Shown here: positions 1 through 64,000 of the stretch, in pieces | Layout: each line of letters starts with the position of its first letter | How positions within the stretch are numbered: the stretch's first letter is position 1 | DNA from: Variovorax sp. OV329 | GTDB taxonomy: Bacteria > Pseudomonadota > Gammaproteobacteria > Burkholderiales > Burkholderiaceae_C | Direction: 5' to 3' | Length of the DNA stretch: 64,000 nucleotides | NCBI RefSeq assembly: GCF_900114785.1 | Contig: NZ_FOUG01000007.1 | Span: 62,001 to 126,000, forward strand | Notes under the pieces: generated by a model | What the model saw: the letters and a program-made list of their open reading frames with translations, nothing else | Told to the model about the DNA's origin: nothing | The model's database searches: none | Program-made: the position numbers and the translations under genes

Positions 1-147
1 GGCGAACTGGCTGGCGGCCCGGGCCAGCTTGGCGACTACTACCTGCGCGTACCGGCCGGCAGCGAAGCGGCCGCCCTCGCCCATGTCCAGGCCGCCCCCA
101 TCGTCCAGGCCGCCTCGCTGTCGCCGGGCGTGCCGCCCCGGGAGTAG
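1..147 (+). CDS. 3' end of an unidentified gene (partial)
   Basis: Frame 1 is open from the left edge to a TAG at 145-147, giving the last 48 residues of a protein that begins upstream of the window. The tail has a short GDYYLRVPAG stretch followed by an Ala/Pro-rich end. This is too little to assign a family. It stops five bases before the caspase-like gene at 153, so the two are probably co-transcribed. Confidence 0.6.
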   Translation, partial: GELAGGPGQLGDYYLRVPAGSEAAALAHVQAAPIVQAASLSPGVPPRE

Positions 148-152
148 CTTCC

Positions 153-980
153 ATGGCCACCCTGCTCAGCCGCCGCGCACTGCTGCGCTGCACCATGGGC
201 GCTGCGGCACTGCGATTCGCGCCCGCCTTCAGCGCTCCCGGCGACAACGAATCGCGCATCGCCCTGGTGATCGGCAACGGCGCCTATCGCACCGCGCCGC
301 TGAAGAACCCCCCCGGTGACGCTGCCGCGGTGTCGTCGGCGCTGCGCGCCCTGGGCTACGACGTGACGCTGCGGCAGAACACCCGGCTGCCCGACCTGAT
401 CGAGTCGCTGCGCGAGTTCTCCCTGCGCGCGCGCAAGGCCTCGGTCCGCCTGCTGTTCTATGCCGGCCACGGGGTGCAGGTCAAAGGCCGCAACTACCTG
501 GTGCCGATCGACGCCGATCCGCAGTCGGAAGAGGAAATCCAGCGGCAGAGCGCGGACGTCGGCGAGTTCGTCGACCGGCTCAGTGCCATCAACTCCGGCG
601 TCAACATCGTGGTGCTCGACGCCTGCCGGGTGAACCCCTTTGCCGGCGGCGTCATCGTGGGGCCGGACGGGCGCCGCCTGAAATTCCGCGGCGCGACACG
701 CGCTGGCCTGGCGACGCTCGATGCACCCGTGGGCACGCTGGTGGCCTTCTCGACCGCGCCCAACGGCGTGGCGCTGGACGGTGCCAGCGGCGAGCACAGC
801 GTCTATGCGCGCCACCTGCTGGCCAACCTGTCGACGCCAGGGCTGCAGATCGAACAGCTGTTCAAGCGGGTGCGCATCGGCGTGGCCGAAGACACGGGGC
901 GCGTCCAGGTGCCCTGGGAGTCTTCAAGCCTGACGGCCGAGTTCTGCTTCAAGACGGACGACAAGGGGCGCTGCGGATAG
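153..980 (+). CDS. caspase-family (peptidase C14) exported protein
   Basis: A 275-residue protein with a caspase-fold catalytic domain. The His is in YAGHGVQ (about residue 108) and the Cys in LDACRVNPF (about 156), the usual dyad of metacaspase-like C14 proteins. IALVIGNGAY near residue 35 is the typical first strand. The N-terminus has Arg-Arg followed by an Ala-rich hydrophobic stretch ending at about residue 28, so it is probably exported. Families of this type cleave after basic or acidic residues, but its substrate is unknown. A second C14 gene lies at 7678. Together they flank the exported-protein cluster between them, apart from the opposite-strand hydrolase at 1007. Confidence 0.88.
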   Translation: MATLLSRRALLRCTMGAAALRFAPAFSAPGDNESRIALVIGNGAYRTAPLKNPPGDAAAVSSALRALGYDVTLRQNTRLPDLIESLREFSLRARKASVRLLFYAGHGVQVKGRNYLVPIDADPQSEEEIQRQSADVGEFVDRLSAINSGVNIVVLDACRVNPFAGGVIVGPDGRRLKFRGATRAGLATLDAPVGTLVAFSTAPNGVALDGASGEHSVYARHLLANLSTPGLQIEQLFKRVRIGVAEDTGRVQVPWESSSLTAEFCFKTDDKGRCG

Positions 981-1006
981 GCAGCCGCCCGGAGCGACGA
1001 CGCCGC

Positions 1007-1951
1007 TCAGGCGTGATCGCCCAGGAAAAGCTCCAACTCGCGCGCGAAGCGCAGGGGTTCGCTGACATGCGGCGAATGGCCCGCATGGGCGTAGACCAGG
1101 ACTTGCGCGTGCTTCACGGTGTCGCGATACCAGGCGTCCAGGGGCAGGCCGGCGTAGTGCGGGCTGCGTGCCCCAAGCACCACGAGCAGCGGCGCGTCCA
1201 TGCGCGACAGCGAGACGCGGAAGTCGGCCTGCGCCATCGACTCGGCAAGGTCCAGCAACGGTTGCAAATCGATGCGGCCCAGGCGCCGGCGCAGCATTCG
1301 CCCGAGCGGCGCATGGTCTCCCAGCTGCCGCCTGAGCCAATCGCCACCGAGCGCACCGACTTCGTTGAGCAGCGTCTCGGCCAGGTCGCGGCGCGCGCCT
1401 GCGATCAGGCCCGACAGCATCGCCGCGCTGCAGCCGCCAAAGAGCCCCAGGCGCCATTCCTCGTCGGTCACGATGCGCGGGGACTGGTCCACCAGCGCGA
1501 CGGCCGCCACCCGTTGCGTGCCGTAGAGGTGCAGATACTGCATCAGCGTGAGCGCCCCCATGGAGTGCCCCACCAGCACCGAACGCTGCAGCCCGAAGTG
1601 GTCGAGCATCTCGGCCAGGTCGGTCGCCAGGCGCGCAAGCGTGATGCCGCCGAGCACCGGCCGGCAGCTGCCATGGCCGCGTGCGTCCCAGGCCAGCACG
1701 CAGTGGCGCCGCGCCAGTTGACGCGCCACCGGCATCCAGTCGCGATGCGAGCAGCCCACGCCATGCACCAGCACCAATGGCGGCCCCTTGCCGAGCACAT
1801 ACACCGGAACCACCTGGCCGTCGCTGGCCGTGAAGCTGTCGTGTTCGGCCGTGCCCGTCGTGCCGAGGCTCACCAACCCGAAATTGCGCAGCGCTTTCCA
1901 TGCGCCACGCAAGCCCGTCAGGCGTGGTGGAGGGGGCGAAGTCTCAGGCAT
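1007..1951 (-). CDS. alpha/beta hydrolase
   Basis: A 314-residue serine hydrolase of the alpha/beta fold. It has an oxyanion-hole motif LVHGVG (about residue 62), a nucleophile elbow GHSMGA (about 128) and a late catalytic His in HAGHSPH (about 294), so the catalytic machinery looks complete. No lid or substrate feature identifies the ester or C-C bond it acts on. It is encoded opposite to its neighbours, converging on the caspase gene and diverging from the repeat-protein gene at 2094, so it is probably a separate transcription unit. Confidence 0.85.
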   Translation of the reverse strand: MPETSPPPPRLTGLRGAWKALRNFGLVSLGTTGTAEHDSFTASDGQVVPVYVLGKGPPLVLVHGVGCSHRDWMPVARQLARRHCVLAWDARGHGSCRPVLGGITLARLATDLAEMLDHFGLQRSVLVGHSMGALTLMQYLHLYGTQRVAAVALVDQSPRIVTDEEWRLGLFGGCSAAMLSGLIAGARRDLAETLLNEVGALGGDWLRRQLGDHAPLGRMLRRRLGRIDLQPLLDLAESMAQADFRVSLSRMDAPLLVVLGARSPHYAGLPLDAWYRDTVKHAQVLVYAHAGHSPHVSEPLRFARELELFLGDHA

Positions 1952-1995
1952 CGCGTGCGAATGCTACGCCGGGGCGCTGCCTGCACGAAATCAAC

Positions 1996-2024
1996 TTGAA
2001 CCGGTTTTGAACCAGTTGCAACCC
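1996..2024 (+). promoter_or_regulatory. shared promoter-like element, copy 1
   Basis: TTGAACC (1996-2002), 15 bases, GCAACCC (2018-2024), then ATGG. The same two blocks with the same 15-base gap recur at 2808, 3586 and 6840. The shape resembles an ECF-sigma promoter (a GAAC-type -35 block with a conserved downstream block), but no sigma factor gene is visible in the window. It lies 70 bases ahead of the first repeat-protein gene. A second TTGAACC lies at 2007-2013. Confidence 0.6.
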
Positions 2025-2093
2025 ATGGGGCGGAAGGCAAGCAATCCCGCGGGCCTCACCCAAGACCCTGTCACCCACCGCAAGGAGTTCATC

Positions 2094-2666
2094 ATGCAAG
2101 TCGTTCGCAAAGCTTCCGTCCTCGTCGCTCTCGGTCTCGCCTGCGCTGCCTCCATGGCCGGCGAAATCGTGGGTTCCACCGTGATTTCCAACGGCTCGAC
2201 CAACACCGCCTCCGGCTTCCTGGCAACGGCGCGCCAGAACATCGGCGTGGCGGAGCAGAACGGCAAGATCACCAACAGCACCGTGATCGCCACCAACGCC
2301 AGCAACAGCGCCTCCGGCTTCCTGTCGACGGCCAACCAGAGCGTCGGCCGCGCCACGCAGAACGGCGAGATCAAGAACAGCACGGTCATCGGCACCAACC
2401 TGACCAACGCCGCATCAGGCTTCCTCAGCACGGCCAACCAGGAAGTGGGTTTTGCCAAGGGCAACGGCAAGGTGGAGAACTCGACGGTGATCGCCAACGG
2501 CGCCACCAACCGCGCCTCCGGCTTCCTGTCCACCGCCAACCAGCAGATCGGCGGCGCGCAAGGCAATGGCGTGCTCCGGAACTCGACGGTGATCGCCACG
2601 AACTCGTCCAACACCGCGAGCGGCTTCCTCTCCACCGCCGAGCAAAGCATCGGCGTTGCCAAGTAA
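2094..2666 (+). CDS. exported 34-residue-repeat protein, copy A (putative fibre subunit)
   Basis: A 190-residue protein. A cleavable signal peptide (about residues 1-22, ending AASMA) is followed by almost five tandem 34-residue repeats. Each begins STVI, contains N-x-ASGFLST-ANQ-x-x-G-x-A and ends NG-x-x-x-N. The repeats are rich in Asn, Gln, Ser, Thr and Gly and contain no Cys. This is the composition of beta-solenoid functional amyloids such as curlin or FapC, although the exact repeat is not theirs. Start: ATG 2094 behind AAGGAGTT. A CsgG-like gene lies 1.4 kb downstream. Inference: a self-assembling surface fibre subunit. It is closely paralogous to the gene at 2905. Confidence 0.8.
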   Translation: MQVVRKASVLVALGLACAASMAGEIVGSTVISNGSTNTASGFLATARQNIGVAEQNGKITNSTVIATNASNSASGFLSTANQSVGRATQNGEIKNSTVIGTNLTNAASGFLSTANQEVGFAKGNGKVENSTVIANGATNRASGFLSTANQQIGGAQGNGVLRNSTVIATNSSNTASGFLSTAEQSIGVAK

Positions 2667-2704
2667 GTCTTGTACTGCCCTTCCCCATTCAGGGAGACAC
2701 CCGA

Positions 2705-2740
2705 CCCGCCCGCGCACTCGCGCCGGCGGGTTTTTCTTTT
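2705..2740 (+). terminator. intrinsic terminator after repeat-protein copy A
   Basis: CCCGCC (2705-2710) pairs with GGCGGG (2725-2730), with an inner CGCG/CGCG stem. The run TTTTTCTTTT follows at 2731-2740. Almost the same hairpin follows the second copy at 3515, so the terminator was duplicated with the gene. Confidence 0.85.
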
Positions 2741-2807
2741 GCGCCTCGAGCACTGTTCCGGTCCATCGACTCTCTGGAAATTTTTTTCAACGCAACCGAG
2801 AAATCGT

Positions 2808-2836
2808 TTGAACCGATTCCGAACTCGCCGCAACCC
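2808..2836 (+). promoter_or_regulatory. shared promoter-like element, copy 2
   Basis: TTGAACC (2808-2814), 15 bases, GCAACCC (2830-2836). Downstream, GGAAGGCAAGCAAT matches copy 1. It lies between the terminator at 2705 and the second repeat-protein gene, so that gene has its own promoter. Confidence 0.6.
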
Positions 2837-2904
2837 ATTGAGCGGGAAGGCAAGCAATTCCGCAAGCCCCACCTCAACCCTGTCACCACATCGAGGAGTT
2901 CATC

Positions 2905-3477
2905 ATGCAAGTCGTTCGCAAAGCTTCCGTCTTCGTCGCTCTGGGTCTCGCCTTCGGTGCCTGCATGGCCGGCGAAATCACGGGCTCGACCGTGCTGTCC
3001 AACGGTGCCAACAACAGCGCGTCTGGCTTCCTGTCCAGCTCGAAGCAGAACATCGGCGTGGCCGAGCAAAACGCCAAGATCACCAACAGCACCGTGATCT
3101 CCACCAACGCCAACAACAGCGCTTCGGGCTTCCTGTCCTCGGCCAACCAGAGCGTCGGTCGCGCCACGCAGAACGGCCAGATCAAGAACAGCACGGTCAT
3201 CGGCACCAACCTGAACAACCGCGCTTCGGGCTTCCTCAGCTCGGCCAACCAGGAAGTGGGTTTCGCCAAGAACAACGGCAAGGTGGAGAATTCGACCGTG
3301 ATCGCCAATGGCGCCAACAACACGGCCAGCGGCTTCCTGTCCTCGGCGAACCAGCAACTCGGCGGCGCGCAAGGCAATGGCGTGCTGAAGAACTCGACGG
3401 TGATCGCGACCGGCTCGAACAACTCGGCCAGCGGCTTCCTGTCCAGCTCCGACCAGGCCGTTGGCGTTGCCAAGTAA
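2905..3477 (+). CDS. exported 34-residue-repeat protein, copy B (putative fibre subunit)
   Basis: A 190-residue tandem paralogue of the gene at 2094, with the same length, signal peptide and five-repeat layout. Its repeats read ASGFLSS-ANQ more often than ASGFLST-ANQ, and its spacer positions are richer in Asn. Several nucleotide blocks are identical between the copies, including the first 30 bases of the coding region. Start: ATG 2905 behind GAGGAGTT. Its own upstream element and terminator make it an independent unit. As for copy A, assembly into an extracellular fibre is inferred from the repeats and the nearby CsgG-like gene. Confidence 0.8.
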   Translation: MQVVRKASVFVALGLAFGACMAGEITGSTVLSNGANNSASGFLSSSKQNIGVAEQNAKITNSTVISTNANNSASGFLSSANQSVGRATQNGQIKNSTVIGTNLNNRASGFLSSANQEVGFAKNNGKVENSTVIANGANNTASGFLSSANQQLGGAQGNGVLKNSTVIATGSNNSASGFLSSSDQAVGVAK

Positions 3478-3514
3478 GTTGCTGCAGCCTGCTTCGTTCA
3501 GGCCTCACCCCGAA

Positions 3515-3546
3515 CCCGCCCGCGCACCCGCGCCGGCGGGTTTTTT
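3515..3546 (+). terminator. intrinsic terminator after repeat-protein copy B
   Basis: CCCGCC (3515-3520) pairs with GGCGGG (3535-3540), followed by six T at 3541-3546. It is nearly the same hairpin as at 2705. Confidence 0.85.
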
Positions 3547-3585
3547 CATGGGCTTCGAAAAGTGTGCCTGCACACGAAATTTCGT

Positions 3586-3614
3586 TTGAACCGTTCGGCC
3601 GCGCGCGGCAACCC
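3586..3614 (+). promoter_or_regulatory. shared promoter-like element, copy 3
   Basis: TTGAACC (3586-3592), 15 bases, GCAACCC (3608-3614), then ATGGAACGGAAGGCAAG, matching copy 1. It precedes the small two-cysteine protein at 3698, whose coding sequence is unrelated to the repeat genes. The element is therefore conserved beyond the gene duplication. Confidence 0.6.
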
Positions 3615-3697
3615 ATGGAACGGAAGGCAAGTCATCGACGTCCTACCGCCAGCGCGCATCCCGGCACTGGCAACCCTTTCCAGCCAGGAGCCCCGCC

Positions 3698-4057
3698 ATG
3701 AACGCCACCCTCGTCCGCGCCACCCGCATCAGCTTCATTGCCGCCCGCATCGTCTTCGCCGCCAGCTCCCTGGGCAGCGGCGCCCATGCATTCGCCGGGC
3801 AGGAGTTGCTTGGCGTCGATGCCAACTTCCGCGCGCGGATCGCCAAGGAGAAGATCCGCATCGCCGCGCAGGAGCGAAAGGCCGACGAGCAGGAACGCAA
3901 GCTCGGCGTGCAGCCGGGCACCTCCGACCAGTCCAGCTGCGGCAGCCAGAGCATCGGCAACGTCGACACCGGCGGGCGCATCGGCGCCGCACCGCGCGAA
4001 GTGTTCGTGTTCGCACCCAATGCCATCAACATCGTCGGCCGCGGCAGCTGCCGCTAA
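3698..4057 (+). CDS. small exported two-cysteine protein
   Basis: A 119-residue protein. It has an N-terminal hydrophobic export signal (about residues 1-32, ending GAHAFA), a charged helical stretch rich in Glu, Arg and Lys (about 42-68), and a C-terminal segment with one Cys near residue 82 and another three from the end, probably a disulfide. Between them are IGNV and a PREVFVF stretch. I do not recognise a named family. It sits 31 bases upstream of the CsgG-like lipoprotein and behind its own copy of the shared element. An accessory role comparable to CsgE/CsgF is possible but purely contextual. Confidence 0.72.
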   Translation: MNATLVRATRISFIAARIVFAASSLGSGAHAFAGQELLGVDANFRARIAKEKIRIAAQERKADEQERKLGVQPGTSDQSSCGSQSIGNVDTGGRIGAAPREVFVFAPNAINIVGRGSCR

Positions 4058-4088
4058 CAGCCCCAAGTCCTTGCACAACGGAGCAGTC

Positions 4089-5717
4089 ATGAACTCGACC
4101 CCCATCGCGCGCTGCCTTGCCCTTGCCGCTGTTGCGGCACTCGCGACCGGCTGCCAGACGCTTGAAGTCAAGAAGCCGACGGTCGAGCAGACCCAGGAAG
4201 TCCGCAAGGGCCCTGAAAGCCGGCCCCAGCGCTCGATCACGGGCTTTTCGCAGGCGCTGCGTTGCATGGACACGCTGCTGCTGGACTACGGCGTGCGCGA
4301 CGTGACCATGCTCACCGAGGAAATCACCGACGAGACCAAGAAGCTCAACGCCGGAACGCGCGACATGCTGATCACCTCGGTGTCGGACCTGTCGCGCCGC
4401 AGCCGCGCGGTGCGGCTGGTGGCCTTCGGCAAGGACACGCTGAACGTCGTCACCTTCCTGGCCTCGGCCCAGAGCGCGTCGGCCTACCAGGCGATCCCGC
4501 TGTACGACATCAAGGGCTCCGTCTCCCAGTTCGACGAGAACCTGATCAAGAACCAGAAGGACATGGGCTTCGGCATCTTCCCCTACCTCAACCTGGGCGT
4601 CGCCAAGGATGCCGCCTCCAGCATGCTGGCCCTGGACCTGAGCGTGATGACCACCAGCGACATGGCCGTGCTGCCCGGCGTGACCTCGCGCAACTCGGTG
4701 GTGATCCTCAAGCAGGGCAGCGGCTTCGATGGCGATGCCGCGTATCACAAGTTCGGCATCAACTACAGCATGGCCCTGGCGCGCTCCGAGGGACAGTCGC
4801 AGGCGCTGCGCGGTCTGGTCGAGCTGGCGGCGGTCGAACTCGTCGGCAAGCTGACCAAGACCCCTTACTGGACCTGCCTGGGCGTGACCGACCCCAAGGC
4901 GAACGACGAAACGCGCCTGGAGATGTTCGACTGGTACCACTCGATGGCCGCGACGCGCATCGAGCTGATCGCCTATTTCCAGAACCAGCTGCGCCGCCGC
5001 GGCTTCTACGACGGCCCGATCGACGGCGAGTTCAATCCAGCCATCGACGAGGCCATCGCCAACTACCGCGCGGCGCTGGGCCTGAGCCGGGAGGCCGTGC
5101 TCAACGAGGACTTCTTCTACGCCTTCCTGGCCGCCGACCACACGAAGATCCCGCGACCGGCGCAGCCGGCTCGCTTCGCAGGGCCGGCCCAGGTGGCGGC
5201 GGCCGCGCCAGCGCCTGCGGCGGCGGCACCCACGGCCACCGCAACTGCGGCGGCGGCGCCAGCCACTGCCGGCCCCGCGGCACCGGCGGCCACGCCGCTG
5301 AAGTTGACGCTAGCGACCTCGAAGCAGCAGACGCGCTTTGCCCGCGGGGAGCCGATCAATCTCTCGCTCGCGCCGTCCCAGGACGCGCATGTCTACTGCT
5401 ACCTGCAGGACGAGGACGCCAAGGTGGTCCGCTTCTTCCCCAACCGCTTTGCCCGCGACTCGCGTATCGCCGCGTCCCAGACGCTCGCACTGCCCGGCGA
5501 CATGCGCTTCCAGCTCTCGATGAATTCGAAGGGCGGCTCCGAGACCATCGCCTGCTTCGCGACGCCCCGTGACGTGGTGGCTTCGCTGCCGCAGGCCCTG
5601 GTGGGCACCGACTTCGAACCCTTGCCCGGCGCCTCGCTCGATGTGATCCGCGCCGCCTTCGTCAAAGCCAGCGGCGGCACGCTCGCCCAGGAGAACCTCC
5701 GTGTACAAGCCAAATGA
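4089..5717 (+). CDS. CsgG-like lipoprotein with peptidoglycan-binding and DUF4384 domains
   Basis: A 542-residue protein. The lipoprotein signal ends ATGC (Cys22). Residues about 45-270 resemble the CsgG/HfaB outer-membrane secretion-pore family: YDIKGSVSQFDEN strand, LALDLSVM strand, and an EGQSQALRGLVELAAVELVGKL helix-type ending (shown in part). Residues about 296-345 form a peptidoglycan-binding_1 helix bundle (LRRRGFYDGPIDG). After an Ala/Pro linker, residues about 404-505 match DUF4384, often found with caspase-like and secretion proteins. CsgG exports curli subunits through the outer membrane; here the pore would also be tethered to the wall. The CsgG match is by eye and should be confirmed by profile search. 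Confidence 0.75.
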   Translation: MNSTPIARCLALAAVAALATGCQTLEVKKPTVEQTQEVRKGPESRPQRSITGFSQALRCMDTLLLDYGVRDVTMLTEEITDETKKLNAGTRDMLITSVSDLSRRSRAVRLVAFGKDTLNVVTFLASAQSASAYQAIPLYDIKGSVSQFDENLIKNQKDMGFGIFPYLNLGVAKDAASSMLALDLSVMTTSDMAVLPGVTSRNSVVILKQGSGFDGDAAYHKFGINYSMALARSEGQSQALRGLVELAAVELVGKLTKTPYWTCLGVTDPKANDETRLEMFDWYHSMAATRIELIAYFQNQLRRRGFYDGPIDGEFNPAIDEAIANYRAALGLSREAVLNEDFFYAFLAADHTKIPRPAQPARFAGPAQVAAAAPAPAAAAPTATATAAAAPATAGPAAPAATPLKLTLATSKQQTRFARGEPINLSLAPSQDAHVYCYLQDEDAKVVRFFPNRFARDSRIAASQTLALPGDMRFQLSMNSKGGSETIACFATPRDVVASLPQALVGTDFEPLPGASLDVIRAAFVKASGGTLAQENLRVQAK

Positions 5718-6111
5718 ATCCCGACCCGCCCATGCGAAGCGCCTGGGCCTGCGCCTGGCCGCCGTGACCGGGCTCGGCCTGGCCGCCGGCGTCCTCGTGC
5801 TGCTGCAACTGCCCCAGGGCGCCACCGCAGGTGTCGCCACCGGTGTCGACGACCGAGTCGCGCCGCGGGTGGCACCTCAGAACCCCGCACCTGGCCAGAA
5901 GTCGCAGGGCACCTACCAATTGCGCTGCTGGCAATACGGCCGATTGCTTTTCGACGAGGGCCCGGTCACGCTGAGCCCCGAGACACGCCAGGGCGCCAGG
6001 CTGGTGGCCTTCGACCGGCACGGGGGCACGCTGATCGTCTCCGACGCCGGTTGGACCACCTGCCTGGCGCGGCCCTCGCCGCCGCCTCCCAACCTCGCGC
6101 TGCCCCGCTGA
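5701..6111 (+). CDS. small membrane-anchored protein, unknown
   Basis: A 136-residue protein starting at GTG 5701, inside the last 17 bases of the CsgG-like gene, with AGGAG eight bases upstream. This implies translational coupling. One membrane helix lies at about residues 18-38, followed by a soluble domain with YQLRCWQYGRLLF and two Cys (CWQ and TTCLA), ending in a Pro-rich tail. No family recognised. Its coupling to the lipoprotein gene suggests a role in the same envelope complex. Confidence 0.72.
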   Translation: MYKPNESRPAHAKRLGLRLAAVTGLGLAAGVLVLLQLPQGATAGVATGVDDRVAPRVAPQNPAPGQKSQGTYQLRCWQYGRLLFDEGPVTLSPETRQGARLVAFDRHGGTLIVSDAGWTTCLARPSPPPPNLALPR

Positions 6112-6141
6112 GGGCCGCGCCGCAAAACCAGGAGATGCGCC

Positions 6142-6843
6142 ATGAAATGCTTCTCTCGCGTGCCGGCCACCGGCTGCGCCGTGGCCCTGGCCGCCGCCCT
6201 TTGCGGACCGGCCCAGGCAGCCACCGAAACCCGCCACGTCGCCGATTTCGACGAAGTCGTGTTCGCCCTCGCCGGCGAAGTGAGCATCGAGCAGGGCAGC
6301 CGCGAGACGCTGACTGTCGAGGCCGAGCCGGCGGTGCTGCGCAAGATCACGACCGAGATTCGCGATCGGCGCCTGTTTATCGGAATGGCGCCAGGCCGCA
6401 TCGAAACCCAGGAGCCCATCCGGATGAAGCTGGGCGTGCAGAACCTGCGCGCCTTCGAATCGCGCACCGCCGGCGTGATCCGCATCGGGGCGCTGCGCTG
6501 CGACACGCTCGCCCTGGTGCTGGCCGGCGGCGGTGCGATGCGCCTCGACCGCCTGGACAACGCGCGCAGCCTGGACGTGCGCATCAGCGGCGCGGGCGAC
6601 ATCGCGGTCGCCGGGGGCAAGGTCGCGGTGCAGCAGCTGGCCATCACCGGCTCGGGCAACTACGTCGCCCCCGGCCTGGCCAGCGAGCGCGCCGAGGTGG
6701 CCATCGACGGAAGCGGCGACGTGCAGCTTGCCGCCAGCACCGCCCTGGCGGTGCGCATCGGCGGCGTCGGCCATGTGCGCTACCGCGGCGACCCGTCGGT
6801 GACGCGTTCCATCCGCGGCATCGGTTCGGTCGAGAAAGATTGA
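6142..6843 (+). CDS. GIN-domain (DUF2807) exported protein
   Basis: A 233-residue protein with a signal peptide (about residues 1-27, ending AQAA) and a single DUF2807 'head GIN' domain, a right-handed beta-solenoid. Typical features are FDEVVFALAGEVSIEQG near the N-terminus and repeated turns GAGD, GSGN, GSGD and IGSV at regular spacing. The family is found in exported proteins and proposed adhesin heads. Its function is not established. It ends at 6843, inside the fourth copy of the shared element. Confidence 0.85.
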   Translation: MKCFSRVPATGCAVALAAALCGPAQAATETRHVADFDEVVFALAGEVSIEQGSRETLTVEAEPAVLRKITTEIRDRRLFIGMAPGRIETQEPIRMKLGVQNLRAFESRTAGVIRIGALRCDTLALVLAGGGAMRLDRLDNARSLDVRISGAGDIAVAGGKVAVQQLAITGSGNYVAPGLASERAEVAIDGSGDVQLAASTALAVRIGGVGHVRYRGDPSVTRSIRGIGSVEKD

Positions 6844-6868
6844 ACCGGCCGGGCGACTCGCGCAACCC
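6840..6868 (+). promoter_or_regulatory. shared promoter-like element, copy 4
   Basis: TTGAACC (6840-6846), 15 bases, GCAACCC (6862-6868), then ATGG. It overlaps the stop codon of the GIN-domain gene. The leader that follows has four near-repeats of AACGCC (6887-6910) before the AAGGAG site of the OmpA-domain gene. This is the most divergent context of the four copies and the best evidence that the element is functional. Confidence 0.6.
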
Positions 6869-6923
6869 ATGGCTACCGACGACCTCAACGCCAATGCCAA
6901 CGCCAACGCCCAAGGAGTTCGAC

Positions 6924-7580
6924 ATGTTCCGCTACCTCAGCACCCTCGTCCTCGCGCTTGCCGCGGCCCTGCTCGCCCCCCAGGTGAAGGCCGAGAAAGT
7001 GCTCATCTACCGCGAAGGCCAGGTCGTGGACCCGCAGGACGTGGCGGACGTGCTCGGCAGGACGCGCGGCATCCGCCTGCTCGATGACGCGCCCGCAGCC
7101 ATTCCGGCGAAGGCCACCGCCCCCGCGCCGGTGTCGATGGCCAAGGTCGCGGCGCGCCCTCCCCGGCCTGCGCCTCCCCCGGCGACCGAGCCTGCGCGCC
7201 CCTCGCGGCCCGCGCCGGTGGCACCCGAAGACACGGTCGCCGACGCATCGGCCCTGTCCCTGCCGGTGCGCTTCGCCTTCGACTCCACCGAGATCCTTCC
7301 AGCCGCACGCACACAGCTCGACGCGCTGGCAGAAGGCATCAAGCTGCTGCCGCCGGGAAGCATCGTCACCGTCGAGGGCCATACCGATGCCGTCGGCAGC
7401 GATGAGTACAACCTGCAGCTGTCGCGCGGCCGCGCCCGTGCGGTGACCGACTACCTGGTGCTCTACCACGGCCTGGACCGCGCGCATCTGAAGACGGTCG
7501 GCTACGGCAAAGGCCATCCGCTCGAAGGCGCCAACCCCAACGCCGCGGTGAACCGCCGGGTGCAGTTCCACGGTGCCTGA
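6924..7580 (+). CDS. OmpA-family outer-envelope protein
   Basis: A 218-residue protein starting at ATG 6924 behind AAGGAGTT. Signal peptide about residues 1-23 (ending VKA), a Pro/Ala-rich linker (about 55-105), then an OmpA/Pal-type peptidoglycan-binding domain from about residue 112. Motifs are RFAFDSTEILP, VEGHTDAVGS, LSRGRARAV and NRRVQF. OmpA domains bind diaminopimelate in the cell wall. The protein could anchor the envelope machinery encoded around it. The gene follows copy 4 of the shared promoter-like element. Confidence 0.9.
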   Translation: MFRYLSTLVLALAAALLAPQVKAEKVLIYREGQVVDPQDVADVLGRTRGIRLLDDAPAAIPAKATAPAPVSMAKVAARPPRPAPPPATEPARPSRPAPVAPEDTVADASALSLPVRFAFDSTEILPAARTQLDALAEGIKLLPPGSIVTVEGHTDAVGSDEYNLQLSRGRARAVTDYLVLYHGLDRAHLKTVGYGKGHPLEGANPNAAVNRRVQFHGA

Positions 7581-7677
7581 GCCGATGCCGCCCTGCCCCG
7601 GGGCGGCGCCCTCCTCTTGTGCCACCGCCGAGCAGCGCCGAGAATGGGACGCGATCGCCGGTGGAGAGCTTCACACT

Positions 7678-8925
7678 GTGTCGAAACCTGTTTCTCTCCC
7701 CTCGCCGGTGCGCAGCATCTTCTCCTGCCGCCGCCGCCTGATTGCCAGCCTCGGCCTCGCACCGGTGGTCCTGAGCGGCATCTGCACCGCGCAGACCCAG
7801 CCGAAGGCCGAAGCGCCCAGGCAACGCCGGATCGCACTCGTGATCGGCAATGGCCGCTACCCCGAGATGCCGCTGAACAACCCGGAGCACGACGCCCGGC
7901 TGGTCGCACGGACCTTGCGCGGCCTGGACTTCGAAGTCGGCGAGTACCTCAATCTCAGCGCCCGTGACTTCAAGCGCGTGCTGCGGGAATTTGCAAAGCG
8001 GATGGACGACGACCAGGTCGCCTCGGTCTTCTACTACGCCGGCCACGGGGTGCAGATCGGCGGTCGCAACTACCTGCTGCCGGTCGACATCGCGCTGCGC
8101 GACGAGGCCGAGGTGCGCGACGAGGCCATCGACGTCCAGGAGGCACTGCTCTCGCATGTCGACCGGGTGCGGCCGCGCGCGCGCATCTTCATCATCGACG
8201 CCTGCCGCAACGACCCCTTCGCCGCGCGCAAGGGCGCGGGGCGCAACGTCAACGGCCTGGCCGAGATGGCCGCGCCCGGTGCCCTCATCGCCTTTTCCGC
8301 CGCCCCCGGCGGGGTCGCCGAGGACGGCCCCCTGGGCGGCAACAGCGTCTACACGCGTCACCTCGCGACCGAGCTGCGTTCGGTGGGCGTCGAGGTCGAG
8401 GACATGATGAAGTCGGTGCGCATCAAGGTGCTGCGCGACACCGCGCAGCGCCAGATCCCCTGGGTCAACACCTCGATGGTGGTGAACTTCATGTTCAACC
8501 CCGGCGCGACCCCGGCGACGGCCCTGGCGGGGCCGAAGCGCAGCCTGCAACTGCTGGTGCAGGCGCAGCGCAGCCTGAACACCGATGCGCGCAACGCCTC
8601 GGCCTCGCTGGCACTGCGGGTCTATGTGCTGCGCGATGCCAGCGGCTTCGAGAAAGCCAGTTTCGACAGCCTCTACGACGACGACGAGGCCACGCTGGGC
8701 GCCAACGTGCTGGTTCGCGAGAGCCTGCACCTGCGTCCCGGCGAAGCACGCGAGCTCGCCCTGGAGCTGAGCAGCGACGCACGCGCCGTGGCCGTGTTCG
8801 GTGCCTTCCGGGAGATCGAGCATTCGCAGTGGCGCGCCACCCTGCCCTTGCCCGCTGGTAGCCTGGCGCCGCGCGCACGCATCGACGCACAGGCACGCCA
8901 GGTGCAGATGGGGTGGGCGCGGTGA
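7678..8925 (+). CDS. caspase-family (peptidase C14) exported protein with C-terminal extension
   Basis: About 415 residues from GTG 7678, with GGAG at 7663. An in-frame GTG at 7573 would add 35 unlikely residues. After a signal-like N-terminus (RRRLIASLGLAPVV), the C14 domain runs about residues 42-280, with YYAGHGVQ and IIDACRNDPF. A beta-rich C-terminal extension of about 130 residues (FEKASFDSLYDD region) is unlike the caspase at 153. It lies between the OmpA-domain gene and tssL, overlapping tssL by four bases (GTGA). Linkage to the secretion genes suggests a shared operon. Substrate unknown. Confidence 0.87.
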   Translation: MSKPVSLPSPVRSIFSCRRRLIASLGLAPVVLSGICTAQTQPKAEAPRQRRIALVIGNGRYPEMPLNNPEHDARLVARTLRGLDFEVGEYLNLSARDFKRVLREFAKRMDDDQVASVFYYAGHGVQIGGRNYLLPVDIALRDEAEVRDEAIDVQEALLSHVDRVRPRARIFIIDACRNDPFAARKGAGRNVNGLAEMAAPGALIAFSAAPGGVAEDGPLGGNSVYTRHLATELRSVGVEVEDMMKSVRIKVLRDTAQRQIPWVNTSMVVNFMFNPGATPATALAGPKRSLQLLVQAQRSLNTDARNASASLALRVYVLRDASGFEKASFDSLYDDDEATLGANVLVRESLHLRPGEARELALELSSDARAVAVFGAFREIEHSQWRATLPLPAGSLAPRARIDAQARQVQMGWAR

Positions 8926-10028
8926 AACAGCCCGACGGCGGATCGGAGGATGTCGGAGAACCGGCCGCGGCCCGAGCGCTGCGCGTCCAGGTGCTTCCCC
9001 TGGTCGCATTGATGGCAGGCCTGCGGGACGCGACGCCGGCCGACCCGGCTGCATTGCGCCGCACGCTGGCCGCCGCGGTGAACCGCTTCGAGGCGGATGC
9101 ACGCGCGGCCGGCATCGACGAGCCCACCGTCGCGGCCGCGAGCTACGTGCTGTGCGCCTGGGGCGACGAGCAGTTCGCCGCTGCGCCCTGGGGTGGCGCG
9201 GAAGGCGCCGGGCTGCTGCAGCGATTCCACGGCGAAGCCCCTGGCAGCGGCAAGCTGCTGCGCCTGCTGGCCCGGCTGGCCGAGAAGCCGCAGGAGCACC
9301 GCACGCTGCTGGAGCTGTTCCACACCTGCCTGAGCCTGGGGATGTGCACGCGCACGGCCTTCGACATTCGCGAGCACGAAACCCTGCGCACGCGCGTGTA
9401 CCTCGCGCTGCAGCAGGTGGCACCGGTTCCGCCGCTGGTGGCCCGCTGGCAGTGCGCCGCAGCCGCTGCCAGGCTGCCACGGGCGCCGCGTCTGGCATTG
9501 CCCGCGGTGCTGCTGATGGGCGTGCTCGCGGTGGCTGTCTACAGCGCCACGCAGCTGCATCTGGCGGCCCGGGTCGATGGCGTGCTGGCGTCCCTCCAGC
9601 AAGTCGTGCCCGTCGGCACCGCCAGGGCGACCCCGGCGGCGGATACGCCGGCGCCGCCACCCAGGCTGGCCTCGAAGCTGCGCGAGGACATCGATGCCGG
9701 GCGCCTGCTGGTCCGCGACGAAGCGCTGCGCAGCGTCGTCGTGCTCGATGCCGACGCGCTGGGCAGCGCCACCGCCCCGCTGAAGCGCGTAGGCGCCGCC
9801 TTGGCCGAGGTGCCGGGCAAGGTCCTCGTCGTCGGCTACACCGACGGCAGCGATCCCCCGACGGCCCGCACGCCATCCGCCTGGCACCAGGCCATGGAAT
9901 GGTCGCGCGGCACCGCCGACATCCTGCGGCCGAAGCTGGGGGACGCCCGGCTGGCGGTCGAGGCCCGCGTCGAGCCCACGGCCGGCAAGCCGCTGCGCCG
10001 GGTCGAGATCGTCCTGTTCCCGCAATGA
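8922..10028 (+). CDS. tssL: type VI secretion inner-membrane protein TssL (DotU/IcmH) with degenerate OmpA-like tail
   Basis: A 368-residue protein from GTG 8922, overlapping the preceding TGA; GTG 8913 is an alternative. The cytoplasmic DotU domain is recognisable by SYVLCAWGDEQ, APWGG, LLQRFHGEAPGSGKLL and LLELFHTCLSLGM. A single C-terminal membrane helix lies at about 191-213. The periplasmic part (about 255-368) resembles an OmpA fold with VVGYTDG, as in extended TssL proteins, but lacks the canonical wall-binding motif. TssL recruits the baseplate to TssM in the T6SS membrane complex. It overlaps tssM by four bases. Confidence 0.9.
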   Translation: MKQPDGGSEDVGEPAAARALRVQVLPLVALMAGLRDATPADPAALRRTLAAAVNRFEADARAAGIDEPTVAAASYVLCAWGDEQFAAAPWGGAEGAGLLQRFHGEAPGSGKLLRLLARLAEKPQEHRTLLELFHTCLSLGMCTRTAFDIREHETLRTRVYLALQQVAPVPPLVARWQCAAAAARLPRAPRLALPAVLLMGVLAVAVYSATQLHLAARVDGVLASLQQVVPVGTARATPAADTPAPPPRLASKLREDIDAGRLLVRDEALRSVVVLDADALGSATAPLKRVGAALAEVPGKVLVVGYTDGSDPPTARTPSAWHQAMEWSRGTADILRPKLGDARLAVEARVEPTAGKPLRRVEIVLFPQ

Positions 10029-13000
10029 AGGTGCCAACCCGCTTCGTGCAGGGCGCCGTGAACCTCGGCGCGGCAGCCGCCCTGCTGTGGTTCGCGGCGC
10101 CCCTGCTCGTGGTGCGCGGCTGGCATCCCTTCGACGACCTGCGCGCACGCGGGGCCCTGCTGGTGCTGGCCGTGCTCCTGCTGGTGGGCCAACGCTGGCT
10201 GCGGGTGCTGCTGGCCCGGCGGCGCAACGAGCGACTGCTCCAGAGCCTGGAGTCCGGCGATGGCAACTCCGAACTGGGCGAGCGCTTCCGCCAGGCGCTC
10301 GCGATGCTGCGCAAGGGGGTGAAGACGCGGGCGAAGCAACGCTGGTGGCAAGGCCGCCGGCAGGTGCAGCAGCTGCCCTGGTACCTGATCATCGGCGCGC
10401 CGGGAGGCGGCAAGACCACCGCGCTGCTGCATTCAGGCCTGCGCTTTCCGCTGGCCGAGGCGCTCGGGCGCGACCCCATCGTGGGCGCCGGCGGCACGCG
10501 CCAATGCGACTGGTGGTTCAGCCAGGACGCCGTGTTCATCGACACGGCAGGCCGCTACACGACGCAGGACAGCGACGCCACGGCCGACGCCCGCGAATGG
10601 CAGCAGTTCCTCGCGCTGCTGCGCCGGCACCGGCCGGTGCAGCCGGTCAACGGCGTGCTCGTGGCCGTCAGCGTGCCCGATCTCCTGCAAGGCGGCACCG
10701 AACTCGCCCGCCAGGCGGATGCGGTCGCGGCACGGCTGGAGGAGCTGCGCCGCGTCCTCGGGCTCGCCTTCCCGATCTACCTGCTGGTCACCAAGGCCGA
10801 CCTGCTGGCCGGCTTCGTGGAAACCTTCGGCGACCTCGATGCCGGGCAGCGCGAGCAGCTGTGGGGCCTGGTGTTCGATGCCGATGCCACCGGCATTCCG
10901 CCCGAGCTCGGGACCGGCCTGGCCGACCTGTCGCAGCGCGTCGCGCGGCGCAGCCGCGATGCGCTGCAGAACGAGCGCACGGCGCGACGCCGCCTGCCGC
11001 TCTACACCTTCGCGGCCCAGTTCGTCGCCCTGCTTCCTCCGCTCACCGCCTTCGTGCGCAAGGCCTTCGCTGGCATTGCCGCACAACCGGCGCAGCAGCT
11101 GCGCGCGATCGCGCTGACCAGTGGCACGCAGGAAGGCAATCCGATCGACCGGGTGATCGGCGAACTCGCACGCCTGCACGACCTGGCCCTCAAGCCCCTG
11201 CCGCGGCCCGACGCCGGTGGCAAGTCCTTCTTCCTGAACTCGGTGCTCAAGCGCCTGGTCATCCCCGAGGCGCCGCTGGCAGGCCAGCGCCTGCAGCGCC
11301 TGCGCTCGCGCCGGCGCGCCGCCATGGCCGTTGCAAGCCTTGCCGGCGTGGCGCTGCTGGGCGCCTGCGCCCTGTGGTGGCAGAGCTACCAGCGCAACCT
11401 GGACTACGTCGATGCGGTGCGCTCGCGCGTCGAGCAGTTGAGCCAGCGCATCGGCTCGCTGGAATCGGCCAGCCTGGAGCAGGTGCTGCCCCTGTATTCG
11501 CTCCTGGAACGCCTGGCCGCGAACGACGGCATCGATCCGCAGCAGCCGCCTGCCGGTTTCGGCTTCGGGCTGTTCCAGGGGCCGCGGTTGGCGCGCTCGG
11601 CGGAACAGGCCTACCGGGAGATGCTCGACCGAAGCCTGGCGCCGCTGCTCGTCGCACGTCTGCAGCGCGACCTGCGCGAGGGCGACGACAGCGCCATGCG
11701 CTACGAGGCATTGCGCGCTTCCCTGATGCTCGCCGAGCCCTCGCGGCTGGTGCGCGGCGAGTTGCAGCCCTGGGTGACCCAGGCGCTGGTGCAGGCCAGC
11801 GGCGCCGGCGAGCGCGAGGAATGGTCGCGCCACGCGGCAACCCTGCTCGAGCGCAGCGGCCTGCCCGAGGCGATGCGCCCGGACGATGCCGGGGTGCAGG
11901 CCGCGCGCAGCGCCCTTGCCGCGGTGCCGCTGGCGCAGCGCGTGCACGAGCGACTGCTGCGCCGCGTTGCCGACGCCGAGCCGCGGCAGGACCTGCCGGC
12001 GCGCCTGGGCGCGACCGGCGCGCTCGCATTCGCGGCGTCGGGCGCCGGCCCGATGCCGGAGCATTCGAGCGCCGGCGACTGGCGGCGCAAGCTGCTGACG
12101 GCGCTCGATGCCACCATGGACGAACTGGCGAACGAGGCGGACTGGGTGCTGGGCGACATCGGCAGCGACGTGCGCCGCCTGCAGAAGGACCGCGCCTGGC
12201 GCGACGAGATCGCCGCACAGGTCGGCAAGCGCCATGCGCAGCGGGTGATCGACGCCTGGTCGCGCCAGCTCGACGCGCTGGAGCTGGCGCCCGGCACCGA
12301 TGCGCAGGGTGCTTCGCGCCAGGCCACGGAACTGACGGCGCCCGACTCGCCGCTGCGCCGTCTCTTCACGCTGCTGGCCGACGAGTTCAGCGCGACGCCC
12401 CAGGGCGCCAGCCCGGCCGAGGGCGCCTTCAACGACCTGCTGCGTGCGCGCTTCGGTGCCCTGGGCGACTACGCAGCAGGCGCCGGGCCGCAGGCACTGG
12501 ACCGCCTTCACGCCCTGTCCAGCGGCAAGCGCGACGAGGCCGCCAATGCCGAACTGGACGCGACCTTGCGTGCAGAGGCAGCCCGCGCGCCCGCCGCGCT
12601 GCGCAAGGTCTACGTCGGCCTCGGCAGCTCGATCCGCTCGCGCGGCGGCGCCAAGCCCGGTTTCGAACAGGCCCTGGCGGAACTCGCGCAGACCTGCAGC
12701 GCCCTGACGCGCGAGCGCTTTCCCCTCGGCTCGGCCGCGTCACGCGACATGGCGCCCTCCGACTTCGCGCGGCTGTTCGGGCCGGGCGGCCTGTTCGACG
12801 AATTCAGGCGCAGCCAGCTCGGTGAACGCGTCGACACCTCCAGCCGTCCGTGGAAGCTGCGCGGCACGCCCGCCGATGCCAGCCTTCCCGCCGCCTTCGA
12901 GCAGGCGGCGGCCATCGGCACCCTGTTCTTTCCCGGCGGTGCGCCCATGCCGGAACTCAGGCTGCGCATCACGCCCCGGCGCATGGATGCCGACCTGCTG

Positions 13001-13348
13001 CAGTTCAGCATCGATGTCGACGGCCAGCTGCTGCGCTTCGAGAACGGCCCGCCGCGCGCCAAGGAGCTGGCGTGGCCAGGGCCGGCCTCGACCCAGAAGG
13101 TGCTGATGCGCATCCTGCCGCCCGGCCCCTCCGGCGTGGGCGCCGAGGTCCACGAAGGACCGTTCGCGTGGCTTCGGGTGCTGCTGCGTGCCGACTGGAA
13201 GGGCGAGCACGGGGCGCCGGCGCGCCTGAGCCTGGTCGTCGACAAGCGCACCCTGGAGGTCGACGCAAGTGCCGCCGGCGCGCCCGAAGCCGATATCTGG
13301 ACCCTGCGGGAACTGGCGCGCTTTCGCTGCCCGCAAGCAACATGGTGA
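10025..13348 (+). CDS. tssM: type VI secretion membrane-complex protein TssM (IcmF)
   Basis: A 1107-residue protein of normal family length. Two N-terminal membrane helices (about 10-32 and 42-60) precede an IcmF NTPase domain with Walker A GAPGGGKTT (about 124) and Walker B-type IDTAGRYTT. A third helix lies at about 432-452. A long periplasmic region follows, ending in the IcmF C-terminal beta domain (FSIDVDGQLLRFENGPP). TssM spans the inner membrane and, with TssJ, reaches the outer membrane. No tssJ is present here. It overlaps tagF by seven bases. Confidence 0.95.
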   Translation: MKVPTRFVQGAVNLGAAAALLWFAAPLLVVRGWHPFDDLRARGALLVLAVLLLVGQRWLRVLLARRRNERLLQSLESGDGNSELGERFRQALAMLRKGVKTRAKQRWWQGRRQVQQLPWYLIIGAPGGGKTTALLHSGLRFPLAEALGRDPIVGAGGTRQCDWWFSQDAVFIDTAGRYTTQDSDATADAREWQQFLALLRRHRPVQPVNGVLVAVSVPDLLQGGTELARQADAVAARLEELRRVLGLAFPIYLLVTKADLLAGFVETFGDLDAGQREQLWGLVFDADATGIPPELGTGLADLSQRVARRSRDALQNERTARRRLPLYTFAAQFVALLPPLTAFVRKAFAGIAAQPAQQLRAIALTSGTQEGNPIDRVIGELARLHDLALKPLPRPDAGGKSFFLNSVLKRLVIPEAPLAGQRLQRLRSRRRAAMAVASLAGVALLGACALWWQSYQRNLDYVDAVRSRVEQLSQRIGSLESASLEQVLPLYSLLERLAANDGIDPQQPPAGFGFGLFQGPRLARSAEQAYREMLDRSLAPLLVARLQRDLREGDDSAMRYEALRASLMLAEPSRLVRGELQPWVTQALVQASGAGEREEWSRHAATLLERSGLPEAMRPDDAGVQAARSALAAVPLAQRVHERLLRRVADAEPRQDLPARLGATGALAFAASGAGPMPEHSSAGDWRRKLLTALDATMDELANEADWVLGDIGSDVRRLQKDRAWRDEIAAQVGKRHAQRVIDAWSRQLDALELAPGTDAQGASRQATELTAPDSPLRRLFTLLADEFSATPQGASPAEGAFNDLLRARFGALGDYAAGAGPQALDRLHALSSGKRDEAANAELDATLRAEAARAPAALRKVYVGLGSSIRSRGGAKPGFEQALAELAQTCSALTRERFPLGSAASRDMAPSDFARLFGPGGLFDEFRRSQLGERVDTSSRPWKLRGTPADASLPAAFEQAAAIGTLFFPGGAPMPELRLRITPRRMDADLLQFSIDVDGQLLRFENGPPRAKELAWPGPASTQKVLMRILPPGPSGVGAEVHEGPFAWLRVLLRADWKGEHGAPARLSLVVDKRTLEVDASAAGAPEADIWTLRELARFRCPQATW

Positions 13349-13929
13349 ACTCGCCGGCCCGATCCGTCTGCTGGTGGGGCAAGCTGCCCACGCGCGGGGA
13401 CTTCGTCGGCCGCGGCCTGCCGCCGCGCTGGCGCAGCGACTGGGACGACTGGCTGCAGCGCGGCCTCGCACTGGCCGCGGCCACGCTGGACCCACCTGCG
13501 CTGCGCGAGCGACTGCGCGGCTTCGCACCGTGGCGCTACTTGGCGCTGCCGACACCTGGCGAGTTGTGGTGCGGCATCGTCGTGCCTTCGCAGGACCGGG
13601 TCGGACGCGCGTTTCCGCTCACGCTGGCCGAACGGCTCGCAGCTTCCGGGCCGCCGCATGAGATCGCCGCGCGGCTCGCTTCGCTGCTGGACGCCGCAGC
13701 ACAGGGTCCCGAGGCGCTCGAGACTGCAATCGCCCAGCTGCCGCCGCATGCCGCGCGTGAAGCTCTGGCGGACCAGGCCTGGCCACCGCTGCCGGCCAGC
13801 GCCTGGTGGCCACTCGCTGCCACGATCGACTTCCCGGCCCGGGTCGCGGCCTGGCCGCCGGAGCCGGCCCTGCTGCTCGAAGTGCTCGGCATTCAGGCCG
13901 CCGCGCACCAGACCGCGAGCGCCGAATAG
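13342..13929 (+). CDS. tagF: T6SS-associated protein TagF (ImpM family)
   Basis: A 195-residue protein with the family start WWGKLPTRGDFVGRGLP, the WDDWLQ segment, and VVPSQDRVGRAFPLTLA. TagF is known from Pseudomonas as a post-translational repressor of T6SS assembly that acts with the PpkA/PppA/Fha switch. Its start overlaps the tssM stop. Its 3' end overlaps the 3' end of the opposite-strand pppA gene by 37 bases, so the structural and regulatory operons converge here. Confidence 0.9.
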   Translation: MVNSPARSVCWWGKLPTRGDFVGRGLPPRWRSDWDDWLQRGLALAAATLDPPALRERLRGFAPWRYLALPTPGELWCGIVVPSQDRVGRAFPLTLAERLAASGPPHEIAARLASLLDAAAQGPEALETAIAQLPPHAAREALADQAWPPLPASAWWPLAATIDFPARVAAWPPEPALLLEVLGIQAAAHQTASAE

Positions 13930-14633
13930 TTGTCCTGGTCGCTGAGGGCGGCCTGGCGGACTTCCGCATCGAGGCGGTCGATCCAGGCGTGGGGGCCGCC
14001 GCAGCCCGCCACGCTGCGGGCCATCGCAAGCTCGTCGACGGCCAGCCACAGGCCGTCGCTGCACAGCAGAAGCACGTCGCCGGAGTCCAGCACCTGGGGC
14101 GTCTGCAGGACCTCGAAGTCGAAGCCCTCGGGCGAGCCGAGCGCCGAGGTCAACTGACCGGAGACCTCGGCCGGCGCACTCAGCCCGGCGTCGAGCAGGC
14201 GCTGCTCCAGGCTCTGGTCACGCGTGCGCCCGAGCAGGCGGTCGTCATGCCAGCGGTAGAGGCGCGAGTCGCCAACGTGAGCCCACAGCGCCGTGCCGCT
14301 GTGAAGATCGAGCAGCAGCACGACGATGGTGGTGCGCATGTCGGCCGTCTGCGTGCCGGCAAGCTGCTGCGCGACCACCGCCTCGTTGGCGCCATGGACC
14401 AGTCCCTGCAGCGCTTCCAGGCTGACTTCGGGCCGGGGCGCGAAGCTCTCGAGCACGTGCGTCACGGCGGCGCGCGACGCCGTCTGGCCACCGCCATGCC
14501 CGCCCGCGCCATCGCACAGCACTGCGACGAGAAAGCCTGCGCCTACCCAGTAGCCGAATGCATCCTCGTTGCACGCGCGCCGACCGGGCTCGGACAGCGC
14601 GGCGAGCGACACGGTCAGCGCACGGTCGGCCAC
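13893..14633 (-). CDS. pppA: PP2C-type Ser/Thr protein phosphatase PppA
   Basis: A 246-residue phosphatase with all main PPM/PP2C motifs: NEDAF, CDGAGGHGGG, HVGDSRLYR, RDQS, LLLCSDGLW and DQDNYSALAVW. The metal-binding Asp residues are present. In T6SS systems PppA dephosphorylates the FHA protein and opposes PpkA. It is the last gene of the operon that starts at about 19269, and its start overlaps the end of the FHA gene by 19 bases. Confidence 0.94.
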   Translation of the reverse strand: MADRALTVSLAALSEPGRRACNEDAFGYWVGAGFLVAVLCDGAGGHGGGQTASRAAVTHVLESFAPRPEVSLEALQGLVHGANEAVVAQQLAGTQTADMRTTIVVLLLDLHSGTALWAHVGDSRLYRWHDDRLLGRTRDQSLEQRLLDAGLSAPAEVSGQLTSALGSPEGFDFEVLQTPQVLDSGDVLLLCSDGLWLAVDELAMARSVAGCGGPHAWIDRLDAEVRQAALSDQDNYSALAVWCAAA

Positions 14634-15898
14634 TGGGCCTCCGGCGACGCAGGGTCCGGGTCGGCGCGCGACTGGGCTTCGTAGGCGCGCAGGAATTCCC
14701 GGCCGAAGATGGCCTCGAAGTCGTCGTCCAGGTGCTCGAGCAACTGGGCGTGCTGCATGCGGTGGCGGTTCCAGAGGGCCACGGCGCGGAGCAGGGGCAG
14801 GCGCGCGGCGCCGTAGGCCGGCCCCTCCGCGTTCTCCGCGGCTTCGGGCCCCAGCCTGGAGAAGAGCTCGAACACGGCCGCGCGCATGCCGGCCACCATC
14901 GCCACCTGGTGCACCAGCAGGTCATGGTGGGCGTCTTTCAAGGCCGCCACCGGGTCCAGGAAGCCGGGGCTGGGCTCGCGCTGGAGCATGCGGGTCAGCG
15001 CCTCGGTGGCGTCCGGGGAGAACTTCAGCGGGTTGTTCTGGCGCGGATTGATGTGGGTGCCTTCGGCGCGCATCTGGCGCTTGGCGACCGCGCGGCTTTG
15101 CAGCAGCGCCAGCGTGCCTTCGGCCGTGGCCCGCAGCAAGGCACCCAGGTGCTCCATCCCTTCGGGCGTGAGCGGCGCCACGTCGGCTCCCAGGCGGGCG
15201 CCGCGGCCGAAGGCTGCAGCCAGTTCCTGCAACTGCGGGGCAAGAGGCGCTGTCGAGGTGGTCGAAGCAACAGTGGAAGGCTTGGGCCGCACGAGCGGCA
15301 CGGTCGGAACTTCGGACTGCGCGCGTGGCGGTGCCGGCGCCACCAAAGGCGCACTGGGCGCACTGGGCGCACTAGGCGCGACAGGCGCGACAGGCGCGAT
15401 AGGCGCCACCGGCGCGCCGGTGCGCACCACGTGCAGGCTCGTCTGCCAGGACACCACCGCACTGGCTTCCTCCGCTTCGTGGGCATGCGCGAGCGCCGGC
15501 AGCGGGGATTGTTCGGCGAGCGGATCGGGTACGCCTTCCAGGTCGAACCACCGGTCCAGGCGCGAGCGTCGCATGGCCGTCGCCGCCACGGGCTCCACGG
15601 CGAGTTCGAAGCCGCCGATGCGCAGACGGTCACCCACCAGCAGCACGCCTTCGCCGCCCGGGTCCATCTGCATGCCGTTCACCCACAGGGGGGCGCTGCC
15701 GCTGATGCAGCGCACGCGCACGTCCGTGCCGGACGCAAACACCTCCGCATGCCGGCGCGACACCAGGCGCAGCGGATCGGACAGCACCACGGTGCAATCG
15801 GCCGCCCGGCCGATGGTGAGGCCTTCGGGCGGCATGGGGAGCGCCGTTTCGTCGGGTTCGGTGGCGCCGGGCCGGCGCGTGATACGCAGCGCGATCAC
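14615..15898 (-). CDS. FHA-domain T6SS regulatory protein (TagH/Fha type)
   Basis: About 427 residues from GTG 15898, 14 bases after the kinase stop. The N-terminal FHA domain (about 1-95) contains LTIGRAADCTVVL and SRRHAEV, the phosphothreonine-binding loops. A long Pro/Ala linker with a 9-base DNA repeat follows, then a C-terminal helical domain (about 250-420; FSPDATEALTRML, VALWNRHRMQHAQLL) matching the TagH/ImpI C-terminal region. FHA proteins of this group are substrates of PpkA and license T6SS assembly. Neighbours on both sides are the matching kinase and phosphatase. Confidence 0.9.
   Translation of the reverse strand: MIALRITRRPGATEPDETALPMPPEGLTIGRAADCTVVLSDPLRLVSRRHAEVFASGTDVRVRCISGSAPLWVNGMQMDPGGEGVLLVGDRLRIGGFELAVEPVAATAMRRSRLDRWFDLEGVPDPLAEQSPLPALAHAHEAEEASAVVSWQTSLHVVRTGAPVAPIAPVAPVAPSAPSAPSAPLVAPAPPRAQSEVPTVPLVRPKPSTVASTTSTAPLAPQLQELAAAFGRGARLGADVAPLTPEGMEHLGALLRATAEGTLALLQSRAVAKRQMRAEGTHINPRQNNPLKFSPDATEALTRMLQREPSPGFLDPVAALKDAHHDLLVHQVAMVAGMRAAVFELFSRLGPEAAENAEGPAYGAARLPLLRAVALWNRHRMQHAQLLEHLDDDFEAIFGREFLRAYEAQSRADPDPASPEAQWPTVR
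15347..15418. repeat. 9-base tandem repeat in the FHA linker
   Basis: About eight units of a 9-base repeat (GGCGCACTG and GGCGCGACA variants on the + strand). They encode Ala-Pro-Ser/Val triplets in the FHA protein linker. Loss or gain of units keeps the frame, so the linker length could vary between strains. Confidence 0.8.
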
Positions 15899-15911
15899 GG
15901 TGCGCTCGTGT

Positions 15912-17372
15912 TCAGCCGAGGGCCCGCCACAGGTCGGCCTGCACGCGGTGGGCGTCCATGCTCGGCGTGAGCTGCCCGAGCACGCTGGCCACGAATTCCT
16001 CGCGGGTCTGCGACTTCGCCGCACAGCGCCTGGCGACGACCCGCGCGATCGGACCCAGCGAGGACAGGAGCGCGGCTGCGGCCTTGTCGACATCGCCCTC
16101 GCGCAGCGGCGCTCCCAGCGGCACCTGGGTGGACCCCGGCGCCGCCTGGAAATGCGTGGCGGTGGCTGGAGACGCGGCACCGGTGCGCGGCGCGCCACCC
16201 GCCGTGGCCAGGAATCGCTCACGCGCGTCGAAGTCCACGATCGCGCCGGCCACGGCCTGTCGCACTGCCGCCAGCGAAGTCAATCCGCGCGCACTGCGCC
16301 GCACCAGCACGCGTGCCACCGGGCCCACATGCTGGGCGAGCTCGCGCTCGACCTCCGCCAGCGCGGCGCTGTCCCATCCGGTGGGCACCGGCACGGAGGG
16401 CGGGCTGGTGGCGGGCAGCGGCTTCGAGGGCGTGGGCGGCGTTGCGGAGCTGCCGCGTTCCCTGGCAACAGGCGGCGAAGCCTCCTGGCCTTCGAGCCGA
16501 GGCGCAAGCACGATGCTCGCGGGAAGCACCTCCGGCAGGGCCTGCGTGGCCAGTGCAAGCAGTTCGGTCCGCATCGCCATCGCAGTCGGATAGCGCTGCG
16601 CCGGATCCTTGGCCAACGCCCGGTCGAGCACCCGGTCGAAAGGCTCCAGCGCGGGGTCGCCGGTCACCTGGCTCAGCGGCTTGTGCGGCTCGTAGACGAT
16701 CTTGTACATGATCGCGTCGTCCGTGCCGACGAAGGGCGTCGCTCCGCTGAGCATCTGGTAGAGCAGCACGCCGGCGGAGAACACGTCGACGCGCCGGTCG
16801 ACATCGCTGTCGGTGTACTGCTCGGGGGCGATGTAGCCGGGCGAGCCGATGACGCAGCTGCCCCGGGTCAGGTTCGACGACTCGGTGCGCGCGATGCCGA
16901 AGTCGGTGATCTTCAGGCTGCCGTCGTCGGCGATCAGCAGGTTCGCCGGCTTGATGTCACGGTGCACCACGCCGCGCTCGTGGGCGTAGTGCAGGCCGTC
17001 GAGCAGCTGCGCCATCAGGCACAGCACCTGCGGCACCTCGAGCTTGCGCGGTGCCTGGATGTAGTCGCGCAGGTTGCGCCCCGCGACGTACGCCATGACG
17101 ATGTAGGCGCAGTCACTGTCTTCCCCGAACTGATAGACCGGGACGATGTTGCGGTGTGTCAGGCGCCCTGCCGCCTTGGCCTCCACCCGGAAGCGCGCCG
17201 CCACGCTGGGGTCGTTGTCGCTGGTTTCGAGCAGGCGGCGGTGGATGGTCTTGATTGCCACCGGGCGGTCGATGTCCGGGTCGTGCGCCAGGTACACCAT
17301 GCCCATCGCACCCGAGCCGATCACCCCGCGGATCGGGTACGGACCGACTTGCTGTGGGATGGCGGCGGGCAT
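15912..17372 (-). CDS. ppkA: Ser/Thr protein kinase PpkA
   Basis: A 486-residue Hanks-type kinase. Catalytic domain about residues 10-270: IGSGAMGMVYLA glycine loop, VAIKTI (Lys), HRDIKPAN catalytic loop, ITDFGIA and SPGYIAPEQ. A Pro-rich linker and two related helical segments follow (QHVGPVARVLVRR and SLGPIARVVARR, each about 60-70 residues), which look like an internal duplication. No membrane helix or periplasmic sensor domain is visible, unlike Pseudomonas PpkA. Sensing may instead come from the haem/HAMP protein encoded 13 bases upstream. Start ATG 17372. Confidence 0.93.
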   Translation of the reverse strand: MPAAIPQQVGPYPIRGVIGSGAMGMVYLAHDPDIDRPVAIKTIHRRLLETSDNDPSVAARFRVEAKAAGRLTHRNIVPVYQFGEDSDCAYIVMAYVAGRNLRDYIQAPRKLEVPQVLCLMAQLLDGLHYAHERGVVHRDIKPANLLIADDGSLKITDFGIARTESSNLTRGSCVIGSPGYIAPEQYTDSDVDRRVDVFSAGVLLYQMLSGATPFVGTDDAIMYKIVYEPHKPLSQVTGDPALEPFDRVLDRALAKDPAQRYPTAMAMRTELLALATQALPEVLPASIVLAPRLEGQEASPPVARERGSSATPPTPSKPLPATSPPSVPVPTGWDSAALAEVERELAQHVGPVARVLVRRSARGLTSLAAVRQAVAGAIVDFDARERFLATAGGAPRTGAASPATATHFQAAPGSTQVPLGAPLREGDVDKAAAALLSSLGPIARVVARRCAAKSQTREEFVASVLGQLTPSMDAHRVQADLWRALG

Positions 17373-17385
17373 GGGTGGGTCGGGC

Positions 17386-18258
17386 TCAGGCCTCGAGCAT
17401 CTTGATGGCGTGATCCAGGCTGTGGCGCATGCGCGCAAACGACTGGGCCAATGTTCCGATCTCGTCACGTCCGCCAGAGGCGAACTCCGGCACGTCGGTC
17501 TCGCCCAGGCTGACGCGGTTGGCCAGCTTCGACAGCTTCGTCACGGGCCGGATGACCAGCAGGTAGAGCATCAGGTTCAGCACGATGCCGATGGCCGCGA
17601 AGATGCCGATGAGCGATCCCATGAAGACCTTGAAGGCCCGCTCGGCGCGCGCCAGCGGCACCGCCATGGGCACCGACACCACCTGGGCACCGATCACCTC
17701 GTTGAGCTGCCAGCCGAAGCCGTTGGCCTGGCCGTACTTGTCGATCAGGGTGCGGGGCGCCGCCTCGACGGTGCTGTGGCAGGCCAGGCAGGCGGCGTTC
17801 GTGATGCGCAGCGGCCGTGCGATGTAGAGCGAGCGGCCGGTGCCCGCCTCGCGCTCGCCCACGAGTTCCTTCTGGTCCTCCTGGTTGCGAAAGCGGTTCA
17901 CGATGTCGGCTTCCCAGTCGGCAGCCCGGTCGCGCGGGTTGGTCGGGTTCAGGGTCGCTTCCTTGTAGGCGTAGTCCGGGAAGCTCTTGGCCAGGGTCGC
18001 CAGCACCTCGGTGGCCGAATAGGCCGGGACCGTCTGCGGCAGGAAGGTGTACTTCATCTGCGTCTCGAGCAAGGGGCGGATCTGCTCGTTGGTGTAGCTG
18101 CGCACGGCCACCGCCTTCTCCATGGTCAGGCGCGCATGGTTGAGCACTTCCTCCTTGGCGTTCTTCTGCAGCAGGTCATAGGAGATCTTGCCCGCGCCGA
18201 GCACGCCGGCAACGAAGACCACCAGGAAGATCAGGTTGAACTTGAACAATAGGCGCAT
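17386..18258 (-). CDS. membrane c-type haem sensor (Tll0287-like/DUF3365) with HAMP domain
   Basis: A 290-residue protein. Membrane helix about 5-25, then a periplasmic Tll0287-like domain (about 28-195) with one c-type haem site, CLACH, at about residue 157. A second helix lies at about 210-235 and a HAMP domain at about 235-290 (VIRPVTKLSKLAN and GRDEIGTLAQSF). There is no output domain: the protein ends after HAMP. Its position directly before ppkA suggests it passes a redox or gas signal to the kinase. This is an inference. Divergence from the FecR-like gene is 57 bases. Confidence 0.88.
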   Translation of the reverse strand: MRLLFKFNLIFLVVFVAGVLGAGKISYDLLQKNAKEEVLNHARLTMEKAVAVRSYTNEQIRPLLETQMKYTFLPQTVPAYSATEVLATLAKSFPDYAYKEATLNPTNPRDRAADWEADIVNRFRNQEDQKELVGEREAGTGRSLYIARPLRITNAACLACHSTVEAAPRTLIDKYGQANGFGWQLNEVIGAQVVSVPMAVPLARAERAFKVFMGSLIGIFAAIGIVLNLMLYLLVIRPVTKLSKLANRVSLGETDVPEFASGGRDEIGTLAQSFARMRHSLDHAIKMLEA

Positions 18259-18315
18259 GGGGTTCTCCAGTCCTGTCCGTCTGTTTCCCTGAGTTGCGGC
18301 AAGACGCGCGCCGGT

Positions 18316-19269
18316 TCACTTCGTTTCGGGGTCGGCGCTGCTTTTCGCTGCCGCAGCGGCAGCAGCAGCTGCCTTGGCCGCCTGTCGCGCTGCCTCGCGC
18401 GCGCGACGGCGCTCCGCCTCCAGGGCCAGCTTGCGGGCATAGCCCTCGGGGTCCGCAACCTGCTCCCATTCGGGGTGCTGCGCCAGGTCGGCCTTCGCCC
18501 CCGCGCGGAAGTTCAGGTCCGCTGCGCGGGCCTTCCACAGCGGCAGCAGCGGCAGGCGCAGCGCCGGTTCGGTGCGCAGCCAGTCGGCCACGTCGGCATA
18601 GTCGATCTCGCCCAGCGCCTTGGGTGCGGCATTTCGCCTGGCAAACTGCTCGCCGCGCGCCGGCAGCCGGTCGCGGAACTGGCGTGGCACCCGGGCCAGG
18701 AATTCGGGCGTGGCGCGCCGCGCGACCGTCGGGGTTGTGCCTTCGCGCCTCTGCGCAAAATCGCCGGCCGCCAGTTGCGAGACGGTTGGGGCGCCGTCTC
18801 GCAGCGTCAGCCTGGCGCTGCCGCTTTCGATGAAGATCTCGTACTGGGCGCCCTTCGTGTAGACCACGGTGCTGGCGGCCTGTGTCGCGATCTCGAAGCC
18901 GGGGCTGGTGTAGCCGAAGGTGCCACCGCCCGTGGTCTTGAGCCATCCCTGGAGCAGGTAGAGCGACGGCGGTGCCATTCCCTTGCCGACGCGGGGGCGA
19001 AGCATCAGGCGCGTCGATTCACCCATGCCGACAAGAACACCCCCGGGGAGCTCGAGCTGGACGAAGGCGCCGGGCGTGGTCTCGATGATGTCCTGATCGT
19101 TCAGCGCCACACTCTCGGCGAGCGCATAGCGCGTGGTCTGGCGGATCAGGGTGGCACTGCCCTCGACGATGCCGACGAAACCGCCGGACTGCGCCCACGC
19201 CAGCGTCGACGCGAACAGGGTCGCGAGGCACAGCAGGAAAGACCCGAACGATCGCTTTGTGAGCCGCAA
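18316..19269 (-). CDS. exported FecR-like domain protein
   Basis: A 317-residue protein. Signal peptide about residues 1-26 (ending AWA), then a FecR-type beta domain (about 28-165; GSATLIRQ, LNDQDIIETTPGAFVQLELPGG in part, and ASTVVYTKGAQYEIF). A second segment (about 190-270) is unassigned. The C-terminus is a long Ala-rich helix (about 270-317). No membrane helix or sigma-factor partner is seen, so this is not a classical FecR anti-sigma. It is the first gene of the kinase/FHA/phosphatase operon. The promoter should lie between 19270 and about 19400. Confidence 0.82.
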   Translation of the reverse strand: MRLTKRSFGSFLLCLATLFASTLAWAQSGGFVGIVEGSATLIRQTTRYALAESVALNDQDIIETTPGAFVQLELPGGVLVGMGESTRLMLRPRVGKGMAPPSLYLLQGWLKTTGGGTFGYTSPGFEIATQAASTVVYTKGAQYEIFIESGSARLTLRDGAPTVSQLAAGDFAQRREGTTPTVARRATPEFLARVPRQFRDRLPARGEQFARRNAAPKALGEIDYADVADWLRTEPALRLPLLPLWKARAADLNFRAGAKADLAQHPEWEQVADPEGYARKLALEAERRRAREAARQAAKAAAAAAAAAKSSADPETK

Positions 19270-19575
19270 GACGTTACTCCGCTGGCACCTGGCATCATCT
19301 AAATCCGGTCGTCGGCCAAAGCGGCGACGGCATGGATGTTACGCCGGTGGGTCCCCATGATGCGCTAGGGCACTTGGAATTCCTTCCCCCTGCGAAAGTA
19401 GGCGATGCTCGAGCAAAAGTCAGGTGCGACGGCGGCTTCGAGTACTGGAGATCATCCAAACGGCCAGTCCTGCAGCAACGCCTGCCACGGGTCGGGGCCT
19501 ACCCTTGCGCCACAGTCTGGCCCCAATGACAAAGTTGCGTCGCGAAGTGCTCCTCGGACAAGCCTGCAGGGTCTG
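19270..19575. other. intergenic region, 306 bases
   Basis: It lies between the start of the FecR-like gene (transcribed leftward) and the end of the LysE gene (also leftward). It should hold the promoter of the T6SS regulatory operon. I see no convincing -35/-10 pair, hairpin or coding signal. The short open frames here are not supported. Confidence 0.5.
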
Positions 19576-20238
19576 CTAGCTGGCCGAAGCGCGGCGATAG
19601 AACATCAGCGAGCCCGCCAGCGCCAGCATCGCGGCGCCGCAGGTTCTGTCCAGCCACATCACGGTGCGGCGCCGCAGCAGCCGCACCGCCCGGGCGCCGA
19701 CCAGCGCATAGGCCAGCATCACACCGAAATCGAGCAGCGCGAACACGATGCCGATCGCCAGGTACTGGGGCCACTGGGCCGCCGAGGGGTCGATGAACTG
19801 CGGCAGCAGTGCCGAGCAGAACAGGTAGCCCTTGGGGTTGGTGACCGCGACCAGGAAGCTCTTGGCCATGACCCGGGCCGCCGCGCTTTCTACCATGGCG
19901 TCGGCCGTCGGCAGCTCGAGCGAGCCGGTGGAGCGCAGCATGCGCCAGCCGATCCAGGCCAGGTACGCGGCGCCCACCCACTTGAGCACCGAGAACCAGA
20001 ACTCCGAGGCCGCCAGCAAGGCGCCCAGGCCCAGGGCCACCGCGCCGACCAGCACGAAGTCGGACAGCACCGCGCCCAGCATGCCGGGCAGCGAGCGCCG
20101 CACGCCGAAGCGCGAGCCGTTGGACAAGGCCAGCAGCACGGTCGGCCCGGGCGTGGCGATGGCCACCAGGGCCACGACGGCAAAGAGCGCGAGCGTGGTG
20201 GCGCTGAGCGCGCCTTCGAAAGTCTGCAGGATCTCCAT
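19576..20238 (-). CDS. LysE-family amino-acid exporter
   Basis: A 220-residue, about six-helix transporter of the LysE/RhtB family. The signature ATPGPTVLLALSNG is near residue 28, and the conserved VTNPKGYLF segment is at about 132. The family exports amino acids or related small metabolites. The substrate cannot be read from the sequence. It lies 18 bases after a second LysE gene and is probably in an operon with it. Confidence 0.92.
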   Translation of the reverse strand: MEILQTFEGALSATTLALFAVVALVAIATPGPTVLLALSNGSRFGVRRSLPGMLGAVLSDFVLVGAVALGLGALLAASEFWFSVLKWVGAAYLAWIGWRMLRSTGSLELPTADAMVESAAARVMAKSFLVAVTNPKGYLFCSALLPQFIDPSAAQWPQYLAIGIVFALLDFGVMLAYALVGARAVRLLRRRTVMWLDRTCGAAMLALAGSLMFYRRASAS

Positions 20239-20256
20239 GGCTTGCCAGTTCCCTTG

Positions 20257-20868
20257 TCAGTTGCGCAGCGGCAGCACCACGCCGATGCCGATGAAGATGC
20301 CGCCGCACACCTGGTTGAAGCGCCGCCCCACCCGGCGCAGCCAGGGGCTGATGCGGTGCGCCATGCTGGCGATGAGGAACTCGGTCGCGATCTCGATGAA
20401 GGCGAAGGTGCCGGCCATGATCGCGAACTGCAGCAGCAGGCTGCGCGCCGGATCGATGAACTGCGGCAGGAAGGCCGCGAAGAACAGCACCGCCTTGGGG
20501 TTGGTCAGCGCCGACAGCGCACCCTGCCCCGCCATCGACGCGCCGCTGCGCGCGGGGGCCTGCACCTGCGGGTCCACGCCCAGCGGCGGCGCACGCCACA
20601 CCTGGATGCCCAGCCACACCAGGTAGGCGCCGCCCAGCACCTTGAGCACCGTGAGCCACACCAGTGAGGTCTTCAGCAGCGCGCCGATGCCGAACATCGA
20701 CAGCGCGATCACGACGACGAAGCCCGCCGCACCGCCGAAGATGGTGAACATGGCCTTGCGACGCCCGTGCATGGCGCCATGCGTGAGGGCCAGCAGGCCG
20801 TTGGGCCCGGGCGAAAGCGACAGGCCGATGGTGGCGAGGAAGTAGACGAGCCAGGTGCCGGTGTTCAT
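20257..20868 (-). CDS. LysE-family amino-acid exporter
   Basis: A 203-residue LysE/RhtB-family transporter from ATG 20868. It has LSLSPGPNGLLALTHG near residue 13 and ALTNPKAVLFFAAFLPQF at about 117, and about six helices. It is related to the neighbour at 19576 but not a recent duplicate. An upstream in-frame start would add an unlikely 19 residues. Confidence 0.92.
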   Translation of the reverse strand: MNTGTWLVYFLATIGLSLSPGPNGLLALTHGAMHGRRKAMFTIFGGAAGFVVVIALSMFGIGALLKTSLVWLTVLKVLGGAYLVWLGIQVWRAPPLGVDPQVQAPARSGASMAGQGALSALTNPKAVLFFAAFLPQFIDPARSLLLQFAIMAGTFAFIEIATEFLIASMAHRISPWLRRVGRRFNQVCGGIFIGIGVVLPLRN

Positions 20869-20955
20869 GGTGAGGGGCGCATCGCAGAAGAGGCGAAGCC
20901 GGCGTTGTACCTCATTGCCCGCCACCCCGCATTCGCAGGCCCGGCCGGCTCGTTC

Positions 20956-21426
20956 CTAGCGCGTCTGGACGAACTCAGCGAGCTTCTCCAGGCTCGATCG
21001 AAGGCCCGCCTGATGGTCTTCCTCCCGGATGCCCGGCGGCACGTTCTCGCAGCGCACGGTGACAAGCGTGTGCGCTGCGCCGTCGGGCTCGAAGGTCCAG
21101 GTGATGCGCATCTCGCCGGCGAAGGCCGCGTCCTCGCTGTCGAAGACGACGTTTTGCACGATGCGTCGGTCCTGCTGCAGCGTGGAGAAACGAACCTGCA
21201 CCTCGTCGGCATCCTGCGATGTCTTGCCGGGCGTGTGATGGGGCGCCTCGTAGACCAGCCGCAGGCGATAGCCGCCGCCTTCGCGGAAGTCGAAGGCCAG
21301 CATCTCGCCGCGCATGCCTTCCGGCGGCAGCCAGGCCTGCATCGTTTGCGCCGACGCGAAGGCGGCGTACACCGCGGCCGGCGGCGCGCGCATCCGCAGT
21401 TCGGCGCTGTCAATTCGCGGCGGCAT
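20956..21426 (-). CDS. SRPBCC/AHSA1-family protein
   Basis: A 156-residue single-domain protein of the START-like AHSA1 family. The family opening RAPPAAVYAAFAS is followed by AWLPPEGMRGEML, and the C-terminal helix is SSLEKLAEFV. Such proteins bind hydrophobic ligands; the ligand is unknown. The gene overlaps the 3' end of the upstream ABC ATPase gene by 17 bases, so it may be co-expressed with the transporter. Confidence 0.88.
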   Translation of the reverse strand: MPPRIDSAELRMRAPPAAVYAAFASAQTMQAWLPPEGMRGEMLAFDFREGGGYRLRLVYEAPHHTPGKTSQDADEVQVRFSTLQQDRRIVQNVVFDSEDAAFAGEMRITWTFEPDGAAHTLVTVRCENVPPGIREEDHQAGLRSSLEKLAEFVQTR

Positions 21427-22744
21427 GGCCGGTGGCCTCCTCGTCCCGGGGCACGAAGACCATCTGCGTCTTCGGGTTCAGGTCCATCAGGCCGGCGTAG
21501 CGGCCCCAGGCGATCATGGTCTCGAAGGTCCTGTCGGGGTTGTCGTAGGGCAAGGCGGTGGCGATGTCCTTCACGATGCGCTCCGCCTCCACCTCCTCGT
21601 GCTCGGCCAGCAGCGCCAGGATGATGTGGAAGAGGCGAAGCTTGTCCACCTGCTGCGCGAAGATCTGCCGCTGCCCTTCCCTGTCCGCCACCACGAAGCG
21701 CCGGCCCAGCTCGGTGAGCAGCACGTCGTGCTTGGGCGTGTCCACCAGGTCCAGGATGTCCGCCGCCTTGACGATGGAGATGGTCTCGCCGAAGTCGGTG
21801 CCGATCTCGTCGGAGATCTCGTAGATGTTCGACAGTTCGGGCGAGTCGTGCAGGATCTTCATCAGGCCCAGGATCTGCGCCACTGGCACGTAGGGAATGG
21901 ACTCCATGCGCGTGTGCGCCCGCGAGATGGGCTGCCCTGCGGCGGGCGGCGGCTCGGGCGGCAGGTCGGGCAGCGTCATGGTGGTGATGCACTCGTGGAT
22001 GATGCCCACCAGCCGCTGGAACTCCGAGCTCTTCGTATCGCGCGGGTAGGGCAACGGAATCTCCAGCACCAGCCCCAGGCGCCCCGGATGCGGGAAGAGC
22101 ACGACCACGCGCGTGGCCATCTCCACCGCCTCCTCGATGTTGTGCGTCACCATGAAGATGGAGCTGAGCTCGTGCTCCCTGGAGCGCCACAGCGCGATCA
22201 GTTCCTGGCGCAGGTTCTCCGCCGTGAGCACGTCCAGCGCGCTGAAGGCCTCGTCCAGGCACAGCAGGCGCGGCTGCGACACCAGCGCCCGCGCCATGCC
22301 CACGCGCTGGCGCATGCCGCCGGACAGCTCGCGCGGATAGGCCGCGTGGTAATTGCCCAGGCCGATCAGGTCGATGGCGCGTTCCACCGCCGAGTCGCGT
22401 TCGGCCCGGCTCATGCGGCGCGACATCAGGCCCACGGCCACGTTCTGCGCCACCGTGAGCCAGGGGTACAGCGCGAAGGTCTGGAACACGATGGAGGCAT
22501 CGCTGTTCACACCCGCCAGCGGCTTGCCCGAGGCGAGCACTCGGCCGGCGGTGGGCTCCACCAGCCCCGTGAGGCAGCGCAGGATGGTGGACTTGCCCGA
22601 GCCCGACTGTCCCAGCAGCGCGAGCAGTTCGCCCTCGTGCACCGACAGGTCGATGTCGTCCAGCACCTTGAGCTCGTGCCCGCCCGCGGTGCGGTAGGAC
22701 TTGGAGACGGCCTTCAGTTCGGCGATGGGTGGCGTGTCGTTCAT
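21410..22744 (-). CDS. NitT/TauT-type ABC transporter ATPase with C-terminal AAA-associated domain
   Basis: A 444-residue protein from ATG 22744. ABC ATPase domain about 1-250: Walker A GQSGSGKST, Q-loop VFQTFALYPW, signature LSGGMRQR, Walker B LLCLDEAFSALD and switch His in THNIEEA. Residues about 290-430 form the AAA-associated C-terminal domain seen in some nitrate/sulfonate-type ATPases. That domain is proposed to be regulatory. The permease gene lies 10 bases upstream. No substrate-binding protein is encoded here. Confidence 0.92.
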   Translation of the reverse strand: MNDTPPIAELKAVSKSYRTAGGHELKVLDDIDLSVHEGELLALLGQSGSGKSTILRCLTGLVEPTAGRVLASGKPLAGVNSDASIVFQTFALYPWLTVAQNVAVGLMSRRMSRAERDSAVERAIDLIGLGNYHAAYPRELSGGMRQRVGMARALVSQPRLLCLDEAFSALDVLTAENLRQELIALWRSREHELSSIFMVTHNIEEAVEMATRVVVLFPHPGRLGLVLEIPLPYPRDTKSSEFQRLVGIIHECITTMTLPDLPPEPPPAAGQPISRAHTRMESIPYVPVAQILGLMKILHDSPELSNIYEISDEIGTDFGETISIVKAADILDLVDTPKHDVLLTELGRRFVVADREGQRQIFAQQVDKLRLFHIILALLAEHEEVEAERIVKDIATALPYDNPDRTFETMIAWGRYAGLMDLNPKTQMVFVPRDEEATGHAAAN

Positions 22745-22754
22745 GGGAGTGCGT

Positions 22755-24500
22755 TCAATCGAGGCGGAAGCGGCGCTCGGCATAGGCGTAGAGCGGGCGC
22801 CAGATGAATTTGTTCATCAGCACCACGAACAGCGACATCACGGCGATGCTGGCGATGATCAGCGGCGTGTCGCCGCTGCGGGTGACGTCTGCGATATAGG
22901 CACCCAGGCCCTGGGCGCGCAGCGTGGTGTTGCCCCAGGTGGCCAGCTCGGCCACGATGCTGGCGTTCCAGGCCCCGCCGGCCGCCGTGCAGGCGCCCGT
23001 GACCCAGAAGGGAAAGATGGCCGGCAGGATGAGCGTGCGCCACAGCGGCCAGCCGTGCAGGCCGTTGACCTTCGCCGCTTCCTTCAGGTCGTTGGGAATG
23101 GCCATGGCGCCCGCGATCACGTTGAACAGGATGTACCACTGCGTGCCCATGGCGATCAGCAGGATGCTGCCCCAGTCCAGCGAGATGTGCGAGGCCGCGA
23201 ACCAGCCCACCACCAGCGGGAAGGTCATGTTCACGGGAAAGGAGGCGCCGATCTGCGCCAGCGGCTGCGCCAGGCGCGCCACCTTGGGCTTGGAGCCGAT
23301 CCACACGCCCACGGGCGTCCAGATCAGCGTGGCCAGCACCGTCATGGCCAGCACCCGCAGCATGGTGAGCAGACCCAGCCAGGCGATGTGCCCGAACTCC
23401 TTCCACGACAGCGCGCCGCGCAGCTCTTCGGCGGCCACGACCAGCTCGCTGAGAACCTGGTAGACCAGCCAGCCGACCACCAGCACGGCCACGCCGCGCC
23501 AGAGGCGATCCGGGCGCAGCACACGGCGGGGCTGCGCCTGGGGCGGCTCGCGGCTTCCAAGCCTGCCGGCCAGCTCGCCCAGGGGCCGCCACACGTGCTC
23601 GCCCAGCCAGGTGAAAAGGTAGGCGCCGCGCAGCAGGTTGTAGACCCAGGACGTGGCCGGCATCTGCGAGACCGTCAGCTCGATCTTGAAGCGGTCGGCC
23701 CAGGCCAGCAGTGGCCGCCACACCAGCTGGTCGCTGGCCAGGATCAGCACCACCATCGCGATCACCGCCCACAGCGCCGCATGGTGGTCGCCCTGGCTCA
23801 GCGCCTGCGCCATGTACGAGCCCAGGCCGGGCAGCTGGATGTCGCGGTTCATCACCGAGATGGCTTCGCTCTGCGCCACGAAGAACCAGCCGCCGCCGAA
23901 GGACATCATCGAGTTCCAGATGAGGCTGTGCGTGGAGGCCGGCAGTTCCACCGTGCTGAAGCGCTGCCAGCGCGTCAGGCGGTAGGTGGTGGCGGCCTCC
24001 TGCATGTCGGTGGGCACCGTGACCATGGAGTGGTAGAAGCCGAAGGCCATGTTCCACACCTGGCCGGTGAAGATGGCGAAGATGGCCGCGCACTCCACCC
24101 CCATCAGGCTGCCCGGGAACAGCGCCATGAAGCCCGTGACCGTGGCCGAGAGGAAGCCCAGCACCGGCACCGACTGCAGCACGTCCAGCGCCGGCAGGAT
24201 GAACATGCGAGCCCGCGCACTCTTGGCGGCCAGGTAGCCGACGGAGATCGCGAAGGCCAGCGAGAAGGCGAAGGCGATCCACATGCGCAGCAGCGTGCGC
24301 CCGGCGTAGTAGGGAATCCCGGAGACCGAGAGGTCGACGCTTTCCTGCTTCGACGCATCGAAGTGAACCAGCATGCCCTTGCCGAAGTGCAGCGCACTCC
24401 AGAACAGCGCCACCAGGGCGAGCATCACCACCGCGTCCACCCAGGTGAAGCCCTGGCGGGGCGCGGCCACCTGAAGTTGGGGGGCAGTACTTTCCGTCAC
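22755..24500 (-). CDS. ABC transporter permease, two fused membrane domains
   Basis: About 581 residues from GTG 24500. Two BPD_transp_1 units of about six helices each are fused in one chain. Each has an EAA-type loop (EAATTYRLTRWQRF near residue 165 and EAAKVNGLHGWPLW near 470). Permeases of NitT/TauT transporters are usually single-domain homodimers; this fused form pairs with the ATPase carrying the extra C-terminal domain. Substrate unknown. An upstream open extension (to 24734) is Cys/Trp-rich and not credible as protein. Confidence 0.88.
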   Translation of the reverse strand: MTESTAPQLQVAAPRQGFTWVDAVVMLALVALFWSALHFGKGMLVHFDASKQESVDLSVSGIPYYAGRTLLRMWIAFAFSLAFAISVGYLAAKSARARMFILPALDVLQSVPVLGFLSATVTGFMALFPGSLMGVECAAIFAIFTGQVWNMAFGFYHSMVTVPTDMQEAATTYRLTRWQRFSTVELPASTHSLIWNSMMSFGGGWFFVAQSEAISVMNRDIQLPGLGSYMAQALSQGDHHAALWAVIAMVVLILASDQLVWRPLLAWADRFKIELTVSQMPATSWVYNLLRGAYLFTWLGEHVWRPLGELAGRLGSREPPQAQPRRVLRPDRLWRGVAVLVVGWLVYQVLSELVVAAEELRGALSWKEFGHIAWLGLLTMLRVLAMTVLATLIWTPVGVWIGSKPKVARLAQPLAQIGASFPVNMTFPLVVGWFAASHISLDWGSILLIAMGTQWYILFNVIAGAMAIPNDLKEAAKVNGLHGWPLWRTLILPAIFPFWVTGACTAAGGAWNASIVAELATWGNTTLRAQGLGAYIADVTRSGDTPLIIASIAVMSLFVVLMNKFIWRPLYAYAERRFRLD

Positions 24501-24633
24501 GGGGGCGAACCCTAGCAGAAGAAGCCGCCGCCGATCCGCAGTGGCGGCGCGCGATCGATGGTGCGGCCAGCAGGCGGCCAGCGTGCTGGCGGCACTACGA
24601 AAGCATGGCGAGGCTGGCCAGGCGCGGCATCCG

Positions 24634-25851
24634 CTACTGGTCCCGGCGGGGCCCAGGCAGGTAGCGCACCGACAGCACCCCTTCGATGGCGGCCAGCTCG
24701 GCCAGCAGCGATTCGCGCACCCCGCTGTCCACATCCACCAGCGTGTAGGCCATGTCGCCGCGCGACTTGTTGACCATGTTGTGGATGTTCAGGCCGGCCT
24801 GCGCCATGGCGGTGGAGATCTGGCCCAGCATGTTCGGCACGTTGGCGTTTGCGATGGCCACGCGGAAGGCCGACTCGCGCGCCATGCCCACCGATGGAAA
24901 GTTGACCGCATTGGCGATGTTCCCGTTCTCCAGGAAGTCGCGCAGCTGGTCAGCCACCATCACGGCGCAGTTCTCCTCCGCCTCGCGGGTGCTCGCGCCC
25001 AGGTGCGGCAGGCAGATCACCCGCTCGTTGCGCAGCAGGGCCGCGCTGGGAAAGTCGCACACATAGCAGCCCAAAGCGCCGGTTTCCAGCGCGACCAGCG
25101 CCGCCTCGTCGCTCACCACGCCCTGGCGCGAGAAATTGAGCAGCACCGCGCCGCGCGGCATCAGGCCGATGTTCTCGGCATTGACCAGGTGCCGCGTCGC
25201 GTCGACCAGCGGCACGTGCAGCGTGACGAACTGGCCATTGCGCAGCACCTCCGACACGCTGCCGGCACGCCGTACCTGCGAAGGCAGGCTCCATGCCGCA
25301 TCGACCGTGATGTCGGGGTCGTAGCCCAGCACGTCCATGCCCAGCTTGATGGCCGCATCGGCCACCAGGCAGCCGACCTTGCCCAGGCCCACGATGCCCA
25401 GCGTCTGGCCCGCCAGCTCGAAGCCGTTGAAGGCGCTCTTGCCCTGCTCCACCGCCTTGTCGAGGTCGCCGCGCAGCTCGCCGAGTTCTCCGGCGACGAA
25501 GCGCAGCGCGCCCGGCAGCTTGCGCGCGGCCATCAGCATGCCGGCCAGCACCAGTTCCTTGACCGCGTTGGCATTGGCGCCCGGCGCGTTGAACACCGGC
25601 ACGCCGCGCGCGCTCATGGCCGCCACCGGGATGTTGTTGGTGCCGGCGCCGGCGCGCGCGATGGCGCGCACGCTGGCGGGAATGTCCATGGCATGCATGT
25701 CGGCCGAGCGCACCAGCACCGCATCGGGTGCCGGCACGCCCTTGCCTGCAAAGTAGCGCGCCGTGGGCAGGCGGGCCAGCCCGCGTGGCGCGATCTCGTT
25801 GAGCACCAGCACCTGGAATCGGCTGCCTTCGGCAACGTCTCCCTCAGCCAT
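24634..25851 (-). CDS. serA: D-3-phosphoglycerate dehydrogenase
   Basis: A 405-residue enzyme for the first step of serine synthesis (3-phosphoglycerate to 3-phosphohydroxypyruvate). Substrate domain with [13 protein letters not shown]-binding loop GIVGLGKVG at about residue 150. The catalytic Arg region is [15 protein letters not shown], and His is in [14 protein letters not shown]. The C-terminal ACT domain (about 330-400), usually the serine-feedback site, carries [11 protein letters not shown]. The gene overlaps the serC stop by eight bases, so serC and serA form one operon. Confidence 0.94.
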
Positions 25852-26941
25852 GGCGGGCCTCGAATTCCTTCATGTAGGCCACCAGCGCGGCCACGGCCTC
25901 CAGCGGCAATGCGTTGTAGAGCGAGGCACGCATGCCGCCCACCGAGCGGTGTCCCTTGAGCTGCACCATGCCGCGCTCCTCGGCGCCCTTGAGGAAGGCG
26001 TCGTCCAGCGAGGGGTCGCGCAGCTTGAAGGGCACGTTCATCAGCGAGCGGTCGGCCGGCGCCACCGGGTTGAAGTAGAACTGCGTGCCTTCCAGGTACT
26101 GGTAGAGCAGCCCCGCCTTCTCCCTGTTGCGCGCCTCTACGGCGGCCAGCCCGCCCTGCGCCTGCAGCCAGCGCACCACCAGGCCCACGATGTAGATGGT
26201 GTAGGTGGGCGGCGTGTTGAACATCGAATCGGCGTCCGCCTGCACCTTGTAGTCGAAGGCCGAGGGCGTGATGGGCAGCGCCTGGCCGATCAGCTCGTCG
26301 CGAACGATGACCATCGTCACGCCCGCCGGCCCCACGTTCTTCTGCGCACCGGCGTAGATGAGGCCGTAGCGCCTCACGTCGACCGGGCGGGACATGAAGT
26401 CGCTGGACATGTCGGCCACCAGCGGCACCTGGCCGGTGTCGGGAACGGCGTGGTACTGCACGCCGCCGATGGTCTCGTTGGAGCAGATGTGCACGTAGGC
26501 CGCACCCGGGTCCAGCTTCCAGCTGTCGCGCGGCGGGATGTGCTTGTAGCCGTCGGCGGCGCTGCTGGCCGCGATGTTCACCTGGCCGTACTTCTTGCCT
26601 TCCTTGATGGTCTTGAGCGACCACTCGCCGGTGTCGACCACGTCGAAGCCGGCATGCCCGCGCAGCAGGTTCATCGGCACGATCGCGTTCTGCCCGATCG
26701 CCCCGCCCTGCAGGAACAGCACCTTGTAGTTCGAGGGCACGCCCATCAGTTCGCGCAGCAGTTTCTCGGCCTCGGCGTGGATGGCGATGAACTCCTTGCC
26801 GCGATGGCTCATCTCCATCACCGACATGCCGCTGCCATGCCAGTCGAGCATCTCGTCGGCCGCCTGACGCAGCACCGCCTCGGGCAGCGTGGCGGGGCCG
26901 GCGCTGAAGTTGAAGACACGCTTGGACGTGGTGGTCGTCAT
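25844..26941 (-). CDS. serC: phosphoserine aminotransferase
   Basis: A 365-residue PLP enzyme from ATG 26941. It makes phosphoserine, and also serves the pyridoxal phosphate pathway. [13 protein letters not shown] opens the protein. [16 protein letters not shown] follows, and the PLP lysine is in [10 protein letters not shown] (about residue 197). The C-terminal [16 protein letters not shown] is typical. It is the first gene of the serC-serA operon. Confidence 0.96.
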
Positions 26942-27153
26942 CGGAATGCACCTCCTGGCCTTCGGGCAAGGAGCGCATTGGGCAGGACGTTGACGCAAAT
27001 TGCAACGGCGGCAAAAGCGTGTGCCCGGGCGCGCGGTTGACACTTCGACAATGGCTACGCAAAAAAACCAATCTAACGTCTAGTTGCACTTTTTCCATTC
27101 CGGTGCTTTCATGAAGCCGGGTTCGCACCGGACCCCAACAGGGAGTTGCAGCT

Positions 27154-27576
27154 ATGAAGATGTCGGTTTTTCACCGGGTCCGTACGCTCACCGTACCTAC
27201 CTTTCTGCTCGCTGCCGCAGGGCACGGGCAAGTGCTCGCGGCGGATGGAACGATCCACTTCGTCGGCGCCATCGTGGCCGAGCCTTATGAAATCACCCAT
27301 GCCGCGGCGCCGCCGGCGATTGGCCGGATCCATGCCGGAACGGGCAGCGATGTGGTGTTCGAACGGCAGTGGATCGACCGGCCCAGCGCGCGGGTGTCCA
27401 TCCAGTCGCTTGGCGCGCAGCCACTCGCAATGGCCTTTACCGACAGCGGTGGCCGCCGGCGCGGCGTTGCGCCGCTCGGTGAATTCGCAGTTGGGCGCGA
27501 TGGGGGCAGCCTCTCGTTGGCGCCGATGCGGGCACCGGGCCCGGCCGCCGCGCTGCTGACCGTGGCCTACGACTGA
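27154..27576 (+). CDS. small exported fimbrial-like protein
   Basis: A 140-residue protein with a signal peptide (about 1-29, ending LAA). The mature start, DGTIHFVGAIVAEPYEI, resembles the first strand of type 1 pilin domains, where a Cys usually follows; no Cys is present here. The C-terminal strand LLTVAYD also fits a pilin-like donor fold. No chaperone or usher gene is adjacent. Assignment is tentative: a stand-alone fimbrial-like or related beta-sandwich protein. Confidence 0.6.
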   Translation: MKMSVFHRVRTLTVPTFLLAAAGHGQVLAADGTIHFVGAIVAEPYEITHAAAPPAIGRIHAGTGSDVVFERQWIDRPSARVSIQSLGAQPLAMAFTDSGGRRRGVAPLGEFAVGRDGGSLSLAPMRAPGPAAALLTVAYD

Positions 27577-27624
27577 AGGCCTTGCCTGCCCACGTCCTAC
27601 GCCCTTTGGACGGCTCACGGCGCG

Positions 27625-27653
27625 TTGACGCCTTTGAGAACTAAAGACATACT
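27625..27653 (+). promoter_or_regulatory. candidate sigma-70 promoter
   Basis: TTGACG (27625-27630), 17-base spacer, CATACT (27648-27653). It lies 33 bases ahead of the gene at 27686, with optimal spacing and reasonable hexamers in otherwise GC-rich DNA. Confidence 0.45.
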
Positions 27654-27685
27654 TTGTAGCCCGCGAACGCAAACAGGGGGCTGCC

Positions 27686-28120
27686 ATGGGATCACTCACG
27701 CACTATGCCGTGCCGCTTCGCCGTCTCCCGGCGGCGCTGGTGCTGCTCTGCGCGCTTCCCCTGGCATCGGCCGGCGATGATTCCCAGCGCCTGGCCTCCA
27801 TGAGCGAGACCGAGCTCGATGCCGGCATGAAAAGCGGCGTGCAGGTCGTGATGCAGCGCGTGCCGCTGCAGATGGAAGACCAGTCGGTGCTGGTGGGCGC
27901 CGAGTACGAGCCGGCCAGCCGCGTAGCCACCTACCACTACATGCAGGCCACCCGGCTCGACCCGGCGGCCCTGCGCAATCGAGTCACTGCCAAGAACTGC
28001 GCAACGCCGAACACGCGCGCCATGATGGGTCGCGGCATCACATTCCGCCATCTGTACATGGTCGGAGAGCGCGAGCTCAACGTGACGGTGCGCGACAGCG
28101 ACTGCCCCAGCCGGGGCTGA
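27686..28120 (+). CDS. small exported protein, possibly PA3611-like
   Basis: A 144-residue protein with a signal peptide (about 1-29, ending SAG). The mature part has KNCATPNTRAMMGRGITFRHLY and ends with TVRDSDC. Two Cys in this arrangement resemble a group of small periplasmic proteins that includes the quorum-regulated PA3611 of Pseudomonas. The match is by eye and weak. Function unknown. It converges with mgsA, nine bases apart. Confidence 0.6.
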   Translation: MGSLTHYAVPLRRLPAALVLLCALPLASAGDDSQRLASMSETELDAGMKSGVQVVMQRVPLQMEDQSVLVGAEYEPASRVATYHYMQATRLDPAALRNRVTAKNCATPNTRAMMGRGITFRHLYMVGERELNVTVRDSDCPSRG

Positions 28121-28129
28121 ACTCCGGGT

Positions 28130-28993
28130 TCAGCTGCCCGCGGGCGCGAGCGCTGCGGCCCAGCGCTCGGCCATCGCGGGCGAATTGAAGCAGCTCGTGT
28201 GCTCGGTCGCGGTGCACACCGCCCGCTCCAGCAACTGGATGTCGGCCTCGTGCTGGCGTGCCACATGCGGGTCTTCGAAGAAGATGGTCTTGTGGCAGCG
28301 CCGGTCGAGCACAAGTTCGGCAATCTGCGCGTCGCCGCCCATGGGCCCGCTCTGGTAGCGCGTCACCCACGGCTGGCCCGCCGGCCAGCCGCGCGACCAG
28401 GCCAGCTCGTTGAGCAGGCTGCCGGTGGTCCCGGTGCCCACGCGCGATGCAAAGCGCGAGAGCAGTTCGAAATGCTTCGCTGCGAACTCGACCATCCGCT
28501 GCTTGAGCGCATCGTGCGCGATCAGCGCCACGGTCTGCCCATCCAGCGCCTGCGACAGCACGGCAGCGTCGCCCACCCCGGCGTGCACGCATTCCACCGC
28601 CATCCATTCCTGGGCGCCGCGCGCCGTGGAGACGAAAGGCTTGCCGTGGATGACGCACTGGCGCTTGAGCGCCAGCGTCTCCGGGTACAGGGACGAGGGA
28701 TCGACCGGGTCGACGAAGTAGATGACGCCGTCCAGCGCATGCTCGGGCGCCAGCCCGCCGGCGATGCAGGAAGCCAGCCGCATCACGCCGCCCTGCATGC
28801 CCGTGGGCAGGCGCACCGTCGGCACGCCGTGCTGCAGCAGGCCCAGGCGCGCAAGCGCGTCATAGGTGCCGCCCACCGCATGCAGCCCGAGGCCGAGGGC
28901 GCGGACCTGCGCCTCGCTCCCGCGCGCCCAGCGGGCCAATGCCCCATCGGCGTCCTGCCGATGGATGCGATGCGCGACCAGACCGAAGCGCAT
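28130..28993 (-). CDS. mgsA: methylglyoxal synthase with duplicated domain
   Basis: About 287 residues, nearly twice the 152 of E. coli MgsA. The C-terminal half (about 153-287) has the full set: ALIAHDALKQ, GTGTTGSLL, SGPMGGDAQ (catalytic Asp) and FFEDPHVARQHEADIQLL. It should convert dihydroxyacetone phosphate to methylglyoxal and phosphate. The N-terminal half (about 1-130) keeps the fold order (GLVAHRIH, GGTYDAL, TGMQGGVMR, YFVDPVDP) but lacks the catalytic Asp and the phosphate-binding GTTG. It is therefore probably a regulatory or structural pseudo-domain. Start ATG 28993; TTG 29008, overlapping the upstream stop, is possible. Confidence 0.85.
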   Translation of the reverse strand: MRFGLVAHRIHRQDADGALARWARGSEAQVRALGLGLHAVGGTYDALARLGLLQHGVPTVRLPTGMQGGVMRLASCIAGGLAPEHALDGVIYFVDPVDPSSLYPETLALKRQCVIHGKPFVSTARGAQEWMAVECVHAGVGDAAVLSQALDGQTVALIAHDALKQRMVEFAAKHFELLSRFASRVGTGTTGSLLNELAWSRGWPAGQPWVTRYQSGPMGGDAQIAELVLDRRCHKTIFFEDPHVARQHEADIQLLERAVCTATEHTSCFNSPAMAERWAAALAPAGS

Positions 28994-29004
28994 GCTGCCG
29001 TCCG

Positions 29005-29208
29005 TCAAGCCGCACCGTCCGAAGGTGCCGCATTCCACGTACCTGGATCGCCCGCCTTGGGCTCGCTCCACAGGCACGGGCCGCACATCGTGGCGACGTA
29101 GACTGTCTTGCCGGCGCGCGTGCCACTGACAACCGGGGTGCTGCCGCAGACTTCACACTCTCGCGTGTAGTCGGGTTCGTAGCGATCAATGGAAGTGATG
29201 GGGTCCAT
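29005..29208 (-). CDS. small putative zinc-ribbon protein
   Basis: A 67-residue protein from ATG 29208 behind GGAAGG. Two CxxC-type knuckles (CEVCG and CGPCL) separated by about 25 residues suggest a single zinc ribbon. No DNA-binding domain is recognisable beyond this. It lies directly upstream of mgsA with essentially no gap, so it is probably co-transcribed. A palindrome lies 39 bases before its start. Confidence 0.65.
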   Translation of the reverse strand: MDPITSIDRYEPDYTRECEVCGSTPVVSGTRAGKTVYVATMCGPCLWSEPKAGDPGTWNAAPSDGAA

Positions 29209-29246
29209 GTTCAGCCTTCCGTGGGACAGGTTGCGGGGAACGCAAG

Positions 29247-29267
29247 CCGTGAATCTGCGATTCACGG
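29247..29267. promoter_or_regulatory. perfect 9-base inverted repeat, candidate operator
   Basis: CCGTGAATC (29247-29255), TGC, GATTCACGG (29259-29267). A further half-site-like CGTGAATT follows at 29270-29277. It lies in the 232-base region between the leftward zinc-ribbon/mgsA genes and the rightward gene at 29441. A separate inverted repeat, CCGAGT-N5-ACTCGG, occupies 29307-29323. Confidence 0.5.
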
Positions 29268-29314
29268 TTCGTGAATTCTTCCATTGCACCGATGACCGCG
29301 CGAAGTCCGAGTTA

Positions 29315-29343
29315 CTGACTCGGCGAAGCGCCGAACCTATAGT
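29315..29343 (+). promoter_or_regulatory. candidate sigma-70 promoter
   Basis: CTGACT (29315-29320), 17-base spacer, TATAGT (29338-29343), pointing to the gene at 29441. The -35 box overlaps the right arm of the inverted repeat at 29307-29323, a position where a bound protein would block RNA polymerase. Confidence 0.4.
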
Positions 29344-29440
29344 CGAATACTTGCCGGTTTCGACGCATGCGTAGTTAAAAAGCATTCATAACACAACAAC
29401 ACGCCAACAACACTTCGCTAATGCTGCTTTTCGCATCTTC

Positions 29441-30001
29441 ATGACCTCCGGCATCCTCACGATCACTGGCACCGACGGTGCGCCCTACTCGCTCGGCCAG
29501 CCCATCTGGGTGTTTGCCGGCAACGCGCTGCTGGCCAAGCTGGATCCGGTGCCCTTGCTCAAGAACGGCACCGAGCTGCACATCGAAGCCTTTGCGCCCA
29601 CCCGCCTGGTGCGCGAGGAACCGCGGCACGTGGGGCGCCTGATCTTCCTGGAAATCTGCGACTTCATTTCCCAGAATTTCCAGCAGATCCAGGCCGTCAG
29701 CTTCGTCCTGTCGCGCCAGATCGACCTGATGGGCGGCGGTGCCGAGGTGGCCGCGTCCCGCTCCGAAACCATGAGCCGCATCGGCGCAGTGGACGTGCAC
29801 ATGACGCCCAAGTCCGATGCCAAGCCCGGGCACTTCGCGGTGTCTGGCGTCTGGATCTACAGCGAGCGCACCTATGCCGCCCTGCTGTCGGTGCTCGAGC
29901 AGGAGCGCCAGTACTACCGCCAGCGAGCCATCGGCGCACGCGCCAACGAACCCACGGGCGTGATCGCCCGTCTTCGGCATCTGGTGTCCGGTGGCGCCTG
30001 A
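29441..30001 (+). CDS. hypothetical protein
   Basis: A 186-residue soluble protein with no signal peptide or membrane helix. I do not recognise the family. The sequence alternates short beta-like segments (SGILTITGTDG, GQPIWVFAGNALL) with helices (LIFLEICDFISQNFQQIQAV), and the C-terminus has a charged helix (LLSVLEQERQYYRQRAIG). It precedes alkB by 11 bases and may share its transcript. Confidence 0.7.
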   Translation: MTSGILTITGTDGAPYSLGQPIWVFAGNALLAKLDPVPLLKNGTELHIEAFAPTRLVREEPRHVGRLIFLEICDFISQNFQQIQAVSFVLSRQIDLMGGGAEVAASRSETMSRIGAVDVHMTPKSDAKPGHFAVSGVWIYSERTYAALLSVLEQERQYYRQRAIGARANEPTGVIARLRHLVSGGA

Positions 30002-30012
30002 GGGCGTTGGGC

Positions 30013-30651
30013 ATGGCTTCGCTGTTCCCTTCACCGGATTGCATCGGGCTGGCGCCTGGTGCCGTGCTGCTGCCCGGCGCCGCGCTGGATGACGAGACAG
30101 GCATCGTCCAGGCCCTGAACGAGGTGCTGGAGCAGGCGCCGCCGCGGCACATGCTGACGCCCGGAGGACTGCGCATGTCGGTGGCGGTGAGCAACTGCGG
30201 CGGGCTGGGCTGGGTGAGCGACCGCAGCGGTTACCGCTACGAACGACTCGACCCCGACAGTGGCCGGCCCTGGCCCGCCCTGCCCGACAGCTTCGCACGA
30301 CTGGCCCGCGCGGCAGCGTCGCGCGCCGGCTTCGAAGGCTTCGAGCCGGACGCCTGCCTGGTGAGCGTCTATGCGCCCGGCGCACGCTTGAGCCTGCATC
30401 AGGACAAGGACGAACGCGATGTGGCCGGCCATCCGCTGGTCTCCCTCTCCCTCGGGCTGCCGGCAGTGTTCCAACTCGGCGGCCTGGCGCGCGGCGACAG
30501 GACGCTCAAGGTGCCTCTGTCGCACGGGGACGCGCTCGTATGGGGCGGCGCCTCCCGGCTGCGCTATCACGGCGTGGCGACAGTGAGCGACGGCGAGCAT
30601 CGGCTGCTCGGCCGTCGGCGCATCAACTTGAGCTTCCGCCGGGCAGGCTGA
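30013..30651 (+). CDS. alkB: DNA repair dioxygenase AlkB
   Basis: About 212 residues, close to the 216 of E. coli AlkB. It is an Fe(II)/2-oxoglutarate dioxygenase that removes 1-methyladenine and 3-methylcytosine lesions. The metal ligands are in LHQDKDE and RYHGV, and the 2-oxoglutarate Arg is in RRRINLSFR. The substrate-pocket segments GYRYERLDP and VYAPGARLSLHQD are also present. Start ATG 30013. No ada gene or Ada box is recognised nearby. Confidence 0.95.
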   Translation: MASLFPSPDCIGLAPGAVLLPGAALDDETGIVQALNEVLEQAPPRHMLTPGGLRMSVAVSNCGGLGWVSDRSGYRYERLDPDSGRPWPALPDSFARLARAAASRAGFEGFEPDACLVSVYAPGARLSLHQDKDERDVAGHPLVSLSLGLPAVFQLGGLARGDRTLKVPLSHGDALVWGGASRLRYHGVATVSDGEHRLLGRRRINLSFRRAG

Positions 30652-30715
30652 GTCGGCGGAGCGCATCGTCCCGGTGCGCACCAGGAAGCAGCCTTGCGCA
30701 CCAGTCGCGGGCCTT

Positions 30716-30731
30716 GGGCACCAATATTGCT
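30716..30731 (+). promoter_or_regulatory. sigma-54 promoter of amtB with upstream NtrC-like half-sites
   Basis: GGGCAC (30716-30721), five bases, TTGC (30727-30730), T: the -24/-12 GG and GC dinucleotides have correct spacing. The start of transcription would be near 30742, 61 bases before the amtB ATG. Upstream, TGCGCACCA occurs at 30675-30683 and again at 30695-30703, 20 bases apart. These resemble one half of the NtrC site. Nitrogen-limitation control of amtB by NtrC and sigma-54 is the known pattern in proteobacteria. Confidence 0.75.
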
Positions 30732-30802
30732 TTCAATCGGCGCTTCACGTCGACGCAGACACCGTCTCGCACCATTCAAGAGCATTTTCATCACCAAACT
30801 TC

Positions 30803-32005
30803 ATGAACGCACCAACTCAGGGCGCAAACACGCTATTCATCCTTCTCGGAGCGATCATGGTGCTGGCCATGCATGCCGGCTTCGCTTTTCTTGAGCTGGG
30901 CACGGTCCGCAAGAAGAATCAGGTCAATGCCTTGGTGAAGATCCTCGTCGACTTCTCGGTCTCCACCGTCGTCTATTTCCTGGTGGGCTATGGCGTCGCC
31001 TACGGCACGCACTTCTTCGTGGGCGCCGAAGAACTGGCCAGGCAGAACGGCTATGAACTGGTGAAGTTCTTCTTTCTGCTCACGTTTGCGGCCGCCATCC
31101 CCGCCATCATTTCCGGCGGCATCGCCGAGCGTGCCAAGTTCTGGCCGCAGCTCATCGCCACGGCCGTGATCGTCGGCTTCGTCTACCCCTTCTTCGAAGG
31201 CATCGCGTGGAACAAGCACTTCGGCGTGCAGGCCTGGATCTCCGGCCTCACAGGCCACGAGTTCCATGACTTCGCCGGCTCCGTGGTGGTGCATGCCATG
31301 GGCGGCTGGCTGGCATTGCCGGCCGTGCTGCTGCTGGGTGCCCGGCGCAATCGCTACCGCGGCGATGGCTCCCTGAGCGCCCATCCGCCCTCCAGCATTC
31401 CCTTCCTGGCGCTGGGCGCCTGGGTACTGACCGTGGGCTGGTTCGGCTTCAACGTGATGAGCGCGCAGACCCTCGACAAGATCTCCGGCCTGGTCGCGGT
31501 GAACTCGCTCATGGCCATGGTCGGCGGCACGCTGGCCGCGCTGTTGATCGGCAAGAACGACCCGGGCTTCGTCCACAACGGCCCGCTGGCCGGCCTGGTG
31601 GCGGTTTGCGCCGGCTCCGACCTGATGCACCCCCTGGGCGCCATGGTGGTGGGCGCGGTCGCAGGCGGCCTCTTCGTCTGGACCTTCACGCTCACGCAGA
31701 ACAAATGGAAGATCGACGACGTGCTGGGCGTGTGGCCGCTGCACGGCCTGTGCGGCGCCTGGGGCGGCATTGCCGCCGGCATCTTTGGACAGACGGCGCT
31801 GGGCGGCCTGGGCGGCGTGAGCTTTTCCGCGCAGCTGATCGGCGTACTGCTGGGCGTTTCATGGGCACTGGTGGCGGGCGGCGCCGTGTACGGTGCACTC
31901 AAGACCCTGCTGGGCCTGCGCCTCTCGAGCGAAGAAGAGTACACCGGCGCCGACCTGTCGATCCACCGCATCACCTCGGCGCCGGAGCGCGAGCCGACCT
32001 GGTGA
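30803..32005 (+). CDS. amtB: ammonium transporter
   Basis: A 400-residue, about 11-helix Amt protein from ATG 30803. The paired pore histidines are in VVVHAMGGW (about residue 158) and WPLHGLCGAWGG (about 313). The entry segment FFEGIAWNK is present. No cleaved signal is obvious. No glnK gene is adjacent, which is unusual because amtB is normally paired with a PII gene. A sigma-54 promoter precedes it. Confidence 0.95.
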   Translation: MNAPTQGANTLFILLGAIMVLAMHAGFAFLELGTVRKKNQVNALVKILVDFSVSTVVYFLVGYGVAYGTHFFVGAEELARQNGYELVKFFFLLTFAAAIPAIISGGIAERAKFWPQLIATAVIVGFVYPFFEGIAWNKHFGVQAWISGLTGHEFHDFAGSVVVHAMGGWLALPAVLLLGARRNRYRGDGSLSAHPPSSIPFLALGAWVLTVGWFGFNVMSAQTLDKISGLVAVNSLMAMVGGTLAALLIGKNDPGFVHNGPLAGLVAVCAGSDLMHPLGAMVVGAVAGGLFVWTFTLTQNKWKIDDVLGVWPLHGLCGAWGGIAAGIFGQTALGGLGGVSFSAQLIGVLLGVSWALVAGGAVYGALKTLLGLRLSSEEEYTGADLSIHRITSAPEREPTW

Positions 32006-32041
32006 CGACCCCGGCGCGCGACGCGCGCCGACGCTTCTCCA

Positions 32042-33694
32042 TCAAGCCGGCAAGGCCCGCTGCAGCAGCGCGTCGATGTCGATTCCGCGCGTATCGACGG
32101 CCCCCGCCACACGGCCCCACTGCGGGTCGAAGCGAGTCGCCACGAAGGCGTCGGCCACGAAGGCCGGCGCATTCTGGCGCAGCAGCGAGGCCTGCGCGGC
32201 CAGCACCAGACGCTGCGCGAAGCGGCGGCCCAGGCCTTCGAGCTGTTCAGGCGGCGTGGCGAGCATCTCGCGGAGCGCCTGCAGCTCGCCCACGATGCGC
32301 GCATCACCCTGCGCACCTTGCGCCAGCGCATCGAGCAGCTCGAAGGCGGCCTGCGGTTCGCGGCCGATGGCACGCATCACGTCCAGGCACATCACGTTGC
32401 CCGAGCCTTCCCAGATCGAGTTGACCGGCGCCTCGCGGAACAGGCGCGCCATGGGGCCGTTCTCCACGTAGCCGTTGCCGCCGAAGACCTCCATGGCTTC
32501 GCCCGTGAGCTCGACCGCGCGCTTGCAGACCCAGAACTTGGCCGCCGGCGTCATCACGCGCTTCCATGCGCGCTGTGCCGGGTCGTCGCCGTTCTCGTAG
32601 GCCTGCGCCAGTCGCATCGCCAACTGCAACGCGGCCTCGCTTTCCAGCGCCAGGTCGACCAGCACGCCGCGCATCAGCGGCTGGCGCACCAGCACGTTGC
32701 CGAAGGCCTTGCGCTGGCGTGCGTACGCAATCGCCTGCACCGCCGCCTGCCTGAGCATCGCCGCGCTGCCCAGCACGCAGTGCAGCCGCGTGTAGGTCGC
32801 CATCTCGATGATGGTGGGAATGCCTCGGCCCTCCTCGCCCATGAGGATGCCCCAGGCGTCCTGGAACTCGACCTCGCTGCTGGAATTGCTGCGGTTGCCC
32901 ACCTTGTCCTTCAGGCGCTGGATGAGGATAGGGTTCTTGCTCCCGTCAGGCTTCCAGCGGGGCACGAAGAAGCAGGAGGGTCCGCCCTCGGCAGTGCGTG
33001 CCACCACCAGGTGCGCGTCGCACATGGGCGCCGAGAAGAACCACTTGTGGCCGCGAACCAGGTACTCGCCGCCGCGGCCGCCCGCGGCGACGGGCGTGGC
33101 GGTGGTGGTGTTGGCCCGAACATCCGATCCGCCCTGCTTCTCGGTCATGCCCATGCCGATCCAGATGGAGGACTTCTGCTCGATGGGGATGTCGCGGGGG
33201 TCGTAGCTGTCGCTCATCAGCTTGTCGCCGTAGCGCGCCCAAAGGCCGGGCTCCTTGCTGAGCACGGGGATGGAGGCCTGCGTCATGGACAGCGGGCACA
33301 TGGCTCCGGCCTCGACCTGTCCCTCCATGTAGAAGTGCGCGGCCCAGGCGGTCCAGCGGCCCCGCCGCTGTGCATCGCGAAAGGCCGTCGAGATGGAGCC
33401 GGCCTCGCGGTGCAGGCGCATCAGTTCGTGCCACGAGGGATGGAACCGGACCTGGTCGATCCGACGGCCACGCGCGTCGAAGCCTTCGAACTCCGGCGTG
33501 AACCGGTTTGCTTCGGCCGCCCATGCCCAGGTCTTCGCCTCGCCCAGCCTGCCGCCATAGTCCGCCAGCGAAGCGTCGGCCCAGTCTGCACCGCCTCGCT
33601 CCATGGCTTCGCGCAGCGCCACGTCGGTGCCGTAGAGGTTGTAGTCCGACAGTTCGTCGAACTGGTTGCTGATCTCGTGTGTCTTCCAATCCAT
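32042..33694 (-). CDS. AidB-like acyl-CoA dehydrogenase
   Basis: A 550-residue flavoprotein of the AidB branch of acyl-CoA dehydrogenases. It opens with ISNQFDELSDYNLYGTD, typical of AidB. MGMTEKQGGSDVRAN is the FAD-binding segment, RLKDKVGNRSNSSSEVEF follows, and the C-terminal dehydrogenase part has EVFGGNGYVENGPMARLFRE and VNSIWEGSGNVM. E. coli AidB is part of the adaptive response to alkylation. Whether this enzyme protects DNA or oxidises an acyl-CoA is not clear. alkB lies 1.4 kb away. Confidence 0.92.
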   Translation of the reverse strand: MDWKTHEISNQFDELSDYNLYGTDVALREAMERGGADWADASLADYGGRLGEAKTWAWAAEANRFTPEFEGFDARGRRIDQVRFHPSWHELMRLHREAGSISTAFRDAQRRGRWTAWAAHFYMEGQVEAGAMCPLSMTQASIPVLSKEPGLWARYGDKLMSDSYDPRDIPIEQKSSIWIGMGMTEKQGGSDVRANTTTATPVAAGGRGGEYLVRGHKWFFSAPMCDAHLVVARTAEGGPSCFFVPRWKPDGSKNPILIQRLKDKVGNRSNSSSEVEFQDAWGILMGEEGRGIPTIIEMATYTRLHCVLGSAAMLRQAAVQAIAYARQRKAFGNVLVRQPLMRGVLVDLALESEAALQLAMRLAQAYENGDDPAQRAWKRVMTPAAKFWVCKRAVELTGEAMEVFGGNGYVENGPMARLFREAPVNSIWEGSGNVMCLDVMRAIGREPQAAFELLDALAQGAQGDARIVGELQALREMLATPPEQLEGLGRRFAQRLVLAAQASLLRQNAPAFVADAFVATRFDPQWGRVAGAVDTRGIDIDALLQRALPA

Positions 33695-33866
33695 GGTGAT
33701 CGTCCCCAGGCGTTGTCTTCGTGCAAATGCTTGGAATCAAAGTCTAGGCAAATCGACGCATGGGGGTGTTCGGATTTGCACCGCCGAGCGAACCCGGCCC
33801 TTGTCGCACTTGCCTGTTCAGGTTCCGGCTCAGGGGATCGGACACGAATTTGCACTGGATGTTCGA

Positions 33867-33895
33867 TTGACAGCCTCAGGTGCCACTGCGAGACT
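33867..33895 (+). promoter_or_regulatory. candidate promoter for the DUF2092-like lipoprotein gene
   Basis: A perfect TTGACA (33867-33872) is followed after 17 bases by GAGACT (33890-33895), a weak -10. It lies in the 238-base region between the divergent aidB-like and lipoprotein genes. Confidence 0.35.
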
Positions 33896-33932
33896 GCGCC
33901 GCGTCATTGGATGAAAGAACAAGGAGGTTCAA

Positions 33933-34805
33933 TTGACGAAGCCATCTCTTTTTGCGCAGCTTGCGCGCTTGCGCCGGCCACTGGCCTGCGCGGCCCTGGT
34001 ATGCGGCGGCCTGGTGCTCGCCGGCTGCTCGAGCACGCCAGGCGCCCCCACCGCGGCGCCAGCTGCTTCCAGCACGAGCGCAGACGCCGCCGCCAGGCCG
34101 GCCGCGGCCACACCTGCGCCGGAGAAGAACCCCGCCGTCATCGCCCGGATGAAGGAAATGAGCGCCTACCTGCGCTCGCTCAAGACCTTCCAGGTGACTT
34201 CGCAGACCACCATCGACGACGTGATGGACACGGGCCAGAAGATCCAGTTCGGCGGCGTGGTGGGCTATCGCTTCGTGGCACCCGACAAGCTGCGCGCCTT
34301 CGTTCGCAGCGACCGCGTCTGGCGCGACTTCTACTACGACGGCAAGACGCTCACCCAGGTGGCGCCGCGAATGAACTACTACGCCAGCATGCCGGCCTCC
34401 GGCACCGTGGGCAGCGTCCTCAGGAAGATGCTCGACGAGTACGACATCGACATGCCGCTGGGCGACCTGTTCACCTGGGGCACCACCGAGGACAGCGTCA
34501 ACAATCTCACCTCGGCCATCCTGATCGGCCCGGCCTACATCGACGGCGTGGAAGTCGAGCACTTCGCTTTGCGCCAGGACGCCGTGGACTGGCAGGTGTG
34601 GATACAAAAGGGCGAGCAGCCGCTACCGCGCAAGCTGGTCATCACCACCACCGACGAAGTCCAGCAGCCGCAGTACATCGCCAACCTGAGCTGGTACACC
34701 AGCATCCGTCCGCGGCCCGGCGAATTCACCTACACGCCCGCCAAGGGAGCGATGCGCATCACGCAGGCTCCCAAGAATGCACAGCAGCAGCCGGCCGCCA
34801 AGTGA
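33933..34805 (+). CDS. DUF2092-like lipoprotein
   Basis: About 290 residues from TTG 33933, chosen because a strong AAGGAGG lies six bases upstream. Lipobox LVLAGC puts the lipidated Cys at about residue 30. After an Ala/Pro linker, the domain from about 65 resembles DUF2092 and LolA/LolB-type lipoprotein-binding folds: MSAYLRSLKTFQV, YRFVAPDKLRAFVR, FYYDGKTLTQV and LITTTDE-like strands. Function is unknown. The gene downstream starts 16 bases later. Confidence 0.82.
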   Translation: MTKPSLFAQLARLRRPLACAALVCGGLVLAGCSSTPGAPTAAPAASSTSADAAARPAAATPAPEKNPAVIARMKEMSAYLRSLKTFQVTSQTTIDDVMDTGQKIQFGGVVGYRFVAPDKLRAFVRSDRVWRDFYYDGKTLTQVAPRMNYYASMPASGTVGSVLRKMLDEYDIDMPLGDLFTWGTTEDSVNNLTSAILIGPAYIDGVEVEHFALRQDAVDWQVWIQKGEQPLPRKLVITTTDEVQQPQYIANLSWYTSIRPRPGEFTYTPAKGAMRITQAPKNAQQQPAAK

Positions 34806-34821
34806 AGAAAGGGAGCGCCAA

Positions 34822-35298
34822 ATGAATCGCAAGCTCTGGAAGACGCGCTATTTGCTCTCCACCCTGTTGGCCAGTGCCCTGTTCGTGTCGCTGGCCGAGG
34901 AGGCCATGGCCGACCGCATGGTCAGCGGCGGCACACGCACCTCGGTCAACCGCAGTGCCAGTGCCAATGTCAATCGCAACGTGGGCGCCACCGCCAACAC
35001 GAACGTCAACCGAAACGTCAATGCCAACGTCAATCGGAACGTGAACACCAACGTGAACCGCAATGTGAACGTCGATGTGGATGTGGACCGCAACTGGCAC
35101 CCGGTGGCCACCGCCGCGGTGGCCACTGCCGCCGTCGCCACCACGGCCGCGGTTATCGGCTCGATGACGCGCACCCTGCCGCCTGCCTGTGTTCCGGTGC
35201 AGGCCGGCGCCGTGGTCTATCAGCAATGTGGCGGCGTGTACTACCAGCCGCAGTACGTGGGCACCGCAGTGCAGTACGTCGTGGTACCGGCACCCTGA
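34822..35298 (+). CDS. exported Asn/Val-repeat protein
   Basis: A 158-residue protein from ATG 34822 with a signal peptide (about 1-31, ending AMA). The centre (about 45-92) is a regular Asn-rich repeat, NVNRNVNx, of eight residues encoded by 24-base units. An Ala/Val-rich hydrophobic segment (about 95-118) and a Tyr/Gln/Cys tail follow. I do not recognise a named function. It lies in an operon with the DUF2092-like lipoprotein gene, 16 bases apart. Confidence 0.75.
   Translation: MNRKLWKTRYLLSTLLASALFVSLAEEAMADRMVSGGTRTSVNRSASANVNRNVGATANTNVNRNVNANVNRNVNTNVNRNVNVDVDVDRNWHPVATAAVATAAVATTAAVIGSMTRTLPPACVPVQAGAVVYQQCGGVYYQPQYVGTAVQYVVVPAP
34992..35082. repeat. 24-base coding tandem repeat
   Basis: About three to four imperfect 24-base units built on AACGTCAACCG-type and AACGTGAACAC-type blocks, encoding the NVNRNVNx repeat of the protein at 34822. 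Confidence 0.65.
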
Positions 35299-35355
35299 TT
35301 CACGGACTCCAATCCCCGGCCCAACGGCGCCAGGCACGCGGCCTTGAGAGGCGCG

Positions 35356-35378
35356 ACTGCCGGCGCAAGGCCGGCAGT
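35356..35378. other. hairpin between convergent genes
   Basis: ACTGCCGGC (35356-35364), five-base loop, GCCGGCAGT (35370-35378): a perfect 9-base stem between the stop codons at 35298 (+) and 35401 (-). No T run follows on either strand, so it is at best a rho-independent-like pause or a transcript-end stabiliser. Confidence 0.4.
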
Positions 35379-35400
35379 TGAAAATGGTTGCGGACGCAGT

Positions 35401-36348
35401 TCAGCGCGCGTTGCGCCGGGCCAGGTCGAGGTTGCCGCCGGTGGTGTTGAAGGAGATGGTGGGCGCGCTGAAGTCGCTCAAGGGCGCGCCCAGGCCGATC
35501 TCGCCGCTGCCGTGCAGAACGCACTCCTCGCGGCGCAGCGCGATCTCGCCGCTGGCGCCTGCGGTGCCATGAAAGCGCACCCAGGTGCCATAGGTGCTCA
35601 CGTCCACCAGTACGCAGCTGCCGCTGCGCGCCTCGATGCGCGCATGCAGGCGTGAAACCCGCGGATCGTTCACCACGAACTGCGCCTCGTCCACCCGCCC
35701 CAGGTGGATGGGCAGCTGCGTGGCCCGGAAGGACGTGCGAACGTCCAGCCAGCTCAGCTCGATCTGGCCGAAGGTGGAATCGGGAACGCGCTGCGGTGGC
35801 ACCAGGGTTGCGGGCATGGTGAGGAACTCCGTGACCTCGTCCTGCCAGTCGATGCGGTAGACCACCGGCATCTCGTTCTTGCCGCGGATGTTGATGGGAC
35901 CCAGGTTGCGATGGCGCGCGTCGACGCCGCCCAACTGGTCGATCACTGCCTCGGTGGCCCAGATCTGGCTCGGCCCGGCCAGGTCGCTCAGGCGGGAAGC
36001 CAGGTTGACCGCGTCGCCGTAGCAGTCGCCATCGACCTCCACCACTTCGCCGCTGGCCACGCCGATCTGCAGCTCCATGCGCAGGGGTGCGGGCCAGGTC
36101 AGGAGGCGCTTCTGGTGATTGCGCTGGAGCTCGAGCACGGCGCCGGTGGCGGTGCCGCCACTGGTAAAGACGGCGAAAACGCCGTCACCAAGCGACTTCA
36201 CGACCCGGCCACCGTGGGCTTCGCACACGCTCCCGATCCACTGGATCAGCCGCGTGACCGTCTCGGTAGCCCGCGCATTGCCCATGGCTTCGAATACGCG
36301 CGTGCTGCCGGTCAGATCGGCAAATACAACCGTCGTTTGAGCGCCCAT
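35401..36348 (-). CDS. class III nucleotide cyclase with C-terminal FHA domain
   Basis: A 315-residue protein. The cyclase domain (about 1-165) opens VVFADLTGSTRVF and contains VVKSLGDGVFAVF and DCYGDAVNLASRL. The two metal-binding Asp residues (FAD and GDG) are visible. The C-terminal FHA domain (about 215-300) has IHLGRVDEAQFVV and SRLHARI. No transmembrane or sensor domain is present. FHA binding of a phosphothreonine protein could control the cyclase. This is an inference; a Hanks kinase gene is present at 15912. Confidence 0.9.
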   Translation of the reverse strand: MGAQTTVVFADLTGSTRVFEAMGNARATETVTRLIQWIGSVCEAHGGRVVKSLGDGVFAVFTSGGTATGAVLELQRNHQKRLLTWPAPLRMELQIGVASGEVVEVDGDCYGDAVNLASRLSDLAGPSQIWATEAVIDQLGGVDARHRNLGPINIRGKNEMPVVYRIDWQDEVTEFLTMPATLVPPQRVPDSTFGQIELSWLDVRTSFRATQLPIHLGRVDEAQFVVNDPRVSRLHARIEARSGSCVLVDVSTYGTWVRFHGTAGASGEIALRREECVLHGSGEIGLGAPLSDFSAPTISFNTTGGNLDLARRNAR

Positions 36349-36682
36349 GTATTAGTAATGCTTCCTCGCGATCCCTTCCTTGCGATCGCCTGGGTGATTA
36401 TGGCAAATAGTCACATTCCGCACGGAAATGTCGCCCTGCCCGCTTGCAAAACATCGAGAAACCGTGGCGCTCTGGCGATTTGGCACAACACTTCTCCTCA
36501 ATGTTGGGGATAGCGAGAAAAAGTAATACGAAGGTTGGCTTTCCTCTGAAGCCTCATGAGCATTTGTGTGAACTATGTTGTTTTTGAACAAGATTAACTG
36601 TTAACCATCTTGTCTAGGCCACCCCACCACCGTTAATGTTCACCACGCAACAGGACGTTTGACCTCTAGACAGTTCGTAAAC
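36349..36682. other. AT-rich intergenic region, 334 bases
   Basis: It separates the divergent cyclase-FHA gene and the gene at 36683. The sequence is clearly richer in A and T than its surroundings, especially 36510-36620, and includes a near-palindrome TTAACTGTTAA (36594-36604). I see no convincing promoter pair. The one short open frame here (36352-36591, - strand) has atypical composition and is not supported. Confidence 0.5.
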
Positions 36683-37015
36683 ATGGTGACCCTGCGTAAG
36701 CTCATTCGCTTTCTGCCGATCCCGACTTTTGGCCTTCGCCAATCGGAGGAACGGCGCGCCGGCGAGATCCGCGTGGCCATGCTGAACATGCTGCGCCTGC
36801 ACGGTGGCCATTCGGTCGGTCGGGTGGCCCAGCGCGTGCAATTCGCCGACGACCTGGAAGCGCTGTGGTACCTGCGCCAGGACGTGATGACCGCCCTGGG
36901 CGACATCGACAGCGAAGGCTCGGCCCGCCACCAGATGAAGCAGATCAACAGCATGTTCCGGGGTCGCCTCCCCGATGCCATGGGTCCGCGCACCCATAGG
37001 CGCATCCCCTCCTGA
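36683..37015 (+). CDS. hypothetical small protein
   Basis: A 110-residue protein from ATG 36683; TTG 36659 is an alternative start. It is basic and predicted mostly helical, with RRAGEIRVAMLNMLRLHGG followed by DLEALWYLRQDVMTALGDIDSEG (shown in two parts here). No signal, membrane segment or known domain. It follows an AT-rich region. It precedes the ldcA-like gene on the opposite strand. Confidence 0.55.
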   Translation: MVTLRKLIRFLPIPTFGLRQSEERRAGEIRVAMLNMLRLHGGHSVGRVAQRVQFADDLEALWYLRQDVMTALGDIDSEGSARHQMKQINSMFRGRLPDAMGPRTHRRIPS

Positions 37016-37085
37016 CCCATCGCGCCTGCCCGCCCGCGGCAGGCCGCCTCCCCAAGATCAGCCCGTCACGCCGGCATCAGCCGCC

Positions 37086-38057
37086 TCAATGGTGGTGTGC
37101 GTGGTCGTGGTCGTGGTCGTCATGGCCATGGTGGCGGTGGCCCCAGACCATGAACACGTCGCGGCCGTCCGCCGCGAGCTCGACCTGGGCGCCGACGGGC
37201 AGCAGCACCTTGGTCGGCACATGGCCGAAGGGCAGCCCGGTCAGCACCGGCACTTTCAGCAGGCCACGCAGCCGCTCCACCACGCCCGGCAGGCCGAAGC
37301 CCCGGTCGTGCGGCACCTTCTTGTAGCCCGTGAACTGGCCCAGCACGACGGCCTTCTGCCGCGCCAGCACACCGGCGTGCCGCAGTTGGTCGAGCATGCG
37401 CTCGACGCGGTAGGGGTGCTCGTTGACGTCCTCCAGGAACAGCACGCCCTTGTCCACGGCCGGGAAGTACGGCGTGCCCAGCAGGGCCGTCAGCACGCAC
37501 AGGTTGCCGCCCCACAGCGTGGCGCCATGGATGGCGCGCAGCTTCTCGCCCACGGCCGCGTCGCGCGCCGGCAGGCGCCAGCCGGTGCCTTCGCCCTGCC
37601 CGTGCAGCAGGTCGTCGAAGCAAGCCTCCATGATGTCGTCGGCGCCGGCTTCGGCACCAAAGTCCTCGCCCAGCGCCGGACCCGCCCAGGTCACCGCGCC
37701 GGTCTTGGCCAGCATGGCCAACTGGAAGGCAGTGAAGTCGGACAGGCCCACGAACTCGGTGCCGCGGTCGATGGCCTTGGCCACCGCCTTGTAGGGCAGT
37801 GCGTCGAGGATGCGGGTCAGGCCGTAGCCGCCGCGCGAGATGAGCGCCACGTCGGCGCCGCTGGCCGCGGCCCGGCCGATGGCCGCCAGGCGGGTGGCGT
37901 CGTCGCCGGCAAAGCGCTGCTGGCTCTTCAGTGCGGCCTCGTCGACCTCGACCTCGTGGCCCAGCGCCTTCAGGCGCTTCACGCCGCGCTTGAATGCCGC
38001 CTTGTCGCGCACGGCGCTGGAGGGGGAATAGATGTAGATGTGCTTTTTCTTGCTCAT
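37086..38057 (-). CDS. ldcA: LD-carboxypeptidase (LdcA/MccF family, peptidase S66)
   Basis: A 323-residue cytoplasmic serine peptidase that trims the terminal D-Ala from tetrapeptide muropeptides during cell-wall recycling. The nucleophile Ser is in FVGLSDFTAFQ (about residue 105), Glu in GVLFLEDVNE and His in GLPFGHVPTK. The last 17 residues are an unusual His/Asp tail (HRHHGHDDHDHDHAHHH), which could bind metal. It is the last of four genes with 4-base overlaps. Member identity within S66 is likely but not certain. Confidence 0.88.
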   Translation of the reverse strand: MSKKKHIYIYSPSSAVRDKAAFKRGVKRLKALGHEVEVDEAALKSQQRFAGDDATRLAAIGRAAASGADVALISRGGYGLTRILDALPYKAVAKAIDRGTEFVGLSDFTAFQLAMLAKTGAVTWAGPALGEDFGAEAGADDIMEACFDDLLHGQGEGTGWRLPARDAAVGEKLRAIHGATLWGGNLCVLTALLGTPYFPAVDKGVLFLEDVNEHPYRVERMLDQLRHAGVLARQKAVVLGQFTGYKKVPHDRGFGLPGVVERLRGLLKVPVLTGLPFGHVPTKVLLPVGAQVELAADGRDVFMVWGHRHHGHDDHDHDHAHHH

Positions 38058-39172
38058 GTCGCGGCGAAGTATCCCATTGCGCGCCGGGCCAGCGCCCTCG
38101 CTTCCCCGGGCGCGACCTGCCGCGCCTTGCGGGGCTTGCCGAAGACACGCAAGGCGGCCTCGTAGCCGCGATCGGGAAATGGCGCGCGCCGGGCGTCTTC
38201 CAGTTCCGGCGCGGGGCTTTCCGGGGCGATCAGCAATTGCGCCACGCGCCCGGGCGCGGCGGCAGCCAGGGCCTCGCCAAGGCCTCGCATGCTCTCGGCG
38301 ACGACGAGCACGGCCCGCTCTACACCCACTCGCTCAAGCCACTGCTGCAGGACATCCCGGTGCCAGTCGGCCGTGTGGAAGGCCTCGCGCTTGGGCTTGT
38401 CGCTCTTGCCGAAGCCGACCAGGTCAGGTGCCAGCACACGCGGCACGCCGGCCGCGAGCAGCGCTTCGATCAGGCCGCGCTCATGGTGGCTCCACAGTCC
38501 GGCGCCGTGCAGGCAGACGCAGGCCGGACCGGGTGCCGCATCCGGTGCTGTGTCCAGGTAGCTCATCCTCAATCCCTGCAAGGCCGCGAGGTCCGCGAGC
38601 TGGCATTCCGTCCAGGGGGACGGTGCCAGGCCGTCGAAGCAGGACTCGGGTGTGCGCAGGGCATCGTCGCGCAGGGGCTGGGCGGCGGCCTTCGCCACTT
38701 CGCGACGGCCACGGAAGAAGCCCTGCAGCAGCTGCGCGCAATCCTCGGCCAGCACGCCGCCCTGTACCTGCGTCTGGTGGTTGAGCTGCGGTTGGGCGAA
38801 CAGGTCCACCACCGAGCCGGCCGCCCCGGTCCTGGGATCGGCCGCGCCGAAGACGACGCGCGACAGCCGCGCATGCAGCATCGCACCGGCGCACATGGCA
38901 CAGGGCTCGAGGGTGACGAAGAGCTCGCAGCCGTCGAGCCGGTAGTTGCCCAGCGCCCGGGCGGCGGCACGCAGGGCCTGGATCTCGGCATGTGCGGTCG
39001 GGTCGTGCCCGGCCACCGGCGCGTTCCGGCCGGTGGCCAGCACCGCCCCATCCTTGACCAGCACTGCGCCAACCGGAACCTCGCCCGCGTCCATGGCAGC
39101 ACGCGCCTCGGCCAGCGCCAGCGCCATCCAGTGCGCATCCTTGCCGTCCTTGGCAGGGCTTGCGCTGCTCAC
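38054..39172 (-). CDS. tadA: tRNA adenosine deaminase TadA fused to an alpha/beta hydrolase-like domain
   Basis: About 372 residues from GTG 39172. The N-terminal part (about 1-155) is TadA, which makes inosine at position 34 of tRNA-Arg. Zinc motifs are HAEIQAL and EPCAMCAGAM. The C-terminal part (about 175-372) is an alpha/beta hydrolase fold: VCLHGAGLWSHHERG and LAPDLVGFGKSDKP. Its nucleophile elbow reads VAESMRG instead of GxSxG, and no clear late catalytic His is seen, so activity is doubtful. Similar fusions are, to my knowledge, known in Burkholderiales. Confidence 0.88.
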   Translation of the reverse strand: MSSASPAKDGKDAHWMALALAEARAAMDAGEVPVGAVLVKDGAVLATGRNAPVAGHDPTAHAEIQALRAAARALGNYRLDGCELFVTLEPCAMCAGAMLHARLSRVVFGAADPRTGAAGSVVDLFAQPQLNHQTQVQGGVLAEDCAQLLQGFFRGRREVAKAAAQPLRDDALRTPESCFDGLAPSPWTECQLADLAALQGLRMSYLDTAPDAAPGPACVCLHGAGLWSHHERGLIEALLAAGVPRVLAPDLVGFGKSDKPKREAFHTADWHRDVLQQWLERVGVERAVLVVAESMRGLGEALAAAAPGRVAQLLIAPESPAPELEDARRAPFPDRGYEAALRVFGKPRKARQVAPGEARALARRAMGYFAAT

Positions 39173-39396
39173 TTGGCCTCGTCGGGCAGCGCGCGCGGCT
39201 GCTGCATGGCGGCGTCGAGCGACTGCTTGAACTGCTCCTGCACCTGGCGCGGGTTCGACGTTGCCGCCGCCGGCGCTGCCTGCCCCGTCGCGGAAGGCAG
39301 GGCGGGCGCGACGGTGGTGCCCAACTGCTTCCTGAGCAGCAGGCCGACGATCACCAGCGCCAGCACCAGCCCCAACAGCCCGAAGATGCGGATCAC
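39169..39396 (-). CDS. small single-helix membrane protein
   Basis: A 75-residue protein from GTG 39396, overlapping its neighbours on both sides by four bases (GTGA). One membrane helix (about 4-24, LGLVLALVIVGLLL), then an Ala/Pro linker and a charged helix rich in Gln (RQVQEQFKQSLDAAM). No family recognised. Its place in the tightly packed operon argues that it is real. Confidence 0.75.
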   Translation of the reverse strand: MIRIFGLLGLVLALVIVGLLLRKQLGTTVAPALPSATGQAAPAAATSNPRQVQEQFKQSLDAAMQQPRALPDEAK

Positions 39397-40046
39397 GAGT
39401 CCAGCTCCTTCGGCGAGGGCATCGCGTCCACCTGCAGGCCCAGGCGGCGCATCCAGCCGGCCAGTGCCTGCTCGTCGGGCGACCCCGAGGCATAGCGGGC
39501 ATGCAGTGCCACGTGGGATTCCGGACGGTGCTGGTTGATCTTGATCTTGCACTGCAGCTGGGTGACGCGCAGCTCGAAGCCCACGATGCCGGCCAGCAGC
39601 TTCAGCTGGAACTCCTCGCCCAGGTCGCGCCATTGCTGCGCGTAGGGCGGCTCGTGCTCGCCGATGAGGCGCTTGAGCAGCGCGTCCTTTTCCGGCGGTG
39701 TCTCCACCAGCCGGGCCTGCACGGTGCAGTGCACCGCCAGGTAGTTCCAGGTGGGCACCCTCGCCAGGTCCGGGTAAACCGAGGGCGACATATAGGCATG
39801 CGGCCCGAGGAAGGTGACCACCGCCTGCGGCCTGGCCTGGAGATGGCGCCATTGCGCGTTGGGCTTGGCGCAGTGCCCCCAAAGGACCAGCTCGCCGTCG
39901 CCGCGCTCTTCCGGCACCAGCGGAAGATGGCTGACGAAGGGAAGCCCCTCGTCGTCGGTGGTGATCAGGCTGGCGAAGGCGTTGGCGCGCATGAGCTCGA
40001 CGGCCACGGCGCGGTCCTTGGCATTGAATTGAGGTGGCAGGTACAT
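39393..40046 (-). CDS. PaiB-family FMN-binding protein
   Basis: A 217-residue protein with the PaiB layout: MYLPPQFNAKDRAVAVELMR, HLPLVPEERG, AVVTFLGPHAYMSPSVYP, VPTWNYLAVH and GIVGFELRV. PaiB proteins have a split-barrel flavin-binding fold. Bacillus PaiB is a negative regulator of sporulation and protease genes, but the function in proteobacteria is not established. It is the first gene of the four-gene overlapping operon down to 37086. Confidence 0.92.
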   Translation of the reverse strand: MYLPPQFNAKDRAVAVELMRANAFASLITTDDEGLPFVSHLPLVPEERGDGELVLWGHCAKPNAQWRHLQARPQAVVTFLGPHAYMSPSVYPDLARVPTWNYLAVHCTVQARLVETPPEKDALLKRLIGEHEPPYAQQWRDLGEEFQLKLLAGIVGFELRVTQLQCKIKINQHRPESHVALHARYASGSPDEQALAGWMRRLGLQVDAMPSPKELDS

Positions 40047-40072
40047 GGCTGCAGGTGTGGTGGGGCCAGTGG

Positions 40073-42256
40073 CTAGTGTGCCAGCGACCCGCCCTCCCGC
40101 AGTCGCTTCGAGATCGCATTGTTCAATTCGCCGACGCTGGCCTGAAGCGCGGCCAGGGCATGCAGCGCTTCATCCCGGCGGTCGGCCAGAACCGCGGCCT
40201 CCAGCACTTCGCAATCGACCTGCACCTGCCGTGCCCGAACCAGGCGCGCTGCCCCCTTGATGCGGTGCGCCAGGGACGCAGCCTGCGCCCCCGCGCCGGT
40301 GCGAACCAGGCCGGCCAAGCTGACCAGGTCGCCCACGTTAGCATGCAGCAGGGTGGCCAGGAACTCGGCCTCGACCCCGGGGTCGCCGCCCGCGACGGTC
40401 CTCAGTGCGCCATCGAGGTCGGCAGCCGGATGCTGCGGCACCGTTCGGACCCGCGCATCCAGCAGGCGGCGCTGCAAGGCGCGCCGCAACTCGTCCAGGG
40501 CCAGCGGCTTGGCCAGGCATTCGTCCATGCCGGCATCGAGCGCCAGGTGCCGGTCCTGCTCCCGCACGTGGGCGGTGCAGCCCAGGATCGGGCAGCGCAG
40601 CCCGCCCCGCTCTTGTTCGATCGCGCGGATCCGGGCTGCGAGCGTGTAGCCATCCATCACCGGCATGGCGCAGTCGGCGATGACGGCATCGATGCCGCCT
40701 CCTTGCCAGATGGCCAGGGCCTGTCGGCCGTCTTCCGCCACCACCGCTTCAAAGCCAAGAAAGGCAAGCTGGCGCTGGAGCAGCAGGCGGTTGGCCGGAT
40801 GGTCATCGGCCACGAGGATGTGCAGGCGCCCAGGCATGGGCGCAGGTGGACCGCTCCTGTCTTCGTCGTCTGTCTCCGCCCCGGGTTCCGGCGGGGCCGA
40901 CACGGTCAAGGGCAGGCGCACCCGAATGCTGGTCCCCTTGTCGCGCCGGCTGTCCACCGCGATCTCCCCGCCCATGCGCTCCACGAGCCGCTGGGCGATG
41001 GTCAGGCCCAGGCCGGTGCCGCCCTGCGTGCGCGCGCCGGCCGCCGTCGCCTGGAAAAAGGGGCGGAACAGCTTTCGGACGTCTTCCGGATCCATTCCGA
41101 TGCCGGTATCGGCGATCTCCAGCAGCACCGACTCCGCGCCGCCGGCCACGCCTTGGCTGGCCAGCCGGATGGCGACCTCGCCCGCGTCGGTGAAACGGAT
41201 TGCGTTGCTCACGAGGTTGTTGAGGATCTGACGCAGCCGCGCTGCATCCGCCTCGTGCCAGGCCTGGAGCGATTCGTCGATCTCGATTTCGAAGCGAAGC
41301 CCCCGCTGCGACGCCAGGCCCTGGAACACGTCGGCCACCTCGCGCACGAGCCGCGAAAGCCGCATTGGCCGCGCCACCAGGTCCAGCGCCCCGGCTTCCA
41401 CCTTCGAGAGATCCAGCGCGTCGTCGATCAGGCTGAGCAACGCGTGCGCGGCGCCAAGCGCGAGTTCGGCCGAGTCGCGGTCGGGCTGCGCGAGACGGCC
41501 CTCGCGCAGCAGCAACTCCAGCACGCCGAGCACAGCGTTCATCGGCGTGCGGATCTCGTGGCTCATGGTGGCCAGAAAGCCCGATTTCGCGCGGCTTGCC
41601 GCCTCGGCCTTCGAGCGGGCCGACTCGACCAATTGCGCCAGCCGATGGCGCGCGGTGATGTCGACCACACCGCTCACCAGGCCCTGCGGCGCGCCATCGG
41701 GCCGCACCGCAATCGGCGACGCCCAGTGGATCACGCGCCGCATTTCGCCGCCCACGCGCAGGTCCAGGTCATCGCTTATCGCCGAGCCCTCGGCGAGCAG
41801 ATGCAGGTAGCCCTGGTGAATGTCACGGGCCAGCCCGGCGTTCTCGCCTTCGGCAACGGCTTCGGGCAGGCTTTTTCCGGTGACCATCGGCCACGACACG
41901 CCCAGCAGCTTCAGGTAGGCGCCGTTGCAGAAGCTCAGGCGGGCCTGCGCGTCGCGCACCGCGATGGCGTGCGGCATGCCTTCAAGTACCGCACGCTGGA
42001 AGCGCTGCTGCTCCCGCATCGCCATCTTCATCGCATGATGGCGCGCGGTCTCGACGCTCAGCCGTTGGCGGCCATCCGCGATCAGTGCGAGGCACAGCGC
42101 CCATGCCAGGGCCGCGGCGAGCCAGACTGCGCCCAGCCCCCAGGCGTCCCAGGGGCCGCTGGCAACGGACACGCCCGCTGCCAGCAGGCTGGCGCCTGCC
42201 AGAACCCACGCAACCGTGCGCCAGTGCCTGAGGCGCACGCCAGGCCTTGCATCCAT
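40073..42256 (-). CDS. hybrid sensor histidine kinase (BvgS/EvgS-like, without periplasmic domains)
   Basis: A 727-residue protein. Two N-terminal membrane helices (about 13-33 and 41-60), a PAS domain (about 85-200), HisKA with MSHEIRTPMNAV (phospho-His about 230), HATPase with NLVSNAIRF and GTGLGLTI, a receiver with Asp in IADCAMPVMDG (about 529), and a C-terminal Hpt with LAHRIKGAARL (His about 663). The phosphorelay layout matches BvgS/EvgS, but the large periplasmic solute-binding domains are absent. The response-regulator gene is 15 bases upstream. Confidence 0.93.
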   Translation of the reverse strand: MDARPGVRLRHWRTVAWVLAGASLLAAGVSVASGPWDAWGLGAVWLAAALAWALCLALIADGRQRLSVETARHHAMKMAMREQQRFQRAVLEGMPHAIAVRDAQARLSFCNGAYLKLLGVSWPMVTGKSLPEAVAEGENAGLARDIHQGYLHLLAEGSAISDDLDLRVGGEMRRVIHWASPIAVRPDGAPQGLVSGVVDITARHRLAQLVESARSKAEAASRAKSGFLATMSHEIRTPMNAVLGVLELLLREGRLAQPDRDSAELALGAAHALLSLIDDALDLSKVEAGALDLVARPMRLSRLVREVADVFQGLASQRGLRFEIEIDESLQAWHEADAARLRQILNNLVSNAIRFTDAGEVAIRLASQGVAGGAESVLLEIADTGIGMDPEDVRKLFRPFFQATAAGARTQGGTGLGLTIAQRLVERMGGEIAVDSRRDKGTSIRVRLPLTVSAPPEPGAETDDEDRSGPPAPMPGRLHILVADDHPANRLLLQRQLAFLGFEAVVAEDGRQALAIWQGGGIDAVIADCAMPVMDGYTLAARIRAIEQERGGLRCPILGCTAHVREQDRHLALDAGMDECLAKPLALDELRRALQRRLLDARVRTVPQHPAADLDGALRTVAGGDPGVEAEFLATLLHANVGDLVSLAGLVRTGAGAQAASLAHRIKGAARLVRARQVQVDCEVLEAAVLADRRDEALHALAALQASVGELNNAISKRLREGGSLAH

Positions 42257-42271
42257 GGGGTAGCTGAAGCC

Positions 42272-42901
42272 TCAGAGGGCCAGGCGATGGGCGCGCGCGA
42301 AGTCCACCAGCTCCACCATCGTGGAGATCTTCAGCTTCTCGAGCAGCCGCGACTTGCAGCTGCTCACGGTCTTGTTGCTGATTTGCAGGGCTTCGCCGAC
42401 TTCCTTGTTGCTCAGGCCCCGCGCCAGGTACTGCAGCACGGTGACCTCGCGGTCGGACAAGGAGTCGATGAACCCGGCCTGCGCGCCGCTTGGCGGTCGC
42501 GGCCCGGCAAAGAGCGCCGATTTCGGAAAGACGCTGTAGCCGGCCAGCACCGAGCGGGCGGCCTGCACGATGGCCGACAGGTCTTCCGACTTGCTCAGAA
42601 AGCCGCTGGCACCGGCCAGGAGCGCGCGCGCAGCGAAGACGGACTCCTGCTGGGCAGACAGCACCAGCACATGAATGTCCGGGTTGGAAACTCTCAGGCG
42701 ACCCATGAGTTCCAGGCCGCTCAACTTGGGAAGGTCCAGGTCCAGGATGACCAGCGCGGGCAACTTCGCGCGGATCACGCTGAGCGCCGCGGGGCCGTTG
42801 TCGGCCTCGCCCACCACCTTGAACACACCGCTGGATTCCAGTGCCGAGCGCACCGCCAGGCGAATGGCCGGGTGGTCGTCGACGATAACCGTCGTTCGCA
42901 T
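42272..42901 (-). CDS. NarL/BvgA-type response regulator
   Basis: A 209-residue protein from ATG 42901, with GGGAG eight bases upstream. Receiver domain about 1-118 with VIVDDHPAIR and phospho-Asp in LVILDLDLP. LuxR-type helix-turn-helix from about 145 (LSDREVTVLQYLARGLSNKEVGEAL in part). The length equals that of Bordetella BvgA. It is the first gene of the pair with the hybrid kinase. Targets are unknown; the divergent or adjacent lipase gene is a candidate. Confidence 0.93.
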   Translation of the reverse strand: MRTTVIVDDHPAIRLAVRSALESSGVFKVVGEADNGPAALSVIRAKLPALVILDLDLPKLSGLELMGRLRVSNPDIHVLVLSAQQESVFAARALLAGASGFLSKSEDLSAIVQAARSVLAGYSVFPKSALFAGPRPPSGAQAGFIDSLSDREVTVLQYLARGLSNKEVGEALQISNKTVSSCKSRLLEKLKISTMVELVDFARAHRLAL

Positions 42902-43034
42902 CTTGTTCTCCCTGCTGACCCGACTTGCCGAACGTCCCGAGCGAAGCCTGGAACGCGGCAGCCATGTTTTCGGCCATTCTAGTGCGCAGGAAAGATGCAC
43001 CGTCGCAAGCGCCCCACGGCGCTCGCCTTGCTGC

Positions 43035-44195
43035 TCACTCGCTGAGCCTGTCCGCCTCCAGCTGCCGGCCGCCGCCTTGCAGCCAGGCCTCGAGCGCCTC
43101 CGTCGAATACGCGGGAAAGTTGCTGAGGAAGACCTGCACGCTCGGGTGGAAGAGCGCATCGGGCGGGAACTGGCGCAGCGCGTGGGGCAGCAGGTCGAAG
43201 GGCGGGTCCAGATGCGAGGCATGCACTGCGCAGAAGCCGGCCGGCAGCGCTGGCTGCAACTGCGCCTGGGCAAACAGCACGCCGCGCGAAGCCAGCTTCG
43301 CGATCATCCAGCGCAGCGAGTTCACGGAGAAGAAGCTGCCGGGCGCCCCGCCGCCCCCGACGTCCGAATGCGCGCCGCAGAACCACCGCTGCACCACGCC
43401 CTCGCGCGGCTCCCACAGCGTGGGCGCGAAGTCCGCGCGCTGCTCGTCGATGGCGAGGGCATGAAAGCCCGCACCGACACGGGGCGACAGCATCAGGTCG
43501 GCAAACTGGAAGATGTCGACGCGGTTCGCATCCTTGCCCCCATGCACTGGAATCCCCAGCGAGCCCACCGTGTCCCACACCGCGACGGTGTCGATCGGCA
43601 CGTCCCGCACGAGCTGGTCCAGCGCGATCGACTCGCCCTTGAACTCGCTCAGGTAGCCCAGCAGCGTGCTGTGCTTGCCTGCCTGCTCGCGATAGCGTGC
43701 CCAGACGTGAATGCCCAGCCGATAGGCGCGCTCAGGGTCGTGCTGCCCTCTCTCGTCCTGCATCGCCTTCGCTGGCAGCAGCCCCATCTTCGTGATCATT
43801 CCGGCCAGCGCGCGCACCGTGTAGGCACCGCGGCTGAACCCGGCCAGGAAGATTCGATCGCCCGCGGCATAGTTGCGCGACACGTAGGTGTAGCCGCGCA
43901 CGATGCGCTCGATGAAGCCCTCGCCGAACACGCCGCCCAGGATCTTGCGGATGGCATTGCTCGAATCGCCGACGCCGTGCAGGTACTTCGCTACCTGCAC
44001 CGGTTCGCCGGCCTCACCCGTGACTGTCTTTTCCTGTTCGTCCCGCTTGCGCATCGAATCTTCGGTGATGCGCCCGTCGAGCGCCGCGAACAGCCGCAGC
44101 ACATTGGTGGCTGCCGCCTGCACGCGGTCGTCGCCGTCCCCCTGGCCCAGGCCGCTCCAGGTGCCATCGGCACAAAACACGATGTTCTTGGACAT
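43035..44195 (-). CDS. DUF2235 alpha/beta hydrolase (Tle1-like phospholipase family)
   Basis: A 386-residue protein. It opens KNIVFCADGTWSG, has the nucleophile elbow FLAGFSRGAYTVRALAG (Ser about residue 120), the Asp in VAVWDTVGSLG and the late His in FCGAHSDVGGG. DUF2235 includes T6SS phospholipase effectors of the Tle1 group and some non-secreted enzymes. No VgrG, PAAR or immunity gene is next to it, so an effector role is only a possibility, although T6SS genes are present at 9-19 kb. Confidence 0.86.
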   Translation of the reverse strand: MSKNIVFCADGTWSGLGQGDGDDRVQAAATNVLRLFAALDGRITEDSMRKRDEQEKTVTGEAGEPVQVAKYLHGVGDSSNAIRKILGGVFGEGFIERIVRGYTYVSRNYAAGDRIFLAGFSRGAYTVRALAGMITKMGLLPAKAMQDERGQHDPERAYRLGIHVWARYREQAGKHSTLLGYLSEFKGESIALDQLVRDVPIDTVAVWDTVGSLGIPVHGGKDANRVDIFQFADLMLSPRVGAGFHALAIDEQRADFAPTLWEPREGVVQRWFCGAHSDVGGGGAPGSFFSVNSLRWMIAKLASRGVLFAQAQLQPALPAGFCAVHASHLDPPFDLLPHALRQFPPDALFHPSVQVFLSNFPAYSTEALEAWLQGGGRQLEADRLSE

Positions 44196-44328
44196 GCGCC
44201 CGCTCCCGCTGCTGCTTTCGCGACGGGGCCAAGTGTTGCTGCGGGCGGGCGGACTGCCTAGCTGTCTTTCGGCTTATTGATCCGGCCTTCTGACCGATGC
44301 GAGCCCAGCCCGGGCGCAGGGAGGCAGG

Positions 44329-45147
44329 TCACTTGCGCGGGCCGGCCGGCCCCAGGTACTCCGTCGAGGCGAACTGCTCGTGATCGGCATGGCCGAAGTC
44401 GGTGAATTGCGTCTTCTCGAAGGGATCGCCCTGCTCTTCCAGCGTCTGCACGTGCGTCACTTCCAGCCCGGACAGTTGGGTGCGCGGAAACAGGTCTTCC
44501 AGTCCATGGTCGTCTTGCACCTCCCTCGCAGGTGCAGGCTTGGGCGTCGACGGCAGGGGTTGCGGCGTCAGGGGCGCCGGCGCGGCAGTGCGGGACCGCG
44601 CCACGCTGAGTTCGTCGAGGAAGCCCGGTGGCGCCACGCTGACCGAGGCCGATGCTGCCGGCTCGGGGTGCGTCCGCCTTGCGCGGCTGCCTTCGCGCAG
44701 GCGCGCGATGTCGGCGCGCAACTCGTCGCCGCGCTGGTCCAGCCGGGAGGGCACGGGGTCCAGTCCCGCGAAGCTCGAGGCCGGACCTTCTTCGGCCACG
44801 TCGAAGTCCGGCTGCTGCACGGGGGAGGCTGGCCGGGCCCGCGCACGCAATTGCGCGAGCCGGGCCGCCAGCTCTTCCTCTTCCCGGTCATCCAGGCTGG
44901 CGATGCGCCGCGTGAGCTGCGGCTTGCGGGTCGAACTGAAGGTCTGGCGCCGCACCGGCGTCCGCTGAACCGCGCGGCGCAATTCCTGCACCCTCGCAAC
45001 GCTCAGCAGGGCCAGGAAGAGGCCCAGCGTCACCCCCAGATACTTCTGTTCCACCTCCAGCCGGTTCGTCACGAGGGACAGCACGGCACCGGCCAGGGAA
45101 AGCAGGCCGAGGGCGGCGAACAGGAAGACAGCGCGCTTGGTTGCCAT
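44329..45147 (-). CDS. membrane-anchored hypothetical protein
   Basis: A 272-residue protein. Two N-terminal membrane helices (about 5-25 and 36-53) are followed by a long, charged, apparently disordered region rich in Arg, Pro and Ala and a short acidic C-terminus with LEDLFPRTQLSG and FEKTQFTDFGH. I recognise no domain. It faces away from the gene at 45323 across a shared upstream region. Confidence 0.7.
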   Translation of the reverse strand: MATKRAVFLFAALGLLSLAGAVLSLVTNRLEVEQKYLGVTLGLFLALLSVARVQELRRAVQRTPVRRQTFSSTRKPQLTRRIASLDDREEEELAARLAQLRARARPASPVQQPDFDVAEEGPASSFAGLDPVPSRLDQRGDELRADIARLREGSRARRTHPEPAASASVSVAPPGFLDELSVARSRTAAPAPLTPQPLPSTPKPAPAREVQDDHGLEDLFPRTQLSGLEVTHVQTLEEQGDPFEKTQFTDFGHADHEQFASTEYLGPAGPRK

Positions 45148-45322
45148 GGATGAATCCGAAAGTGTTCGTTTGGGCGGATTCTGATGGCACAGGCGGATGC
45201 TTCGCTACGTGGCAGCGCATCGTTCCCGGCTCTTTGCGGAAAACGTCACAAGCAGAACAGCCGTTTCGTGGAGCAATGGCGTTCATGCCATCGTGCACCA
45301 GGATCGATATAGTCGTGGGGAA

Positions 45323-45808
45323 GTGTTGAAGCGCATCTTGTTCGTGTCCAGGCGCAATTCGCTGCGAAGCGTGCTGGCGCAGTCTTGCCTCATGCGCATC
45401 GGCGGCCACCTGTTCGCCGCCGAATCGTGCGGCCAACCGGGCCAGTTGGCGAAGGCGATTCACCCGGCTGCCCTGGCATCGCTCGAAAACGCGCGCATTC
45501 CCCTGGCGACGGCGGGGCCTCGGCCCTGGACCGACTTCACGCGCACGAGCGCGCCGCGCATGGATTTCGTCGTCACCCTCGACGAGAAGGTACTGACCAG
45601 CGAACCGAGCTGGCCGGGCCAGCCCATCTCGGCCTTGTGGTCCTTCGAGGACGTGGCTGCCGTCGACGATCCGGCGCGCGCATCGCACGCTGCGATGCAG
45701 ACCCTGTTTGCCTTGCAGCGCCGACTCGAACTGTTGATCAACCTGCCGCTTCAGCACTCGGACGCCAGCGCGCTGCGATCCGACCTCCGAGACCTCGGAC
45801 GAATGTAG
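45323..45808 (+). CDS. LMW phosphatase/arsenate reductase-like protein lacking the catalytic Cys
   Basis: About 161 residues from GTG 45323. A longer reading from ATG 45197 exists but its first 40 residues look unlike protein. RILFVSRRNSLRSVLAQ corresponds to the CX5R phosphate loop of low-molecular-weight tyrosine phosphatases and ArsC, with Ser in place of the nucleophile Cys. IHPAALASLENARI matches the next conserved block, and LWSFEDVAAVDDPARAS the Asp loop region. Without Cys the usual reaction is impossible, so it may bind phosphoproteins or anions instead. TATAGT lies just upstream at 45308. Confidence 0.72.
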   Translation: MLKRILFVSRRNSLRSVLAQSCLMRIGGHLFAAESCGQPGQLAKAIHPAALASLENARIPLATAGPRPWTDFTRTSAPRMDFVVTLDEKVLTSEPSWPGQPISALWSFEDVAAVDDPARASHAAMQTLFALQRRLELLINLPLQHSDASALRSDLRDLGRM

Positions 45809-45914
45809 CGGCCGATGGAAGAGCCCGACCTGGGTGTCCTCGGTGTATTGCCACGCCCATTCGGCGCACACCTCCGCCGGGACGCGGTGACCGGTCCCCG
45901 CCCCAACAACGCCA

Positions 45915-46148
45915 ATGGATGTCGGCGACTTCGAGACGGCCGACGATGCGGCCGAGCTCCTCGCCTGCAACACCCGCCGGTTCATCCAGGACTGGCAGCA
46001 TCGCGAGCACCCGACAGACAGCGACTTCAGCGAGCTCTGGGGCGGCGTCCCGGCGCTCGGCGGCAGGCACAATCCGGGGATGCCCCGCGAGCTCTTCATT
46101 CCTTCGTCCGGCGCCCCAGCCGGCAGCGCCCTTGCCCGAGGCGGTTGA
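45915..46148 (+). CDS. small hypothetical protein (uncertain)
   Basis: A 77-residue open frame ending TGA directly before the rlmN-like ATG (TGA then ATG, no gap). The sequence is acidic, with FETADDAAELLACNTRRF and FIQDWQHREHPTD. No family recognised. It has plausible composition and tight coupling but no clear ribosome-binding site, so it may not be real. Without it, 45809-46148 would be a 340-base stretch with nothing else recognisable. Confidence 0.3.
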   Translation: MDVGDFETADDAAELLACNTRRFIQDWQHREHPTDSDFSELWGGVPALGGRHNPGMPRELFIPSSGAPAGSALARGG

Positions 46149-47249
46149 ATGCGAATCCACGATCTGAAGCAGCGCCTGCGCGAAGCCGGCGGGGGGCCCA
46201 GCCATGAGCACCGCGTGCTGCGCCTTTGGTCGCATGCGCTACCCCGCAACAGCGGCAAGCGCCCGGCCCAGAGCTTCTTTCCCGCCTCGCTGCTGGCCGC
46301 CCTGCCCGCCATCGAAGCCGAACTGGCGGCCCTGGCGCGCATCCATTCCATCCATCCCGGTGCGGACGGTTCCGAGCGCCTCCTGGTGGCGCTGGCCGAT
46401 GGCCAGATGGTGGAAAGCGTACTGCTGCCGCGCGACGGCCTGTGCGTGTCTTCGCAGGTGGGCTGCGCGGTGGGCTGCCAGTTCTGCATGACCGGCCGCG
46501 CCGGATTGCTGCGCCAGGTCTCCAGCGGCGAAATCGTCGCCCAGGTCGCCCTCGCCAGGCGGCGCCGGCCGGTACGCAAGGTGGTGTTCATGGGCATGGG
46601 CGAGCCGGCCCACAACCTGGACAACGTGATGGAGGCGATCGAGCTGCTCGGCACCGCGGGCAATATCGGCCACAAGAACCTGGTGTTCTCCACCGTGGGC
46701 GATCCGAGGGTGTTCGAGCGCCTGCTGCAGGGCGCCGTTCGGCCGGCGCTGGCGCTCTCGCTGCACACCACGCGGGCCGCACTGCGCCGCACGCTGCTTC
46801 CGCGCGCGCCGGGCCTCACGCCCGAGGAGCTGGTGAGTGAGGCCGACCGCTATGCCCGCGCCACCGGCTACCCCGTGCAGTACCAATGGACGCTGCTCGA
46901 AGGCGTGAACGACGGGCCTGACGAGATCGAAGGCATCGTGAAGCTCTTGAGCGGACGGTACGGGGTGCTCAACATGATTCCCTTCAACACGGTGGACGGC
47001 ACCGACTTCCGCCGCCCCCCGTGGGAACACTGCCGGCAGATCGCACGCACGCTGCTGCAGCGTGGAATCCTGGCCAAGCTGCGCGACTCGGCCGGACAGG
47101 ATGTGGACGGCGGGTGTGGCCAACTGCGGGCCCGCGCCAGCGAGGTCCGGGTGGCCCTGCCCCGCTCGGCCAGGGCCGAGGCCGTGCACGCCGATGAGCA
47201 GGCCTCGGCCGCGTCCACAGAATTTCCAATGCGCGAGGAAGAAAGGTAA
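46149..47249 (+). CDS. RlmN/Cfr-family radical SAM RNA methyltransferase
   Basis: A 366-residue protein. It contains LCVSSQVGCAVGCQFCMTG: the radical-SAM cluster Cys (CxxxCxxC) and the earlier structural Cys. VVFMGMGEPAHNLDN and LALSLHTTRA follow, and the late catalytic Cys is in GQDVDGGCGQL. RlmN methylates A2503 of 23S rRNA and A37 of some tRNAs. The N-terminus is short and lacks the usual RlmN opening, so this may be a second, divergent family member rather than the housekeeping enzyme. Its C-terminal 40 residues are a non-conserved extension. Confidence 0.88.
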   Translation: MRIHDLKQRLREAGGGPSHEHRVLRLWSHALPRNSGKRPAQSFFPASLLAALPAIEAELAALARIHSIHPGADGSERLLVALADGQMVESVLLPRDGLCVSSQVGCAVGCQFCMTGRAGLLRQVSSGEIVAQVALARRRRPVRKVVFMGMGEPAHNLDNVMEAIELLGTAGNIGHKNLVFSTVGDPRVFERLLQGAVRPALALSLHTTRAALRRTLLPRAPGLTPEELVSEADRYARATGYPVQYQWTLLEGVNDGPDEIEGIVKLLSGRYGVLNMIPFNTVDGTDFRRPPWEHCRQIARTLLQRGILAKLRDSAGQDVDGGCGQLRARASEVRVALPRSARAEAVHADEQASAASTEFPMREEER

Positions 47250-47252
47250 AAG

Positions 47253-47627
47253 ATGCAAGCTGTGTCGATTCACGTCGTCGATGTCGCCAATGGCGTCGTG
47301 GCTGCCGGGATGAAGGTGGAGATCCTTCGGCAGGAAAGTTCCGAGCGGGGACGGCCCGAGAAATGGGTGCCGATGATGTCCGGCAGCGTGGCCCGCAACG
47401 GCGTCGTGAGCGGCATCGAAGGGCACGCGCAGGCCTTCGACATCGGCGTGTACGAGCTGCGGCTGCATGTCGGCGACTACTACCGCGGCCGTGAACAGGT
47501 GCTGCCCGAGCCGGCCTTCATGGAGGTCCAGTGCTTCCGGTTTGGCATCGCCGATCCCACTCAGCACTACCATCTGCCGGTAAAGCTGACACCCTGGGGC
47601 CTCTCCTGCTTCCGCGGCGCGGCCTGA
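47253..47627 (+). CDS. transthyretin/5-hydroxyisourate hydrolase-like protein
   Basis: A 124-residue protein. It opens VSIHVVDVANG, and contains YELRLHVGDYY and HYHLPVKLTPWG, and ends CFRGAA. The family is 5-hydroxyisourate hydrolase of purine breakdown. Two family-defining features are altered: the DGR segment with the catalytic Arg reads NGV, and the terminal YRGS reads FRGAA. Either specificity has changed or activity is lost. It starts three bases after the rlmN-like gene. No other urate-pathway gene is nearby. Confidence 0.78.
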   Translation: MQAVSIHVVDVANGVVAAGMKVEILRQESSERGRPEKWVPMMSGSVARNGVVSGIEGHAQAFDIGVYELRLHVGDYYRGREQVLPEPAFMEVQCFRFGIADPTQHYHLPVKLTPWGLSCFRGAA

Positions 47628-47678
47628 GCGGGCGGCCCTCGAACGGCTGAGCAGGCGACGCGTGCCGGGGAGTGGCTG

Positions 47679-48005
47679 ATGCCCCGCAAAGGCCACCACC
47701 ATGTCTACGTGGTCGCGTTGGACGACCGCGTCTGGAACCACGGGCGCTTTCGCCGCGCCAACCCCGACTGGCAGTTGGGAAAGCCCTTCGTGTACGTGGG
47801 CATGACCGGACTGGACCCGGACGTACGCTTCGACAAGCACAAGGCCGGCATCCAGGCCAGCACCTTCGTGCGGGACTACGGGCTGCATCTGCTGCCCGAG
47901 TTGTACGAGCGCTTCAACCCGATGCCCTACGAGAAGGCGCGTGACATGGAGGTGGAACTGGGCATCGCACTGCGCGCACGCGGCTACGGCGTCTGGCAGG
48001 GCTGA
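47679..48005 (+). CDS. GIY-YIG-like small protein
   Basis: A 108-residue single-domain protein. HVYVVAL at the start and PFVYVGMTG about 35 residues later match the paired strands of the GIY-YIG nuclease fold. RFDKHKAG supplies the following Arg/His and LLPELYERF the later Glu helix. The first motif is degenerate. Whether it cuts DNA is uncertain. It is a + strand gene 51 bases after the transthyretin-like gene. Confidence 0.6.
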   Translation: MPRKGHHHVYVVALDDRVWNHGRFRRANPDWQLGKPFVYVGMTGLDPDVRFDKHKAGIQASTFVRDYGLHLLPELYERFNPMPYEKARDMEVELGIALRARGYGVWQG

Positions 48006-48016
48006 AGGCGTGCAGC

Positions 48017-48472
48017 TCAGGGCTCGAGCAGCGCGAGGTTTCGGCCGAACACCGGCGCTGCGCGCTCCATGAGCCGGAATTCCTCGTCGGCCAGCGGATG
48101 GCTATGCATGTCGAAGTGGCTGAGGGTTCCCCACAGCGCGCCCTGCTCGTCCACCAGCGGCACGCTGTGATAGGAAATGACCACGCCCCGGTACGGATGG
48201 TCCGCCAGCCGTGGGTCCTGCCGCGAATCCTCGGTTCGGAAGGCCTGGTCGCGCAGGACGAACTGGCAGAAGCTGTGGCGAAAGGGCACGACCAGCAGGA
48301 AATCCGGGCGCACCTGCTCGCGCTTGTCGCACAGCAGCACGTTGCGAAGCAACTCGCCGTCGAAGCGGTAGATGGCGGAGTAACGATGCGCAACGCCCTG
48401 GTTCAGATACGCCAGTGCCGCGGCCGGCCCCTCCGCCGTCAGCACCGCCTGAAACTGTTCCGGTGTGCGCAT
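48017..48472 (-). CDS. GAF-domain protein
   Basis: A 151-residue protein that is essentially one GAF domain. HRYSAIYRFDGELLRNVLL opens it, PFRHSFCQFVLRDQAFRTEDSR (in two parts) follows, and SYHSVPLVDEQGALWGTLSHFD is typical of the GAF core. No output domain is attached. The ligand is unknown. It converges on the GIY-YIG-like gene. Confidence 0.82.
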   Translation of the reverse strand: MRTPEQFQAVLTAEGPAAALAYLNQGVAHRYSAIYRFDGELLRNVLLCDKREQVRPDFLLVVPFRHSFCQFVLRDQAFRTEDSRQDPRLADHPYRGVVISYHSVPLVDEQGALWGTLSHFDMHSHPLADEEFRLMERAAPVFGRNLALLEP

Positions 48473-48607
48473 GGTCCCATCCCGGCAGGGTTCGTGGATG
48501 CCCCGCTGCTCAAGTCACTATCGCAGGCGCATCCCGCCTTGTCCAAGGCGTTTGAATTCTGTTACAGCGCGGCAGGTCACCGGGACGACCCGCCGGCCGC
48601 GAAGCCC

Positions 48608-48874
48608 TCAGGCGACCACGCTGGGGATCGCGCCGAAATCGGCAATGCCCAGCAGGATGGGCGCGCCCGGCGCCGCGTGGTGGCGCTCCAGCGCAAGCGC
48701 GTCGATGAGCGGGGCATGCTGCCGGTAGCTGTCCAGCAGCGATTCGCCACCGCCGCACGCGCCGAATACATCGCGCAGCGCGTCCTCGCCGATATCCACC
48801 AGGATGCGCCTGCCTTCCTCGTAAACGGCAAAGCGCACGCAAGCCGTGTCGTAGCAATAGATCGCTTCCACCAT
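48608..48874 (-). CDS. DUF1488-like small protein
   Basis: An 88-residue protein from ATG 48874, with AGGAG about 15 bases upstream. CVRFAVYEEGRRILVDIGEDAL and the following RDVFGA helix resemble DUF1488, a small family of unknown function common in betaproteobacteria. It is divergent from glgB, 174 bases away, so the promoters of both lie between 48875 and 49048. Confidence 0.6.
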   Translation of the reverse strand: MVEAIYCYDTACVRFAVYEEGRRILVDIGEDALRDVFGACGGGESLLDSYRQHAPLIDALALERHHAAPGAPILLGIADFGAIPSVVA

Positions 48875-49048
48875 GGTGAGTTGTCTCCTGTGCCGTGCAG
48901 GGATTTGGCGCGCTCCTCGTGCGGATTGAATCGGGCGAAATCTCGATTGCATGTAGTTCTTCGCCTACGCCGCCTACGCTCGCGCCGACAGTGATGCGAG
49001 GCATTCGTCCTGCTTGCGCAAGCCGCTCCTGGCATTTAGAAACGACGG

Positions 49049-53051
<4,003 letters not shown>

Positions 53052-53064
53052 GAGGAGCTTGCCC

Positions 53065-56000
53065 ATGAGCGGTCCCCTGCCCCGGCTTGCCCTCGAAACC
53101 ACCGAGATCGACACTGCCGGCGACCCCACGTGGTACCGCGACGCCGTCATCTACCAGCTCAACGTCAAGGCCTTCTACGACTCCAACGGCGATGGCATCG
53201 GCGACTTCAAGGGCGTGACCAGCAAGCTGGACTACGTGAAGGAGCTGGGCGTCAACACCATCTGGCTGATGCCCTTCTTTCCTTCGCCGCTGCGCGACGA
53301 CGGCTACGACATCTCCGCCTACGAAGGCGTGAACCCGCAGTACGGCACGCTGGAAGATTTCCGCGAGATGCTGGAGGAGGCGCACCGTCGCGAGCTGCGC
53401 GTGATCATCGAGATGGTCATCAACCACACCTCCGACCAGCACCCCTGGTTCCAGGCCGCGCGAAACGCACCGCCCGGTTCTCCGGAGCGCGACTTCTACG
53501 TGTGGAGCGACACCGACCAGCTCTACCAGGGCACGCGCATCATCTTCACCGACACCGAGAAGTCCAACTGGACCTGGGACCCGGTGGCCAAGGCCTTCTT
53601 CTGGCACCGCTTCTTCAGCCACCAGCCGGACCTGAACTTCGACAACCCGGCCGTGCTGGAGGCGGTGTTCAAGGTCATGCGCTTCTGGCTGGACATGGGC
53701 GTGGACGGCTTCCGGCTGGACGCCATTCCCTACCTGATCGAGCGCGACGGCACCAGCAACGAGAACCTGCCCGAGACGCACGTGGTCATCAAGCAGCTGC
53801 GGGCTGCCATCGACGCCAACTACGAGAACCGCTTCCTGCTGGCCGAGGCCAACATGTGGCCCGAGGACGTGCGCGAGTACTTCGGCGAAGGCGACGAGTG
53901 CCACATGGCCTACCACTTCCCGCTGATGCCGCGCATGTACATGGCCATCGCGCAGGAAGACCGCGACCCCATCGTCGAGATCCTGCAGCAGACGCCCGAC
54001 ATCCCCGAGGGCTGCCAGTGGGCCATCTTCCTGCGCAACCACGACGAGCTCACGCTGGAGATGGTGACCAACCGCGAGCGCGACTACATGTACACCACCT
54101 ACGCAGCGGACATGCAGGCGCGCATCAACCTGGGCATCCGCCGGCGGCTGGCGCCGCTGATGGAGAACAACAAGGACGCGATCCGGCTGATGAACGGCAT
54201 GCTGCTGTCGATGCCGGGCTCGCCCATCATCTACTACGGCGACGAGCTGGGCATGGGCGACAACGTCTTCGTGGGTGACCGCAATGGCGTGCGCACGCCC
54301 ATGCAGTGGAGCCCCGACCGCAACGCCGGCTTCTCGCGCGCCGACCCGCAGCGCCTGTACCTGCAACCCATCATGGACGCGATGTACGGCTACGAGGCGC
54401 TCAACGTCGAGGCGCAGCTGCGCGACAAGAGCTCGCTGCTGCACTGGACGCGCCGAATGCTGGCGGTGCGCAAGACCAGTCGGGCCTTCGGCCGCGGCAA
54501 GCGCATCTTCCTCAAGCCCGGCAACCGCAAGATCCTGGCCTACATCAGCGAGCACGACGGCGATGTGATCCTGGCCGTGTTCAATCTCTCTCGCGCCGCG
54601 CAGCCGGTCGAGCTGGACCTGTCGGCCTACAAGACCCGGGTGCCGGTGGAGATGCTGGGGCGCACCTCCTTCCCGCCCATCGGCGAGTTGCCCTACCTGC
54701 TCACCCTGCCCTCGCACGGCTTCTACTGGTTCCGCCTGGCCGAAGAAGCGCCCATGCCCGCCTGGCACCAGGAGAATGTGGGCCTGCGCGACCGGCCGGT
54801 GCTGGTGCTCTTCGACGGCTGGACCAGCCTGTTCAAGGAACAGGTGATGCCCTGGCGCATCGGTTTCGCCGATCGCCTGCGCCAGCAGTTCGAGCGCGAC
54901 ACGCTGCCGCCGCACATCCAGGTGCAGCGCTGGTACGGCTACAAGAGCTCGATCATCACGCGCGCCAGGCTGCGCGACCACGCCATCTTCGAGGACGGGG
55001 GCAAGCGCTGGATGCTGCCGCTGCTCGACCTGGAGGGCCCGCCCGAGGCCGCAACCTATTTCATGCCGCTGGCCATCGCCTGGGAAGAGAGCGAGGAAGA
55101 GCGCGTGAAGAGCCTGGGGCGCGCCGCCATCGCCAAGATCCGCCAGCAGGCCACGGTGGGCCTGATGGGTGATGCCTTCTTCGACGAGGCCTTCTGCCGC
55201 GCGCTGGTACGCGGCATCCTGCGGGGCCGCAGCATCAAGACGGCCCAGGGCGAGCTTCACTTCCGCGCCACCCACCTGGCGCGCGAACTGGATGAAGCGG
55301 AACTCGACACCATGCCGGTAAGCCCGCCCACGGCGCTGTCGAGCAATACCGTGGTCATGCTCAACGAGAGCCTGTTCCTCAAGGGCTACCGCCAGATCCG
55401 CGCCGGCGTGAACCTGGAGCTGGAGATGGGCCGCTTCCTCACCGAGGTGGCACGCTTCCCCAACGCGGTGCCGGTGCTGGGAGCCATCGAGTACGAGGGC
55501 GCGGACGGCAACATCGGCACGCTGGGCCTGCTGCAGTCCTACGTGGTCAACCAGGGTGATGGCTGGAGCTACACCCTGGCCTACCTGGAACGCTACCTGG
55601 CCGAGTTGCGCGACAGCGACGGCCCGCCACGGGAAGACGCGCACGGCGCCTTCCTGGCGCTGGTGCAGATCCTGGGCCAGCGCACCGGCGAGCTGCACAA
55701 CGCGCTGGCCCTGCGCACCGGTGACCCGGCATTCGACCCCGAGCCGATGGACGCGGCCGAGCTGGAGGGCATCCGCAGCGCGGTGCGCGAGGATGGCCGC
55801 CAGACGCTGGAGATGCTTCGCACCAATGCGCAGTCCCTGCCTCAGGAACTGCAGCACGACGTGCAGCGCCTGCTAGACGTGGCCGGGTCGGTGCAAACGC
55901 ACGTCGACGGCATCCGCTTCGCCCAGGCCAAGGGCTACCGCTCGCGCTACCACGGCGACTACCACCTGGGCCAGGTGCTGGTCTCGCGCAACGACTTCTA

Positions 56001-56403
56001 CATCATCGACTTCGAGGGCGAGCCGACCCGGCCGCTGGAAGAGCGGCGCGCCAAGCATTCGCCGCTGAAGGACGTGGCGGGCATGGTGCGCTCCTTCGAC
56101 TACGCCCGCTGGACGGCCCTGCGCCGCACGGCGCAGAACGCGGACGAACTGGTGCGCCTGGCCGGCGCGGCCGCCGAATGGAAGTCGCAGACCGTGGCCG
56201 CATTCCTGGAAGGCTACGGCAGCGCGCTGGACCCGGCGTTGGGCGAGCCCGACCCGCAGCTCCTCTCGCTCTTCGAGCTGGAGAAGGCCTGGTACGAACT
56301 GCGCTACGAACTCAACAACCGGCCCGACTGGCTGTCGGTGCCGCTGCAGGGCATCCTGGCGATGGTGACCAACGCCAGCCGCCCCGCGGCACCGCACGGC
56401 TGA
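53065..56403 (+). CDS. treS: bifunctional trehalose synthase-maltokinase (TreS-Mak fusion)
   Basis: About 1112 residues from ATG 53065 behind GAGGAG. TreS half (about 1-560, GH13_16): nucleophile Asp in DGFRLDAIPYL, Glu in LLAEANMWPED and Asp in FLRNHDELTLE. It interconverts trehalose and maltose. The C-terminal half (about 590-1112) is a maltokinase: HGDYHLGQVLVSR supplies the catalytic Asp and IIDFEGEPTRP the metal Asp. It phosphorylates maltose to maltose-1-phosphate for GlgE. The fusion lets maltose pass from one site to the other. Confidence 0.95.
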   Translation: MSGPLPRLALETTEIDTAGDPTWYRDAVIYQLNVKAFYDSNGDGIGDFKGVTSKLDYVKELGVNTIWLMPFFPSPLRDDGYDISAYEGVNPQYGTLEDFREMLEEAHRRELRVIIEMVINHTSDQHPWFQAARNAPPGSPERDFYVWSDTDQLYQGTRIIFTDTEKSNWTWDPVAKAFFWHRFFSHQPDLNFDNPAVLEAVFKVMRFWLDMGVDGFRLDAIPYLIERDGTSNENLPETHVVIKQLRAAIDANYENRFLLAEANMWPEDVREYFGEGDECHMAYHFPLMPRMYMAIAQEDRDPIVEILQQTPDIPEGCQWAIFLRNHDELTLEMVTNRERDYMYTTYAADMQARINLGIRRRLAPLMENNKDAIRLMNGMLLSMPGSPIIYYGDELGMGDNVFVGDRNGVRTPMQWSPDRNAGFSRADPQRLYLQPIMDAMYGYEALNVEAQLRDKSSLLHWTRRMLAVRKTSRAFGRGKRIFLKPGNRKILAYISEHDGDVILAVFNLSRAAQPVELDLSAYKTRVPVEMLGRTSFPPIGELPYLLTLPSHGFYWFRLAEEAPMPAWHQENVGLRDRPVLVLFDGWTSLFKEQVMPWRIGFADRLRQQFERDTLPPHIQVQRWYGYKSSIITRARLRDHAIFEDGGKRWMLPLLDLEGPPEAATYFMPLAIAWEESEEERVKSLGRAAIAKIRQQATVGLMGDAFFDEAFCRALVRGILRGRSIKTAQGELHFRATHLARELDEAELDTMPVSPPTALSSNTVVMLNESLFLKGYRQIRAGVNLELEMGRFLTEVARFPNAVPVLGAIEYEGADGNIGTLGLLQSYVVNQGDGWSYTLAYLERYLAELRDSDGPPREDAHGAFLALVQILGQRTGELHNALALRTGDPAFDPEPMDAAELEGIRSAVREDGRQTLEMLRTNAQSLPQELQHDVQRLLDVAGSVQTHVDGIRFAQAKGYRSRYHGDYHLGQVLVSRNDFYIIDFEGEPTRPLEERRAKHSPLKDVAGMVRSFDYARWTALRRTAQNADELVRLAGAAAEWKSQTVAAFLEGYGSALDPALGEPDPQLLSLFELEKAWYELRYELNNRPDWLSVPLQGILAMVTNASRPAAPHG

Positions 56404-56429
56404 CATAGACAGGAAACGAGGAGGACGCC

Positions 56430-57265
56430 ATGGAAAACCTTTCGATCCACCTGGAGCCGCTGCGCGCGTTCCTGTTCCAGATCGGTGCCTACCTGCCGCG
56501 CGTGCTGCTCGCGGTCGCAGTGGTGGTGGTGGGCTGGCTCGTGGCCAAGGCCGCCCGCTTCACGGTGGTGCGCGGGCTGCATGCCATCAACTTCCACGTG
56601 CTGACCGGGCGCGCGGGCATCGACAACTTCCTGCGCCAGGGCGGGATGGCCACGGACACCAGCGGGGTGCTGGCGATGCTGGCCTACTGGCTGATCATCC
56701 TGGCCTCGCTGACCATCGCCTTCAACACGCTGGGGCTGGCCTACGTCACCGACCTGCTCAGCCGGGTGCTGTGGTTCATTCCCAATGTGATCGTGGCGCT
56801 GGTCATCGTGGCCTTCGGTGCCTACTTCGCGCGCTTCGTGGGCGATGCGGTGAGCACCTTCGGGCGCCAGTCGGGCATGCAGGATTCGATGCTGCTGGGC
56901 AAGCTGGCGCAGGGCGCGATCATGCTTTTCGTGGTGCTGATCGCGCTGGACCAGGTCAAGGTGGGTGGCGACATCGTGCGCCAGAGCTTCCTCATCATCC
57001 TGGCCGGCGTCGTATTCGCGCTGGCACTGGCCTTCGGCCTGGCAGGCAGGGACTGGGCGGCCGACCGCATCCAGGAATGGTGGCCACGCCGAGGCGGCAT
57101 CGACAGCCGCACGGTGCGCCCGCCCGAGGTGACGCCCGACCCGCCGCCCGCAGGCCCGGGCGACGGCCCCGGTGGGGTCCGGCCGACCGTCGCCCCCATC
57201 CGCCGCCCTGCCGCCACCGGCACCTGGCCTGACCGCTCGGGCGATCCGCAAGACCGGGCGCATCC

Positions 57266-57269
<4 letters not shown>
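56430..57269 (+). CDS. multi-helix membrane protein with mechanosensitive-channel-type TM repeats
   Basis: A 279-residue protein. About five membrane helices in the first 215 residues, including two repeats of the TM-helix type found in conserved membrane channel proteins (LPRVLLAVAVVVVGWLVAKAA in two parts and IPNVIVALVIVAFGAYFARFVG in two parts). The C-terminal 65 residues are Pro/Gly-rich and disordered. No MscS beta domain follows, so it lacks the canonical cytoplasmic part. It sits inside the trehalose/glucan operon, overlapping glgX by four bases, so a role in osmotic stress is a reasonable inference. Confidence 0.78.
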
Positions 57270-59403
<2,134 letters not shown>

Positions 59404-59407
<4 letters not shown>

Positions 59408-61263
59408 CACAGCACCGGCATCACATGCCCTTCGGCGCCGAGTTGCAGGACGGTGGTGGCGTGCGCTTTGCGCTGTGGGCGCCGGGCGCGTCGATGCCGG
59501 TGCTGGAGCATCGACCGGCTGGCAGCGACAGTTGGCGCGCGGCTGCCCTACCCGCCATCGGCGACGGCTGGTACGAACTGGTGCTGCCCGACGCGGCGGC
59601 GGGCGACGACTATCGCTTTCGCGTCACCGAGGAACTGGCCGTGCCCGACCCGGCCTCGCGCGCCAACCCGCAGGACGTGCATGGCCCCAGCCGCGTGGTC
59701 GACCCGCAGGCCTACGAGTGGCAGGACGCGCACTGGCACGGCCGTCCCTGGCACGAGGCGGTGGTCTACGAACTTCACGTGGGTACCTTCACGCCCGAGG
59801 GCAGCTTCGCCGCCGCACGCGAGCGCCTGCCAGAGCTGGCGGCGCTGGGCATCACCGCGGTCGAGCTGATGCCGCTGGCAGACTTCGCCGGCCGCCGCGG
59901 CTGGGGCTACGACGGCGTGCTGCACTTCGCGCCCGACGCAAGCTACGGCACGCCCGAGGATCTCAAGCACTTCGTCGACACCGCCCACGGCCTGGGGCTG
60001 ATGGTGCTGATCGACGTGGTCTACAACCACTTCGGCCCCGACGGCAACTACCTGCACGCCTACTGCCCGGACTTCTTCGACGCGGCCACGCCCACGCCCT
60101 GGGGCGCGGCGATCAATTTCGACGGGGCGGGCTCCGGGCCCGTGCGCAGCTTCTTCGTGCACAACGCGCTGTACTGGATCGAGGAGTTCCGCTTCGACGG
60201 CCTGCGCATGGACGCGGTGCATGCCATCAGCGACCGCAGCCGGCCCGCCATCGTGGAAGAGATCTGCCTGGCGCTGCAGCAGGGCCCCGGCCGCTCGCGG
60301 CAGGTACACGTGGTGCTGGAGAACGACCGCAACGAATCGCACCGCCTCACGCGCGACGAGCAAGGCCGCGCGCGCACCGCCACCGCCCAGTGGAACGACG
60401 ACCTGCACCATGCGGCGCATGCCTTTCTCACCGGCGAGAAGGACGGCTACTACATCGACTTCGCCGACGATGCCCTCGCCCGCTTCGCACTGGCGCTGGC
60501 GCGCGGCTTCGTCTACGCGGGCGAGCCCTCGGCCTTCCGTCAGGGTCAGCTGCGCGGCGAGCCGTGCGAGGACCTGCCGCTGGCCGCCTTCGTCTCCTAC
60601 CTGCAGACGCACGACCAGGTGGGCAACCGCGCGCTGGGCGATCGCATCGACCGGCTGGCCGATCCGCGGCTGGTGCAGGCAGCGCGGGCCTGCGTGCTGC
60701 TCTCGCCCCACGTACCCATGCTGTTCATGGGCGAGGAATACGCTGCCCTGACGCCCTTCCTCTACTTCTGCGACTACGGCGAGACGCCGCTGGGCCGGGC
60801 CGTGACCGAAGGGCGCCGCACCGAATTCGCCGGGTTCGCCGCCTTTGCCGGGAATTCGCCGGAGGTGCAGGTGCCCGATCCCAATGCCGACGCGACCTTC
60901 GATGCAGCCAAGCTCGACTGGCAGGAACGCGAGTTGCCGGCGCACGCAGCGGTGCTGCGCCAAGTGCGCGAGCTGCTGTCGGCCCGCCGGCAACGCCTTG
61001 TGCCGCACCTGGCGCGGGGCAGCCGCGGGCTGCGCCACGAAGTCGACGGTGACGGGGTGCTGAGCGTGAGTTGGACCGTGGACGGCGGACGGGCGCAGCT
61101 GCATTTGCTCGCCAACTTCGGCCAGGCGGGGCAGACCCTGCCGCGGCCACCGGGCCAGGTCGTCCATTCGCTGCATGTCGCGGCAAAGGACAACGGATCG
61201 CGCAAGCTTCTGCTGGAGCGCGGCGGCGTCTTCGCCAGCCTGGAGGAGCCGCGTGATGACTGA
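59404..61263 (+). CDS. treZ: malto-oligosyltrehalose trehalohydrolase
   Basis: A 619-residue GH13_10 enzyme from GTG 59404. It releases trehalose from maltooligosyl-trehalose. Beta-sandwich N-domain (GGVRFALWAPGA). Nucleophile Asp in FDGLRMDAVHAI, Glu in HVVLENDRNESH and Asp in LQTHDQVGNRALGDR. The last segment, PMLFMGEEYAALTPFLYF, is typical. It acts after TreY, encoded in the next gene. Confidence 0.95.
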
Positions 61264-64000
61264 AGACCCCACGCCGCAAGAGCTCCAGGCCCTGGCCGAG
61301 GCCCATGGCATGGCCACCGCCTACGACGATGCCTTCGGCCAGCGGCGCGAGGTGGCGCCCGAGGCCCTGCACGCCCTGCTGCGAGACGCCGGCGCGCTGG
61401 ATGAAAGCGGCGAGCCACCGGCGCTGCCGCCCGTGGTCCTGGTCGCTGAAGGCAGCAGTGCCTTCACCGTGGTCCTGCACCTGTCGCCGGCGCAGGACGG
61501 CGGCGAACTGCATTGGCACCTCGTCGAGGAACAAGGACTGGCTCACGAGGGTCGGGCGCGCGTCAACGACGGGCAGATCGAGATCACCCAATCCCTGCCC
61601 TGGGGCTACCACCGTCTGGCGTTGCAAGGCCTCGCCGGTTCCGCGCTGGTCATCTGCGCACCCGAGCGCTGCCACGAGCCCGAGGTGCTGGCCAAGGGCG
61701 CGCGGCTGTGGGGCGTGTCGCTGCAGCTCTACGGTTTGCGCTCGGCCCGCAACTGGGGCATCGGCGACTTCGGCGACCTGAAGGAGCTTGTGCCCGCGGC
61801 CGCGCGCGAAGGCGCCGCCTTCGTCGGCCTGAACCCGCTGCATGCGCTCTTTCCCGGCAACCCGGACCATGCGAGTCCCTACAGCCCATCGTCGCGCGCG
61901 CAACTCAACGTGCTCTACATCGACGTCGAAGCCGTACCGGACTTCGTCAGCTGCAAGGCGGCGCAGGCCCTGGTGGCATCGCCCGCCTTCCAGGAGCGGC
62001 TGGCCGCGCTACGCGATTCCCCCTTGGTCGACTATGCCGGCGTGTCGGCCGCAAAGCACGAGGTTCTGGCACTCCTGCACCTGCGCTTTCGCGAGCGCGT
62101 ATCGGCGGACGACCCCGAGCTGCAGGCCTTCCAGCGCCACCAGGCCCAGGGCGGGGAGGCGCTGCGCGGGCATGCGCTCTTCGAGGCCCTGCAGGCCCAC
62201 TTTCGCGGACAGGACGAAGGGATCTGGGGCTGGCCCGCCTGGCCCGAGGCGTGGCGCGATCCGGCCAACGAGCAGGTCGATGCCTTCGCGCGCGAGCATG
62301 AGCAGCAGGTGCAGTATTTCGAATACCTGCAGTGGCAGGCCGCGCGCCAACTCGCGCAGGCGTCACGGGCCTGCCGGCTGGCGGGCATGCAGATCGGCCT
62401 GTACCTGGACCTGGCGGTGTCGGTGGACCGGGGCGGCTCCGACACCTGGCGCCACCAGCACAGCTTCGCCCTGGGCGCCAGCGTGGGCGCGCCGCCCGAC
62501 CTGCTGAACCGCCAGGGACAAGACTGGGGCCTGCCGCCCCTGCGGCCAGACCGCCTGCGCGAAAGCGGCCACACGGTCTTCATCGAGGCCCTGCGCGCCA
62601 ACATGCGGCCGGCCGGCGCGCTGCGCATCGACCACGTGATGATGCTGATGCGCCTGTTCTGGATTCCCGCCGGCGGCAAGGCGCTGGACGGCACCTACGT
62701 GCACTACCCCTGGCAGGAACTGTTCGCCGTGCTCGCGCTGGAAAGCCGGCGCCACCGCTGCATGGTGATCGGCGAGGACCTGGGCACCGTGCCCGGGACG
62801 ATGCGCGAAGCCATGCGCCGGCACGGGGTGCTGTCGTATCGCCTCCTGTACTTCGAGCGCGACGCGCAGGGCGCCTTCCAGCCCCCCCAGGCCTATCCGC
62901 GAGAGGCGGTGGTGGCGGTGAGCACGCATGACCTGCCCACCTTCGCCGGCTGGTGGAGCGCCACCGACATGCATGCGCAGGCCGCATTGGGCATGGGCCC
63001 CGAGGGCCTGCCGCTGGACGACTCGCTGGCCCAGCGCGCGCAGGAGCGCGAGCGCCTCGCCGAGGCCCTGGGCCAACCGGTGGAAGCGCCGCGGCCCGAT
63101 GGCGAGCCGCCCTCTCCCGCACTGGCGGCCGCCGTGCATGCCTACCTGGGCCGCGCCCCTTCCTGCCTGATGGCCGTGCAGCTGGAAGACCTGGTGGGCC
63201 AGGTCGAGCAGGCCAACCTGCCCGGCACCACGGTGCAGCATCCCAACTGGCGCCGCCGCTATGCGCCGCCGTTGCACGCGCTGTGGCAGGGCGAGGCGGC
63301 GAAGGCCATCGTCTCCGCCCTCGACAAGGAGCGGCCGCCGCGCAGCGCGGCCCGTATCCCGCGCGCCACCTACCGGCTGCAGTTGCACAAGGGCTTCGAC
63401 TTCGACGAGGCGGCGGCCATCGTTCCCTACCTGGCGCAGCTGGGCATCAGCCACGTCTACTGCTCGCCAATCCACCGCGCCCGCCCCGGCAGCCTGCATG
63501 GCTACGACGTGGTGGCGCACGACGAGATCAGCCCGGGATTGGGTGGCATGCCTGCCTATGTCCGCTTCAGCGAGGCGCTGCGCACCCAGGGCATGGGCCA
63601 GCTGATCGACCTGGTGCCCAACCACATGGGCGTCCTGGGCGCCGACAACGACTGGTGGAACGACGTGCTGGAAAAGGGCCAGGCCTCGCCGTACGCCGCG
63701 TACTTCGACATCGACTGGCAATCGGCCACGCCGGGGCTGGCGGGCAAGGTGCTGCTGCCCGTGCTGGGCGCGCCCTACGGCGAGGTGCTGGCGCGCGGCG
63801 AGCTGAGCGTCGGGCATGAGGCGCGCACCGGCCGCTGGTTCGCGCACTACTTCGAGCACCGCTTTCCGCTGGCGCCCAGCAGCCTGTTCGCGCCGCTGCA
63901 TGAAGCCGCCGCCAGTGGCGATGCGCATGCACTGGATGAGGCCCTGGCCCACCTCAACGGCCCGCTGGGCCGCGACGCCCTGCATGCCCTGCTGGAAGCG
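61256..64000 (+). CDS. fused 4-alpha-glucanotransferase and malto-oligosyltrehalose synthase (MalQ-TreY), 3' truncated by window
   Basis: One continuous frame from ATG 61256 to the right edge, 915 codons without a stop. Residues about 1-690 are a GH77 MalQ domain: VGLNPLHALFPGNPDHASPY (in part), LYLDLAVSVDRGGSDTW, RIDHVMMLMRLFWIP (nucleophile Asp), VIGEDLGTVPG (Glu) and STHDLPTFAGWW (Asp). From about residue 698 a GH13_26 TreY domain begins: PRATYRLQLHKGFDFDEAAA, VYCSPIHRARPGSLHGYDVV and IDLVPNHMGV. MalQ rearranges maltodextrins, and TreY converts their reducing ends to trehalose. The TreY catalytic residues lie beyond the window. GGAGGAG precedes the start. Confidence 0.93.
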   Translation, partial: MTEDPTPQELQALAEAHGMATAYDDAFGQRREVAPEALHALLRDAGALDESGEPPALPPVVLVAEGSSAFTVVLHLSPAQDGGELHWHLVEEQGLAHEGRARVNDGQIEITQSLPWGYHRLALQGLAGSALVICAPERCHEPEVLAKGARLWGVSLQLYGLRSARNWGIGDFGDLKELVPAAAREGAAFVGLNPLHALFPGNPDHASPYSPSSRAQLNVLYIDVEAVPDFVSCKAAQALVASPAFQERLAALRDSPLVDYAGVSAAKHEVLALLHLRFRERVSADDPELQAFQRHQAQGGEALRGHALFEALQAHFRGQDEGIWGWPAWPEAWRDPANEQVDAFAREHEQQVQYFEYLQWQAARQLAQASRACRLAGMQIGLYLDLAVSVDRGGSDTWRHQHSFALGASVGAPPDLLNRQGQDWGLPPLRPDRLRESGHTVFIEALRANMRPAGALRIDHVMMLMRLFWIPAGGKALDGTYVHYPWQELFAVLALESRRHRCMVIGEDLGTVPGTMREAMRRHGVLSYRLLYFERDAQGAFQPPQAYPREAVVAVSTHDLPTFAGWWSATDMHAQAALGMGPEGLPLDDSLAQRAQERERLAEALGQPVEAPRPDGEPPSPALAAAVHAYLGRAPSCLMAVQLEDLVGQVEQANLPGTTVQHPNWRRRYAPPLHALWQGEAAKAIVSALDKERPPRSAARIPRATYRLQLHKGFDFDEAAAIVPYLAQLGISHVYCSPIHRARPGSLHGYDVVAHDEISPGLGGMPAYVRFSEALRTQGMGQLIDLVPNHMGVLGADNDWWNDVLEKGQASPYAAYFDIDWQSATPGLAGKVLLPVLGAPYGEVLARGELSVGHEARTGRWFAHYFEHRFPLAPSSLFAPLHEAAASGDAHALDEALAHLNGPLGRDALHALLEA

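What the first reader, a model, noticed from the sequence alone, without database searches (positions are those of the whole stretch)
2094..7580. A curli-like secretion and fibre system with a new domain arrangement
Seen: two exported 34-residue-repeat proteins, a two-Cys secreted protein, a lipoprotein with CsgG-like, peptidoglycan-binding and DUF4384 domains, a GIN-domain protein and an OmpA-domain protein, all on one strand. Known: CsgG/HfaB lipoproteins export amyloid or holdfast subunits. Inferred: this is a fibre-secretion locus in which the pore is anchored to the cell wall and the subunits are not standard curlins. No CsgE, CsgF or CsgD is recognisable. I know of no named system with this set.
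Basis: partly seen in the sequence, partly recalled or inferred. Interest (0 to 1): 0.85.

Follow-up and report, generated by a model that had tools for sequence, protein, structure and literature searches.

The report
Curli-like export locus with sigma switch
A bacterium related to Variovorax carries a gene cluster that looks like a distant cousin of the curli fibre system: an outer-membrane pore of the curli-pore fold with a wall-binding domain, repeat proteins predicted to fold into regular coils, and what appears to be a switch of its own that turns the set on together.

Summary
LP has no usable Pfam CsgG match, but its AlphaFold2 model hits E. coli CsgG first (Foldseek E 2.4e-6; VIA Z 14.3 over 179 residues), and a profile comparison agrees (E 2.9e-6); PG_binding_1 and DUF4384 domains follow. 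The repeat protein models as a confident beta-solenoid (pLDDT 91) with 34-residue repeats; the genome has no Curlin_rpt, CsgE or CsgF match. New here: an ECF sigma/anti-sigma pair just upstream, and a TTGAACCG-N14-GCAACCCATG element before four units of this locus and nowhere else in the genome at under 3 mismatches; in related loci it tracks the sigma pair (51 hits against 0 control). The OmpA unit runs into a caspase-TssJ fusion, TssL and TssM without sheath genes. A repeat/two-Cys/LP/CWQ core recurs in other Proteobacteria, mostly without TssLM. Best reading: a CsgG-type exporter of non-curlin solenoid subunits, a new variant of a known kind. Export, fibres and amyloid are not shown.

The parts
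1..147 (+). 3' end of the anti-sigma-like gene (whole gene C39:61530-62147, i.e. window -470 to 147); the ECF sigma gene lies just before it (C39:60697-61293, window -1303 to -707)
   Evidence: Sigma70_r2 E 7.7e-13 and r4_2 E 5.1e-12; anti-sigma: NCBIfam E 1.2e-7, below its cut-off, and no Pfam match; one membrane span by eye; coordinates
153..980 (+). caspase (Peptidase_C14) with twin-arginine-like signal and GHG/DAC motifs
   Evidence: Pfam E 1.3e-35; signal and motifs read from the sequence
1996..2027 (+). promoter-like element (TTGAACCG-N14-GCAACCCATG) before repeat gene 1
   Evidence: 0 mismatches; only this locus has copies with 0-1 mismatch in the genome
2094..2666 (+). repeat protein 1: signal sequence + five 34-residue repeats (the last cut to 29), predicted beta-solenoid; candidate surface subunit
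2716..2731 (+). terminator-like stem with T-run after repeat gene 1
   Evidence: 4 such sites in 1900-7700, 4.9 expected by shuffling, so weak alone; one search shows the stretch recurring after repeat gene 2
2808..2839 (+). promoter-like element before repeat gene 2
   Evidence: 1 mismatch
2905..3477 (+). repeat protein 2: second copy, 82% identical to repeat protein 1
3526..3541 (+). terminator-like stem with T-run after repeat gene 2
3586..3617 (+). promoter-like element before the two-Cys/lipoprotein unit
   Evidence: 0 mismatches
3698..4057 (+). two-Cys protein with signal sequence; both Cys invariant in the 31 aligned sequences
   Evidence: no Pfam family
4089..5717 (+). lipoprotein LP: Cys22 lipobox, CsgG fold (47-267), PG_binding_1 (297-340), DUF4384 (417-494) within an Ig-like region of about 403-542
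5701..6111 (+). small 'CWQ' protein (RCWQ-x-G motif and a second Cys further on, seen in the relatives listed); no known family
6142..6843 (+). GIN-domain (DUF2807) protein
6840..6871 (+). promoter-like element before the OmpA / caspase-TssJ / TssL / TssM unit
   Evidence: 0 mismatches
6924..7580 (+). OmpA-domain protein
7573..8925 (+). caspase (C14) fused to a TssJ domain; longest ORF, real start perhaps near 7678 (twin-arginine-like signal)
   Evidence: C14 E 1.3e-36, TssJ E 9.7e-29; TssJ part also found in 9 Variovorax loci
8913..10028 (+). TssL (DotU)
10028..13348 (+). TssM (IcmF)
   Evidence: one of three IcmF_C matches in the genome
13893..17468 (-). PP2C phosphatase, T6SS FHA protein and Ser/Thr kinase; neighbours in some relatives, not core
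   Evidence: PP2C and FHA in 7 of 92 loci, kinase in 3 of 92 (many loci are too short to show them)

Best explanation
The locus is a CsgG-type (type VIII-like) export system for non-curlin beta-solenoid subunits, run as one regulon by its own ECF sigma factor. Proposed working: an envelope signal releases the ECF sigma from its membrane anti-sigma; the sigma reads TTGAACCG-N14-GCAACCCATG and turns on four units: repeat gene 1, repeat gene 2 (each alone, so subunits can be made in excess), two-Cys/LP/CWQ/GIN, and OmpA/caspase-TssJ/TssL/TssM. LP, lipidated and held to the wall by its peptidoglycan-binding domain, forms the outer-membrane pore; the repeat proteins leave unfolded through it and stack on the cell surface; the two-Cys protein, and perhaps CWQ and GIN, serve as chaperone, gate or nucleator in place of CsgE/F/B. 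Shown by computation: genes, predicted folds, recurring gene set, motif-sigma association. Inferred: pore function, subunit export, stacking, recognition of the motif by this sigma, the roles of the small proteins, the caspases and TssJLM.
For: LP model (pLDDT 82, 60-row alignment): the best 18 Foldseek rows are all CsgG or curli-complex entries (best E 2.4e-6, prob 1.0); VIA Z 14.3, 179 aligned, rmsd 4.7, with CsgG rows at 12.6-14.3 above PelC at 10.9. hhalign of the LP family against E. coli CsgG: prob 88, E 2.9e-6; against CsgF: prob 18, E 0.0013 (one-target comparisons). An HMM of the LP family ranks CsgG first among six E. coli Csg proteins, but weakly (11 bits, E 3.9e-5 for six sequences; CsgF next at 0.01). 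Repeat model: pLDDT 91.4, pTM 0.83; the CsgA fibril is among the best VIA rows (Z 9.1). Recurring set: of the best 80 loci kept, 48 have a two-Cys gene just upstream of LP and 41 a CWQ gene just downstream; repeat proteins flagged in 36 of 80 loci. Regulation: ECF/anti-sigma pair adjacent; motif at <=3 mismatches 51 against 0 (reversed pattern) in 22 loci with the pair, 8 against 1 in 70 without (L044 repeats L073, so 49 hits in 21 distinct loci, 17 of them with at least one).
Against: LP has no Pfam CsgG match. FlgT, PelC, TraT and LptE share parts of the fold, so fold alone does not prove a protein-secreting pore, and the tip of the first hairpin (156-172) is modelled with pLDDT under 50. 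The repeat proteins show no sequence kinship with CsgA (prob 0.1) or Curlin_rpt (0 of 22); Foldseek finds nothing at E<0.001, and the CsgA row has rmsd 8.0 and ties with an IgA1 protease and near ties with other beta-helices, so amyloid is not implied. PMC10192328 (passages read) warns that solenoids are common in non-fibre proteins. The motif was taken from this window, ten of the 17 loci that carry it are Variovorax, close enough to keep it by descent, and four distinct loci with a sigma pair have none at <=3 mismatches (L096, L127, L129, L131). Many LP relatives (Azospirillum, Acidovorax L110, others) lack recognisable parts of the set. No expression or microscopy data.
Confidence: 0.68

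Rival explanations
1. A surface-anchor or adhesin system in the style of Caulobacter HfaABD: the CsgG-like LP exports a few repeat adhesins that form short anchor multimers for a polysaccharide, not long fibres.
For: HfaB is CsgG-like, HfaA curlin-like and HfaD adhesin-like, and HfaB is needed for their surface location (PMC6707917, passages read): also a CsgG-like pore with two different exported partners. GIN and Ig-like domains would suit surface adhesion (inference).
Against: No holdfast gene is named among the Pfam hits of the window ORFs scanned, but there was no dedicated search; Hfa sequences were not compared. Two near-identical subunit genes with their own promoter-like elements suggest bulk subunits.
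Confidence: 0.15
2. An accessory set of the T6SS: the TssJLM complex, caspase and kinase/FHA/PP2C form the main machine, and the repeat and LP proteins are its envelope adaptors or contact sensors.
For: OmpA, caspase-TssJ, TssL and TssM follow one promoter-like element with overlapping or close genes; TssL and/or TssM are in 9 of the 11 Variovorax loci (L064 and L067 end too early) and in L073, L075 and L077.
Against: TssL occurs in 11 and TssM in 11 of 80 loci, while the two-Cys gene is next to LP in 48; the genome's two TssC lie on other contigs.
Confidence: 0.1
3. A polysaccharide-export lipoprotein (PelC-like) with solenoid proteins that bind or cut the glycan.
For: PelC is the next best fold after CsgG (Z 10.9); several glycan-acting beta-helices are among the VIA rows for the repeat model.
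Against: CsgG scores higher and is aligned over residues 13-256 of a 246-residue chain (6l7a_A); no glycan synthase among the Pfam hits for 153-19269.
Confidence: 0.05

Closest known systems
Curli / type VIII secretion (CsgBAC-DEFG, E. coli)
   Same: CsgG-fold lipoprotein; N/Q/G/S-rich repeat subunits with signal sequences, predicted as beta-solenoid; subunit genes in units apart from the pore gene
   Different: LP adds PG-binding and DUF4384 domains; repeats of 34 residues (30-37 in most relatives flagged) against 23 +/- 5 in curlins (PMC10192328, passages); no Curlin_rpt, CsgE or CsgF match in the genome (CsgC only compared directly; CsgD not tested); ECF sigma pair beside it; two-Cys and CWQ proteins of no known family
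HfaABD holdfast anchor (Caulobacter)
   Same: CsgG-like HfaB with two surface-exposed partners (PMC6707917, passages)
   Different: Hfa sequences were not compared here, so kinship and domain make-up are open
Type VI secretion membrane complex (TssJLM)
   Same: TssJ domain, TssL and TssM encoded in the last unit, FHA/kinase/PP2C beside it
   Different: no TssC on this contig; TssJ is fused to a caspase; absent from most loci of the core
FapC functional amyloid (Pseudomonas)
   Same: repeat subunit with a solenoid-like solved structure (9u4u_A, only Foldseek rank 42, E 3.4)
   Different: Fap uses the FapF porin, not a CsgG-fold lipoprotein (recalled)

Membership tests
Curli (type VIII secretion) | CsgG-fold outer-membrane lipoprotein | tested here: met
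   lipobox Cys22 invariant in the 12-row alignment; Foldseek and VIA top rows CsgG; hhalign E 2.9e-6; membrane location itself not tested
Curli (type VIII secretion) | match to Pfam CsgG PF03783 above cut-off | tested here: not met
   no match at E<=1 for P0004; 1 of 12 members at E 0.072; the genome's one PF03783 match is another gene
Curli (type VIII secretion) | curlin repeats (PF07012) in the subunit | tested here: not met
   0 matches in the genome at E<=0.001, E. coli control positive; 0 of 22 diverse repeat proteins at E<=0.1; hhalign to CsgA prob 0.1
Curli (type VIII secretion) | CsgE and CsgF partners | tested here: not met
   no match in the genome to PF10614 or PF10627 at E<=0.001, E. 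coli control positive
Curli (type VIII secretion) | beta-solenoid subunit | tested here: inconclusive
   predicted solenoid pLDDT 91; CsgA fibril Z 9.1, rmsd 8.0, tied with other beta-helices
[quoted passage not shown]
   needs staining and microscopy
HfaABD holdfast anchor | HfaA/HfaD sequence kinship of the exported partners | not tested
   no named Hfa sequence was fetched
Type VI secretion system | TssJ, TssL and TssM | tested here: met
Type VI secretion system | sheath gene TssC in the locus | tested here: not met
   the only two VipB/TssC matches in the genome are on contigs C26 and C33, the window on C39
ECF sigma regulon | adjacent anti-sigma and a shared promoter-like element before target genes | tested here: met
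ECF sigma regulon | recognition of the element by this sigma factor | not testable with these tools
   needs reporter or in vitro transcription work

The most novel reading that the evidence does not exclude
A trans-envelope fibre machine: a T6SS-derived TssJLM complex, with a periplasmic caspase built into TssJ, is coupled to a wall-anchored CsgG-type pore under one ECF sigma, so that the inner-membrane complex powers or gates export and the caspases process subunits or the anti-sigma. It would be a T6SS membrane complex put to use without a sheath.
Probability: 0.15. Interest if true: 0.88.

Novelty: new variant of a known kind. Interest (0 to 1): 0.68.

Why it matters
Two surveys of curli whose passages I read used curlin and Csg profiles (PMC3521004, PMC10192328), and the 2012 one counted only two curli systems in Betaproteobacteria. 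If this reading is right, a second kind of CsgG-type system, missed by those profiles, occurs in Variovorax, Azoarcus, Rhodocyclaceae, Noviherbaspirillum, Accumulibacter and others, some of them floc- or plant-associated bacteria (recalled), and gives named genes to test for their matrix proteins. It would also show what else can feed a CsgG-type pore, how such a pore may be tied to the wall, and an ECF switch dedicated to it. The TssJLM-caspase annex asks whether T6SS membrane complexes are reused outside T6SS.

Tried and rejected
Pfam, NCBIfam and PDB-sequence searches for CsgG in LP: nothing usable; the case rests on fold and hhalign. PDB-sequence search with the repeat protein: no match under E 0.028. 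GLUG motif in the repeat proteins (E 0.012 and 0.003, below cut-off): taken as a generic repeat echo. Chance-like Pfam rows among the 22 diverse repeat proteins (17 families, best E 1.8e-5, none in more than 3 members) were set aside. Two-Cys family against CsgE, CsgF, CsgC: no link. FapC and pentapeptide solenoids: only weak Foldseek rows. The minus-strand ORFs over the repeat genes were taken as mirror frames. A class-wide survey found LP in 6 of 274 genomes at E<=1e-20, own genome included: sparse. The family survey found a match in 22 of 60, own genome included, but several of these cover only part of the protein. Sigma-70 promoter scan of 1900-7700: 0 sites. A first motif pattern with the wrong spacer gave 0. 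Holdfast and polysaccharide genes were not searched for as such.

A2 holds P0004 and 59 of the 80 loci, picked by me (shortened, split or near-duplicate ones mostly left out). A4 holds P0003, 26 of the 55 loci with a two-Cys hit, and four more picked by eye (L048, L050, L053, L056; L056 was also an HMM hit). A3 holds 17 repeat proteins, two of them the window's. A5 had 23 rows, one a mistaken 1-base reference; 22 were scanned.
Full report
Observation. The two repeat proteins are 190 residues long, 82% identical, and carry five 34-residue repeats each, the last cut to 29; identity at shift 34 is 83 of 131 and 86 of 131 positions, against shuffle maxima of 28 and 26. They are the only two matches in the genome. 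Across 17 aligned sequences, two of them from the window, one Asn and one Gln per repeat are invariant at 34-residue spacing (N37, 71, 105, 139, 173; Q48, 82, 116, 150, 184).

The pore. For the lipoprotein (LP), Pfam gives PG_binding_1 and DUF4384 but no CsgG; of 12 relatives scanned at E<=1, DUF4384 is found in 12, PG_binding_1 in 10 and CsgG in 1 at E 0.072. The genome's only PF03783 match lies elsewhere, on contig C24. The AlphaFold2 model from a 60-row alignment (pLDDT 82; under 50 at 1-3, 21-28, 156-172 and 389-392) changes the picture: the first 18 Foldseek rows are all CsgG or curli-complex entries, best E 2.4e-6, and VIA gives Z 14.3 over 179 residues (rmsd 4.7) for model 47-267 against CsgG 6l7a_A, with PelC next at 10.9. 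Model strands 139-163, 167-188, 194-209 and 214-231 are laid out as two long hairpins, the tip of the first with low confidence. hhalign against E. coli CsgG, fetched, gives E 2.9e-6 and probability 88, against E 0.0013 and 18 for CsgF. An HMM of the family also ranks CsgG first among the six E. coli Csg proteins tested, but at only 11 bits. The C-terminal part aligns with Ig-like domains such as those of RbmA and GbpA (Z 8.0-8.8), a common fold.

The subunits. The repeat model is confident (pLDDT 91.4, pTM 0.83; residues 12-19 of the signal sequence are low) and shows regularly spaced strands in every repeat, which I read as a beta-solenoid. Foldseek finds no match at E<0.001. VIA lists an IgA1 protease helix (Z 9.4) and the CsgA fibril (Z 9.1, 100 aligned, rmsd 8.0) as ties, with other beta-helices close behind. 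So the fold fits a stackable subunit but does not single out amyloid. No sequence link to CsgA was found. A crude script flagged repeat-bearing proteins with a signal-like stretch in 36 of 80 loci (52 of 1285 gene calls, 47 of them with a period of 30-37; a few are mirror frames or not next to LP). A diverse set of them has a consensus with QxGxxN, which recalls the curlin motif; that resemblance is from memory and was not scored.

The recurring set. A scan of one genome for each of 84,980 species found 284 relatives and kept the best 80 loci, from Variovorax through Azoarcus, Rhodocyclaceae, Noviherbaspirillum and Thiodiazotropha to Azospirillum and Skermanella. Among these 80, a two-Cys gene sits just upstream of LP in 48 and a CWQ gene just downstream in 41, and the locus also holds a hit to OmpA in 53, caspase in 45, repeat protein in 37, GIN in 33, ECF sigma in 32, anti-sigma in 21, TssL in 11 and TssM in 11. 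These counts come from HMMs built on the same loci, many loci are cut short by contig ends, OmpA, caspase and ECF are large families, and some hits (repeat and ECF above all) are mirror or overlapping frames; they show association, not exact frequencies. Both Cys of the two-Cys protein are invariant in 31 sequences.

The switch. An ECF sigma gene (window -1303 to -707) and an anti-sigma-like gene (-470 to 147) lie upstream. The element TTGAACCG-N14-GCAACCCATG occurs at 1996, 2808, 3586 and 6840 with 0 or 1 mismatch; with a fifth hit of 3 mismatches at 18288 (-) that makes 5, against 0.07 expected. Elsewhere in the genome there is no copy with under 3 mismatches, and the six hits at 3 mismatches, 18288 among them, are no more than the control's 10. 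A weak copy (5 mismatches) lies at -670, between the two regulator genes, where several Variovorax relatives have one with 2-3 (L062, L063, L069, L070, L072). In loci with both regulators the motif at <=3 mismatches is found 51 times against 0 for the reversed pattern in 438 kb; in the other 70 loci 8 against 1 in 1.17 Mb. L044 repeats L073, so 49 hits are distinct, in 17 of 21 distinct loci; ten of the 17 are Variovorax. Fifteen plus-strand hits lie in seven non-Variovorax loci, before repeat, OmpA, GIN, ECF or caspase genes or with no labelled gene behind them. Four distinct loci with the pair have none (L096, L127, L129, L131).

The annex. After OmpA come a caspase-TssJ fusion, TssL and TssM. 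The TssJ part of the fusion recurs in nine loci, all Variovorax. The genome has three IcmF_C matches and two TssC, neither TssC on this contig. Both caspases begin with twin-arginine-like sequences and keep His/Cys motifs, so they may work in the periplasm; that is inference.

Mechanism and verdict. The best-supported reading is an ECF-controlled, CsgG-type exporter of non-curlin solenoid subunits, in which LP is pore and wall anchor in one. It would work like curli secretion; it is not filed as a member of the curli family, because Curlin_rpt, CsgE and CsgF were tested and not met. The holdfast-anchor reading, with HfaB as the CsgG-like pore (PMC6707917, passages), is the main rival. Literature: CsgG with DUF4384, 0 papers; ECF sigma factor with CsgG and caspase, 0; one search returned 3 papers, 3, 2 and 1, none on such a locus or on a TssJ-caspase link judging by title and start of abstract only. 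DUF4384 alone is in 5 papers, seen in the listing. The library is open-licence PubMed Central only. PMC3521004, PMC6707917, PMC10192328 and PMC12019908 were read as passages; the last, an Accumulibacter secretome study, reports a curlin from Flavobacterium in the passages seen.

Noticed in passing
window 7573-8925: Caspase domain fused to TssJ with a twin-arginine-like signal and no clear lipobox: unlike the usual lipidated TssJ (recalled).
   Followed up: partly
window 18288-18319 (-): A 3-mismatch copy of the promoter-like element about 30 bases before the Tll0287-HAMP gene that heads the kinase/FHA/PP2C genes; no more than chance at this stringency in the genome, but well placed.
   Followed up: partly
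window 43035-44195: Tle1-like phospholipase (T6SS effector family), with no sheath gene on this contig.
   Followed up: no
window 17386-18258 and 15912-17468: Tll0287-HAMP protein next to a Ser/Thr kinase; hits to both also near TssL in L075.
   Followed up: no
window 49049-64000: Alpha-glucan cluster: GlgE, alpha-amylase-family and MalQ-type enzymes.
   Followed up: no
L058:10423-13995 and L059:4480-8124: Proteins of about 1200 residues, repetitive by eye, beside a 26-28% LP relative: perhaps a further variant with a giant subunit.
   Followed up: no
L117, L121, L123, L124, L126, L130, L132, L134, L138-L140: Azospirillum loci carry two LP hits, an OmpA and a CWQ hit but no two-Cys or repeat gene by these HMMs.
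   Followed up: no
L087, L088, L089, L091, L093 (about 12.6-13.9 kb): A second, longer repeat protein (272-391 residues, period 30-31) downstream of GIN: maybe a minor or tip subunit.
   Followed up: partly
L045, L046 (LP about 40% identical): LP next to a secreted protein with several Cys and a large regulator-like protein instead of repeat genes (judged by eye).
   Followed up: no
L001 (G000:C24:105960-106481): The genome's only Pfam CsgG match, a separate gene; its neighbours were listed but not annotated.
   Followed up: partly
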